From contig OX422205.1 of the NCBI GenBank assembly GCA_949130485.1, forward strand, positions 4,508,415-4,572,414: DNA of 64,000 nt, given 5' to 3'. The stretch comes from Agelas oroides. Its lineage: Eukaryota; Porifera; Demospongiae; Agelasida; Agelasidae. The translations under genes were made by a program, and so were the position numbers. The notes below the pieces were generated by a model, which saw only the letters and a program-made list of their open reading frames with translations, made no database searches and was not told where the DNA came from. Below are positions 1 through 64,000 of this stretch, piece by piece. Every line of letters starts with the position of its first letter. The stretch's first letter is position 1.

Positions 1-3000
1 AATGTAGTAGGGTGATGTAGAGTCAAGTAGAGCCTTGGTAGAATGTAGTAGAGCCATGGCAGACTGTAGTAGTATTAGGTACATCCAAGTAGATTGATGG
101 TAGAGTGTAATAGAGTCATGTTGAAGCTAGTTGAGCTACGGTAGAATGTAGAAGGCTAATCATAGAGTGTAGTAGAGATAAGTGGAACCAAGTACAGCTA
201 TGGTAGAGTGTAGTAGAGTCAAGTTGAACCAAGTAGAGCCATGGTAGAGTGTAGTAGAGTCAAGTAGAGTCAAGAAGAACAATGGTGGAATGAAGTACAG
301 TCATGTAGAGCCAAGTAGAGCCTTGGTAGAATGTAGTAGAGCCATGGTAGAGTGTAGTAGAGCCACGTAGAACAAAGTAGAGCCATAGTAGGGTGAAGTA
401 GAACCAAGTAGAGCCATTATAGAGCGGAGTAGAGTCATGTGGAGCCGAGTTGAGGCGCAGTAGAGTGCAGTAGAGGAAAGTAGTGTCAAGTAGAGCTATG
501 GTAGAAAGTAGTAGATTCATGTAGAGTCAAGTAGAGCCATGGTAGACTGTAGTAGAGTCATGTAGAGTCAAGTAGAGCCACGGTAGACAGTAGTAGAGTG
601 AAGTAGAGTCAAGTACGGCCAGGGTAGAATGTATAGTAGAGTCATGTAGAGTCAAGTAGAGCCATGGTAGACTGTAGTAGAGTGAAGTAGAGTCAAGTAC
701 GGCCAGGGTAGAATGTAGTAGAGTCATGTAGAGTCAAGTAGAGCCTTGGTAGAATGTAGTAGAGCCATGGCAGACTGTAGTAGTGCCGGTACAGCCAAGT
801 AGATCCATGGTAGAGTGTAGTAGTGTCATGTCGAAGCTAGTATAGAAACACGGTAGGATGTAGAAGAGTAATGATAGAGTGTAGTGGAGCTAAGTAGAAC
901 CAAGTAGAGCCATGGTAGAGTGTAGTAGAGTCAAGTAGAGTCAAGAAGAGCAATTGTGGAATGAAGTAGAATCATGTAGATCAAGTAGAGCCTTGGTAGA
1001 ATGTAATAGAGCCATGGTAGAGTGCAGTAGAACCATATAGAGCCATTCTAGGGTGTAGTAGAGTCATGTAGAGCCGAGTAGAAGCGTGGTAGAGAGGAAA
1101 GTAGAGTCAAGTAGACCTATGGTAGAGTGTAGTAGAGTCATGTAGAGTCAAGTAGAGCCATGGTAGAGTGTAGTAGAGTGAAGTAGAGTCAAGTTCGGCC
1201 ATGGTAGAATGTAGTAGAGCCATGGTAGACTGTAGTAGTACCAGGTACAGCCAAGTAGATCCATGGTAGAGTGCAGTAAAGTCATGTCGAAGCTAGTAGA
1301 GCCACGGTAGAATGTAGAAGAGCAATTATAGAGTGTAGTAGAGCTAAGTAGAACCAAGTAGAGCTATGGTAGAGTGTAGTAGAGTGAAGTAGAGTCAAGA
1401 AGAGCAATGGTGGAATGAAGTAGAATCATGTAGAGCCAAGTACAGCCTTGGTAGAATGTAGTAGAGCCATGGTAGAGTGTGGTAGAGCCTCGTAGAGCAA
1501 AGTAGAGTCATAGTACGGTGAAGTAGAACCAAGTAGAGCCATTATAGAGTGTAGTAGAGTCATGGGGAGCCGAGTAGAGGCGTGGTAGAGTGTAGTAGAG
1601 GAACGTAGAGTCAAGTAGAGCCATGGTAGAATGTAGTAGAGTCATGTAGAGTCAAGTAGAGCCATGGTAGACTGTTGTAGAGTCATGTAGGTTCAAGTAG
1701 AGCCATGGTAGAGTGTAGTAGAGTGAAGTAGAATCAAGTACGGCCATGGTAGAATGTAGTAGGGTGATGTAGAGTCAAGTAGAACCTTGGTAGAGTGTAG
1801 TAGACCCATGGCAGACTGTAGTAGTATCAGGTACATGCAAGTAGATTGATGGTAGAGTGTAATAGAGTCATGTTGAAGCTACTTGAGCCACGGTAGAATG
1901 TAGAAAGCTAATCATAGAGTGTAGTAGAGATAAGTATAACCAAGTACAGCTATGGTAGAGTGTAGTAGAGTCAAGTAGAGTCAAGTAGAGCCATGGTAGA
2001 GTGTAGTAGAGTGAAGAAGAGTCAAGTACGGCCATGGTAGAATGTAGTAGAGTCATGTAGAGTCAAGTATAGCTTTGGTAGAATGTAGTAGAGCCATGGC
2101 AGACAGTAGTAGAGCCAGGTACAGCCAAGTAGATCCATGGTAGAGTGTAGTAGAGTCATGTCGAAGCTAGTAGAACCACGGTAGAATGTAGAAGAGTAAT
2201 GATAGAGTGTAGTGGAGCTAAGTAGAACCAAGTAGAGACATGGGAGAGTGTAGTGGAGTCAAGTAGAGTCAAGAAGAGCAATGGTGGAATGAAGCAGAAT
2301 CATGTAGAGCAAGTAGAGCCTTCGTAGAATGTAGTAGAGCCATGGTAGTGTGTAGTAGAGCAACGTAGAGCAAAGTAGAGCCATAGTAGAGTGAAGTAGA
2401 ACAAACTAGAGCCATTATAGAGTGTAGTAGAGTCAGGTGGAGCCGAGTAGAGGCGTGGTAGAGTGTAGTAGAGAAAAGTAGAGTGAAGCAGAGCGATGGT
2501 AGAATGCAGTAGAGTCATGTAGAGTAAAGTAGAGCCATGGTAGAGTGTAGTAGAGTCATATAGAGTCAAGTAGAGCCATGGTAGAGTGTAGTAGTGTGAA
2601 GTAGAGTCAAGTACGGCCATGGAAGAATGTAGTAGAGTCATGTAGAGTCAATAGAGCCTTGGTAGAATATAGTAGAGCCATGGTAGATTGTAGTAGAGCC
2701 ACGTAGAGCAAAGTAGAGCCATAGTAGAGTGAAGTAGAACCAAGTAGAGCCATTGTAGTGTGTAGTAGAGTCATGTGGAGCAGAGTGGAGGCGTGGTAGT
2801 GTGTAGTAGAGGAAAGTAGAGTCAAGTAGAGCCATGGTAGAATGAAGTACAGTCATGTAGAGTCAAGTAGAGCCATGATAGAGTGTAGTAGAGTGAAGTA
2901 GAGACAAGTACGGCCATTGTAGAATGTAGTAGAGACATGTAGAGTGAAGTAGAGCCTTGGGAGAATGTAGCAGAGCCATGGTAGACTGTAGTAGTGCCAT

Positions 3001-5545
3001 ATACAGGCAAGTAGATCCATGGTAGAGTGTAGTAGAGTCATGTCGAAGCTAGTAGAGCAACGGTAGAATGTAGAAGAGTAATGATAGAGTGTAGTAGAGC
3101 TAAGTCGAACCAAGTAGAGCCGTGGTAGAGTGTAGTGGAGTCAAGTAGAGTCAAGAAGAGCAATGGCGGAATGATGTAGAATCGTGTAGATCAAGTAGAG
3201 CCTTGGTAGAATGTAGTAGAGCCATGGTAGAGTGTAGTAGAGCCACGTAGAGCAAAGAAGAGCCATAGTAGAGTGAAGTAGAACCAAGTAGAGCCATTGT
3301 AGAGTGTAGCAGAGTCATGTGGAGCCGACTACAGGCGTGGTAGAGTGTAGTAGAGGAAAGTAGAGTCAAGTAGAGCCATGGTAGTATGTAGTAGAGTCTT
3401 GTAGATTGAAGTACGGCCATGGTAGGATGTAGGAGATCCATGGCAGACTGTAGAAGTGCCAGGTACAGCCAAGTAGATCCATTGTAGAGTGTAGTAGAGT
3501 CATGTCGAATCTAGTAGAACCACGGTAGAATGTACAAGAGTAATTATAGAGTGTAGCAGAGCTAAGTAGAACCAAGTAGAGCCATGGTAGAGCGTAGTGG
3601 AGTCAAGTAGGGTCAAGAAGAGCAATGGTGGAATGAAGCAGAATCATATAGATCAAGTAGAGCCTTGATAGAATGTAGTACAGCCATGGTAGAGTGTAGA
3701 AGAGTCATGTAGAGTCATGTAGAGCCATGGTAAAGTGTAGTAGAGTGAAGTAGAGTCAAGTATGGCTATGGTAGAAAGTAGTAGAGTCGTGTAGAGTCAA
3801 GTGGAGCCTTGGTAGAATGTAGTAGAGCCATGGTAGACTGTAGTAGTATCAGGTACATCCAAGTAGATCGATGGTAGAGTGTAATAGAGTCATGTTGAAG
3901 CTAGTTGAGCCACGGTAGAATGTAGAAGACTAATCATAGAGTGTAGTAGAGATAAGTAGAACCAAGTACAGCTATGGTAGAGTGTAGTAGAGTCAAGTAG
4001 AGTCAAGTAGAGCCATGGTAGAGTGTAGTAGAGGGAAGAAGAGTCAAGTACGGCCATGGTAGAATGTAGTAGAGTCATGTAGAGTCAAGTATAGCTTTGG
4101 TAGAATGTAGTACAGCCATGGCAGACTGTAGTATAGAGTCAGGTACAGCCAAGTAGATCCATCGTAGTGTGTAGTAGAGTCATGTCGAAGCTAGTAGAAC
4201 CACGGTAGAATGTAGAAGAGTAATGATAGAGTGTAGTAGAGCTAAGTAGAACCAAGTAGAGACATGGTAGAGTGTAGTGGAGTCAAGTAGAGTCAAGAAG
4301 AGAAATGGTGGAATGAAGTAGAATCATGTAGATCAAGTAGAGCCTTGGTAGAATGTAGTAGAGCCATGGTAGTATGTAGTAGAGTGAAGTAGAACAAAGT
4401 AGAGCCATTGTAGAGTGTAGTAGAGTCAGGTGGAGCCGAGTAGAAGTGTTGTAGAGTGTAGTAAGTAGAGTCAAGTAGAGCGAAAGTAGAATGTAGTAGA
4501 GTCATGTAGAGTCAAGTAGAGCCTTGGTAGAATATAGTAGAGTCATGGTAGAGTGTAGTAGAGCCACGTAGAGCAAAGTAGAGCCATAGTAGATTGAAGT
4601 AGAACCAAGTAGAGCCATTGTAGAGTGTAGTAGAGTCATGTGGAGCAGAGTGGAGGCGTGGTAGTGTGTAGTAGAGGAAAGTAGAGTCAAGTAGAGCGAT
4701 AGTAGAATGTAGTAGAGTCATGTAGATTCATGTAGAGCCATGGTAGAGTGTAGTAGAGTCATAATAGGGTCAAGTAGAGCCTTGGTAGAGTGCAGTAGAG
4801 TGAAGTAGAGTCATGTCGAAGCTAGTAGAGCCACTGTAGAATGTAGAAGAGTAACCATAGAGTGTAGTAGAGATAAGTAGAAACAAGTACAGCCATGGAA
4901 GAGTGTAGTAGAGTCAAGTAGAATCAAGAAGAGCAATGGTGGAATGAAGTAGAGTCATGTAGAGTCAAGTAGAGCCTTGGTAATATATGGTAGACCAATG
5001 GTAGAGTATAGTAGAGCCACGTAGAGCAAAGTAGAGCCATAGTAGAGTGAAGTAGAACCAAGTAGAGTCATTGTAGAGTGTAGTAGAGTCATGTGGAACC
5101 GAGTGGAGGCGTGGTAGAGTGTAGTAGAGGAAAGTAGAGTCAAGTAGAGCCATCGTAGAATGTAGTAGAGTCATGTAGAGTCAAGTAGAGCCATGGTAGT
5201 GTGTAGTACAGTGAAGTAGAGTCAAATACGTCCATGGTAGAATGTAGTAAAGTGTTGTAGAGTCAAGTAGAGCTTTGGTAGAATATAGTAGAGCCATGGC
5301 AACTGTAGTAGTGCCATATACAGCCAAGTAGATCCATGGTAGAGTGTAGTAGAGTCATGTCGAAGCTAGTAGAGCCACGGTGGAATGTAGAAGAGTAATG
5401 ATAGAGTGTATTAGAGCTAAGTAGAACCAAGTAGAGCCATGGTAGAGTGTAGTGGAGTCAAGTACAGTGAAGAAGAGCAATGGTGGAATGAAGTAGACTC
5501 ATATAGAGCCAAGTAGAGCCTTGCATGGTAGAATGTAATAGAGCC
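1..5545 (+). repeat. Large HOR block L, copy 1 (left end outside the window)
   Basis: This block is collinear and nearly identical with 14264-20355. The offset between the copies shifts stepwise: 14,263 near position 260, 14,720 near 1,150, 14,484 near 1,870, 14,494 near 2,820, 14,689 near 3,890 and 14,810 from 4,501 on. Each shift marks an insertion or deletion of satellite modules in one copy. The block ends at a junction near 5,521-5,560: GTAATAGAGCC there is typical of block L, while GGTACAGTG a few bases later is typical of the 3-kb unit. A 4-bp CATG insertion (CCTTGCATGG) lies at the junction. No gene is present. Confidence 0.85.
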
Positions 5546-6668
5546 ATGGTACAGTGTAGTAGAGCCACGTAGAGCAAAGTAGAGCCATAGTAGAGTGAAG
5601 TAGAACCAAGTAGAGCCATTGTAGAGTGTAGTAGAGTCATGTGGAGCACAGTGGAGGCGTTGTAGTGTGTAGTAGAGGAAAGTAGAGTCAAGTAGAGCGA
5701 TAGTAGAATGTAGTAGAGTCATTTAGATTCAAGTAGAGCCATGGTAGAATGTAGTAGAGTCATAATAGAGTCAAGTAGAGCCTTGGTAGAGTGTAGTAGA
5801 GTGAAGTAGAGTCAAGTACGGCTAAGGTAGAATGTAGTAGAGCATTATAGAGTCAAGTAGAGACTTGGTAGAATGTAGCAGTGCCAGGTACAGCCAAGTA
5901 GATGCATGGTAGAGTGTAGTAGAGTAATGTCGAAGCTAGTAGAGCCACTGTAGAATGTAGAAGAGTAACCATAGGGTGTAGTAGAGATAAATAGAAACAA
6001 GTACAGCCATGGAAGAGTGTAGTAGATTCAAGTAGAGTCAAGAAGAGCAATGGTGGAATGAAGTAGAGTCATGTAGAGTCAAGTAGAGCCTTGGTAATAT
6101 ATGGTAGAGCCATGGTAGAGTGTAGTGGAGCCACGTAGAGCAAAGTAGAGCCATACTAGAGTGAAGTAGAACCAAGTAGAGTCATTGTAGAGTGTAGTAG
6201 AGTCATGTGGAGCCGAGTGGAGGCGTGGTAGAGTGCAGTAGAGGAAAGTAGAGTCAAGTAGAGCCATGGTAGAATGTAGTAGAGTGATGTAGAGTCGAGT
6301 AGAGCCATGGTAGTGTGTAGTACAGTGAAGTAGAGACAAATACGTCCATGGTAGAATGTAGTAAAGTGATGTAGAGTTAAGTAGAGCTTTGGTAGAATGT
6401 AGTAGAGCCATGGCAGACTGTAGTAGTGCCATATACAGCCAAGTAGATCCATGGTAGAGTGTAGTAGAGTCATGTCGAAGCTAGTAGAGCCACGGTAGAA
6501 TGTAGAAGAGTAATGATAGAGTGTATTAGAGCTAAGTAGAACCAAGTAGAGCCATGGTACAGTGTAGTGGAGTCAAGTAGAGCCATGGTAGAGTGTAGTA
6601 GAGTCATGTCGAAGCTAGTAGAGCCACGGTAGAATGTAGAAAATTAATGATAGAGTGTAGTGGAGCTA

Positions 6669-7094
6669 CACTGCAAAAACTGCTTAGTTAAAATTACCAC
6701 AAGTGCATGGTTACTACAGTTTCAAGGTTCATTGAACAGGGGGGTAGTATGATGAAAGGAATTCTAAAACACGATTATTATCCATCAACCCCCTCACAAT
6801 TCCATCTAGCTTCAAAGAGCTAGCACAGACGCTTGTCTGCTAGTCAACATGTCAGTTCATATGCATCCATCTGTTGGCTATTATCCTGTTCAGAACTGGA
6901 TAATTGCCAGCAGATGGATGCATATGAGCTGGTGTACGTTGGCTAGCAGACAAGTGTCTCTGAAGCTTGATGGATTGTGAGGGGGTTGATGGATAATAAT
7001 TGTGTTTTTGATTTCTTTAATCACCTGTTCAATAAATCCTGAAACTGCAGTAACCTTCACTCGTGATCATTTTAACCAAGTACTTTTTGCAGTG
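6669..7094. mobile_element. Foldback MITE-like element, copy 1 (426 bp)
   Basis: The element is not satellite sequence. It starts CACTGCAAAAA and ends with the exact inverse TTTTTGCAGTG. Almost its entire length is an imperfect inverted repeat: the left arm (about 6669-6886) matches the complement of the right arm (about 6898-7094). Examples are TCCATCAACCCCCTCACAAT against ATTGTGAGGGGGTTGATGGA, and ATGCATCCATCTG against CAGATGGATGCAT. It contains no open frame of useful size and no transposase. The bases next to each end are TA, and satellite copies without the element read GAGCTAAGTAG here, so the pattern is compatible with a TA target duplication. However, the right side reads TATAAGTAG, with one extra TA. 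No 8-bp duplication is visible, which argues against hAT. A non-autonomous Tc1/mariner-like MITE is the best guess. Confidence 0.88.
6880..6904. other. Apex hairpin of MITE copy 1
   Basis: The centre of the foldback element has a perfect 7-bp stem, ATTATCC (6880-6886) with GGATAAT (6898-6904), enclosing an 11-base loop. The long arms continue outward from it: 15 of the next 17 positions pair by my reading. A smaller self-complementary segment with CTAG at both ends lies within the left arm at 6820-6843 (GCACAGAC with GTCTGCTAG). A single-stranded or RNA form could fold into a hairpin of roughly 200 bp. Confidence 0.75.
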
Positions 7095-8571
7095 TATAAG
7101 TAGAACCAAGTAGAGCCATGGTAGTATGTAGTAGAGTCATGTAGAGTCAAGTAGAGCCATGGTAGAGTGTAGTAGAGTCATGTAGAGTCAAGTATAGAGA
7201 CATGGTAGAGTGTAGAAGAGTGAAGTAGAGTCAAGTAGAGCCTTGGTAGAATGTAGTAGACCCATGCTAGTGTGTAGTAGAGCTACGTAGAGCAAAGTAG
7301 AGCCATAGTAGAGTGAAGTAGGACCAAGTAGAGCCATGGTATAGAGTGCAGTGGAGTCAAGTAGAGTCAAGAAGAGCAATCGTGGAATGAAGTATAATCA
7401 TGTAGATCAAGTAGAGCCTTGGTAGAATGTAGTACAGCCATGGTAGAGTGGTGTAGAGCCACATAGAGCCATTGTAGGGTGTAGTAGAGTCATGTGGAAC
7501 CAAGTAGAGGCGTGGTAGAGTGTAGTAGAGGAAAGCAGAGTCAAGTAGAACTATGGTAGAATGTAGAAGAGTAAGGTAGAGTCAAGTAGAGTCATGGTAG
7601 AATGTAGTAGAGTCATGTAGAGTCAAGTAGAGCCGAGGTAGACTGTAGTAGAGTCATGTAGAGTCAATTAGAGCCAAGGTAGAGTGTAGTAGAATGAAGT
7701 AGAGTCAAGTACGGCCATGGTGGAACGTACTAGAGTGATTCAGAGTCAAGTAGAGCCTTGGTAGAAAGTAGTAGAGCCATGGGAGACTGTAGTAGTATCA
7801 GGTACATCCAAGCAGATCCATGGTAGAGTGTAATAGAGTCATGTCTAAGCTAGTAGAGCCACGGTAGAATGTAGAAAAGTAATCATAGAGTGTAGTAGAG
7901 ATAAGTAGAACCAAGTACAGCTATGGTAGAGTGTAGTAGAGTCAAGTAGAGTCAAGAAGAGCAATAGTGGAATGAAGTAGGGTCATGTAGTGTCAAGTAG
8001 AGCCTTGGTAGAATATAGTAGATCCATGGTAGAGTGTATAGTAGTGCCACGTAGAGCAAAGTAGAGCCATAGTAGAGTGAAGTAGAACCAAGTAGAGCCA
8101 TTGTAGAGTGTGATAGAGTCATGTGGAGCCGGGTGGAGGCGTGGTAGAGTTTAGTAGAGGAAAGTAGAGTCAAGTAGAGCCATGGTAGAATGTAGTAGAG
8201 TCATGTAGAGTCAAGTAGAGCCATGGTGGAGTGTAGTAGAGTGAAGTAGAGACAAGTACGGCCATGGTAGAATGGAGTAGAGTAATGTAGACTCAAGTAG
8301 AGCCTTAGTAGAATGCAGTAGAGCCATGGCAGACTGTAGTAGTGCCAGATACAGCCAAGTAGATCCATGGTAGTGTGTAGTAGAGTCATGTCGAAGCTAG
8401 TAGAGCGACGGTAGAATGTAGAAGAGTAATGATAGTGTGTAGTAGAGCTAGGTAGAACCAAGTTGAGCCATGGTAGAGCGTAGTGGAGTCAAGTAGAGTC
8501 AAGAGCAGCAATGGTGGAATGAAGTAGAATCATGTAGATCAAGTAGAGCCTTGGTAGAATGTAGTAGAGCC

Positions 8572-11500
8572 ATGGTACAGTGTAGTAGAGCCACGTAGAG
8601 CAAAGTAGAGCCATAGTAGAGTGAAGTAGAACCAAGTAGAGCCATTGTAGAGTGTAGTAGAGTCATGTGGAGCACAGTGGAGGCGTTGTAGTGTGTAGTA
8701 GAGGAAAGTAGAGTCAAGTAGAGCGATAGTAGAATGTAGTAGAGTCATTTAGATTCAAGTAGAGCCATGGTAGAATGTAGTAGAGTCATAATAGAGTCAA
8801 GTAGAGCCTTGGTAGAGTGTAGTAGAGTGAAGTAGAGTCAAGTACGGCTAAGGTAGAATGTAGTAGAGCATTATAGAGTCAAGTAGAGACTTGGTAGAAT
8901 GTAGCAGTGCCAGGTACAGCCAAGTAGATGCATGGTAGAGTGTAGTAGAGTAATGTCGAAGCTAGTAGAGCCACTGTAGAATGTAGAAGAGTAACCATAG
9001 GGTGTAGTAGAGATAAATAGAAACAAGTACAGCCATGGAAGAGTGTAGTAGATTCAAGTAGAGTCAAGAAGAGCAATGGTGGAATGAAGTAGAGTCATGT
9101 AGAGTCAAGTAGAGCCTTGGTAATATATGGTAGAGCCATGGTAGAGTGTAGTGGAGCCACGTAGAGCAAAGTAGAGCCATACTAGAGTGAAGTAGAACCA
9201 AGTAGAGTCATTGTAGAGTGTAGTAGAGTCATGTGGAGCCGAGTGGAGGCGTGGTAGAGTGCAGTAGAGGAAAGTAGAGTCAAGTAGAGCCATGGTAGAA
9301 TGTAGTAGAGTGATGTAGAGTCGAGTAGAGCCATGGTAGTGTGTAGTACAGTGAAGTAGAGACAAATACGTCCATGGTAGAATGTAGTAAAGTGATGTAG
9401 AGTCAAGTAGAGCTTTGGTAGAATGTAGTAGAGCCATGGCAGACTGTAGTAGTGCCATATACAGCCAAGTAGATCCATGGTAGAGTGTAGTAGAGTCATG
9501 TCGAAGCTAGTAGAGCCACGGTAGAATGTAGAAGAGTAATGATAGAGTGTATTAGAGCTAAGTAGAACCAAGTAGAGCCATGGTACAGTGTAGTGGAGTC
9601 AAGTAGAGCCATGGTAGAGTGTAGTAGAGTCATGTCGAAGCTAGTAGAGCCACGGTAGAATGTAGAAAATTAATGATAGAATGTAGTGGAGCTACACTGC
9701 AAAAACTGCTTAGTTAAAATTACCACAAGTGCATGGTTACTACAGTTTCAAGGTTCATTGAACAGGGGGGTAGTATGATGAAAGGAATTCTAAAACACGA
9801 TTATTATCCATCAACCCCCTCACAATTCCATCTAGCTTCAAAGAGCTAGCACAGACGCTTGTCTGCTAGTCAACATGTCAGTTCATATGCATCCATCTGT
9901 TGGCTATTATCCTGTTCAGAACTGGATAATTGCCAGCAGATGGATGCATATGAGCTGGTGTACGTTGGCTAGCAGACAAGTGTCTCTGAAGCTTGATGGA
10001 TTGTGAGGGGGTTGATCGATAATAATTGTGTTTTTGATTTCTTTAATCACCTGTTCAATAAACCCTGAAACTGCAGTAACCTTCACTCGTGGTCATTTTA
10101 ACCAAGTACTTTTTGCAGTGTATAAGTAGAACCAAGTAGAGCCATGGTAGTATGTAGTAGAGTCATGTAGAGTCAAGTAGAGCCATGGTAGAGTGTAGTA
10201 GAGTCATGTAGAGTCAAGTATAGAGACATGGTAGAGTGTAGAAGAGTGAAGTAGAGTCAAGTAGAGCCTTGGTAGAATGTAGTAGACCCATGCTAGTGTG
10301 TAGTAGAGCTACGTAGAGCAAAGTAGAGCCATAGTAGAGTGAAGTAGGACCAAGTAGAGCCATGGTAGAGTGCAGTGGAGTCAAGTAGAGTCAAGAAGAG
10401 CAATCGTGGAATGAAGTATAATCATGTAGATCAAGTAGAGCCTTGGTAGAATGTAGTACAGCCATGGTAGAGTGCTGTAGAGCCACATAGAGCCATTGTA
10501 GGGTGTAGTAGAGTCATGTGGAACCAAGTAGAGGCGTGGTAGAGTGTAGTAGAGGAAAGCAGAGTCAAGTAGAACTATGGTAGAATGTAGAAGAGTAAGG
10601 TAGAGTCAAGTAGAGTCATGGTAGAATGTAGTAGAGTCATGTAGAGTCAAGTAGAGCCGAGGTAGACTGTAGTAGAGTCATGTAGAGTCAATTAGAGCCA
10701 AGGTAGAGTGTAGTAGAATGAAGTAGAGTCAAGTACGGCCATGGTGGAACGTACTAGAGTGATTCAGAGTCAAGTAGAGCCTTGGTAGAAAGTAGTAGAG
10801 CCATGGGAGACTGTAGTAGTATCAGGTACATCCAAGCAGATCCATGGTAGAGTGTAATAGAGTCATGTCTAAGCTAGTAGAGCCACGGTAGAATGTAGAA
10901 AAGTAATCATAGAGTGTAGTAGAGATAAGTAGAACCAAGTACAGCTATGGTAGAGTGTAGTAGAGTCAAGTAGAGTCAAGAAGAGCAATAGTGGAATGAA
11001 GTAGGGTCATGTAGTGTCAAGTAGAGCCTTGGTAGAATATAGTAGATCCATGGTAGAGTGTAGTAGTGCCACGTAGAGCAAAGTAGAGCCATAGTAGAGT
11101 GAAGTAGAACCAAGTAGAGCCATTGTAGAGTGTGATAGAGTCATGTGGAGCCGGGTGGAGGCGTGGTAGAGTTTAGTAGAGGAAAGTAGAGTCAAGTAGA
11201 GCCATGGTAGAATGTAGTAGAGTCATGTAGAGTCAAGTAGAGCCATGGTGGAGTGTAGTAGAGTGAAGTAGAGACAAGTACGGCCATGGTAGAATGGAGT
11301 AGAGTAATGTAGACTCAAGTAGAGCCTTAGTAGAATGCAGTAGAGCCATGGCAGACTGTAGTAGTGCCAGATACAGCCAAGTAGATCCATGGTAGTGTGT
11401 AGTAGAGTCATGTCGAAGCTAGTAGAGCGACGGTAGAATGTAGAAGAGTAATGATAGTGTGTAGTAGAGCTAGGTAGAACCAAGTTGAGCCATGGTAGAG

Positions 11501-11593
11501 CGTATAGGAGTCAAGTAGAGTCACGAGCAGCAATGGTGGAATGAAGTAGAATCATGTAGATCAAGTAGAGCCTTGGTAGAATGTAGTAGAGCC
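8572..11593 (+). repeat. 3.02-kb HOR, unit B (3,022 bp), carries MITE copy 2
   Basis: This full unit is nearly identical to unit A (offset 3,026) and to unit C (offset 3,022). It shares with unit C, against unit A, the flanking variant GATAGAATGTAG at 9681 and two MITE substitutions (C at 10063, G at 10092). B and C are therefore sister copies. The private substitution C at 10017 (TTGATCGAT) is found only here. No coding content is seen. Confidence 0.87.
9695..10120. mobile_element. Foldback MITE-like element, copy 2 (426 bp)
   Basis: The termini and inverted-repeat structure match copy 1, and it sits at the same place in the 3-kb unit (GGAGCTA on the left, TATAAGTAG on the right). It differs from copy 1 at a handful of bases, including C for G at 10017, C for T at 10063 and G for A at 10092. 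The identical insertion point and flanks show that it arose by amplification of the satellite unit and is not an independent insertion. Confidence 0.88.
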
Positions 11594-13630
11594 ATGGTAC
11601 AGTGTAGTAGAGCCACGTAGAGCAAAGTAGAGCCATAGTAGAGTGAAGTAGAACCAAGTAGAGCCATTGTAGAGTGTAGTAGAGTCATGTGGAGCACAGT
11701 GGAGGCGTTGTAGTGTGTAGTAGAGGAAAGTAGAGTCAAGTAGAGCGATAGTAGAATGTAGTAGAGTCATTTAGATTCAAGTAGAGCCATGGTAGAATGT
11801 AGTAGAGTCATAATAGAGTCAAGTAGAGCCTTGGTAGAGTGTAGTAGAGTGAAGTAGAGTCAAGTACGGCTAAGGTAGAATGTAGTAGAGCATTATAGAG
11901 TCAAGTAGAGACTTGGTAGAATGTAGCAGTGCCAGGTACAGCCAAGTAGATGCATGGTAGAGTGTAGTAGAGTAATGTCGAAGCTAGTAGAGCCACTGTA
12001 GAATGTAGAAGAGTAACCATAGGGTGTAGTAGAGATAAATAGAAACAAGTACAGCCATGGAAGAGTGTAGTAGATTCAAGTAGAGTCAAGAAGAGCAATG
12101 GTGGAATGAAGTAGAGTCATGTAGAGTCAAGTAGAGCCTTGGTAATATATGGTAGAGCCATGGTAGAGTGTAGTGGAGCCACGTAGAGCAAAGTAGAGCC
12201 ATACTAGAGTGAAGTAGAACCAAGTAGAGTCATTGTAGAGTGTAGTAGAGTCATGTGGAGCCGAGTGGAGGCGTGGTAGAGTGTAGTAGAGGAAAGTAGA
12301 GTCAAGTAGAGCCATGGTAGAATGTAGTAGAGTGATGTAGAGTCGAGTAGAGCCATGGTTGTGTGTAGTACAGTGAAGTAGAGACAAATACGTCCATGGT
12401 AGAATGTAGTAAAGTGATGTAGAGTCAAGTAGAGCTTTGGTAGAATGTAGTAGAGCCATGGCAGACTGTAGTAGTGCCATATACAGCCAAGTAGATCCAT
12501 GGTAGAGTGTAGTAGAGTCATGTCGAAGCTAGTAGAGCCACGGTAGAATGTAGAAGAGTAATGATAGAGTGTATTAGAGCTAAGTAGAACCAAGTAGAGC
12601 CATGGTACAGTGTAGTGGAGTCAAGTAGAGCCATGGTAGAGTGTAGTAGAGTCATGTCGAAGCTAGTAGAGCCACGGTAGAATGTAGAAAATTAATGATA
12701 GAATGTAGTGGAGCTACACTGCAAAAACTGCTTAGTTAAAATTACCACAAGTGCATGGTTACTACAGTTTCAAGGTTCATTGAACAGGGGGGTAGTATGA
12801 TGAAAGGAATTCTAAAACACGATTATTATCCATCAACCCCCTCACAATTCCATCTAGCTTCAAAGAGCTAGCACAGACGCTTGTCTGCTAGTCAACATGT
12901 CAGTTCATATGCATCCATCTGTTGGCTATTATCCTGTTCAGAACTGGATAATTGCCAGCAGATGGATGCATATGAGCTGGTGTACGTTGGCTAGCAGACA
13001 AGTGTCTCTGAAGCTTGATGGATTGTGAGGGGGTTGATGGATAATAATTGTGTTTTTGATTTCTTTAATCACCTGTTCAATAAACCCTGAAACTGCAGTA
13101 ACCTTCACTCGTGGTCATTTTACCAAGTACTTTGTGCAGTGTATAAGTAGAACCAAGTAGAGCCATGGTAGTATGTAGTAGAGTCATGTAGAGTCAAGTA
13201 GAGCCATGGTAGAGTGTAGTAGAGTCATGTAGAGTCAAGTATAGAGACATGGTAGAGTGTAGAAGAGTGAAGTAGAGTCAAGTAGAGCCTTGGTAGAATG
13301 TAGTAGACCCATGCTAGTGTGTAGTAGAGCTACGTAGAGCAAAGTAGAGCCATAGTAGAGTGAAGTAGGACCAAGTAGAGCCATGGTAGAGTGCAGTGGA
13401 GTCAAGTAGAGTCAAGAAGAGCAATCGTGGAATGAAGTATAATCATGTAGATCAAGTAGAGCCTTGGTAGAATGTAGTACAGCCATGGTAGAGTGCTGTA
13501 GAGCCACATAGGGCCATTGTAGGGTGTAGTAGAGTCATGTGGAACCAAGTAGAGGCGTGGTAGAGTGTAGTAGAGGAAAGCAGAATCAAGTAGAACTATG
13601 GTAGAATGTAGAAGAGTAAGGTAGAGTCAA
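11594..13630 (+). repeat. 3.02-kb HOR, unit C (partial, about 2.04 kb), carries MITE copy 3
   Basis: The unit follows unit B at a 3,022-bp offset through the MITE and about 490 bp beyond it, then leaves the 3-kb pattern near 13,630. There GTAGAGTCAAGTAGAGCC continues into a module with an extra TA (GTAGTATAGAGTC, about 13,651) that is not part of the 3-kb unit. The unit is truncated by about 1 kb relative to B. Beyond this point the sequence leads back towards block L. Confidence 0.83.
12717..13141. mobile_element. Foldback MITE-like element, copy 3 (425 bp)
   Basis: This is the third copy at the equivalent site. It shares the C and G variants of copy 2 against copy 1. It has lost one A in the right terminal region (TTTTACCAAG in place of TTTTAACCAAG, about 13,121) and has a T-to-G change in the right terminus (TTTGTGCAGTG, 13134). 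The damaged terminus would probably impair mobilisation if a transposase were supplied in trans, which is inference from the general dependence of such elements on intact ends. Confidence 0.88.
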
Positions 13631-14263
13631 GTAGAGCCATGGTAGAGTGTAGTATAGAGTCATGTAGAGTCAAGTAGTGCCATGGTAGAGTGTAGTAGAG
13701 TGAAATAGATTCAAGTTCGGCCATGGTAGAATGTAGTAGGGTCAGGTAGAGTCAAGTAGAGCCATGGTAGAGTGTAGTAGAGTGAAGTAGAGTCAAGTAC
13801 GGCCATGGTAGAATGTAGTAGAGTCATGTAGAGTCAAGTAGAGCTTTTGTAGAATGTAGTAGAGCCATGGCAGACTGTAGTAGTGCCAGGTACAGCCAAG
13901 AAGATCCATGGTAGAGTGTAGTAGAGTCATGTCGAAGCTAGTAGATCCACGGTAGAATGTAGAAAAGTAATGATAGAGTGTAGTGGAGCTAAGTAGAACC
14001 AAGTAGAGTCATGGTAGAGTGTAGTGGAGTCAAGTAGAGTCAAGAAGAGCAATTGTGGAATGAAGTAGAATCATGTAGATCAAGTAGAGCCTTGGTAGAA
14101 TGTAGTAGAGCCATGGTAGAGTGTAGTAGAGCCACGTAGAGCAAAGTAGAGTCATAGTAGGGTGAAGTAGAACCAAGTAGAGCCATTATAGAGTGTAGTA
14201 GAGTCATGTGGAGCCGAGTAGAGGCGTGGTAGAGTGTAGTAGAGGAAAGTACAGCCATGGTAG
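13631..14263 (+). repeat. Satellite between the 3-kb HOR and block L copy 2
   Basis: This stretch is ordinary 41-bp module sequence with TTCGGCC and TACGGCC variants and a full phrase containing GGTACAGCC, TCGAAGC and GAAGAGCAA. It is the upstream neighbour of block L copy 2. Its counterpart for copy 1 would lie left of the window. Nothing else is seen here. Confidence 0.75.
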
Positions 14264-15410
14264 AATGTAGTAGGGTGATGTAGAGTCAAGTAGAGCCTTG
14301 GTAGAATGTAGTAGAGCCATGGCAGACTGTAGTAGTATTAGGTACATCCAAGTAGATTGATGGTAGAGTGTAATAGACTCATGTTGAAGCTAGTTGAGCT
14401 ACGGTAGAATGTAGAAGGCTAATCATAGAGTGTAGTAGAGATAAGTGGAACCAAGTACAGCTATGGTAGAGTGAAGTAGAGTCAAGTTGAACCAAGTAGA
14501 GCCATGGTAGAGTGTAGTAGAGTCAAGTAGAGTCAAGAAGAGCAATGGTGGAATGAAGTACAGTCATGTAGAGCCAAGTAGAGCCTTGGTAGAATGTAGT
14601 AGAGCCATGGTAGAGTGTAGTAGAGCCACGTAGAACAAAGTAGAGCCATAGTAGGGTGAAGTAGAACCAAGTAGAGCCATTATAGAGCGGAGTAGAGTCA
14701 TGTGGAGCCGAGTTGAGGCGCAGTAGAGTGCAGTAGAGGAAAGTAGTGTCAAGTAGAGCTATGGTAGAATGTAGTAGATTCATGTAGAGTCAAGTAGAGA
14801 CATGGTAGACTGTAGTAGAGTCATGTAGAGTCAAGTAGAGCCACGGTAGACAGTAGTAGAGTGAAGTAGAGTCAAGTACGGCCAGGGTAGAATGTAGTAG
14901 AGTCATGTAGAGTCAAGTAGAGCCATGGTAGACTGTAGTAGAGTGAAGTAGAGTCAAGTACGGCCAGGGTAGAATGTAGTAGAGTCATGTAGAGTCAAGT
15001 AGAGCCTTGGTAGAATGTAGTAGAGCCATGGCAGACTGTAGTAGTGCCGGTACAGCCAAGGAGATCCATGGTAGAGTGTAGTAGTGTCATGTCGAAGCTA
15101 GTATAGAGACACGGTAGGATGTAGAAGAGTAATGATAGAGTGTAGTGGAGCTAAGTAGAACCAAGTAGAGCCATGGTAGAGTGTAGTAGAGTCAAGTACA
15201 GTCAAGAAGAGCAATGGTGGAATGAAGTAGAATCATGTAGATCAAGTAGAGCCTTGGTAGAATGTAATAGAGCCATGGTAGAGTGCAGTAGAACCACATA
15301 GAGCCATTCTAGGGTGTAGTAGAGTCATGTGGAGCCGAGTAGAAGCGTGGTAGAGTGTAGTAGAGGAAAGTAGAGTCAAGTAGACCTATGGTAGAGTGTA
15401 GTAGAGTCAT

Positions 15411-15870
15411 GTAGAGTCAAGTAGAGCCATGGTAGAGTGTAGTAGAGTGAAGTAGAGTCAAGTTCGGCCATGGTAGAATGTAGTAGAGTCATGTCGAGTC
15501 AAGGGGAGCCACGGTAGAGTGTAGTAGAGTGAAGTAGAGTCAAGTTCGGCCATGGTAGAATGTAGTAGAGCCAGGTAGAGTCAAGTAGACCCATGGAAGA
15601 GTGGAGTAGAGTCATGTAGAGTCAAGTTGATCCATGGTAGAGTGTAGTAGAGTGAAGTAGAGTCATGTTTGGCCATGGTAGAATGTAGTAGAGTCATGTA
15701 GAGTCAAGTAGAGCCATGGTAGAGTGTAGTAGAGTGAAATAGAGTCAAGTTCGGCCATGGTAGAATGTAGTAGAGTCAGGTAGAGTCAAGTAGAGCCATG
15801 GTAGAGTGTAGTAGAGTCATGTAGAGTCAAGTAGACCCATGGTAGAGTGTTGTAGAGTCATGTAGAGTCA
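15411..15870 (+). repeat. Local expansion of a two-module (about 82-bp) unit in block L copy 2
   Basis: A run of alternating modules, one with GTTCGGCCATGG and the next with GAGCCATGG preceded by TAGAGTCATG, is repeated several times. Copy 1 has a single such pair at about 1140-1210. The offset between the two L copies jumps by 457 bp here, close to 11 modules (451 bp). This is a recent local amplification by unequal exchange or slippage within one copy. The exact ends are approximate. Confidence 0.7.
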
Positions 15871-17086
15871 AGTAGAGCCATGGTAGAGTGTAGTAGAGTG
15901 AAGTAGAGTCAAGTACGGCGATGGTAGAATGTAGTAGAGCCATGGTAGACTGTAGTAGTGCCAGGTACAGCCAAGTAGATCCATGGTAGAGTGCAGTAAA
16001 GTCATGTCGAAGCTAGTAGAGCCACGGTAGAATGTAGAAGAGCAATTATAGAGTGTAGTAGAGCTAAGTAGAACCAAGTAGAGCTATGGTAGAGTGTAGT
16101 AGAGTGAAGTAGAGTCAGGAAGAGCAATGGTGGAATGAAGTAGAATCATGTAGAGCCAAGTAGAGCCTTGGTAGAATGAAGTAGAGCCATGGTAGAGTGT
16201 AGTGGAGTGAAGTAGAATCAAGTACGGCCATGGTAGAATGTAGTAGGGTGATGTAGAGTCAAGTAGAACCTTGGTAGAGTGTAGTAGACCCATGGCAGAC
16301 TGCAGTAGTATCAGGTACATGCAAGTAGATTGATGGTAGAGTGTAATAGAGTCATGTTGAAGCTACTTGAGCCACGGTAGAATGTAGAAAGCTAATCATA
16401 GAGTGTAGTAGAGATAAGTATAACCAAGTACAGCTATGGTAGAGTGTAGTAGAGTCAAGTAGAGTCAAGTAGAGCCATGGTAGAGTGTAGTAGAGTGAAG
16501 AAGAGTCAAGTACGGCCATGGTAGAATGTAGTAGAGTCATGTAGAGTCAAGTATAGCTTTGGTAGAATGTAGTAGAGCCATGGCAGACAGTAGTAGAGCC
16601 AGGTACAGCCAAGTAGATCCATGGTAGAGTGTAGTAGAGTCATGTCGAAGCTAGTAGAACCACGGTAGAATGTAGAAGAGTAATGATAGAGTGTAGTGGA
16701 GCTAAGTAGAACCAAGTAGAGACATGGGAGAGTGTAGTGGAGTCAAGTAGAGTCAAGAAGAGCAATGGTGGAATGAAGCAGAATCATGTAGAGCAAGTAG
16801 AGCCTTCGTAGAATGTAGTAGGGCCATGGTAGTGTGTAGTAGAGCCACGTAGAGCAAAGTAGAGCCATAGTAGAGTGAAGTAGAACAAACTAGAGCCATT
16901 ATAGAGTGTAGTAGAGTCAGGTGGAGCCAAGTAGAGGCGTGGTAGAGTGTAGTAGAGAAAAGTAGAGTGAAGCAGAGCGATGGTAGAATGCAGTAGAGTC
17001 ATGTAGAGTAAAGTAGAGCCATGGTAGAGTGTAGTAGAGTCATATAGAGTCCAGTAGAGCCATGGTAGAGTGTAGTAGAGTGAAGT

Positions 17087-17106
17087 AGAGTGAAGTAGAG
17101 TCAAGT
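17087..17106 (+). repeat. Single 10-mer duplication (GTGAAGTAGA twice)
   Basis: The word GAGTGAAGTA occurs twice in a row here in block L copy 2, where copy 1 (about 2600) has it once. The offset between the copies changes by exactly 10 bp across this site (14,484 to 14,494). It shows that the 10-mer, and not only the 41-mer, can act as a unit of duplication. Confidence 0.7.
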
Positions 17107-19187
17107 ACGGCCATGGAAGAATGTAGTAGAGTCATGTAGAGTGAATAGAGCCTTGGTAGAATATAGTAAAGCCATGGTAGATTGTAGTAGAGCCACGTAG
17201 AGCAAAGAAGAGCCATAGTAGAGTGCAGTAGAACCAAGTAGAGCCATTGTAGTGTGTAGTAGAGTCATGTGGAGCAGAGTGGAGGCGTGGTAGTGTGTAG
17301 TAGAGGAAAGTAGAGTCAAGTAGAGCCATGGTAGAATGAAGTACAGTCATGTAGAGTCAAGTAGAGCCATGATAGAGTGTAGTAGAGTGAAGTAGAGAAG
17401 AGTACGGCCATGGTAGAATGTAGTAGAGACATGTAGAGTGAAGTAGAGCCTTGGGAGAATGTAGCAGAGCCATGGTAGACTGTAGTAGTGTCATATACAG
17501 GCAAGTAGATCCATGGTAGAGTGTAGTAGAGTCATGTCGAAGCTAGTAGAGCAACGGTAGAATGTAGAAGAGTAATGATAGAGTGTAGTAGAGCTAAGTC
17601 GAACCAAGTAGAGCCATGGTAGAGTGTAGTGGAGTCAAGTAGAGTCAAGAAGAGCAATGGTGGAATGATGTAGAATCGTGTAGATCAAGTAGAGCCTTGG
17701 TAGAATGTAGTAGAGCCATGGTAGAGTGTAGTAGAGCCACGTAGAGCAAAGAAGAGCCATAGTAGAGTGAAGTAGAACCAAGTAGAGCCATTGTAGAGTG
17801 TAGCAGAGTCATGTGGAGCCGAGTACAGGCGTGGTAGAGTGTAGTAGAGGAAAGTAGAGTCAAGTAGAGCCATGGTAGTATGTAGTAGAGTCTTGTAGTT
17901 TGAAGTACGGCCATGGTAGGATGTACTAGATCCATGGCAGACTGTAGAAGTGCCAGGTACAGCCAAGTAGATCCATGGTAGAGTGTAGTAGAGTCATGTC
18001 GAATCTAGTAGAACCACGGTAGAATGTAGAGGAGTAATTATAGAGTGTAGCAGAGCTAAGTAGAACCAAGTAGAGCCATGGTAGAGCGTAGTGGAGTCAA
18101 GTAGGGTCAAGAAGAGCAATGGTGGAATGAAGTAGAATCATATAGATCAAGTAGAGCCTTGGTAGAATGTAGTACAGCCATGGTAGTGTGTAGTAGACCC
18201 ACGTAGAGCAAAGTAGAGCCATACTAGAGTGAAGTAGAGCAAAGTAGAGCCATTGTAGAGGGTAGTAGAGTCAGGTGGAACCGAGTAGAGGCGTGGTAGA
18301 GTGTAGTAGAGGAAAGTAGAGTCAAGTAGCGCGATGGTAGAATGTGGTAGAGTCATGTAGAGTCAAGTAGAGCCATGGTAGAGTGTAGTAGAGTCATGTA
18401 GAGTCATGTAGAGCCATGGTAGAGTGTAGTAGAGTGAAGTAGAGTCAAGTACGGCTATGGTAGAAAGTAGTAGAGTCGTGTAGAGTCAAGTGGAGCCTTG
18501 GTAGAATGTAGTAGAGCCATGGCAGACTGTAGTAGTATCAGGTACATCCAAGTAGATCGATGGTAGAGTGTAATAGAGTCATGTGGAAGCTAGTTGAGCC
18601 ACGGTAGAATGTAGAAGACTAATCATAGAGTGTAGTAGAGATAAGTAGAACCAAGTACAGCTATGGTAGAGTGTAGTAGAGTCAAGTAGAGTCAAGTAGA
18701 GCCATGGTAGAGTGTAGTAGAGGGAAGAAGAGTCAAGTACGGCCATGGTAGAATGTAGTAGAGTCATGTAGAGTCAAGTATAGCTTTGGTAGAATGTAGT
18801 AGAGCCATGGCAGAGTGTAGTAGAGTCAGGTACAGCCAAGTAGATCCATCGTAGTGTGTAGTAGAGTCATGTCGAAGCTAGTAGAACCACGGTAGAATGT
18901 AGAAGAGTAATGATAGAGTGTAGTAGAGCTAAGTAGAACCAAGTAGAGACATGGTAGAGTGTAGTGGAGTCAAGTAGAGTCAAGAAGAGAAATGGTGGAA
19001 TGAAGTAGAATCATGTAGATCAAGTAGAGCCTTGGTAGAATGTAGTAGAGCCATGGTAGTATGTAGTAGAGTGAAGTAGAACAAAGTAGAGCCATTGTAG
19101 AGTGTAGTAGAGTCAGGTGGAGCCGAGTAGAAGCGTTGTAGAGTGTAGTAAGTAGAGTCAAGTAGAGCGAAAGTAGAATGTAGTAGA

Positions 19188-19310
19188 GTCATGTAGAGTC
19201 AAGTAGAGCCATGGAAGAGTGTAGTAGAGTTATATAGAGTGAAGTAGAGCCATGGTAGAGTGTAGTAGAGTGAAGTAGAGTCAAGGACGGCCATGGTAGA
19301 ATGTAGTAGA
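19188..19310 (+). repeat. Three-module (123-bp) segment present only in block L copy 2
   Basis: The word GTCATGTAGAGTCAAGTAGA begins at 19188 and again at 19311, but only once (4501) in copy 1. The offset between copies changes by exactly 123 bp, which is 3 x 41. The extra segment contains GGAAGAG, GTTATATAGAG and AAGGACGGCC variants. Either copy 2 gained it or copy 1 lost it. The exact multiple of the module shows that exchange is in register. Confidence 0.8.
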
Positions 19311-20355
19311 GTCATGTAGAGTCAAGTAGAGCCTTGGTAGAATATAGTAGAGTCATGGTAGAGTGTAGTAGAGCCACGTAGAGCAAAGTAGAGCCATAGT
19401 AGATTGAAGTAGAACCAAGTAGAGCCATTGTAGAGTGTAGTAGAGTCATGTGGAGCAGAGTGGAGGCGTGGTAGTGTGTAGTAGAGGAAAGTAGAGTCAA
19501 GTAGAGCGATAGTAGAATGTAGTAGAGTCATGTAGATTCAAGTAGAGCCATGGTAGAGTGTAGTAGAGTCATAATAGGGTCAAGTAGAGCCTTGGTAGAG
19601 TGCAGTAGAGTGAAGTAGAGTCATGTCGAAGCTAGTAGAGCCACTGTAGAATGTAGAAGAGTAACCATAGAGTGTAGTAGAGATAAGTAGAAACAAGTAC
19701 AGCCATGGAAGAGTGTAGTAGAGTCAAGTAGAGTCAAGAAGAGCAATGGTGGAATGAAGTAGAGTCATGTAGAGTCAAGTAGAGCCTTGGTAATATATGG
19801 TAGACCAATGGTAGAGTATAGTAGAGCCACGTAGAGCAAAGTAGAGCCATAGTAGAGTGAAGAAGAACCAAGTAGAGTCATTGTAGAGTGTAGTAGAGTC
19901 ATGTGGAACCGAGTGGAGGCGTGGTAGAGTGTAGTAGAGGAAAGTAGAGTCAAGTAGAGCCATCGTAGAATGTAGTAGAGTCATGTAGAGTCAAGTAGAG
20001 CCATGGTAGTGTGTAGTACAGTGAAGTAGAGTCAAATACGTCCATGGTAGAATGTAGTAAAGTGTTGTAGAGTCAAGTAGAGCTTTGGTAGAATATAGTA
20101 GAGCCATGGCAACTGTAGTAGTGCCATATACAGCCAAGTAGATCCATGGTAGAGTGTAGTAGAGTCATGTCGAAGCTAGTAGAGCCACGGTGGAATGTAG
20201 AAGAGTAATGATAGAGTGTATTAGAGCTAAGTAGAACCAAGTAGAGCCATGGTAGAGTGTAGTGGAGTCAAGTACAGTGAAGAAGAGCAATGGTGGAATG
20301 AAGTAGACTCATGTAGAGCCAAGTAGAGCCTTGGTAGAATGTAATAGAGCCATGG

Positions 20356-20508
20356 TAGAGTGTAGTAGAGCCACGTAGAGCAAAGTAGAGCCATAGTAGG
20401 GTGAAGTAGAACCAAGTAGAGTCAATATAGAATGTAGTAGAGTCATGTGGAGCCGAGTAGAGGTGTGGTAGAGTGTAGTAGAGGAAAGTAGAGTCAAGTA
20501 GAGCCATG
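20356..20508 (+). repeat. Transition between block L copy 2 and the MITE-free 3-kb segment
   Basis: This short stretch of satellite has AATATAGAATG and GAGGTGTGG variants. It has no near-identical partner in copy 1, which has already crossed into the 3-kb unit at this point. It probably preserves part of the original right end of block L that the copy 1 rearrangement removed. Confidence 0.6.
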
Positions 20509-22515
20509 GTAGAATGTAATAGAGTCATGTAGAGTCAAGTAGAGCCGAGGTAGACTGTAGTAGAGTCATGTAGAGTCAATTAGAGCCAAGGTAGAGTGTA
20601 GTAGAATGAAGTAGAGTCAAGTACGGCCATGGTGGAACGTACTAGAGTGATTCAGAGTCAAGTAGAGCCTTGGTAGAAAGTAGTAGAGCCATGGGAGACT
20701 GTAGTAGTATCAGGTACATCCAAGCAGATCCATGGTAGAGTGTAATAGAGTCATGTCTAAGCTAGTAGAGCCACGGTAGAATGTAGAAAAGTAATCATAG
20801 AGTGTAGTAGAGATAAGTAGAACCAAGTACAGCTATGGTAGAGTGTAGTAGAGTCAAGTAGAGTCAAGAAGAGCAATAGTGGAATGAGTAGGGTCATGTA
20901 GTGTCAAGTAGAGCCTTGGTAGAATATAGTAGATCCATGGTAGAGTGTAGTAGTGCCACGTAGAGCAAAGTAGAGCCATAGTAGAGTGAAGTAGAACCAA
21001 GTAGAGCCATTGTAGAGTGTGATAGAGTCATGTGGAGCCGGGTGGAGGCGTGGTAGAGTTTAGTAGAGGAAAGTAGAGTCAAGTAGAGCCATGGTAGAAT
21101 GTAGTAGAGTCATGTAGAGTCATGTAGAGCCATGGTGGAGTGTAGTAGAGTGAAGTAGAGACAAGTACGGCCATGGTAGAATGGAGTAGAGTAATGTAGA
21201 CTCAAGTAGAGCCTTAGTAGAATGCAGTAGAGCCATGGCAGACTGTAGTAGTGCCAGATACAGCCAAGTAGATCCATGGTAGTGTGTAGTAGAGTCATGT
21301 CGAAGCTAGTAGAGCGACGGTAGAATGTAGAAGAGTAATGATAGTGTGTAGTAGAGCTAGGTAGAACCAAGTTGAGCCATGGTAGAGTGTAGTGGAGTCA
21401 AGTAGAGTCAAGAGCAGCAATGGTGGAATGAAGTAGAATCATGTAGATCAAGTAGAGCCTTGGTAGAATGTAGTAGAGCCATGGTACAGTGTAGTAGAGC
21501 CACGTAGAGCAAAGTAGAGCCATAGTAGAGTGAAGTAGAACCAAGTAGAGCCATTGTAGAGTGTAGTAGAGTCATGTGGAGCACAGTGGAGGCGTTGTAG
21601 TGTGTAGTAGAGGAAAGTAGAGTCAAGTAGAGCGATAGTAGAATGTAGTAGAGTCATTTAGATTCAAGTAGAGCCATGGTAGAATGTAGTAGAGTCATAA
21701 TAGAGTCAAGTAGAGCCTTGGTAGAGTGTAGTAGAGTGAAGTAGAGTCAAGTACGGCTAAGGTAGAATGTAGTAGAGCATTATAGAGTCAAGTAGAGTCT
21801 TGGTAGAATGTAGCAGTGCCAGGTACAGCCAAGTAGATGCATGGTAGAGTGTAGTAGAGTAATGTCGAAGCTAGTAGAGCCACTGTAGAATGTAGAAGAG
21901 TAACCATAGGGTGTAGTAGAGATAAATAGAAACAAGTACAGCCATGGAAGAGTGTAGTAGATTCAAGTAGAGTCAAGAAGAGCAATGGTGGAATGAAGTA
22001 GAGTCATGTAGAGTCAAGTAGAGCCTTGGTAATATATGGTAGAGCCATGGTAGAGTGTAGTGGAGCCACGTAGAGCAAAGTAGAGCCATACTAGAGTGAA
22101 GTAGAACCAAGTAGAGTCATTGTAGAGTGTAGTAGAGTCATGTGGAGCCGAGTGGAGGCGTGGTAGAGTGCAGTAGAGGAAAGTAGAGTCAAGTAGAGCC
22201 ATGGTAGAATGTAGTAGAGTGATGTAGAGTCGAGTAGAGCCATGGTAGTGTGTAGTACAGTGAAGTAGAGACAAATACGTCCATGGTAGAATGTAGTAAA
22301 GTGATGTAGAGTCAAGTAGAGCTTTGGTAGAATGTAGTAGAGCCATGGCAGACTGTAGTAGTGCCATATACAGCCAAGTAGATCCATGGTAGAGTGTAGT
22401 AGAGTCATGTCGAAGCTAGTAGAGCCACGGAAGAATGTAGAAGAGTAATGATAGAGTGTATTAGAGCTAAGTAGAACCAAGTAGAGCCATGGTAGAGTGT
22501 AGTGGAGTCAAGTAG
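20509..22515 (+). repeat. Segment D: about 2.0 kb of the 3-kb unit, without the MITE
   Basis: This segment is nearly identical to about 10621-12620 (offset 9,888, then 9,887 after a 1-bp deletion near 20,888). Both carry the CCGAGGTAGACTG, GTGGAACGTACTAG and GATTCAGAG markers. It diverges just before the place where units A to C lead into the MITE: D reads GGTAGAGTGTAGTGGAG and goes on to a GAAGAGCAA module, whereas A to C read GGTACAGTGTAGTGGAG and pass through an extra phrase to the element. It is therefore either an ancestral form or a recombinant that excluded the MITE segment. Confidence 0.83.
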
Positions 22516-25500
22516 AGTCAAGAAGAGCAATGGTGGAATGAAGTAGACACATGTAGAGCCAAGTAGAGTCTTGGTAGAATGTAGTAGAGCCATGATAGAG
22601 TGTAGTAGAGCCACGTAGAGCAAAGTAGAGCCATAGTAGGGTGAAGTAGAACCAAGTAGAGCCATTATAGAATGTAGTAGAGTCATGTGGAGCCGAGTAT
22701 AGGTGTGGTAGAGTGTACTAGAGGAAAGTAGAGTCAAGTAGAGTCATGGTAGAATGTAGTAGAATCATGTAGAGTCAAGTAGAGCCAAGGTAGACTGTAG
22801 TAGAGTCATGTAGAGTCAAGTAGAGCCATGGTAGAGTGTAGTAGAGTGAAGTAGAGTCAAGTACGGCCAATGTAGAATGTACTAGAGTGATTCAGAGTCA
22901 AGTAGAGCCTTGGTAGAATGTAGTAGAGCCATGGGAGACTGTAGGAGTATCAGGTACATCCAAGTAGATCCACGGTAGAGTGTAATAGCGTCATGTCCAA
23001 GCTAGTAGAGCCACGGTAGAATGTAGAAAAGTAATCATAGAGTGTAGTAGAGATAAGTAGAACCAAGTACAAGTATGGTAGAGTGTAATAGAGTCAAGTA
23101 GAGTCAAGAAGAGCAATGGTGGAATGAAGTAGGGTCATGTAGAGTCAAGTACAGCCTTGGTAGAATATAGTAGAGCCATGGTAGAGTGTAGTAGTGCCAC
23201 GTAGAGCAAAGTAGAGCCATAGTAGAGTGAAATAGAACCAAGTACAGGTATGGTAGAGTGTAATAGAGTCATGTGGAGCCGGGTGGAGGCGTGGTAGAGT
23301 TTAGTAGAGGAAAGTAGAGTCAAGTAGAGCCATGGTAGAATGTAGTAGAGTCATGTAGAATCAAGTAGAGCCATGATAGAGTGTAGTAGAGTGAAGTAGA
23401 GACAAGTACGGCCATAGTAGAATGTAGTAGAGTAATGTAGACTCAAGTAGAACCTTAGTAGAATGCAGTAGAGGCATAGCAGACTGTAGTAGTGCCAGGT
23501 ACAGCCAAGTAGATCCATGGTAGTGTGTAGTAGAGTCATGTCGAAGCTAGTAGAGCGACGGTAGAATGTAGAAGAGTAATGATAGTGTGTAGTAGAGCTA
23601 GGTAGAACCAAGTTGAGCAATGTTAGAGTGTAGTGGAGTCAAGTAGAGTCAAGAGGAGCAATGGTGGAATGAAGTAAAATTATGTAGATCAAGTAGATCC
23701 TTTGTAGAATGTAGTAGAGCCATGGTAGAACAAACTAGAGCCATGGTAGAGTGAAGTAGAACCAAGTGGAGCCATTGTAGAGTGTAATAGAGTCATGTGG
23801 AGCCGAGTAGAGGCTTGGAAGGGTGTAGTAGAGGAAAGTAGAGTCAAGTAGAGCCATGGTAGTATGTAGTTGAGCCATGTAAAGTCAAGCCGAGCCATGG
23901 TAGAGTGTAGTAGAGTCATGTAGAGCCTTGGTAGAATGTAGTAGAGTCATGGTAGAGTGTAGTAGAGCCACGTAGAGCAAAGTAGAGCCATAGTAGAGCG
24001 AAGTAGAACCAAGTAGAGCCATGGTAGAGTGTAGTAGAGTCAAGTAGTGTCAAGAAGAGCAATGGTGGAATGAAGTAGAGCCATGAAGAGTCAAGTAGAG
24101 CCTTGGTAAAATATAGTAGAGCCATGGTAGGGTGTAGTAGAGCCACGTAGAGCAAAGTAGAGCCATAGTAGAGTGAAGTACCAAGTAGAGCCATTGTAGA
24201 GTGTAGTAGAGTCATGTGGAGCCGTGTGGAGGCGTGGTAGAGTGTAGTAGAGGAAAGTAGAGTCAAGTAGAGCCATGGCAGAATGTAGAAGAGTCAGGTG
24301 GAGTCAAGTAGAGCCATGGTAGAGTGTAGTAGAGTCATGTAGAGTCAAGTAGAGCCATGGTAGAGTGTAGTAGAGTGAAGTAGAGTCAAGTTTGGCCATG
24401 GAAGAATGTGGTAGAGTCATGTAGAGTCATGTAGTGCCATGCTAGAGTGTAGTGGAGTGAAGTAGAGTCAAGTACGGCCATGGTAGAATGAAGTAGAGCC
24501 ATGGCAGACTGTAGTAGTGCCAGGTACAGCCAAGTAGATCCATGGCAGAGTGTAGTAGAGTCATGTCAAAGCTAGTAGAGCCATGGTACAATGTAGAACA
24601 GTAATAATAGAGTGTAGTAGAGATAAGTAGAACCAAGTACAGCCATGGTAGAGTGTAATAGAGTCAAGCAGAGTCAAGAAGAGCAATTGTGGAATGAAGA
24701 AGAGTCATGTAGATCCAGTAGAGCCTTGGTAGCATATCGTAGAGCCATGGTAGAGAGTAGGAGAGCCACGTAGAGCAAAGTAGAGGCATAGTGGAGTAAA
24801 GTAGAAACAAGTAGAGCCATTGTAGAGTGTAGGAGAGTCATGTGGAGCCGAGTGGAAGCATGGTAGAGTGTAGTAGAGGAAAGTAGACTCAAGTAGAGCC
24901 ATGGTAGAATGTAGTAGAGTCATGTAGAGTTAAGTAGAGCCATGGTAGAGTGTAGTAGAGTGAAGAAGAGGCAAGTACGTCCATGGTAGAATGTAGTAGA
25001 GTCATGTAGAGTCATGTAGAGCTTTGGAAGAATGTAGTAGAGCCGTGGCAGACTGTAGTTGTGCCAGGTACAGCCAAGTAGATCGATGGTCAGAGTGTAG
25101 TAGAGTCATGTCGAAGCTACTAGAGCCACGGTAGAATGTAGAAGAGTAATGACAGAGTGTAGTAGAGCTAAGTAGAACCAAGTAGAGCCATGGTAGAGTG
25201 TAGTGGAGTCAAGTAGAGTCAACAAGAGCAATGGTGGAATGAAGTAGAATCATGTAGATCAAGTAGAGCCTTGGTAGAATGTAGTAGAGCCATGGTAGAG
25301 TGAAGTAGAGCCATGTAGAGCAAAGTAGAGCCATAGTAGAGTCAAGTAGAACCAAGTAGAGCCATTGTAGAATGTAGAAGAGTCATGTGGAGCCGAGTAG
25401 AGGCGTGTTAGAGTGTAGTAGAGGAAAGCAGAGTCAAGTAGAGCCATGGTCCAGTGTAGTAGAGTCATGTAGAGTCAAGTAGAGCCATGGTAGGGTGTAG

Positions 25501-28500
25501 TAGAGTGAAGTAGAGTCAAGTTTGGCCATGGTAGAATGTAGTAGAGTCATGTAGAGTCAAGTAGAGCCATGGTAGAGTGTAGTGGCGTGAAGGAGAGTCA
25601 AGTACGGTCATGGTAGAATGTAGTAGAGCCTTGGCAGGCTGTACTAGTGCCAGGTACAGCCAAGTAGATTCATGGTAGAGTGTAGTAGAGTCATGTCGAA
25701 GCTAGTAGATCTAGAGCCACGATAGAATGTAGAAGAGTAATAATAGACTGTAGTAGAGCTAAGTAGAACCAAGTAGAGCCATGGTAGAGGGTAGTAGGCT
25801 CAAGTAGAGTCAAGAAGAGCAATGGTGGAATGAAGTAGAGTGATGTAGTGCCAACTAGAGCCTTGGTAGAATGTAGTAGAGCCATGGTAGAGTGTAGTAG
25901 AGGAAAGTAGAGCCATAGTAGGGTGACATAGAACCAAGTAGAGCCATTATAGAGTGTAGTAGAGTCATGTGGAGCCGAGTAGAGGCATGGTAGAGTGTAG
26001 TAGAGGAAAGTAGAGTCAAGTAGAGCCATGGTAGAATGTAGTAGAGTCATGTAGAGTCAAGTAGAGCCATGCTAGACTGTAGTAGAGTCATGAAGAGTCA
26101 AGGAGAGCGTTGGTAGAGTGCAGTAGAGTGACGTAGAGTCAAGTACGGCCATGGTAGAATGTAGCAGAGTGATGTAGAGTGACGTAGAGCCTTGGTAGAA
26201 TGTAGTAGAGCCATGGTAGACTGTAGTAGTATCAGGTACATCCAAGTAGATCCATGGTAGAGTGTAGTAGAGTCATGTAGAGTCAAGTAGAGACATAGTA
26301 GAGTGTAGAAGAGTGAAGTAGAGTCAAGTAGAGCCTTGGTAGAATGTAGTAGAGACATGGTAGAGTGTAGTAGAGCCACGTAGAGCAAAGTAGAGCCATA
26401 GTAGAGCGAAGTAGAACCAAGTAGAGCCATGGTAGAGTGTAGTAGAGTCAAGTAGAGTCAAGAAGAGCAATGGTGGAAAGAAGTAGAGCCATGTAGAGTC
26501 AAGTAGAGCCTTCGTAGAATATAGTAGAGCCATGGTAGAGTGTAGTAGAGCCGCGCAGAGCAAAGTAGAGCCATAGTAGAGTGAAGTAGAACCAAGAAGA
26601 GCCATTGTAGAATGTAGTAGAGTCATGTGGAGCCGAGTGGAGGCGTGGTAGAGTGTAGTAGAGGAAAGTAGAGTCAAGTAGAGCCATGGTAGAATGTAGT
26701 AGACTAAGGTACATTCAAGTAGAGCCATGGTAGAGCGTAGTAGAGTCATGTAGAGTCAAGTAGAGCCATGGTAGGGTATAGTAGAGTGAAGTAGAGTCAA
26801 GTTCGGCCATGGTAGAATGTAGTTGAGTCATGTAGAGTCAAGCAGAGCCATGATAGAGTGTAGTGGCGTGAAGTAGAGTCAAGTACGGTCATGGTAGAAT
26901 GTAGTAGAGCCTTGGCAAACTGTAGTAGTGCCAGGTACAGCCAAGTAGATCCATGGTAGAGTGTAGTAGAGTCATGTCGAAGCTAGTATAGCCACGGTAG
27001 AATATAGAAGAGTAATGATAGAGTGTAGTAGAACTAAGTAGAACCAAGTAGAGCCATGGTAGAGGGTAGTAGCCTCAAGTAGAGTCAAGAAGAGCAATGG
27101 TGGAGTGAAGTAGAGTCATTTAGAGCCAAGTAGAGCCTTGGTAGAATGTAGTAGAGCCATGGTAGAGTGTAGGAGAGCAAAGTAGAGCCATAGTAGGGTG
27201 AAGTAGAACCAAGTTGAGCCATTATAGAGTGTAGTAGAGTCATTTGGAGCTGAGTAGAGGCGTGGTAGAGTGTAGTAGAGGAAAGTAGGGTCAAGTAGAG
27301 CCATGGTAGAATGTAATTGAGTCATGTAGAGTCAAGTAGAGTCATTGTAGAGTGTAGTAGAGTGAAGTAGAGTCAAGTACAGCCATGGTAGAATGTAGTA
27401 GAGTCATGTAGAGTCAAGTAGAGCCTTGGTAGAATGTAGTAGAGCCATGGCAGACTGTAGTAGTGCCAGGTACAGCCAAGTAGATCCATGGTAGAGGGTA
27501 GTAGAGTCATGTCGAAACTGGTAGAGTCACGGAAGAATGTAGAAGAGTAATTACAGAGTGTAGTAGAGCTAACTAGAACCAACGAGAGCCATGATAGAGT
27601 GTAGTAGAGTCAAGTAGAGTCAAGAAGAGCAATGGTGGAATGAAGTAGAGTCATGTAGATCAAGTAGAGCCTTGGTAGAATATAGTAGAGCCATGGTAGA
27701 ATGTTGGAGAGCCACGTAGAGAAGAGTAGAGCCATAGTAGAGTGATGTAGAACCAAGTAGAGCCATTGTAGAGTGTAGTAGAGTCATGGAGCCGAGTGGA
27801 AGGATGGTAGAGTGTAGTAGAGGAAAGTAGAGTCAAGTAGACCCATGGTAGAATGTAGTAGAGTCATGTAGAGTCAAGTAGAGCCAAGGTAGAATGTAGT
27901 AGAGTGAAGAAGAGTCAAGTACGGCCATGGTAGAATGTAGTAGAGTCATGTAGAGTCAAGTAGAGCTTAGGAAGAATGTAGTAGAGCCATGGCAGACTGT
28001 AGTAGTGCCAGGTACAGCCAAGTAGATCCATGATAGAGTGTAGTAGAGTCATGTCGAAGCTAGTAGAGCAACGGTAGAATGTAGAAGACTAATGACAGAG
28101 TGTAGTAGAGCTAAGTAGAAGCATGTAGAGCCATGGTAGAGTGTAGTGGAGTCAAGTAGAGTCAAGAAGAGCCTTGGTAGAATGTAGTAGAGCCATGGCA
28201 GAGTGTAGTAGAGCCATCTAGAGGAAGTAGAGCCATAGTAGAGTGAAGTAGAACCAAGCAGAGCCATTGCAGAGTGTAGTAGAGTCATGTGGAGCCGAGT
28301 AGAGGCGTGTTAGAGTGTAGTAGAGGAAAGTAGAGTCAAGTAGAGCAATGGTAGAATGTAGTACTGTCATGTAGAGTCAAGTAGAGCCATGGTAGAGTTT
28401 AATAGAGTCATATAGAGTCAAGAAAAGCCATTCTAGAGTGTAGCAGAGTGAAGTAGAGTCATGTACGGCCATGATAGAATGTAGTAGAGTCATGTAGAGT

Positions 28501-31500
28501 GAAGTAGAACCTTGGTAGATTATACTAGAGCCATGGTAGAGTGTAGTAGAGCCACGTAGAGCAAAGTAGAGCCATAGTAGAGTGAAGTAGAACCAAGTAG
28601 ATCCATTGTAGAGTGTAGTAGAGTCAAGTGGAGCCGAGTAGAAGCGTGGTAGGGTGTAGTAGAGGAAAGTAGAGTCAAGTACAGCCATGGTACTATGTAG
28701 TAGAGTATTGTAGAGTCAAGTAGAGCCATGGTAGAGTTACGTAGAGTCATGTAGAGTCAAGTAGACACATGGTGGAAAGAAGTAGAGCCATGTAGAGTCA
28801 AGTAGAGCCTTGGTAGAATATAGTAGAGCCATGGTAGTGTGTAGTAGAGCCATGCAGAGCAAAGTAGAGCGATAGTAGAGTGAAGTAGAACCAAGAAGAG
28901 CCATTGTAGAGTGTAGTATAGTCATGTGGATCCGTGTCAATGCGTGGTACAGTGTAGTAGAGGAAAGTAGAGTCAAGTATAGCCATGGTAGAATGTAGTA
29001 GAGTCAGATAGAGTCAAGTATAGCCATGGTAGAGTAGTAGAGTCATGTAGAGTCAAGTACAGCCATGGTAGGGTGTAGTAGAGTGAAGTAGAGTGAAGTT
29101 CGGCCGTGGTAGAATGTAGTAGAGTCATGTAGAGTCAAGTAGAGCCATGGTAGAGTGTAGTGGAGTGAAGTAGAGTCAAGTACGGTCATGGTAGAATGTA
29201 GTAGAGCCTTGGCAGACTTTAGTAGTGCCAGGTACAGCCAAGTAGATCCATGGTAGGGTGTAGTAGAGCCATGTCAAAGCTAGTAGAGCCACGGTAGAAT
29301 ATAGAAGAGTAATGATAGAGTGTAGTAGAGCTAAGTAGAACCAAGTAGAGCCATGGTAGAGGGTAGTAGGCTCAAGTAGAATCAAGAAGAGCAATGTTGT
29401 AATGAAGTAGAGTCATGTAGAGCAAAGTAGAGCATTGGTGGAATCTAGTAGAGCCATGGTAGAGTGTAGTACAACAAAGTAAAGCCATAGTAGGGAGAAG
29501 TAGAACCAAGTAGAGCCATTATAGAGTGTAGTAGAGTCATGTGGAGCCGAGTAGAGGCGTGGTAGAGTGTAGTAGAGGAAAGTAGAGTCAAGTAGCGCCA
29601 TGGTAGAATGTAGTAGAGTCATGTAGAGTCACGTAGAGCCTTGGTAGAATGTACTAGAGACATGGTAGACTGTAGCAGTATCAGGTACATCCAAGTAGAT
29701 CCATGGTAGAGTGTAATAGAGTCATGTCGAAGCTAGTAGAGCAACGGTAGAGTGTAGAAGAGTAATCATAGAGTGTAGTAGAGATAAGTAGAACCAAGTA
29801 CAGCCATGGTAGAGTGTAGTAGAATCAAATAGAGTCAAGAACAGCAATGGTGGAATGAAGTAGAGTCATGTAGAGTCAACTAGAGCCTTGGTAGAATATG
29901 GTAGAGCAATGGTAGAGTGTAGCAGAGCCACGTAGAGGAAAGTCGAGCCATAGTAGAGTGAAGTAGAACCAAGTAGAGCCATTGTAGAGTGTAGTAGAGT
30001 CATGTGGAGCCGAGTTGAGGCGTGGTAGAGTGTAGGAGAGGAAAGTAGAGTCAAGTAGAGCCATGGTAGAGTGTAGTAGAGTGAAGAAGAGGCAAGTACG
30101 GCCATGGAAGAATGTAGTAGTGTCATGTAGAGTCAAGTAGAGCTTTGGTAGAATGTAGTAGAGCCATGGCAGACTGTAGTAGTGCCAGGTACAGCCAAGT
30201 AGATCCATGGTAGAGTGTAGTAGAGTCATGTCGAAACTAGTAGAGCCACGGTAGAATGTAGAAGAGTAATGATAGAGTGTAGTAGAGCTAAGTAGAACCA
30301 AGTAGAGCCATGGTAGAGTGTAGTAGGGTCAAGTAGAGCAAAGTAGAGCCATAGTAGGGTGAAGTAGAACCAAGTAGAGCCATAATGTGTAATAGAGTCA
30401 TATAAAGACGAGTACAGTCGTGTTAGAGTGTAGTAGAGGAAAGTAGAGTCAAGTATAGCCATGGTAGAATGTAGTAGAGTCATGTAAAATCAGTTAGAGC
30501 AATGGTAGACTGTAGTAGAGTGATGTAGAGTCAAGTAGAGCCATGGTAGAGTGTAGTAGAGGGAATTAGAGTCAAGTACGGCCATGGTAGAATGTAATAG
30601 AGTCATGTAGAGTCAAGTAGAGACTTGGTAGAATGTAGTAGAGCCATGGCACAATGTAGTAGTATCAGGTACATCCAAGTAGATCCATGGTAGAGTGTAA
30701 TAGAGTCATGTCGAAGCTAGTAGAGTCACGGTAAAATGTAGAAGAGTAATGATAGAGTGTAGTAGACCTAAGTAGAACCAAGTAGAGCCATTGTAGAGTG
30801 TGGTAGAGTCACGTGGAGCCTAGTGGAGGTGTGGTAGAGTGTAGTAGAGGAAAGTAGAGTCAAATAGAGCCATGCAAGAATGTAGTAGAGTGATATAGAG
30901 TCAAGAAGAGTCATGGTAGAGTGTAGTAGATTGAAGTAGAGTCAAGTACGGCCATGGTAGAATGTAGTATAATCATGTGGAGTCAAGTAGAGCCTTGGTG
31001 GAATATAGTAGAGCCATGGCAGACTGTAGTAGTGACAGGTACAGCCAAGTAGATCCATGGTAGAGGGTAGTAGAGTCATGTCGAAACTAGTAGAGCTACG
31101 GAAGAATGTAGAAGAGTAATGATAGAGTGTAGTAGAGCTGAGTAGAACCAAGTGGAGCCATGATAGAGTGTAGTAGAGGCAAGTAGATTCAAGAAGAGCA
31201 ATGGTGGAATGAAGTAGAGTCATGTAGAGTCAAGTAGAGTCTTGGTAGAATGTAGTAGAGACGTGGTAGAGTGTAGTAGAGCCATGTAGAGCAAAGTACA
31301 GCCATAGTAGAGTGAAGTAGAATCAAGTAGAGCCATTGTAGAGTGTAGTAGAGTCATGTGGAGCCGAGTGGACACGTGGTAGAGTGTAGTAGAGGAAAGT
31401 AGAGTCAAGTAGAACCATGGTAGAATGCAATAGAGTCATGTAGAGTCAAATAGAGCCATGGTAGAGTGTAGTAGAGTGAAGTAGAGTCAAGTACGGTCAT
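22516..31500 (+). repeat. Diverged satellite without near-identical HOR copies
   Basis: The same modules and phrase order continue, but copies here are visibly more divergent from one another. The part at about 22.75-23.65 kb is a mutated relative of 20.51-21.40 kb (offset about 2,241). The 23.9-24.27 kb and 26.4-26.75 kb stretches resemble each other at an offset of about 2.4-2.5 kb. Unique small changes such as GAGCTTAGG, GGAAGTAGAGCC and TCTAGAGCC are scattered through it. The long minus-strand open frames here have no conserved protein character. No transposon, RNA gene or promoter is seen. Confidence 0.8.
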
Positions 31501-33634
31501 GGTAGAATGTAGTAGAGCCAGCAGACTGTAGAAGTGCCAGGTATAGCCAAGTAGATCCATTGTAGAGTGTAGTAGAGTCATGTGGACGCTAGTAGAGCCA
31601 CGGTAGAATGTAGAAGATTAATGATAGAGTGTAGTAGAGCTAAGTAGATCCAAGTTGAGACATGGTAGAGTGTAAGAGAGTCAAGTAGAGTCAAGAAGAG
31701 CAACGGTGGAATGAACTAGAGTCATGTAAAGTGAAGTAGAGCCTTGGTAGGATGTAGTAGAGCAATGGTAGAGTGCAGTAGAGACACGTAGAGGCACTGT
31801 AGGGTGTAGTAGAGTCATGTCGAGCCGAGTACAGCCATGGTAGAGTGTACTAAAGGGAAGTAGAGTCAAATAGAGCCATGGTAGAGTGTAGTAGAGTGAA
31901 GTAGAGTCAAGTAGAGCCTTGGGATAGTGTAGTAGAGTGAAGTAGAGTCAAGTACGGCCATAATAGAATGTAGTAGAGTCATGTAGAGTCAAGTAGAGCC
32001 TTGGTAGAATGTAGTAGAGCCAGCAGACTGTAGTAGTGCCAGGTACAGCCAAGTAGATCCATGGTAGAGTGTAGTAGAGTCATTTCGAAGCTAGTAGAGC
32101 CACGGTAGAATGTAGAAGAGTAATGATAGAGTGTAGTAGAGCTAAGTAGAACCAAGTAGAGCTATGGTAGAGTGTAGTGGAGTCAAGTAGAGACAAGAAG
32201 AGCAATGGTGGAATGAAGTGGAATCATGTAGATCAAGTAGAGCCTTGGTAGAATGTAGTATAGCCATGGTAGAGTGAAGTAGAGCCACGTAGAGGAAAGT
32301 AGAGCCATAGTAGAGTGAAGTAGAACCAAGTAGAGCCATTGTAGTGTGTAGTAGAGTCATGTGGAGCCGAGTAGAGGCGTGATAGAGTGTAGTAGAGGAA
32401 AGTAGAGTCAAGTAGAGCCATGGTAGTATGTAGTAGAGTCATGTAGAGTCAAGTAGAGTCATGGTAGAGTGTAGTAGAGTCATATAGAGTCAAGTAGAGC
32501 AATGGTAGAGTGTAGTAGAGTCAAGTAGAGTAAAGTACGGCCATGGTAGAATGTAGTAGAGTCATGTAGAGTCAAGTAGAGACTTGGTAGAATGTAGTAA
32601 AGCCATGGCAGACTGTAGTAGTGCCAGGTACAGCCAAGTAGATCGATGGTAGAATGTAGTAGAGTCATGTCGAAGCTAGTAGACCCACGGTAGAATGTAG
32701 AAAAGTAATTCATGATAGAGTGTAGTAGAGCTAAGTAGAACCAAGTTGAGCCATGGTAGAGTGTAGTAGAGTGAAGTAGAGTCCAGAAGAACAATGGTGG
32801 AATGAAGTAGGGTCATGGAAACTCAAGTAGAGCCTTGGTAGAATGTAGTAGTGCCATGGTAGGGTGCAGAAGAGCCACGTAGAGCCATTTTAGAGTGTAG
32901 AAGAGTCATGTGGAGCCGAGCAGAGGCGTGGTACAGTGTAGTAGAGTAAAGTAGAGTCAAGTAGAGCCATGGTAGAGTGTAGTAGAATGAAGTAGAGTCA
33001 AGTACGGCCATGGTACAATGTTGTAGAGTCATGTAGTGTCAAGTAGAGCCATGGTAGAGTGTAGTAGAGGAAAGTAGAGCCATAGTAGGGTGACATAGAA
33101 CCAAGTAGAGCCATTATAGAGCGTAGTAGAGGCATGTGGAGCCGAGTAGAGGTGTGGTAGAGTGTAGTAGAGGAAAGTAGAGTCAAGTAGAGCAATGGTA
33201 GAATTTAGTAGAGCCATGTAGAGTCAAGTAGAGTCAAGTAGAGCCATGGTAGAGTGTAGTAGAGTGAAGTGGAGTCAAGTACGGCCATGGTAGAATGTAG
33301 TAGAGTCACGTAAAGTCAAGTAGAGCCATGGTAGAGGGTAGTACAGTGAAGTAGAGTCAAGTATGGCCATGGTAGAATGTAGTAGAGTCATGTAGAGTCA
33401 AGTAGAGCCTTGGTAGAATGTAGTAGAGCCAGCAGACTGTAGTAGTGCCAGGTACAGCCAAGTAGAACCATGGTAGAGTGTAGTAGAGTCATGTCGAAGC
33501 TAGTACAGCCACGGTAGAATGGAGAATATTAATGATAGAGTGTAGTGGAGCTAAGTAGAACCAACTAGAGCCATGGTAGAGTGGAGTGGAGTCAAGTAGA
33601 GTCAAGAAGATCAATGGTGGAATGAAGTAGAAGC
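31501..33634 (+). repeat. Start of the second HOR dialect; partner of 36.8-37.55 kb
   Basis: From about 31,515 the module GCCATGGCAGACTG also occurs as GCCAGCAGACTG, with a 2-bp TG deletion. This form is common from here to the right end; I did not notice it to the left. The segment at about 31,688-32,450 matches about 36,796-37,550 (offset 5,108, falling to 5,097), including GAGGCACTGTAGGG, GGGATAGTG and GCCATAATAG markers. The rest is ordinary satellite. Confidence 0.75.
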
Positions 33635-34761
33635 ATGTAGATCAAGTAGAGCCTTGGTAGAATGTAGTAGACCATTGGTAGAGTGTAGTAGAGCCACGTA
33701 GAGCAAAGTAGAGCCATAGTAGAGTGAAGTAGAACCAAGTAGAACCATTCTAGAGTGTAGTAGAATCATGTGGAGCCGAGTAGAGGCGTGGTAGAGTGTA
33801 GTAGAGGTAAGTAGAGTCAAGTAGAGCCATGGTAGTATGTAGTAGAGTCATGTAGAGTCAAGTAGAGCCATGGTAGAGTATAGAAGAGTAATGATAGAGT
33901 GTAGTAGAGGTAAGTAGAACCAAGTAGGGCCATGGTAGAGTGTAGTGGAGTCAAGTAGAGTCAAGAAGAGCAATGATGGAATGAAGTAGAATCATGTAGA
34001 TCAAGTAGAGCCTTGGTAGAATGTAGTAGAGCCATGGTAGAATGAAGTAGAGCCACGTACTGCAAAGTAGAGCCATAGTAGAGTGAAGTAGAACCAAGTA
34101 GAGCCATTGCAGGGTGTAGTAGAGTCATGTAGAGTCAAATAGAGCCATGGTAGAGTGTAGTAGATTCATATAGAGTCAAGTAGAGCCATGATAGAGTGCA
34201 GTAGAATGAAGAAGAGTCAAGTACTGCCATGGTAGAATGTAGTAGAGTCATGTCGAGTGAAGTAGAAACTTGGTAAAATGTAGTAGAGCCATGGCAGTCT
34301 GTAGTAGTGCCAGTTACAGCCAAGTAGATCCATGGTAGAGTGTAGTAGAGTCATGTGGAACCGAGTGGAGGCATGGTAGAGTATAGTGGAGGAAAGTAGA
34401 GTCAAGTAGAGTCATTGTAGAATGTAGTAGAGTCATGTAGAGTCAAGTAGAGCCATGGTAGAGCGTAGTAGAGTGAAGCAGTGTCAAGTACGGCCATGGT
34501 AGAATGTAGTAGAGTTATATAGAGTCAAGTAGAGCCTTGGTAGAAAGTAGTAGAGCCAGCAGACTGTAGTAGTGCCAGGTACAGCCAAGTAGATCCATGG
34601 TAGAGTGTAGTAGACTCTTGTCGAAGCTAGTAGAGCCACGGTAGAATGTAGAAGAGTAATGATAGAGTGTAGTGGAGCTAAGTAGAACCAAGTAGAGCCA
34701 TGCTAGAGTGTAGTGGAGTCAAGTAGAGTCAAGAAGAGCAATGATGGAATGAAGTAGAATC
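33635..34761 (+). repeat. 1,127-bp HOR, unit 1
   Basis: Near-identical with 34762-35888 at an offset of 1,127 bp. It contains two internal, partly similar phrases that both begin ATGTAGATCAAG and lie 359 bp apart. Private changes from unit 2 are few, for example GAAGCATG against GAATCATG near the start. Distinctive markers of this HOR are CACGTACTGCAAAG and GCCATTGCAGGG. Confidence 0.87.
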
Positions 34762-35888
34762 ATGTAGATCAAGTAGAGCCTTGGTAGAATGTAGTAGAGC
34801 CATGGTAGAGTGTAGTAGAGCCACGTAGAGCAAAGTAGAGCCATAGTAGAGTGAAGTAGAACCAAGTAGAACCATTCTAGAGTGTAGTAGAATCATGTGG
34901 AGCCGAGTAGAGGCGTGGTAGAGTGTAGTAGAGGTAAGTAGAGTCAAGTAGAGCCATGGTAGTATGTAGTAGAGTCATGTAGAGTCAAGTAGAGCCATGG
35001 TAGAGTATAGAAGAGTAATGATAGAGTGTAGTAGAGGTAAGTAGAACCAAGTAGGGCCATGGTAGAGTGTAGTGGAGTCAAGTAGAGTCAAGAAGAGCAA
35101 TGATGGAATGAAGTAGAATCATGTAGATCAAGTAGAGCCTTGGTAGAATGTAGTAGAGCCATGGTAGAATGAAGTAGAGCCACGTACTGCAAAGTAGAGC
35201 CATAGTAGAGTGAAGTAGAACCAAGTAGAGCCATTGCAGGGTGTAGTAGAGTCATGTAGAGTCAAATAGAGCCATGGTAGAGTGTAGTAGAGTCATATAG
35301 AGTCAAGTAGAGCCATGATAGAGTGCAGTAGAATGAAGAAGAGTCAAGTACTGCCATGGTAGAATGTAGTAGAGTCATGTCGAGTGAAGTAGAAACTTGG
35401 TAAAATGTAGTAGAGCCATGGCAGTCTGTAGTAGTGCCAGTTACAGCCAAGTAGATCCATGGTAGAGTGTAGTAGAGTCATGTGGAACCGAGTGGAGGCA
35501 TGGTAGAGTATAGTGGAGGAAAGTAGAGTCAAGTAGAGCCATTGTAGAATGTAGTAGAGTCATGTAGAGTCAAGTAGAGCCATCGTAGAGCGTAGTAGAG
35601 TGAAGCAGTGTCAAGTACGGCCATGGTAGAATGTAGTAGAGTTATATAGAGTCAAGTAGAGCCTTGGTAGAAAGTAGTAGAGCCAGCAGACTGTAGTAGT
35701 GCCAGGTACAGCCAAGTAGATCCATGGTAGAGTGTAGTAGACTCTTGTCGAAGCTAGTAGAGCCACGGTAGAATGTAGAAGAGTAATGATAGAGTGTAGT
35801 GGAGCTAAGTAGAACCAAGTAGAGCCATGCTAGAGTGTAGTGGAGTCAAGTAGAGTAAAGAAGAGCAATGTTGGAACGAAGTAGAATC
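34762..35888 (+). repeat. 1,127-bp HOR, unit 2
   Basis: This unit repeats unit 1 almost base for base, including odd spellings such as GAAACTTGGTAAAATG, CCAGTTACAGCC and GACTCTTGTCGAAGC. The shared private spellings indicate a recent tandem duplication. Confidence 0.88.
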
Positions 35889-36656
35889 ATGTAGATCAAG
35901 TAGAGCCTTGGTAGAATGTAGTAGAGCCATGGTAGAATGAAGTAGAGCCACGTACTGCAAAGTAGAGCCATAATGGAGTGAAGTAGAACCAAGTAGAGCC
36001 ATTGCAGGGTGTAGTAGAGTCATGTAGAGTCAAGTAGAGCCATGGTAGAGTGTAATAGAGTCATATAGAGTCAAGTAGAGCCATGATAGAGTGTAGTAGA
36101 ATGAAGAAGAGTCAAGTACTGCCATGGTAGAATGTAGTAGAGTCATGTAGAGTGAAGTAGAGACTTGGTAAAATGTAGTAGAGCCATGGCAGACTGTAGT
36201 AGTGCCAGTTACAGCCAAGTAGATCCATGGTAGAGTGTAGTAGAGTCATGTGGAACCGAGTGGATGCGTGGTAGAGTATAGTGGAGGAAAGTAGAGTCAA
36301 GTAGAGCCATTGTAGAATGTAGTAGAGTCATGTAGAGTCAATTAGAGCCATGGTAGAGTGTAGTAGAGTGACGTAGAGTCAAGTACGGCCATGGTAGAAT
36401 GTAGTAGAGTTATGTAGAGTCAAGTAGAGCCTTGGTAGAAAGTAGTAGAGCCAGCAGACTGTAGTAGTGCCAGGGACAGCCAAGTAGATCCATGGTAGAG
36501 TGTAGTAGACTCTTGTCGAAGCTAGCAGAGCCACGGTAGAATGTAGAAGAGTAATGATAGAGTGTAGTGGAGCTTAGTAGAACCAAGTAGAGCCATGCTA
36601 GAGTGTAGTGGAGTCAAGTAGAGTCAAGAAGAGCAATGGTGGAACGAAGTAGAATC
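35889..36656 (+). repeat. 1,127-bp HOR, unit 3, shortened to 768 bp
   Basis: The unit starts in phase but enters the second ATGTAGATCAAG phrase at once: GGTAGAATGAAG and CACGTACTGC follow directly, as at about 35,121 in unit 2. It is thus 359 bp shorter, exactly the spacing of the two internal phrases (34762 and 35121). This is the expected product of a deletion by recombination between those phrases. It also has more point differences than units 1 and 2 have between them (for example AATGGAG, GGATGCG). Confidence 0.85.
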
Positions 36657-37987
36657 ATGCAGAGTCAAGTAGAGTCTTGGTAGAATTTAGTAGAATCATA
36701 TAGAGTCAAGTAGAGTCAAGTAGAGCCTTGGTAGAGTGTAGTAGAGGAAAGTAGAGTCAAGTAGAGCCATGGTAGAATGTAGTAGAGTCATGTAGAGTCA
36801 AGAAGAGCAATGGTGGAATGAAGTAGAGTCATGTAAAGTCAAGTAGAGCCTTGGTAGAATGTAGTAGAGCCATGGTAGAGTGCAGTAGAGCCACGTAGAG
36901 GCACTGTAGGGTGTAGTAGAGTCATGTAGAGCCGAGTAGAAGCGTGGTAGAGGGAAGTAGAGTCAAATAGAGCCATGGTAGAGTGTAGTAGACTGAAGTA
37001 GAGGCTAGTAGAGCCATGGGATAGTGTAGTAGAGTGAAGTAGAGTCAAGTACGGCCATAATAGAATGTAGTAGAGTCACGTAGAGTCAAGAAGAGCCTTG
37101 GTAGAATGTAGTAGAGCCAGCAGACTGTAGTACTGCCAGGTACAGCCAAGTAGATCCATGGTAGAGTGTAGTAGAGTCATGTCGAAGCTAGTAGAGCCAC
37201 GGTAGAATGTAGGAGAGTAATGATAGAGTGTAGTAGAGCTAAGTAGAACCACGTAGAGCTATGGTAGAGTGTAGTGGAGTCAAGTAGAGACAAGAAGAGC
37301 AATGGTGGAATGAAGTGGAATCATGTAGATCAAGTAGAGCCTTGGTAGAATTTAGTATAGCCATGGTAGAGTGTAGTAGAGCCACGTAGAGCAAAGTAGA
37401 GCCATAGTAGTGTGAAGTAGAACCAAGTAGAGCCATTGTAGTGTGTAGTAGAGTCATGTGGAGCCGAGTAGAGGCGTGATAGAGTGTAGTAGAGGAAAGT
37501 AGAGTCAAGTAGAGCCATGGTAGTATGTAGTAGAGTCATGTAGATTCAAGTAGAGCCATGGTAGAGTGTAGTAGAGTTATGTATAGTCAAGTAGAGACAT
37601 GGTAGAATGTAGAAGGGTGAAGTAGAGTCAAATAGAGCCTTGGTAGAATGGAGTAGAACCATGGTAGAGTGTAGTAGAGAGACGTAGAGCAAAGCAGAGC
37701 CTTAGTAGAGGGAAGTAGAACCAAGTAGAGCCATTGCAGGGTGTAGTAGAGTCATGTAGAGTCAAGAAGAGCCATGGTAGAGTGTAGTAGAGTCATATAG
37801 AGTCAAGTAGAGCCATGGTAGAGTGTAGTAGAGTCATCTAGAGTCAAGTAGAGACTTGGTAAAATGGAGTAGAGCCATGGCAGACTGTAGTAGTGCCAGT
37901 TACAGCCAAGTAGATCCATGGTAGGGTGTAGTAGAGTCATGTGGAGCCGAGTGGAGGCGTGGTAGAGTGTAGTGGTGGAAAGTAGAG
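36657..37987 (+). repeat. Satellite linking the 1.1-kb and 4.4-kb HORs
   Basis: The stretch includes the second copy (about 36,796-37,550) of the segment found at 31,688-32,450, followed by further modules with GTTATGTATAG, GAGAGACGTAG and GTGGTGGAAAG variants. It has no further structure that I can see. Confidence 0.7.
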
Positions 37988-38392
37988 TCAAGTAGAGCCA
38001 TTGCAGAATGTAGTAGAGTCATGTAGAGTCAAGTAGAGCCATGGTAGAGTGTAGTAGAGTGAAGTAGAGTCAAGTACGGCCATGGTAGAATGTAGTAGAG
38101 TCATGTAGAGTCCAGTAGAGACTTGGTAAAATGTAGTACAGCCATGGCAGACTGTAGTAGCACAAGTTACAGGCAAGTAGATCCATGGTAGAGTGTAGTA
38201 GAGTCATGTGGAGCCGAGTGGAGGCCTGGTAGAGTGTAGTAGGGGAAAGTAGAGTCAAGTAGAGCCATTGTAGAATGTAGTAGAGTCATGTAGGGTCAAG
38301 TAGAGCCATGGTAGAGTGTAGTAGACTGAAGTAGAGTCAAGTACGGCCATGGTAGAATGTAGTAGAGTCATGTAGAGTCAAGTAAAGCCTTG

Positions 38393-39437
38393 GTAGAAAG
38401 TAGTAGAGCCAGCAGACTGTAGTAGTGCCAGGTACAGCCAAGTAGATCCATGGTAGAGTGTAGTAGAGTCTTGTCGAAGCTAGCAGAGCCACGGTAGAAG
38501 GTAGAAGAGTAATGGTAGAGTGTAGTGGAGCTAAGTAGAACCAAGTAAACCCATGCTAGAGTGTAGTGGAGTTAAGTAGAGTCAAGAAGAGCAATGGTGG
38601 AATGAAGTAGAATCATGTAGAGTCAACTAGAGTCTTGGTAGAATTTAGTAGAATCATATAGAGCAAAGTAGAGTCAAGTAGAGCCATGGTAGAGTGTAGT
38701 AGATGAAAGTAGAGTCAAGTAGAGCCAGGGTAGAATGTAGTAGAGTCATGTAAGTGAAGTAGAGCCATGGTAGAGTGTAGTAGAGTGATATAGAGTCAAG
38801 TAGAGCCATGGTAGAGTGTAGTAGAGTAAAGAAGAGTCAATTACGGCCATGGCAGAATGTAGTAGGGTCATGGAGAGTCAAGTAGAGACTTGGTAAAATG
38901 TAGTAGAGCCATGTCAGACTGTAGTAGTGCCAGGTACAGCCAAGTAGATCCATGGTAGCGAGTAGTAGAGTCATGTCGAAGCTAGTAGAGCCATGGTAGA
39001 ATGTAGAAGAGTAATGATAGAGTGTAGTAGAGATAAGTAGAAACAAGTACAGCCATGGTAGGGTGTAGTAGAGTCAAGTAGAGTCAAGAAGAGCAATGGT
39101 GGAATGAAGTAGAGTCATGTAGAGTCAAGTAGAGCCTTGGTAGAATATAGTAGAGCATTGTTAGAGTGTAGTAGAGCCACGTAGAGCAAAGTAGAGCAAT
39201 AGTAGAGTGAAGTAGAACCAAGTAGAGCCATTGTAGAGTGCAGTAGAGTCATGTGGAGCAGAGTAGAGGCGTGGTAGGGTGAACTAGAGGAAAGTAGAGT
39301 CAAGTAGAGGATTTGTACAATGTAGTAGAGTCATATAGAGTCAAGTAGAGCCAAGGTAGAGTGTAGTAGAGTCAAGTAGAGTCAAGTACGGCCATGGTAG
39401 AATGTAGTGGAGTCATGTAGATTCAAGTAGAGCCTTG
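38393..39437 (+). repeat. 1,045-bp subunit 1 of HOR unit 1
   Basis: It starts at GTAGAAAGTAGTAGAGCC and repeats at 39438 and 40483. Markers are GATTTGTACAATG, GCATTGTTAGAG, GTCATGTAAGTGAAG and AATTACGGCC. It is the most distinct of the three: it has GTAAACCC, GGAGTTAAG and GAGCAAAG where subunits 2 and 3 have GTAGACCC, GGAGTCAAG and GAGTAAAG. Confidence 0.88.
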
Positions 39438-40482
39438 GTAGAAAGTAGTAGAGCCAGCAGACTGTAGTAGTGCCAGGTACAGCCAAGTAGATCCATGGTA
39501 GAGTGTAGTAGAGTCTTGTCGAAGCTAGCAGAGCCACGGTAGAAGGTAGAAGAGTAATGGTAGAGTGTAGTGGAGCTAAGTAGAACCAAGTAGACCCATG
39601 CTAGAGTGTAGTGGAGTCAAGTAGAGTCAAGAAGAGCAATGGTGGAATGAAGTAGAATCATGTAGAGTCAACTAGAGTCTTGGTAGAATTTAGTAGAATC
39701 ATATAGAGTAAAGTAGAGTCAAGTAGAGCCATGGTAGAGTGTAGTGGATGAAAATAGAGTCAAGTAGAGCCAGGGTAGAATGTAGTAGAGTCATGTAAGT
39801 GAAGTAGAGCCATGGTAGAGTGTAGTAGAGTGATATAGAGTCAAGTAGAGCCATGGTAGAGTGTAGTAGAGTAAAGAAGTGTCAATTACGGCCATGGTAG
39901 AATGCAGTAGGGTCATGGAGAGTCAAGTATAGACTTGGTAAAATGTAGTAGAGCCATGTCAGACTGTAGTAGTGCCAGGTACAGCCAAGTAGATCCATGG
40001 TAGCGAGTAGTAGAGTCATGTCGAAGCTAGTAGAGCCATGGTAGAATGTAGAAGAGTAATGATAGAGTGTAGTAGAGATAAGTAGAAACAAGTACAGCCA
40101 TGGTAGGGTGTAGTAGAGTCAAGTAGAGTCAAGAAGAGCAATGGTGGAATGAAGTAGAGTCATGTAGAGTCAAGTAGAGCCTTGGTAGAATATAGTTGAG
40201 CATTGTTAGAGTGTAGTAGAGCCACGTAGAGCAAAGTAGAGCAATAGTAGAGTGAAGTAGAACCAAGTAGAGCCATTGTAGAGTACAGTAGAGTCATGTG
40301 GAGCAGAGTAGAGGCGTGGTAGGGTGAACTAGAGGAAAGTAGAGTCAAGTAGAGGATTTGTACAATGTAGTAGAGTCATATAGAGTCAAGTAGAGCCAAG
40401 GTAGAGTGTAGTAGAGTCAAGTAGAGTCAAGTACGGCCATGGTAGAATGTAGTGGAGTCATGTAGATTCAAGTAGAGCCTTG
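39438..40482 (+). repeat. 1,045-bp subunit 2 of HOR unit 1
   Basis: Offset exactly 1,045 from subunit 1, with no net indels. It shares GAAGTGTCAATTACGG and AATGCAGTAGGG with subunit 3. Private bases include GGATGAAAATAG (about 39,750) and GCATTG preceded by ATAGTTGA (about 40,195). Confidence 0.88.
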
Positions 40483-41527
40483 GTAGAAAGTAGTAGAGCC
40501 AGCAGACTGTAGTAGTGCCAGGTACAGCCAAGTAGATCCATGGTAGAGTGTAGTAGAGTCTTGTCGAAGCTAGCAGAGCCACGGTAGAAGGTAGAAGAGT
40601 AATGGTAGAGTGTAGTGGAGCTAAGTAGAACCAAGTAGACCCATGCTAGAGTGTAGTGGAGTCAAGTAGAGTCAAGAAGAGCAATGGTGGAATGAAGTAG
40701 AATCATGTAGAGTCAACTAGAGTCTTGGTAGAATTTAGTAGAATCATATAGAGTAAAGTAGAGTCAAGTAGAGCCATGGTAGAGTGTAGTGGATGAAAGT
40801 AGAGTCAAGTAGAGCCAGGGTAGAATGTAGTAGAGTCATGTAAGTGAAGTAGAGCCATGGTAGAGTGTAGTAGAGTGATATAGAGTCAAGTAGAGCCATG
40901 GTAGAGTGTAGTAGAGTAAAGAAGTGTCAATTACGGCCATGGTAGAATGCAGTAGGGTCATGGAGAGTCAAGTAGAGACTTGGTAAAATGTAGTAGAGCC
41001 ATGTCGGACTGTAGTAGTGCCAGGTACAGCCAAGTAGATCCATGGTAGCGAGTAGTAGAGTCATGTCGAAGCTAGTAGAGCCATGGTAGAATGTAGAAGA
41101 GTAATGATAGAGTGTAGTAGAGATAAGTAGAAACAAGTACAGCCATGGTAGGGTGTAGTAGAGTCAAGTAGAGTCAAGAAGAGCAATGGTGGAATGAAGT
41201 AGAGTCATGTAGAGTCAAGTAGAGCCTTGGTAGAATATAGTAGAGCATTGTTAGAGTGTAGTAGAGCCACGTAGAGCAAAGTAGAGCAATAGTAGAGTGA
41301 AGTAGAACCAAGTAGAGCCATTGTAGAGTACAGTAGAGTCATGTGGAGCAGAGTAGAGGCGTGGTAGGGTGAACTAGAGGAAAGTAGAGTCAAGTAGAGG
41401 ATTTGTACAATGTAGTAGAGTCATATAGAGTCAAGTAGAGCCAAGGTAGAGTGTAGTAGAGTGAAGTAGAGTCAAGTACGGCCATGGTAGAATGTAGTAG
41501 AGTCATGTAGAATCAAGTAGAGCCTTG
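40483..41527 (+). repeat. 1,045-bp subunit 3 of HOR unit 1
   Basis: Offset exactly 1,045 from subunit 2. The last 70 or so bases diverge (GTGAAGTAG in place of GTCAAGTAG; GTCATGTAGAATC in place of GTCATGTAGATTC), which marks the right edge of the triplication. A private G in GTCGGACTG lies near 41,006. Confidence 0.86.
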
Positions 41528-42799
41528 GTAGAATGTAGTAGAGCTAGGAGACTGTAGTAGTGCCAGGTACAGCCAAGTAGATCCATCTTAGAGTGTAGTA
41601 GAGTCACCTCGAAGCTAGTAGAGCCACGGTAGAATGTAGATGAGTAATGATAGAGTGTAGTGGAGCTAAGTAGAACCAAGTAGAGCCATGGTAGAGTGTA
41701 GTTGAGTCAAGTAGAGTCAAGAAGAGCAATGGTGGAATGAAGTACAATCATGTAGATCAAGTAGAGCCTTGGTAGAATATAGTAGAGCCATGGTAGAGTG
41801 TAGTAGAGCCACGTAGAGCAAAGTAGAGCCATAGTAGAGTGAAGTAGAGCCAAGTAGATCCATTACAGAGTGTAGTAGAGTCATGTGGAGCCAAGTAGAG
41901 GCGTGGTAGAGTGTAGTAGAGGAAAGTAGAGTCAAGTAGAGCCATGGTAGTATGTACTACAGTCATGTAGAGTCAAGGAGAGCCATGGTAGAGTGTAGTA
42001 GAGTCATGTAGAGTCAGGTAGAGACATAGTAGTGTGTAGAAGAGTGAAGTAGAGTCAAGTAGAGCCTTGGTAGAATGTAGTAGAGCAATGCTAGTGTATA
42101 GTAGAGCCATGTAGAGCAAAGTAGAGCCTTAGTAGAGTGAAGTAGAACCAAGTAGAGCCATGGTAGAGTGTAGTAGAGTCAAGTAGAGTCAAGAAGAGCA
42201 ATGGTGGAATGAAGTAGAGTCATGTAGAGCCAAGTAGAGCCTTGGTAGAATGCAATAGAGCCATGGTAGAATGTAGTAGAGCCACATAGAGCAAAGTAGA
42301 GCAATAGTAGAGTGAAGTAGAACCAAGTAGAGCCATTGTAGAGTGTAGTAGAGTCATGTGGAGCCTAGTGGAGGCGTGGTAGAGGAAAGTAGAGTCAAGT
42401 AGAGCCATGGTAGAATGTAGTAGAGTCATGTAGAGTCAAGTAGAGCCATGGTAGAGTGTAGTAGAGTGAAGTAGAGTCAAGTACGGCCATGGTAGAATGT
42501 AGTAGAGTCATGTAGAGTCCAGTAGAGACTTGGTAAAATGTAGTACAGCCATGGCAGACTGTAGTAGCACAAGTTACAGGCAAGTAGATCCATGGTAGAG
42601 TGTAGTAGAGTCATGTGGAGCCGAGTGGAGGCGTGGTAGAGTGTAGTAGAGGAAAGTAGAGTCAAGTAGAGCCATTGTAGAATGTAGTAGAGTCATGTAG
42701 GGTCAAGTACAGCCATGGTAGAGTGTAGTAGACTGAAGTAGAGTCAAGTACGGCCATGGTAGAATGTAGTAGAGTCATGTAGAGTCAAGTAAAGCCTTG

Positions 42800-43844
42800 G
42801 TAGAAAGTAGTAGAGCCAGCAGACTGTAGTAGTGCCAGGTACAGCCAAGTAGATCCATGGTAGAGTGTAGTAGAGTCTTGTCGAAGCTAGCAGAGCCACG
42901 GTAGAAGGTAGAAGAGTAATGGTAGAGTGTAGTGGAGCTAAGTAGAACCAAGTAAACCCATGCTAGAGTGTAGTGAAGTTAAGTAGAGTCAAGAAGAGCA
43001 ATGGCGGAATGAAGTAGAATCATGTAGAGTCAACTAGAGTCTTGGTAGAATTTAGTAGAATCATATAGAGCAAAGTAGAGTCAAGTAGAGCCATGGTAGA
43101 GTGTAGTAGATGAAAGTAGAGTCAAGTAGAGCCAGGGTAGAATGTAGTAGAGTCATGTAAGTGAAGTAGAGCCATGGTAGAGTGTAGTAGAGTGATATAG
43201 AGTCAAGTAGAGCCATGGTAGAGTGTAGTAGAGTAAAGAAGAGTCAATTACGGCCATGGTAGAATGTAGTAGGGTCATGGAGAGTCAAGTAGAGACTTGG
43301 TAAAATGTAGTAGAGCCATGTCAGACTGTAGTAGTGCCAGGTACAGCCAAGTAGATCCATGGTAGCGAGTAGTAGAGTCATGTCGAAGCTAGTAGAGCCA
43401 TGGTAGAATGTAGAAGAGTAATGATAGAGTGTAGTAGAGATAAGTAGAAACAAGTACAGCCATGGTAGGGTGTAGTAGAGTCAAGTAGAGTCAAGAAGAG
43501 CAATGGTGGAATGAAGTAGAGTCATGTAGAGTCAAGTAGAGCCTTGGTAGAATATAGTAGAGCATTGTTAGAGTGTAGTAGAGCCACGTAGAGCAAAGTA
43601 GAGCAATAGTAGAGTGAAGTAGAACCAAGTAGAGCCATTGTAGAGTGCAGTAGAGTCATGTGGAGCAGAGTAGAGGCGTGGTAGGGTGAACTAGAGGAAA
43701 GTAGAGTCAAGTAGAGGATTTGTACAATGTAGTAGAGTCATATAGAGTCAAGTAGAGCCAAGGTAGAGTGTAGTAGAGTCAAGTAGAGTCAAGTACGGCC
43801 ATGGTAGAATGTAGTGGAGTCATGTAGATTCAAGTAGAGCCTTG
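42800..43844 (+). repeat. 1,045-bp subunit 1 of HOR unit 2
   Basis: This is the counterpart of 38393-39437 at an offset of 4,407. It keeps the subunit-1-specific GTAAACCC and GAGCAAAG spellings. Confidence 0.87.
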
Positions 43845-44889
43845 GTAGAAAGTAGTAGAGCCAGCAGACTGTAGTAGTGCCAGGTACAGCCAAGTAGATC
43901 CATGGTAGAGTGTAGTAGAGTCTTGTCGAAGCTAGCAGAGCCACGGTAGAAGGTAGAAGAGTAATGGTAGAGTGTAGTGGAGCTAAGTAGAACCAAGTAG
44001 ACCCATGCTAGAGTGTAGTGGAGTCAAGTAGAGTCAAGAAGAGCAATGGTGGAATGAAGTAGAATCATGTAGAGTCAACTAGAGTCTTGGTAGAATTTAG
44101 TAGAATCATATAGAGTAAAGTAGAGTCAAGTAGAGCCATGGTAGAGTGTAGTGGATGAAAGTAGAGTCAAGTAGAGCCAGGGTAGAATGTAGTAGAGTCA
44201 TGTAAGTGAAGTAGAGCCATGGTAGAGTGTAGTAGAGTGATATAGAGTCAAGTAGAGCCATGGTAGAGTGTAGTAGAGTAAAGAAGTGTCAATTACGGCC
44301 ATGGTAGAATGCAGTAGGGTCATGGAGAGTCAAGTAGAGACTTGGTAAAATGTAGTAGAGCCATGTCAGACTGTAGTAGTGCCAGGTACAGCCAAGTAGA
44401 TCCATGGTAGCGAGTAGTAGAGTCATGTCGAAGCTAGTAGAGCCATGGTAGAATGTAGAAGAGTAATGATAGAGTGTAGTAGAGATAAGTAGAAACAAGT
44501 ACAGCCATGGTAGGGTGTAGTAGAGTCAAGTAGAGTCAAGAAGAGCAATGGTGGAATGAAGTAGAGTCATGTAGAGTCAAGTAGAGCCTTGGTAGAATAT
44601 AGTAGAGCATTGTTAGAGTGTAGTAGAGCCACGTAGAGCAAAGTAGAGCAATAGTAGAGTGAAGTAGAACCAAGTAGAGCCATTGTAGAGTACAGTAGAG
44701 TCATGTGGAGCAGAGTAGAGGCGTGGTAGGGTGAACTAGAGGAAAGTAGAGTCAAGTAGAGGATTTGTACAATGTAGTAGAGTCATATAGAGTCAAGTAG
44801 AGCCAAGGTAGAGTGTAGTAGAGTCAAGTAGAGTCAAGTACGGCCATGGTAGAATGTAGTGGAGTCATGTAGATTCAAGTAGAGCCTTG
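43845..44889 (+). repeat. 1,045-bp subunit 2 of HOR unit 2
   Basis: This is the counterpart of 39438-40482 at an offset of 4,407. It lacks the private GGATGAAAATAG change seen in the first copy (GGATGAAAGTAG here), so that change postdates the 4.4-kb duplication. Confidence 0.87.
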
Positions 44890-45934
44890 GTAGAAAGTAG
44901 TAGAGCCAGCAGACTGTAGTAGTGCCAGGTACAGCCAAGTAGATCCATGGTAGAGTGTAGTAGAGTCTTGTCGAAGCTAGCAGAGCCACGGTAGAAGGTA
45001 GAAGAGTAATGGTAGAGTGTAGTGGAGCTAAGTAGAACCAAGTAGACCCATGCTAGAGTGTAGTGGAGTCAAGTAGAGTCAAGAAGAGCAATGGTGGAAT
45101 GAAGTAGAATCATGTAGAGTCAACTAGAGTCTTGGTAGAATTTAGTAGAATCATATAGAGTAAAGTAGAGTCAAGTAGAGCCATGGTAGAGTGTAGTGGA
45201 TGAAAGTAGAGTCAAGTAGAGCCAGGGTAGAATGTAGTAGAGTCATGTAAGTGAAGTAGAGCCATGGTAGAGTGTAGTAGAGTGATATAGAGTCAAGTAG
45301 AGCCATGGTAGAGTGTAGTAGAGTAAAGAAGTGTCAATTACGGCCATGGTAGAATGCAGTAGGGTCATGGAGAGTCAAGTAGAGACTTGGTAAAATGTAG
45401 TAGAGCCATGTCAGACTGTAGTAGTGCCAGGTACAGCCAAGTAGATCCATGGTAGCGAGTAGTAGAGTCATGTCGAAGCTAGTAGAGCCATGGTAGAATG
45501 TAGAAGAGTAATGATAGAGTGTAGTAGAGATAAGTAGAAACAAGTACAGCCATGGTAGGGTGTAGTAGAGTCAAGTAGAGTCAAGAAGAGCAATGGTGGA
45601 ATGAAGTAGAGTCATGTAGAGTCAAGTAGAGCCTTGGTAGAATATAGTAGAGCATTGTTAGAGTGTAGTAGAGCCACGTAGAGCAAAGTAGGGCAATAGT
45701 AGAGTGAAGTAGAACCAAGTAGAGCCATTGTAGAGTACAGTAGAGTCATGTGGAGCAGAGTAGAGGCGTAGTAGGGTGAACTAGAGGAAAGTAGAGTCAA
45801 GTAGAGGATTTGTACAATGTAGTAGAGTCATATAGAGTCAAGTAGAGCCAAGGTAGAGTGTAGTAGAGTGAAGTAGAGTCAAGTACGGCCATGGTAGAAT
45901 GTAGTAGAGTCATGTAGAATCAAGTAGAGCCTTG
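44890..45934 (+). repeat. 1,045-bp subunit 3 of HOR unit 2
   Basis: This is the counterpart of 40483-41527 at an offset of 4,407, with the same diverged last 70 bases. Private changes include GGGCAATAG and GGCGTAGTAGGG near 45,690-45,770. Confidence 0.86.
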
Positions 45935-46801
45935 GTAGAATGTAGTAGAGCTAGGAGACTGTAGTAGTGCCAGGTACAGCCAAGTAGATCCATCTTAGAG
46001 TGTAGTAGAGTCACCTCGAAGCTAGTAGAGCCACGGTAGAATGTAGATGAGTAATGATAGAGTGTAGTGGAGCTAAGTAGAACCAAGTAGAGCCATGGTA
46101 GAGTGTAGTGGAGTCAAGTAGAGTCAAGAAGAGCAATGGTGGAATGAAGTACAATCATGTAGATCAAGTAGAGCCTTGGTAGAATATAGTAGAGCCATGG
46201 TAGAGTGTAGTAGAGCCACGTAGAGCAAAGTAGAGCCATAGTAGAGTGAAGTAGAGCCAAGTAGATCCATTACAGAGTGTAGTAGAGTCATGTGGAGCCG
46301 AGTAGAGGCGTGGTAGAGTGTAGTAGAGGAAGGTAGAGTCAAGTAGAGCCATGGTAGTATGTACTACAGTCATGTAGAGTCAAGGAGAGCCATGGTAGAG
46401 TGTAGTAGAGTCATGTAGAGTCAGGTAGAGACATAGTAGTGTGTAGAAGAGTGAAGTAGAGTCAAGTAGAGCCTTGGTAGAATGTAGTAGAGCAATGCTA
46501 GTGTATAGTAGAGCCATGTAGAGCAAAGTAGAGCCTTAGTAGAGTGAAGTAGAACCAAGTAGAGCCATGGTAGAGTGTAGTAGAGTCAAGTAGAGTCAAG
46601 AAGAGCAATGGTGGAATGAAGTAGAGTCATGTAGAGCCAAGTAGAGCCTTGGTAGAATGCAATAGAGCCATGGTAGAATGTAGTAGAGCCACATAGAGCA
46701 AAGTAGAGCCATAGTAGAGTGAAGTAGAACCAAGTAGAGCCATTGTAGAGTGTAGTAGAGTCATGTGGAGCCTAGTAGAGGCGTGGTAGAGGAAAGTAGA
46801 G

Positions 46802-49800
46802 TCAAGTAGAGCCATGGTAGAATGTAGTAGAGTCATGTAGAGTCAAGTAGAGCCATGGCAGAGTGTAGTAGAGTGAAGTAGAGTCAAGTACGGCCATGGT
46901 AGAATGTAGTAGAGCCATGGCAGACTGTAGTAGTGCCAGGTACAGCCAGGTAGATCCATGGTAGAGTGTAGTAGAGTCATGTCGAAGCTAGTAGAGCCAC
47001 GGTAGAATGTAGAAGAGTAATGATAGGGTGTAGTAGAGCTAAGTAGAACCAAGTAGAGCCACGGCAGAATGTAGAAAGGTAATGATAGAGTGTAGTGGAG
47101 CTAAGTAGAACCAAGTAGAGCCAAGGGAGAGTGTAGTGGAGTCAAGTAGAGTCAAGAAGAGCAATTGTGGAATGAAGTAGAATCATGTAGATCAAGTAGA
47201 GCCTTGGTAGAATGTAGCAGAGCCATGGTAGAGTGCAGTACAGCCACATAGAGCCATTGTAGGGTGTAGTAGAGTCATGTGGAGCTGAGTAGAGGCGTGC
47301 TAGAGTGTAGTAGAGGAAAGTAGAGTCAAGTAGAGCCATGGTAGAGTGTAGTAGAGTGAAGTAGAGTCAAGTTCGGCCATGGTAGAATGTAGTAGAGTCA
47401 TGTAGAGTCAAGTTGAGCCATGGTAGAGTTTAGTAGAGTGAAGGAGAGTCAAGTTCGGCCATGGTAGAATGTGGTAGAGTCACTTAGAGTCAATTACAGC
47501 CGTGGTAGAGTGTAGTAGAGTGAAGCAGATTCATGTTCGGCCATGGTAGAATGTAGTAGAGTCAGGTAGAGTCAAGTAGAGCCATGGGAGAGTGAAGTAG
47601 AGTCATATAGAGTCAAGCAGAGCCATGGTAGAGTGTAGTAGAGTGAAGTAGAGTCAAGTACGGACATGGTAGAATGTAGTAGAGCCATGGCAGACTGTAG
47701 TAGTGCCAGGTACAGCCAAGTAGATCCATGGTAGAGTGTAGTAAAGTCATGTCGAAGCTAGTAGAGCCACGGTAGAATGTAGAAGAGTAATGATAGAGTG
47801 TAGTAGAGCTAAGTAGAACCAAGTAGAGCCATGGTAGAGTGTAGTAGAGTCAAGTAGAGGGAAGAAGAGCAATGGTGGAATGAAGTAGAGTCATTTAGAG
47901 CTAAGTAGAGCCTTGGTAGAATGTAGTAGAGCCATGGTAGAGTGCAGAGAGCCACGTAGAGCCAATCTAGAGTGTAGTAGAGTCATGTGCAGCCGAGTAC
48001 AGGCATGGTAGAGTGTAGTAGAGGAAAGTAGAGTCAAGTAGAGCAATGGTAGAATTTAGTAGAGCCATTTAGAGTCAAGTAGAGCCATGGTAGAGTGTAG
48101 TAGAACGAAGTAGAGTCAAGTACGGCCATGGTAGAATGTAGTAGAGTCATGTAGAGTCAAGTAGAGCCATGGTAGAGTGTAGTACAGTGAAGTAGAGGCA
48201 AGTACGGCCATGTTAGAATGTAGTAGAGTCATGTTGAGTCAAGTAGAGCCTTGGTAGAATGTAGCCAGCAGACTGTAGTAGTGCCAGGTACAGCCAAGTA
48301 GAACCATGTTAAAATGTAGTAGAGTCATGTCGAAGCTAGTAGAGCCACGGTAGAATGTAGAAGAGTAATGATTGAGTGTAGTAGAGATAAGTAGAAACAA
48401 GTACAGCCATGGTAGAGTGTAGTAGAGTGAAGTAGAGTCAAGAAGAGCAATGGTGGAATGAAGTAGAATCATGTAGATGAAGCAGAGGCTTGGTAGAATG
48501 TAGTAGAACCATGGTAGAGTGTAGTATAGCCACGTAGAGCAAAGTAAAGCCATAGTAGAGTGAAGGAGAACCAAGTCGAGCCATTGTAGAGTGTAGTAGA
48601 ATCATGTGGAGCCGAGTAGAGGCGTGGTAGAGTGTAGTAGAGGAAAGTAGAGTCAAGTAGAGCCATTGTAGTAAGTAGTAGAGTCATGTAGAGTCAAGTA
48701 GAGCCATGGTAGAGTATAGAAGTGTAATGATAGAGTGTAGTAGAGGTAAGTAGTACCAAGTAGGGCCATAGTAGAGTGTAGTGGTGTCAAGTAGAGTCAA
48801 GAAGAGCAATGATGGAATGAAGTAGAATCATGTAGATCAAGTAGAGCCTTGGTAGAATGTAGTAGTGCCATGGTAGAATGAAGTAGAGCCACGTACTGCA
48901 AAGTAGAGCCATAGTAGAGTGGAGTAGAACCAAGTAGAGCCATTGCAGGGTGTGGTAGAGTCATGTAGGGTCAAGTAGAGCCATACTAGAGTGGAGTAGA
49001 ACCAAGTAGAGCCATTGCAGGGTGTAGTAGAGTCATGTAGGGTCAAGTAGAGCCATGGTAGAGTGTAGTAGAGTCATATAGAGTCAAGTAGAGCCATGGT
49101 ACAGTGTAGTAGAATGAAGAAGAGTCAAGTACGGCCATGGTAGAATGTAGTAGAGTCATGTAGAGTCAAGTAGAGACTTGGTAGAATGTAGTAGAGCCAT
49201 GGCAGACTGTAGTAGTGCCAGTTACAGCCAAGTAGATCCATGGTAGAGTGTAGTAGAGTCATGTGTAGCCGAGTGGAGGCGTGGTAGAGTATAGTAGAGG
49301 AAAGTAGAGTCAAGTAGAGCCATTGTAGAATGTAGTAGAGTCATGTAGAGTGAAGTACAGTCATGGTAGAGTGTAGTAGAGTGAAGTAGAGTCAAGTACG
49401 GCCATGGCAGAATGTAGTAGAGTCATGTAGAGTCTAGTAGAGCCTTGGTAGAATGTAGAAGAGCCAGCAGACTGTAGTAGTGCCAGGTACAGCCAAGTAG
49501 ATCCATGGTAGAGTGTAGTAGAGTCTTGTCGAAGCTAGTAGAGCCACGGTAGAATTTAGAAGATTAATGATAGAGTGTAGTGGAGCTAAGTAGAACCAAG
49601 TAGACCCATGGTAGAGTGTAATGGAGTCAAGTAGAGTCAAGAAGAGTAATGGTGGAATGAAGTAGAATCATGTAGAGTCAAGTAGCAGGTTGGTACAATG
49701 TAGTAGAATCATGTAGAGTCAAGTAGAGTCAAGTAGAGCCTTGGTAGAGTGTAGTAGAGGAAAGTAGAGTGAATTACAGCCATGGTAGAATGTAGTAGAG

Positions 49801-52800
49801 ACATGTAGAGTCAAGTAGAGCCATGGTAGAGTGTAGTAGAGTCATATACAGTCAAGTAGAGCCATGGTAGAGTGTAGTAGAGTGAAGAAGGGTCAAGTTC
49901 GGCCAGTGTAGAATGTAGTGGAGTCATGTAGAGTCAAGTAGAGACTTGGTAAAATGTACTAGAGCCATGGCAGACCGTAGTAGTGCCAGGTACAGCCAAG
50001 TAGATCCATGGTAGCGTGTAGTAGAGTCATGTCGAAGCTAGTAGAGCCACGGTAGAATGTAGAAGAGTAATTATAGAGTGTAGTAGAGATAAGCAGAAAC
50101 AAGTACACCCATGGTAGAGTGTAGTAGAGTCAAGTAGAGTCAAGAAGAGCAATGGTGGAATGAAGTAGAGTCATGTAGAGTCAAGTAGAGCCTTGGTAGA
50201 ATATAGTAGAGCCATGGTAGTGTGTAGTAGACCCACGTACAGCAAAGTAGAGCAATAGTAGAGTGAATTAGAACCAAGTAGAACCATTGTAGAGTGCAGT
50301 AGAGTCATGTGGTGCCGAGTGGAGGCATGTTAGAGTGTAGTAGAGGAAAGTAGAGTCAAGTAGAGGATTTGTACAATGTAGTAGAGTCATGTACAGTCAA
50401 GTAGAGCCATGGTAGAGTGTAGTAGAGTGAAGTAGAGTCAAGCACGGCCAAGGTAGAATGTAGTAGAGTCATGTAGAGTCAAGTAGAGCCTTGGTAGAAT
50501 GTAGTAGAGCCAGCAGACTGTAGTAGTGCCAGGTACAGCCAAGTAGATCCATGGTAGAATGTAGTAGAGTCAAGTCGAAGCTAGTAGAGCCACGGTAGAA
50601 TGTAGATGAGTAATGATAGAGTGTAGTGGAGCTAAGTAGAACCAAGTAGAGCCATGGTAGAGTGTAGTGGACTGAAGTAGAGTCAAGTACGGCCATGGTT
50701 GAATGTAGTAGAGTCATGTAGAGTCAAGTAGAGACTTGGTAAAATGTAGTACAGCCATGGCAGATTGTAGTAGTACCAGTTACAGCCAACTAGATCCATG
50801 GTAGAGCGTAGTACAGGCATGTGGAGCCGAGTGGATGCGTGGTAGAGTGTAGTAGAGGAAAGTAGAGTGAAGTAGAGCCATTGTAGAATGTAGTAGAGTC
50901 ACGTAGAGTCAAGTAGAGACATGGTAGAGTGTAGTAGAGTGAAGTAGAGTCAAGTACGGCCATGGTAGAATGTAGTAGAGTCATGTAGAGTCAAGTAGAG
51001 ACTTGGTAAAGTGTAGTACAGCCATGGCAGACTATAGTAGTACACGTTACAACCAAGTAGATCCATGGTAGAGTGTAGTAGAGTCATGTCGAAGCTAGTA
51101 GAGCCACAGTAGAATGTAGATGAGTAATGATAGAGTGTAGTGGAGCTAAGTAGAACCAAGTAGAGCCATGGTAGAGTGTACTGGAGTCAAGTAGAGCCAA
51201 GAAGAGTAATGGTGGAATGAAGTACAATCATGTAGCTCAAGTAGAGCCTTGGTAGAATGTAGTAGAGCCATGGTAGAGTGTAGTAGAGCCACGTAGAGCA
51301 AAGTAGAGCCATAGTAGAGTGAAGTAGAACCAAGTCGAGCCATTGTAGAGTGTAGTAGAGTCATGTAGGGTCAACTAGAGCCATGGTAGAGTGTAGAAGA
51401 GTCATATAGAGTCAAGTAGAGCCATGGTACAGTGTAGTAGAATGAAGAAGAGTCAAGTACGGCCATGCATGGTAGAATGTCGTACAGTCATGTAGAGTCA
51501 AGTAGAGACTTGGTAAAATGTACTAGAGCCATGGTAGACTGTAGTAGTGCCAGTTACAGCCAAGTAGATCCATGGTAGAGTGTAGTAGAGTCATGTGGAG
51601 CCGAGTGGAGGCGTGGTAGAGTGTAGTAGACGAAAGTAGAGTCATGTAGAGCCATTGTAGAATGTAGTAGAGTCATGTAGAGTCAAGTACAGTCATGGTA
51701 GAGTGTAGTAGAGTGAAGTTGAGTCAAGTACGGCCATGGCAGAATGTAGTAGAGTCATGTAGAGTCAAGTAGAGCCTTGGTAGAATGTAGAAAAGGCAGC
51801 AGACTGTAATAGTGCCAGGTACAGCCAAGTAGATCCATGGTAGAGTGTAGTACAGTCACGTCGAAGCTAGTAGAGCCACAGTAGAATGTAGATGAGTAAT
51901 GATAGAGTGTAGTGGAGCTAAGTAGAACCAAGTAGAGCCATGGTAGAGTGTAGTGGAGTCAAGTAGAGTCAAGAAGAGTATTGGTGGAACGAAGTACAAT
52001 CATGTAGATCAAGTAGAGCCTTGGTAGAATGTAGTAGAGCCATGGTAGAGTGTAGTAGAGCCAAGTAGAGCAAAGTAGAGCCATCGTAGAGTGAAGTAGA
52101 ACCAAGTAGAGCCATGGTAGAGTGTAGTAGAGTCACGTAGAGTCAAGTAGAGACATGGTAGAGTGTAGAAGAGTGAAGTAGAGTCAAGTAGAGCCTTGGT
52201 AGAATGTAGTAGAGCCATGCTAGTGTGTAGTCGAGTTACGTAGAGCAAAGTAGAGCCATAGTAGAGTGAAGTAGAACCAAGTAGAGCCATGGTAGAGTGT
52301 AGTAGAGCCACGTAGAGCAAAGTAGAGCAATAGTAGGGTTAAGTCGAACCAAGTAGAGTCATTATAGAGCGTAGTAGAGTCATGTGGAGCCGAGTAGAGG
52401 CGTAGTAGAGTGCAGTAGAGGAAAGTAGAGTCAAGTAGAGCCATGGTAGAATGTAGTAGACTCATGTAGAGTCAAGTAGAGCCATGGTAGACTGTAGTAG
52501 AGTCTTGTAGAGTCAAGTAGAGCCATGGTAGAGTGTAGTAGAGTGAAGTAGAGTCACGTACGGCCAGGGTAGAATGTAGTAGAGTCATGTAGAGTCAAGT
52601 AGAGCCTTGGTAGAATGTAGTAGAGCCATGGCAGACTGTACTAGTGCCAGGTACAGCCAAGTAGATCCATGGTAGAGTGTAGTAGAGTCATGTCGAAGGT
52701 AGTGTAGAGCCACGGTAGAATGTAGAAGAGTAATGATAGAGTTTAGTGGAGATAAGTAGAATCAAGTAGAGCCATGATAGAGTGTAGTGTAGTCATGTAG

Positions 52801-55199
52801 AGTCAAGAAGAGCAATGGTGGAATGAAGTAGAATCATGTAGATCAAGTAGAGCCTTGGTAGAATGTCATAGAGCCATGGTAGAGTGCAGTAGAGCCACAT
52901 AGAGCCATTGTAGGGTGTAGTAGAGTCATGTGGAGCCGAGTAGAGGCGTGGTAGAGTGTAGTAGAGGAAAGTAGAGTCAAGTAGACCTATGGTAGAGTGT
53001 AGTAGAGTCATGTAGAGTCAAGTAGAGACATGGTAGAGTGTAGAAGACTGAAGTAGAGTCAAGTAGAGCCTTTGTAGAATGGAGTAGTGCCATGCTAGTG
53101 TGTAGTAGAGCCACGTAGAGCAAAGTAGAGCCATAGTAGAGTGAAGTAGAACCAAGTAGAGCCATGGAAGAGTGTAGTAGAGTCAAGTGGAGTCAATAAG
53201 AGCAATGGTGGAATGAAGTAGAGTCATGTAGAGTCAAGTAGAGTCTTGGGAGAATATAGTAGAGCCATGGTAGGGTGCAGTAGAGCCATGTAGAGCAAAG
53301 TAGAGCCATAGTAGAGTGAAGTAGAACCAAGTAGAGCCATTGTAGAGTGTAGTAGAGTCATGTGGAGCCGAGTGGAGGCGTGGTAGAGGAAAGTAGAGAC
53401 AAGTAGAGCCATGGTAGAATGTAGTAGAGTCATGTAGAGTCAACTAGAGCCATGGTAGAGTGCAGTAGAGTGAAGTAGAGTCAAGTACGGCCATGGTAGA
53501 ATGTAGTAGAGTCATGTAGAGTCACGTAGAGGCTTGGTAGAATGTAGTAGAGCCATGGCAGACTGTAGTAGTGCCAGGTACAGCCAAGTAGATCCATGGT
53601 AGAGTGTAGTAGAGTCATGTCGAAGCTAGTAGAGCCACGGAAGAATGTAGAAAAGTAACGATAGAGTGTAGTGGAGCTAAGTAGAACCAAGTAGAGCCTT
53701 GTTAGAGTGTAGCGGAGTCAAGTAGATTCAAGAAGAGCAATTGAGGAATGAAGTAGAATCATGTAGACCAAGTAGAGCCTTGGTAGAATGTAGTAGAGCC
53801 ATGGTAGAGTGCAGTAGAGCCACATAGAGCCATTGTAGGGTGTAGTAGGGTCATGTGGAGCCGAGTACAGGCGTTGTAGAGTGTAGTAGAGGAAAGTAGA
53901 GTCAAGTAGAGCGATGGTAGAGTGTAGTAGAGTGAAGTAGAGTCAAGTACGGCCATGGTAGAATGTAGTAGAGCCATGGCAGACTGTAGTAGTGCCAGGT
54001 ACAGCCAAGTAGATCCATGGTAGAGTGTAGTAGAGTCATGTCGAATCTAGTAGAGCCACGGTAGAATGTAGAAGAGTAATGATAGAGTGTAGTAGAGCTA
54101 AGTAGAACCAAGTAGAGCCATGGTAGAGTGTAGTAGAGTGAAGTAGAGTCAAGTTCGGCCATGGTAGAATGTAATACAGTCAGGTAGAGTCAAGTAAAGC
54201 CATGGTAGAGTGTAGTAGAGTCATGTAGAGTCAAGTAGAGCCATGGTAGAGTTTAGTAGAGTGAAGGAGAGTGAAGTTCGGCCATGGTAGAATGCAGTAG
54301 AGTCACGTAGAGTCAATTAGAGCCATGGTAGAGTGTATTTGAGTGATGTAGATTCAAGTTCGGCCATGGTAGAATGTAGTAGAGTCAGGTAGAGTCAAGT
54401 AGAGCCACGGTAGAGTGTAGTAGAGTCATGTAGAGTCAAGTAGAGCTATGGTAGAGTGTAGTAGAGTGAAGTAGAGTCAAGTGCGGACATGGTAGAATGT
54501 AGTAGAGCCATGGCAGACTGTAGTAGTGCCAGGTACAGCCAAGTAGATCCATGGTAGAGTGTAGTAAAGTCATGTCGAATCTAGTGGAGCTACGGTAGAA
54601 TGTAGAAGAGAAATGATAGAGTGTAGTAGAGCTAAGTAGAACCAAGTAGAGCCATGGTAGAGTGTAGTAGAGTCAAGTAGAGTCAAGAAGAGCAATGGTG
54701 GAATGAAGTAGAGTCATGTAGAGCCAAGTAGAGCCTTGGTAGAATGTAGTTGAGCCATGGTAGAGTGCAGAGAGCCACGTAGAGCTATTCTAGAGTGTAG
54801 TAGAGTCATGTGGAGCCGAGTAGAGGCGTGGTAGAGTGTAGTAGAGGAAAGTAGAGTCAAGTAGAGCAATGGTGGAATTTAGTAGAGCCATGTAGAGTCA
54901 AGTAGAACCATGGTAGAGTGTACTAGAGTGAAGTAGAGTCAAGTACGGCCATGGTAGAATGCAGTAAAGTGATGTAGAATCGCGTAGAGCCATGGTAGAG
55001 TGTAGTACAGTGAAGTAGAGTCAAGTACGGCCATGGTAGAATGTAGTAGAGTCATATAGAGTGAAGTAGAGCCTTGGTAGAATGTAGTAGAGCCAGCTGA
55101 CTGTACTAGTGCCAGGTACAGCTAATTAGAACCATGGTAGAGTGTAGTAGAGTCATGTCGAAGCTAGTAGAGCCACGGTAGAATGTAGAAGATTAATGA
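46802..55199 (+). repeat. Diverged satellite, no near-identical large HOR
   Basis: The same modules continue with mixed left-type (GCCATGGCAGACTG) and right-type (GCCAGCAGACTG) phrases. Relatives of the 1,127-bp HOR (CACGTACTGCAAAG near 48,890) and of the 1,045-bp subunit (GATTTGTACAATG near 50,365) occur singly. A 72-bp tandem duplication lies at about 48.9-49.06 kb and a CATG insertion (CCATGCATGG) at about 51,466. No gene or transposon is seen. Confidence 0.78.
48905..49060 (+). repeat. 72-bp tandem duplication (seven 10-mers)
   Basis: The phrase GGAGTAGAACCAAG, then GCCATTGCAGGG, then GTCATGTAGGGTC occurs twice in a row; CATTGCAGGG starts at 48941 and again at 49013. The 72-bp spacing is seven 10-11-mers and not a multiple of 41, so the copying was in register with the short subrepeat only. 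Confidence 0.8.
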
Positions 55200-56829
55200 T
55201 AGAGTGTAGTGAAGCTAAGTAGAACCAAGTAGAGCCATGCTAGAGTGTAGTGGAGTCAAGTAGAGTCAAGAAGAGCAATGGTGGAATGAAGTAGAATCAT
55301 GTAGATCAAGTAGAGCCTTGGTAGAATGTAGTAGAGCCATGGAAGAGTGTAGTAGAGCCACGTAGAGCAAGGTAGAGCCATAGTAGAGTGAAGTAGAACC
55401 AAGTAGACCCATTGTAGTGTGTAGTAGAATCATGTGGAGCCGAGTAGAAGCGTGGTAGAGTGTAGTAGAGGAAAGTAGAGTCAAGTAGAGTCATGGTAGT
55501 ATGTAGTAGAGTCATGTAGAGTCAAGTAGAGCCATGGTAGTGTATAGAACAGTAATGATAGAGTGTAGTAGAGGTAAGTAGAACGAAGTAGGACAATGGT
55601 AGAGTGTACTGGAGTCAAGTAGAGTCAACAAGAGCAATGGTGGAATGAAGTAGAATCATGTAGATCAAGTAGAGCCTTGGTAGAATGTAGTAGAGCCATG
55701 GTAGAATGAAGTAGAGCCACGTAGTGCAAAGTAGAGCCATAGTAGAGTGGAGTAGAACCAAGTAGAGCCATTGCAGGGTGTAGTAGAGTCATGTAGAGTC
55801 AAGTAGAGCCATGGTAGAGTGTGGTAGAGTCATATAGAGTCAAGTAGAGCGATGGTAGAGTGTAGTAGAATGAAGAAGAGTCAAGTACGGCTATGGTAGA
55901 ATGTAGTAGAGTCATGTAGAGTCAAGTAGAGACTTGGTAAAATGTAGTAGAGCCATGGGAGACTATAGGAGTGCCAGTTACAGCCAAGTAGATCCATGGT
56001 AGAGAGTAGTAGAGTCATGTGGAACCGAGTGGAGGCTTGGTAGAGTGTAGTAGAGGAAAGTAGAGTCAAGTAGAGTCATTGTAGAATGTAGTCGAGTCTT
56101 GTAGAGTCCAGTAGAGCCATGGTAGAGTGTAGTAGAGTGAAGTAGAGTCAAGTACGGTCATGGCAGAATTTAGTAGAGTCATGTAGAGTCAAGTAGAGCC
56201 TTGGTAGAATGTAGTAGAACCAGCAGACTGAAGTAGTGCCAGGTACAGCCAAGTAGATCCATGGTAGAGTGTAGTAGAGTCTTGTCGAAGCTAGTAGAGC
56301 CACGGTAGAATGTAGAAGAGTGATGATAGAGTGTAGTGGAGCTAAGTAGAACCAAGTAGAGCCATGTTAGAGTGTAGTTGAATCAAGTAGAGTCAAGAAG
56401 AGTAATGGTGGAATCAAGTAGAATCACGTACAGTCAAGTAGAGTCTTGGTAGAATGTGGTAGAATCATGTAGAGTCAAGTAGAGTCAAATAGACCCTTGG
56501 TAGAGCGTAGTAGAGGAAAGTAGAGTGAAGTAGAGCCATGGTAGAATGTAGTAGAGTCATGTAGAGTCAAGTAGAGCCATGGTAGAGTGTAGTAGAGTCA
56601 TATAGAGTCAAGTAGAGCCATGGTAGTGTGTAGTAGAGTGAAGAAGAGTGAAGTACGGCCGTGGTAGAATGTAGTAGAGTCATGTAGAGTCATGTAGAGA
56701 CTTGGTAAAATGTAGTAGAACCATGGCAGACTGTAGTAGTGCCAGGTACAGCCAAGTAGATCCATGGGAGCGTGTAGTAGAGTCATGTCGAACCTAGTAG
56801 AGCCACGGTAGAATGTAGAAGAGTAATGA
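55200..56829 (+). repeat. 1,630-bp duplication, copy 1
   Basis: Matches 56830 onward at an offset of 1,630, tested at 55306 with 56936 and at the shared odd spelling GTCAACAAGAG (55,625 and 57,255). Shared words include GTGTATAGAA, GAACGAAGTAGG and CGTACTGC or CGTAGTGC. Ends are approximate. Confidence 0.72.
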
Positions 56830-57960
56830 TAGAGTGTAGTGGAGATAAGTAGAACCAAGTAGAGCCATGGTAGAGTGTAGTGGAGTCAAGTAGAGTCAAG
56901 AAGAGCAATGGTGGAATGAAGTAGAATCATGTAGATCAAGTAGAGCCTTGGTAGAATGTAGTAGAGCAATGAAAGAGTGTAGTAGAGCCACGTAGAGCAA
57001 AGTAGAGCCATAGTAGAGTGAAGTAGAACCAAGTAGAGCCATTGTAGAGTGTAGTAGAATCATGTGGAGCCGAGTAGAGGCGTGGTAGAGTGTAGTAGAG
57101 GCACGTAGAGACAAGTAGAGCCATGGTAGTATGTAGTAGAGTCATATAGAGTCAAGTAGAGCCATGGTAGTGTATAGAATAGTAATGATAGAGTGTAGTA
57201 GAGGTAAGTAGAACGAAGTAGGGCCATGGTAGAGTGTAGTGGAGTCAAGTAGAGTCAACAAGAGTAATGGTGGAATGAAGTAGAATCATGTAGATCAAGT
57301 AGAGCCTTGGTAGAATGTAGTAGAGCCATGGTAGAATGAAGTAGAGCCACGTACTGCAAAGTAGAGCCATAGTAGGGTAGAGTAGAACAAAGTAGAGCCA
57401 TTGCAGGGTGTAGTAGAGTCATGTAGAGTCAAGTAGAGCCATGGTAGAGTGTAGTACAATGAAGAAGAGTCAAGTACGGCCATGGTAGAATGTAGTAGAC
57501 TCATGTAGAGTCAAGTAGAGGCTTGGTAAAATGTAGTAGAGCCATGGGAGACTGTAATAGTGTTAGTTACAGCCAAGTAGATCCATGGTAGAAAGTAGTA
57601 GAGTCATGTGGAACCGAGTGGAGGCTTGGTAGAGTGTAGTAGAGGAAAGTAGAGTCAAGTAGAGCCATTGTAGAATGTAGTAGAGTCATGTAGAGTCAAG
57701 TAGAGCCATGGTAGAGTGTAGTAGAGTGAAGTAGAATCAAGTACAGCCATGGCAGAATGTAGTAGAGTCATGTAGAGTCAAGTAGAGCATTGGTAGAATG
57801 TAGTAGAGCCAGCAGACTGTAGTAGTGCCAGGTACAGCCAAGTAGATCCATGGTGGAGTGTAGTAGAGTCATGTCGAAGCTAGTAGAGCCACGGTAGAAT
57901 GTAGAAGAGTAATGATAGAGTGTAGTGGAGCTAAGTAGAACCAAGTAGAGCCATGGTAGA
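56830..57960 (+). repeat. 1,630-bp duplication, copy 2 (partial)
   Basis: This is the second copy, at an offset of 1,630. Around 57,430 it is one module shorter than copy 1 (no separate GTCATATAGAG phrase), so the offset shrinks downstream. It grades into the 900-bp HOR at about 57,960. Confidence 0.7.
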
Positions 57961-58860
57961 GTGTAGTGGAGTCAAGTAGAGGCAAGAAGAGCAATGATGG
58001 AATGAAGTAGAATCATCTAGATCAAGTACAGCCTTGGTAGAATGTAGTAGAGCCATGGTAGAGTGTAGTAGAGCCACGTAGAGCAAAGTAGATCCATAGT
58101 AGAGTGAAGTAGAACCAAGTAGAGCCATTGTAGAGTGTAGTAGAGTCATGTGGAGCCGAGTAGAGGCTTGGTAGAGTGTAGTAGAGGAAAGTAGAGTCAA
58201 GTAGAGCCATGGTAGTATGTAGTAGAATCATGTAGAGTCACGTACAGCCATGGTAGAGTGTAGTAGAGTCATGTAGAGTCAAGTATAGAGACATGGTAGA
58301 GTGTAGAAGAGTGAAGTAGAGTCAAGTAGAGCCTTGGTAGAGTGTAGTAAAGCCATACTAGTGTGTAGTAGAGCCACGTACAGCAAAGTAGAGCCATAGT
58401 AGAGTGAAGTAGAACCAACTAAAGCTATGGTAGAGTACGTGTAGTAGAGTCAAGTAGAGTGAAGAAGAGCAATGGTGGAATGAAGTAGAGTCATGTAGAG
58501 TCAAGTAGACCCTTGGTAGAATATAGTAGAGCCATGATAGGGTGTAGTAGAGCCACGTAGAGCAAAGTAGAGCCATAGTAGAGTGAAGTAGAACCAAGTA
58601 GAGACATGGTAGAGTTTAGTAGAGTGAAGTAGAGTCAAGTACGGCCATGGTAGAATGTAGTAGAGTCATGTAAAGTCAAGTAGAGCCTTGGTAGAATGTG
58701 GTAGAGCCATGGCAGACTGTAGTAGTGCCAGGTACAGCAAAGTAGATCCATGGTAGAGTGTAGTAGAGTCATGTCGAAGCTAGTAGAGCCACGGTTGAAT
58801 ATAGAAAAGTAATGATAGAGTGTAGTGGATCTAAGTAGAACCAAGTTGAGCCATGGTAGA
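57961..58860 (+). repeat. 900-bp HOR, unit 1
   Basis: Repeats at 58861 with an exact offset of 900. Markers are GAATCATCTAGATC, CAAGTATAGAGACATGG, the 4-bp insertion ACGT at 58437-58440 (GAGTACGTGTAG), and GAATGTGGTAGAGCC. Compared with unit 2 it has a few private bases, such as CAACTAAAGC near 58,418. Confidence 0.87.
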
Positions 58861-59760
58861 GTGCAGTGGAGTCAAGTAGAGTCAAGAAGAGCAATGATGG
58901 AATGAAGTACAATCATCTAGATCAAGTACAGCCTTGGTAGAATGTAGTAGAGCCATGGTAGAGTGTAGTAGAGCCACGTAGAGCAAAGTAGAGCCATAGT
59001 AGAGTGAAGTAGAACCAAGTAGAGCCATTGTAGAGTGTAGTAGAGCCATGTGGAGCCGAGTAGAAGCGTGGTAGAGTGAAGTAGAGGAAAGAAGAGTCAA
59101 GTAGAGCCATGGTAGTATGTAGTAGAATCATGTAGAGTCAAGTAGAGCCATGGTAGAGTGTAGTAGAGTCATGTAGAGTCAAGTATAGAGACATGGTACA
59201 GTGTAGAAGAGTGAAGTAGAGTCAAGTAGAGCCTTGGTAGAATGTAGTAAAGCCATACTAGTGTGTAGTAGAGCCACGTAGAGCAAAGTAGAGCCATAGT
59301 AGAGTGAAGTAGAACCAAGTAGAGCTATGGTAGAGTACGTGTAGTAGAGTCAAGTAGAGTCAAGAAGAGCAATGGTGGAATGAAGTAGAGTCATGTAGAG
59401 TGAAGTAGACCCTTGGTAGAATATAGTAGAGCCATGATAGGTTGTAGTAGAGCCACGGAGAGCAAAGTAGAGCCATAGTAGAGTGAAGTAGAACCAAGTA
59501 GAGCCATGGTAGAGTTTAGTAGAGTGAAGTAGAGTCAAGTACGGCCATGGTAGAATGTAGTAGAGTCATGTAGAGTCAAGTAGAGCCTTGGTAGAATGTG
59601 GTAGAGCCATGGCAGACTGTAGTAGTGCCAGGTACAGCAAAGTAGATCCATGGTAGAGTGTAGTAGAGTCATGTCAAAGCTAGTTGAGCCACGGTTGAAT
59701 ATAGAAAAGTAATGATAGAGTTTAGTGGAGCTAAGTAGAACCAAGTAGAGCCATGGTTGA
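58861..59760 (+). repeat. 900-bp HOR, unit 2
   Basis: Near-identical with unit 1, ACGT insertion at 59337-59340. At 59,761 the next unit starts in the same phase but soon departs, after the CATCTAGATC word, into the longer 1.7-kb form. Confidence 0.87.
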
Positions 59761-60861
59761 GTGCAGTGGAGTCAAGTAGAGTCAAGAAGAGCAATTGTGG
59801 AATGAAGTAGAATCATCTAGATCAAGTAGAGCCTTGGTAGAATATTGGAGAGCCATGGTAGAGTGCAGTAAAGCCACATACATCCATTGTAGGCTGTAGT
59901 AGAGTCCTGTGGAGCCAAGTAGAGGCGTGGTAGAATGTTGTAGAGGAAAGTAGAGTCAAGTAGAGCTATGGTAGAATATAGAAGAGTCAGGTAGAGTCAA
60001 GTAGAGCCATGGTAGAGTGTAGTAGAGTCATGTAGAGTCAAGTAGAGCCATGGTAGAGTGCACTAGAGTGAAGTAGAGTCAAGTTCGGCCATGGTAGAAT
60101 GTAGTAGAGTCAGGTAGAGTCAAGTAGAGACTTGGTAAAATGTAGTAGAGCCATGGCAGACTGTAGTAGTGCCAGGTACAGCCAAGTAGATCCATGGGAG
60201 GGTGTAGTAGAGTCATGTCGAAGCTAGTAGAGGCACGGTAGAATGTAGAAGAGTAATGATAGAGTGTAGTAGAGATAAGTAGAAACAAGTACAGCCATGG
60301 TAGAGTGTAGTAGAGTGAAGTAGAGTCAAGTACGGCCATGGTAGAATGTAGTAGAGTCATGTAGAGTCAAGTAGAGCCTTGGTAGAATGTAGTAGATCCA
60401 GCAGACTGAAGTAGTGCAACGTACAGCCAAGTAGATCCATGGTAGAGTGTAGTAGAATCACGTCGAAGCTAGTAGAGCCACGGTAGAATGTAGATGAGTA
60501 ATGATAGAGTGTAGTGGAGCTAAGTAGAACCAAGTAGAGCCATGGTAGAGTGTAGTGTAGTCAAGTAGAGTCAAGAAGAGCAATGATGGAATGAAGTACA
60601 ATCATCTAGATCAAGTACAGCCTTGGTAGAATGTAGTAGAGCCATGGTAGAGTGTAGTAGAGCAACGTAGAGCAAAGTAGAGCCATAGTAGAGTGAAGTA
60701 GAACCAAGTAGAGCCATTGTAGAGTGTAGTAGAGTCATGTGGAGCCGAGTAGAGGCGTGGTAGAGTGCAGTAGAGGAAAGTAGAGTCAAGTAGAGCCATG
60801 GTAGTATGTAGTAGAATCATGTAGAGTCAAGTAGAGCCATGGTAGAATGTAGTAGAGTCAT

Positions 60862-60907
60862 GTAGAGTCAAATATAGAGACATGGTAGAGTCAAATATAG
60901 AGACATG
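60862..60907 (+). repeat. Perfect 23-bp tandem duplication
   Basis: The 23 bases starting GTAGAGTCAAATATAG and ending GACATG at 60862-60884 are repeated without change at 60885-60907. The 900-bp units have a single copy. The length is not a multiple of 10 or 41, so simple replication slippage is more likely than in-register exchange. Confidence 0.9.
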
Positions 60908-60985
60908 GTAGAGTGTAGAAGAGTGAAGTAGAGTCAAGTAGAGCCTTGGTACAATGTAGTAAAGCCACACTAGAGTGTAGTAGAG

Positions 60986-61006
60986 CTAACCCTAACCCTA
61001 ACCCTA
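60986..61006 (-). repeat. Interstitial telomeric repeat, 3.5 units of CCCTAA/TTAGGG
   Basis: Twenty-one bases read as a perfect run of CTAACC on the plus strand (TTAGGG on the minus strand). Other copies of this HOR read GAG, CCACGTAGAG, CAAAG here. In this copy the middle 10 bases are replaced by 24 bases: the telomeric run plus GAT. The following module (CAAAGTAGAGCC) is intact. No other telomere-like run occurs in the window. TTAGGG is the telomere repeat of vertebrates and of many other eukaryotes. Confidence 0.95.
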
Positions 61007-61486
61007 GATCAAAGTAGAGCCATAGTAGAGTGAAGTAGAACCAAGTAGAGCTATGGTAGAGTACGTGTAGTAGAGTCAAGTAGACTCAAGAAGAGCAATG
61101 GTGGAATGAAGTAGAGTCATGTAGAGTCAAGTAGACCCTTGGTACAATATAGTAGAGCCATGATAGGGTGTAGTAGAGCCACGTAGAGCAAAGTAGAGCC
61201 ATAGTAGAGTGAAGTAGAACCAAGTAGAGCCATGGTAGAGTTTAGTAGAGTGAAGTAGAGTCAAGAACGGCCACGGTAGAATGTAGTAGAGTCATGTAGA
61301 GTCAAGTAGAGCCGTGGTAGAATGTGGTAGAGCCATGGCAGACTGTAGTAGTGCCAGCTACAGCAAAGTAGATCCATGGTAGAGTGTAATAGAGTCATGT
61401 CGAAGCTAGTAGAGCAACGGTAGAATATAGAAAAGTAATGATAGAGTGTAGTGGAGCTAAGTAGAACCAAGTAGAGCCATGGTAGA

Positions 61487-63198
61487 GTGCAGTGGAGTCA
61501 AGTAGAGTCAAGAAGAGCAATTGTGGAATGAAGTAGAATCATGTAGATCAAGTAGAGCCTTGGTAGAATGTAGTAGAGCCATGGTAGAGTGCAGTAAAGC
61601 CACATAGAGCCATTGTAGGCTGTAGTAGAGTCATGTGGAGCCAAGTAGAGGCGTGGTAGAATGTAGTAGAGGAAAGTAGAGTCAAGTAGAGCTATGGTAG
61701 AATGTAGAAGAGTCAGGTAGAGTCAAGTAGAGCCATGGGAGAGTGTAGTAGAGTCATGTAGAGTCAAGTAGAGACATGGTAGAGTGCACTAGAGTGAAGT
61801 AGAGTCAAGTTCGGCCATGGTAGAATATAGTAGAGTCAGGTAGAGTCAAGTAGAGACTTGGTAAAATGTAGTAGAGCCATGGCAGACTGTAGTAGTGCCA
61901 GGTACAGCCAAGTAGATCCATGGGAGCGTGTATTAGAGTCATGTCGAAGCTAGTAGAGCCATGGTAGAATGTAGAAGAGTAATGATAGAGTGTAGTAGAG
62001 ATAAGTAGAAACAAGTACAGCCATGGTAGAGTGTAGTAGAGTGAAGTAGAGTCAAGAAGAGCAATGGTGGAATGAAGTAGAGTCATGTAGAGTCAAGTAG
62101 AGCATTGGTAGAATATAGAAGAGCCATGGTAGAGTGTAGTTGAGCCACGTAGAGCAAAGTAGAGCAATAGTAGAGTGAAGTAGAACCAAGTAGAGGCATT
62201 GTAGAGTGCAGTAGAGACATGTGGAGCCGAGTTGAAGCGTGGTAGAGTGTAGTAGATGAAAGTAGAGTCAAGTAGAGGATTTGTACAATGTAGTAGAGTC
62301 ATGTACAGTCAAGTAGAGCCATGGTAGAGTGTTGTAGAGTGAAGTAGAGTCAAGTACGGCCATGGTAGAATGTAGTAGAGTCATGTAGAGTCAAGTAGAG
62401 CCTGGGTAGAATGTAGTAGAGCCAGCAGACTGTAGTAGTGCCAGGTACAGCAAAGTAGATCCATGGTAGAGTGTAGTAAACTCATGCATGTCGAAGCTAC
62501 TAGAGCCATGGTAGAATGTAGAAGAGTAATGATAGAGTGTAGCAGAGCTAAGTAGAACCAAGTAGAGCCATGGTAGAGTGTAGTAGAGTCAAGTAGAGTC
62601 AAGAAGAGCAACGGTGGAATGAAGTAGAGTCATGGAGAGCCAAGTAGAGTCATGGAGAGCCAAGTAGAGCCTTGGTAGAATGTAGTAGAGCCATGGTAGA
62701 GTGTAGTAGAGCCACGTAGAGCAAAGTAGAGCCATAGTAGAGTGAAGTAGAACCAAGTAGAGCTATGGTAGAGTACGTGTAGTAGAGTCAAGTAGAGTCA
62801 AGAAGAGCAATGGTGGAATGAAGTAGAGTCATGTAGAGTCAAGTAGACCCTTGGTAGAATATAGTAGAGCCATGATAGGGTGTAGTAGAGCCACGTAGAG
62901 GAAAGTAGAGCCATAGTAGAGTGAAGTAGAACCAAGTAGAACCATGGTAGAGTTTAGTAGAGTGAAGTAGAGTCAAGTACGGCCACGGTAGAATGTAGTA
63001 GAGTCATGTAGAGTCAAGTAGAGCCTTGGTAGAATGTGTTAGAGCCATGGCAGACTGTAGTAGTGCCAGGTACAGCAAAGTAGATCCATGGTAGAGTGTA
63101 GTAGAGTCAAGTCGAAGCTAGTAGAGCCACGGTAGAATATAGAAAAGTAATGATAGAGTGTAGTGGAGCTAAGTAGAACCAAGTAGAGCCATGGTAGA
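61487..63198 (+). repeat. 1.7-kb HOR, unit 2 (1,712 bp)
   Basis: Matches unit 1 at 1,726 in its left half (61805-62086 with 60079-60360) and at about 1,712 in its right half. It lacks both the telomere patch (GAGCCACGTAGAGCAAAG is intact near 62,710) and the 23-bp duplication. It has a private 20-bp duplication and a CATG insertion (about 62,485), and includes a GATTTGTACAATG module from the 1,045-bp family. The ACGT insertion is at 62775-62778. Confidence 0.82.
62623..62662 (+). repeat. Perfect 20-bp tandem duplication
   Basis: AGTAGAGTCATGGAGAGCCA at 62623-62642 is repeated at 62643-62662. The 20-bp length equals two short subrepeats. It is private to this HOR unit. Confidence 0.85.
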
Positions 63199-64000
63199 GT
63201 GCAGTGGAGTCAAGTTGAGACAAGAAGAGCAATTGTGGAATGAAGTAGAATCATGTAGATCAAGTAGAGCCTTGGTAGAATGTAGTAGAGCCATGGTAGA
63301 GTGCAGGAAAGCCACATAGAGCCATTGTAGGCTGTAGTAGAGTCATGTGGAGCCAAGTAGATGCGTGGTAGAATGTAGTAGAGGAAAGTAGAGTCAAGTA
63401 GAGCTATGGTAGAATGTAGAAGAGTCAGGTAGAGTCAAGTAGAGCCATGGGAGAGTGTAGTAGAGTCAAGTAGAGACTTGGTAAAATGTAGTAGAGCCAT
63501 GTCAGCCTGTAGTAGTGCCAGGTACAGCCAAGTAGATCAATGGGAACGTGTAGTAGAGTCATGTCGAAGCTAGTAGAGCCACGGTAGAATGTAGAAGAGT
63601 AATGATAGAGTGTAGTTGAGATAAGTAGAAACAAGTACAGCCATGGTAGGGTACGTGTAGTAGAGTGAAGTAGAGTCAAGAAGAGCAATGGTGGAATGAA
63701 GTAGAGTCATGTAGAGTCAAGTAGACCCTTGGTAGAATATAGTAGAGCCATGATAGGGTGTAGTAGAGCCACGTAGAGCAAAGTAGAGCCATAGTAGAGT
63801 GAAGTAGAACCAAGTAGAGCCATGGTAGAGTTTAGTAGAGTGAAGTAGAGCCAAGTACGGCCATGGTAGAATGTAGTAGAGTCATGTAGGGTCAAGTAGA
63901 GCCTTGGTAGAATGTGTTAGAGCCATGGCAGACTGTAGTAGTGCCAGCTACAGCAAAGTAGATCCATGGTAGAGTGTAGTAGAGTCATGTCGAAGCTAGT
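63199..64000 (+). repeat. 1.7-kb HOR, unit 3 (cut by the window end)
   Basis: It starts in phase (GTGCAGTGGAGTCAAG) and follows unit 2, then loses a segment near 63,470 and passes from the CATGGTAGGGT phrase straight into the ACGT insertion context (63653-63656). That insertion lies only 878 bp after the previous one, so the unit is a recombinant that skipped several hundred bases. The right end is not in the window. Confidence 0.78.

Follow-up and report, generated by a model that had tools for sequence, protein, structure and literature searches.

Can a mobile element caught in a satellite array serve as a tag of the array's growth? The question arises at a locus of Agelas oroides (C23:4508415-4572414; genome of 259.3 Mb in 141 contigs), a stretch of 64,000 nucleotides referred to here as the window, in which a sequence-only reading had recognised three copies of a palindromic MITE at one site of a 3-kb unit and proposed that a single insertion had been amplified together with the satellite. 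This reading is partly supported: its core idea stands, with corrections below to the number of events, to the case for sister copies and to the description of the unit. We read 124 kb in all, comprising the window and 60 kb around it (40 kb to the left and 20 kb to the right). Apart from the elements and one foreign stretch (approximately C23:4485.9-4492 kb), which contains a 186-bp tandem repeat, almost all of this sequence is made up of one satellite based on a word of ~10/21/31/41 bp, and the array continues past both ends. The satellite is strictly strand-biased: GTAGA occurs roughly 100-140 times per 2 kb in satellite blocks, and the count of TCTAC is zero in every 2-kb block except one, which has three, within the foreign stretch. 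A satellite 31-mer matched 25,880 places in the genome at up to one mismatch (10,190 forward and 15,690 reverse).

The three near-identical foldback elements of the window, copies A (6669..7094), B (9695..10120) and C (12717..13141), start 3,026 and 3,022 bp apart, as previously noted, and are listed without a strand. A and B measure 426 bp, and C only 425 bp, carrying a 1-bp deletion and a T>G change near its right end; they differ pairwise by 2-3 of 425-426 positions. Copy A begins with CACTGCAAAAA and ends with TTTTTGCAGTG. Two further copies, M1 (C23:4503333, window position -5081) and M2 (C23:4506730, window position -1684), lie outside the window, 8-12 kb upstream of A, at the same satellite site, and all five array elements keep one strand, as does the satellite. 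Copy A, the only one folded, forms one long hairpin of -145.2 kcal/mol as DNA (shuffle mean -45.3, z -24.5), a value equalled by none of 100 shuffles, and its arms pair at 174 of 200 aligned positions. A length of 426 bp, long inverted repeats and no space for a transposase, together with a dispersed family bearing target-site duplications, identify the element as a MITE, and it is most likely inert here.

A, B and C share the insertion site and both junctions, GAGCTA/CACTGC...GCAGTG/TATAAGTAGAACC (slashes mark the element's edges), and the same site and junction words are found in all five array copies. Within the 124 kb, the junction word TATAAGTAGAACC is confined to the five elements, and empty sites read GAGCTAAGTAGAACC in its place. 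The right junction is odd in that the copies read TATAAG, one TA beyond the TAAG predicted from a plain TA duplication; TA slippage or a variant target are possible sources of the extra TA. GAGCTATAAG was not found anywhere in the 124 kb. The left flank of 84 bp (6585..6668, + strand), which ends in the TA target duplication, is common to all five copies with two variable columns, and the element-type right flank (7095..7590, + strand) starts with TATAAG and extends for ~0.5 kb. The flanks had been described as identical; they are in fact near-identical, and that of C on the right tracks A and B for ~0.5 kb and then changes type. When the two flanks are joined as an intact empty site, they have no close relative in the 124 kb (short joined flanks, ~87% at best; joins of 300+300 bp, 85-87%). 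Taken alone, they have element-free matches of up to 98.8% (84-bp left flank) and 97.5% (200-bp right flank).

A common site could also be reached if the same MITE had inserted several times independently at a satellite word that it prefers. The word is indeed common, since empty sites of the form GAGCTA-AGTAGAACC occur in 90 exact copies in the 124 kb, and among dispersed copies of the family TA is duplicated more often than any other target. The family does have copies outside the array, and 148 ends of its terminal inverted repeats (TIRs) were detected in the genome at up to three mismatches, against none for a reversed-pattern control. Dispersed copies were sampled, with 40 of 481 candidates scored; 37 rows representing 36 distinct places were fetched, of which one duplicate place and one short copy were dropped from the tree. 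In the resulting tree of 40 aligned copies (five from the array and 35 dispersed), the array copies formed one clade with a support of 1.000 and a stem of 0.030. No array copy is closer to a dispersed copy of its own than to the others: they differ among themselves by 0-4 positions and from the six nearest dispersed copies compared by 13-32.

Twelve substitutions are common to the five array copies and absent from the three nearest whole dispersed copies (L015, L016 and L017), in a list that omits positions where dispersed copies themselves vary or have gaps. Taken singly, three of these array states are found in no sampled dispersed copy and nine in 1-5 of 28-35; it is their combination, not each one, that is confined to the array. 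A 40-mer with four of the shared substitutions matched five places in the assembly at up to three mismatches, all in this array, and a 43-mer of the young subfamily matched 13, namely the five array copies, five dispersed copies at zero mismatches and three at two or three mismatches. On the tree and the 40-mer search, a hotspot of independent insertions was rejected; the shared substitutions, the same extra TA and flanks near-identical over 84 bp on the left and ~0.5 kb on the right also make such repeated insertion extremely improbable. The identical site in all five copies, the single clade and the common substitutions thus support the earlier proposal of one insertion followed by amplification with the satellite.

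Of the 37 dispersed rows, 20 align end to end; 16 of these 20 have identical 2-bp flanks (mispaired-flank control, 0.27), and none of the 20 agrees over 3 bp. The 16 duplications are TA (9), AA (3), TG (2), AG (1) and TT (1). Tc1/mariner-derived MITEs resemble this family in that TA is its commonest duplication, but theirs is TA only, whereas here 7 of 16 are clean AA, TG, AG or TT. Strict-TA mariner elements are not known to make non-TA duplications, and such an origin was therefore rejected. Elements of the CACTA group have CACT(A/G)-type termini, and the CACTG termini and 2-bp duplications of this family are of the CACTA/EnSpm type; the family is perhaps CACTA/EnSpm-like. No occurrence of the CACT(A/G) end motif was found in the literature text searched for it. 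According to the part of PMC1636069 available to us, 7 of 14 copies of the animal CACTA/EnSpm element SmTRC1 (TRC) are flanked by a 2-bp direct repeat, similar to the 2-bp duplications of this family, and the animal CACTA TIRs given there start with CCCTAG and CCCAGT, in contrast to CACTG here.

The genome contains 22 places that match the CACTA transposase domain (Pfam Transposase_21). No matching TIR pair was found at 10 of these 22 loci in the ~3.4 kb scanned at each, a span outside which element ends may fall, and the shortest distance from one of the 22 places to one of 82 TIR ends is 90.6 kb; no transposase was thereby linked to these ends. A candidate autonomous partner at C2:20857700-20863800, picked for its three TIR ends within 6 kb, looked like a 3.2-kb element and was rejected: it is a MITE relative of ~458 bp, a kind of which whole copies are present on C9 and C23, interrupted by ~2.8 kb that includes a different repeat of ~2.2 kb. 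Its 6.1-kb region has six ORFs of at least 80 aa, none with a Pfam family match at E values up to 1. Searches of titles and abstract beginnings for the TIR word or for CACTG/2-bp/foldback MITEs found no paper concerning this family.

The 3-kb unit had been taken as the array's higher-order repeat. In a shift map of the 124 kb (matches of at least 800 bp at 93% or more), no units other than A and B are joined by the 3.02-kb shift, and the unit occurs only as the A-B and B-C intervals; other repeat shifts elsewhere include 1.0, 1.97, 3.4, 3.9, 4.4 and 14.4 kb. Moreover, a best-match map shows the interval to be chimeric, consisting of ~1.0 kb similar to M1/M2 (the 84 bp, the element and ~0.5 kb) and ~2.0 kb similar to 20488..22517 (+ strand), a block without an adjoining element. 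The ~2.0-kb element-free block of the A-B interval (7608..9610, + strand) is 99.0-100% like 20488-22517 in 300-bp windows inside it, and that of the B-C interval (10632..12632, + strand) is 98.7-100% like it. The breakpoints of the blocks lie 84 bp to the left and ~0.5 kb to the right of the element. On the left, A, B and C match each other and 20229-22517 (96-97.5% over 1.8-2.3 kb) and are unlike M1/M2 beyond the 84 bp, the two sets differing over the next 316 positions with 116 variable columns. On the right, A and B depart from the M type at ~7592-7608 (A coordinates), and the flank of C goes with M2, not with A and B, to ~20.2 kb. Copy C and the sequence to its right (12633..20200, + strand) are paralogous to M2 and its right side (window positions -1768 to ~5390) at shifts of 14.26-14.81 kb, with indels. 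The 300-bp windows that start between 12600 and 20000 number 38: 28 match the M2 side at 97% or more, four do so at 94-96%, and the other six, in places with intervening indels or other repeats, have their best match elsewhere. No fewer than four duplications are required to produce the five copies, and the two rounds of amplification proposed earlier are too few; the shifts seen are ~3.03, 3.40 and 14.3-14.8 kb.

B and C had been called sisters on three variants, only one of which bears this out. In the order M1, M2, A, B, C and in A coordinates, the left flank varies at 6632 (TTGGG) and 6655 (GGGAA), and the element at 6775 (GGTTT), 6991 (GGGCG), 6999 (CCAAA), 7037 (CCTCC), 7066 (GGAGG) and 7087 (TTTTG), with 7074 deleted in C. 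Polarised with the dispersed copies, 6775 and 6999 changed in M1/M2, 7037 and 7066 in A alone, and 7074 and 7087 in C alone. At 6991, G is shared by the other four array copies and by the nearest dispersed copies that have a base there, which places the change in B, although more distant copies vary. Element-free sites of at least 95% identity have G at 6632 in 46 of 46 cases, pointing to a change in M1/M2; at 6655 (9681 in B), they have G in 45 and T in one, and the A of B and C in none. The variant at 9681 is thus derived and common to B and C, but those at 10063 and 10092 (7037 and 7066) are private to A: the state of B and C recurs in M1, in M2 and, among dispersed copies with a base there, in 32 of 33 (7037) and 31 of 31 (7066). 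To the left of the element, a single base unites B with C; to the right, the entire ~2.0-kb spacer unites B with A. Given that the left and right flanks agree with different copies, the history of the element's left side is not that of its right, and "sister" is valid only segment by segment.

Could these copies be one element repeated by misassembly? M1 equals M2 over ~1,650 bp, as an artefact would have it, but private substitutions mark each of A, B, C and the M pair, whose wider flanks also differ, and we regard this explanation as very unlikely. Alternatively, the copies of one insertion might have been multiplied by gene conversion, or through circles that formed and reinserted, in place of unequal crossing over. 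Nine differences separate M1 from M2, all grouped at one edge (-6038 to -5952) ahead of the ~1,650 identical bp, flank types switch abruptly, and the 3.4-kb and 14.4-kb duplicates do not adjoin. All three observations would suit such a process, and the third means that those steps need later rearrangement under unequal exchange. However, the elements and the satellite are all on one strand, and unit A is followed directly, head to tail, by unit B, as expected from tandem exchange; spread by conversion or circles is accordingly unlikely.

The element might also be a seed and not a passenger, breaks within ~0.5 kb on either side of the hairpin (fork breakage or stalling) having driven the chimeric 3-kb amplification and the later duplications. 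This reading is compatible with one insertion and unequal exchange, and agrees with the great stability of the palindrome and with the closeness of the breakpoints to the element. Furthermore, a copy at 98.5% or more exists for 50 of the 58 windows that lie up to 2 kb from an element, compared to 90 of 355 elsewhere, and a count of 50 is reached in 7 of 413 circular shifts, a total that includes the unshifted arrangement; this test is partly circular, as a five-copy element sits in duplicated DNA by definition. An element-free block of similar size (38001-46701) is equally recently duplicated, and the hairpin is decaying, with 9 of the 12 stem changes breaking an arm pair and one making one. 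A seeding role appears decidedly doubtful. Templating of one hairpin arm by the other was also considered, and the same 12 changes gave no sign of it.

As a marker, the MITE had been presented as dated; what it provides is a relative order. The array stem has 12 changes relative to L015-L017, M differs from A/B/C by 3-4 of 425-426 positions, and A, B and C differ mutually by the 2-3 given above. By proportion, the element would have been single-copy for roughly 85-90% of its time here, assuming a steady rate and no conversion. Relative-rate counts give some reason to doubt the steady rate: copy B compared with five longer close dispersed copies gave 11-13 versus 1-3 changes with outgroups L019, L021 and L054 (p 0.002-0.035), 6-8 versus 2-4 with outgroup L055 (p 0.11-0.75) and, for a sixth, short copy (L042), 2-3 versus 0 (p 0.25-0.5). 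We do not claim faster change of the array copy, as tip lengths vary so widely in this family that age and rate are inseparable. Gene conversion could also have made the array copies alike. Units A and B differ by 10 substitutions in a 3,026-column alignment with four gap columns; at that rate, ~5.5 differences would be expected arithmetically in the 1,650 bp over which M1 and M2 show none, suggesting that the M1/M2 duplication is the youngest.

The history we propose, a single insertion of a MITE of the dispersed family followed by passenger copying through unequal exchange at least four times, is very probably correct. One site, one clade, five copies and chimeric units are observed; that unequal crossing over was the mechanism, and in what order the steps took place, is our interpretation. 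Points that weigh against this history are the missing close relative of the joined empty site, the additional TA, the presence of nine of the 12 stem states in some dispersed copies and the separation of the 3.4-kb and 14.4-kb duplicates. A non-autonomous foldback cut-and-paste MITE would have inserted once at GAGC-TA-AGTAGAACC, duplicating TA, and remained single-copy while ~12 substitutions accumulated. Unequal exchange between similar satellite stretches would then have copied it as a passenger. A large segmental duplication would first have separated the M lineage from the A/B/C lineage; a ~1.0-kb element-bearing block would next have joined a ~2.0-kb element-free block, the 3.02-kb chimera being tandemly repeated as A, B and C; and a 3.4-kb duplication would last have yielded M1 and M2.

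A unique tag in a monotonous satellite thus reveals individual duplications, breakpoints and their order, which plain units would hide. The locus points to an array that grew through duplications of several sizes whose breakpoints shifted, and not through the steady copying of a fixed higher-order unit, and it illustrates that variants "shared" inside a window can mislead without outgroup copies. Searches for elements amplified with satellite arrays yielded reviews and centromere or satellite papers; the association between satellites and transposable elements is the subject of a review, as seen in the part of PMC10048060 available to us. The mobile element as a tag of satellite growth is a real case here, of a process that is ordinary and already known, and that is well resolved at this locus. 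As in known element-bearing arrays, successive units carry the element at one site, and it has spread with them; in contrast to such arrays, it does so here in a small local chimeric unit with five element copies, not in an array-wide higher-order unit.

Part of the recent growth of the satellite took place without the MITE. A duplication with a 4.4-kb shift, located at window positions 37906-46919, is 99.2% identical, includes internal 1,045-bp units and contains no MITE, indicating that the satellite has recently grown without the element too. The strand bias of the satellite, which carries GTAGA on one strand, was near-complete across 124 kb (window positions 1-64000 plus 60 kb of flanks), the reverse complement TCTAC being absent save for three occurrences in one block; judged from this bias, large inverted segments are therefore absent from the 124 kb. 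To the left of the window, the satellite is interrupted by a foreign stretch (~C23:4485.9-4492 kb) holding an unrelated 186-bp tandem repeat (L010 7991-10000, starting at C23:4486405), with 10.8 copies and 97% matches in the part scanned.

Insertions of the dinucleotide TA recur among satellite copies, as at 7340-7341 and 8037-8038 in unit A and in the TATA that stands at the element's right junction in all five array copies, and perhaps reflect a slippage habit of the satellite.

Inside an interrupted MITE relative in C2 lies a repeat of ~2.2 kb whose ends are inverted over 41 bp (L075, about 3427-5603); it is found, in some cases partially, in at least 14 further genome places at 93-96%, and its listed ORFs gave no Pfam matches. 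Using three outgroups, 11-13 changes were assigned to the array lineage, compared with 1-3 in its close dispersed relatives (L015-L018 and L020), an excess that was not significant with a fourth outgroup. The array lineage is perhaps either older or faster-changing than these relatives.
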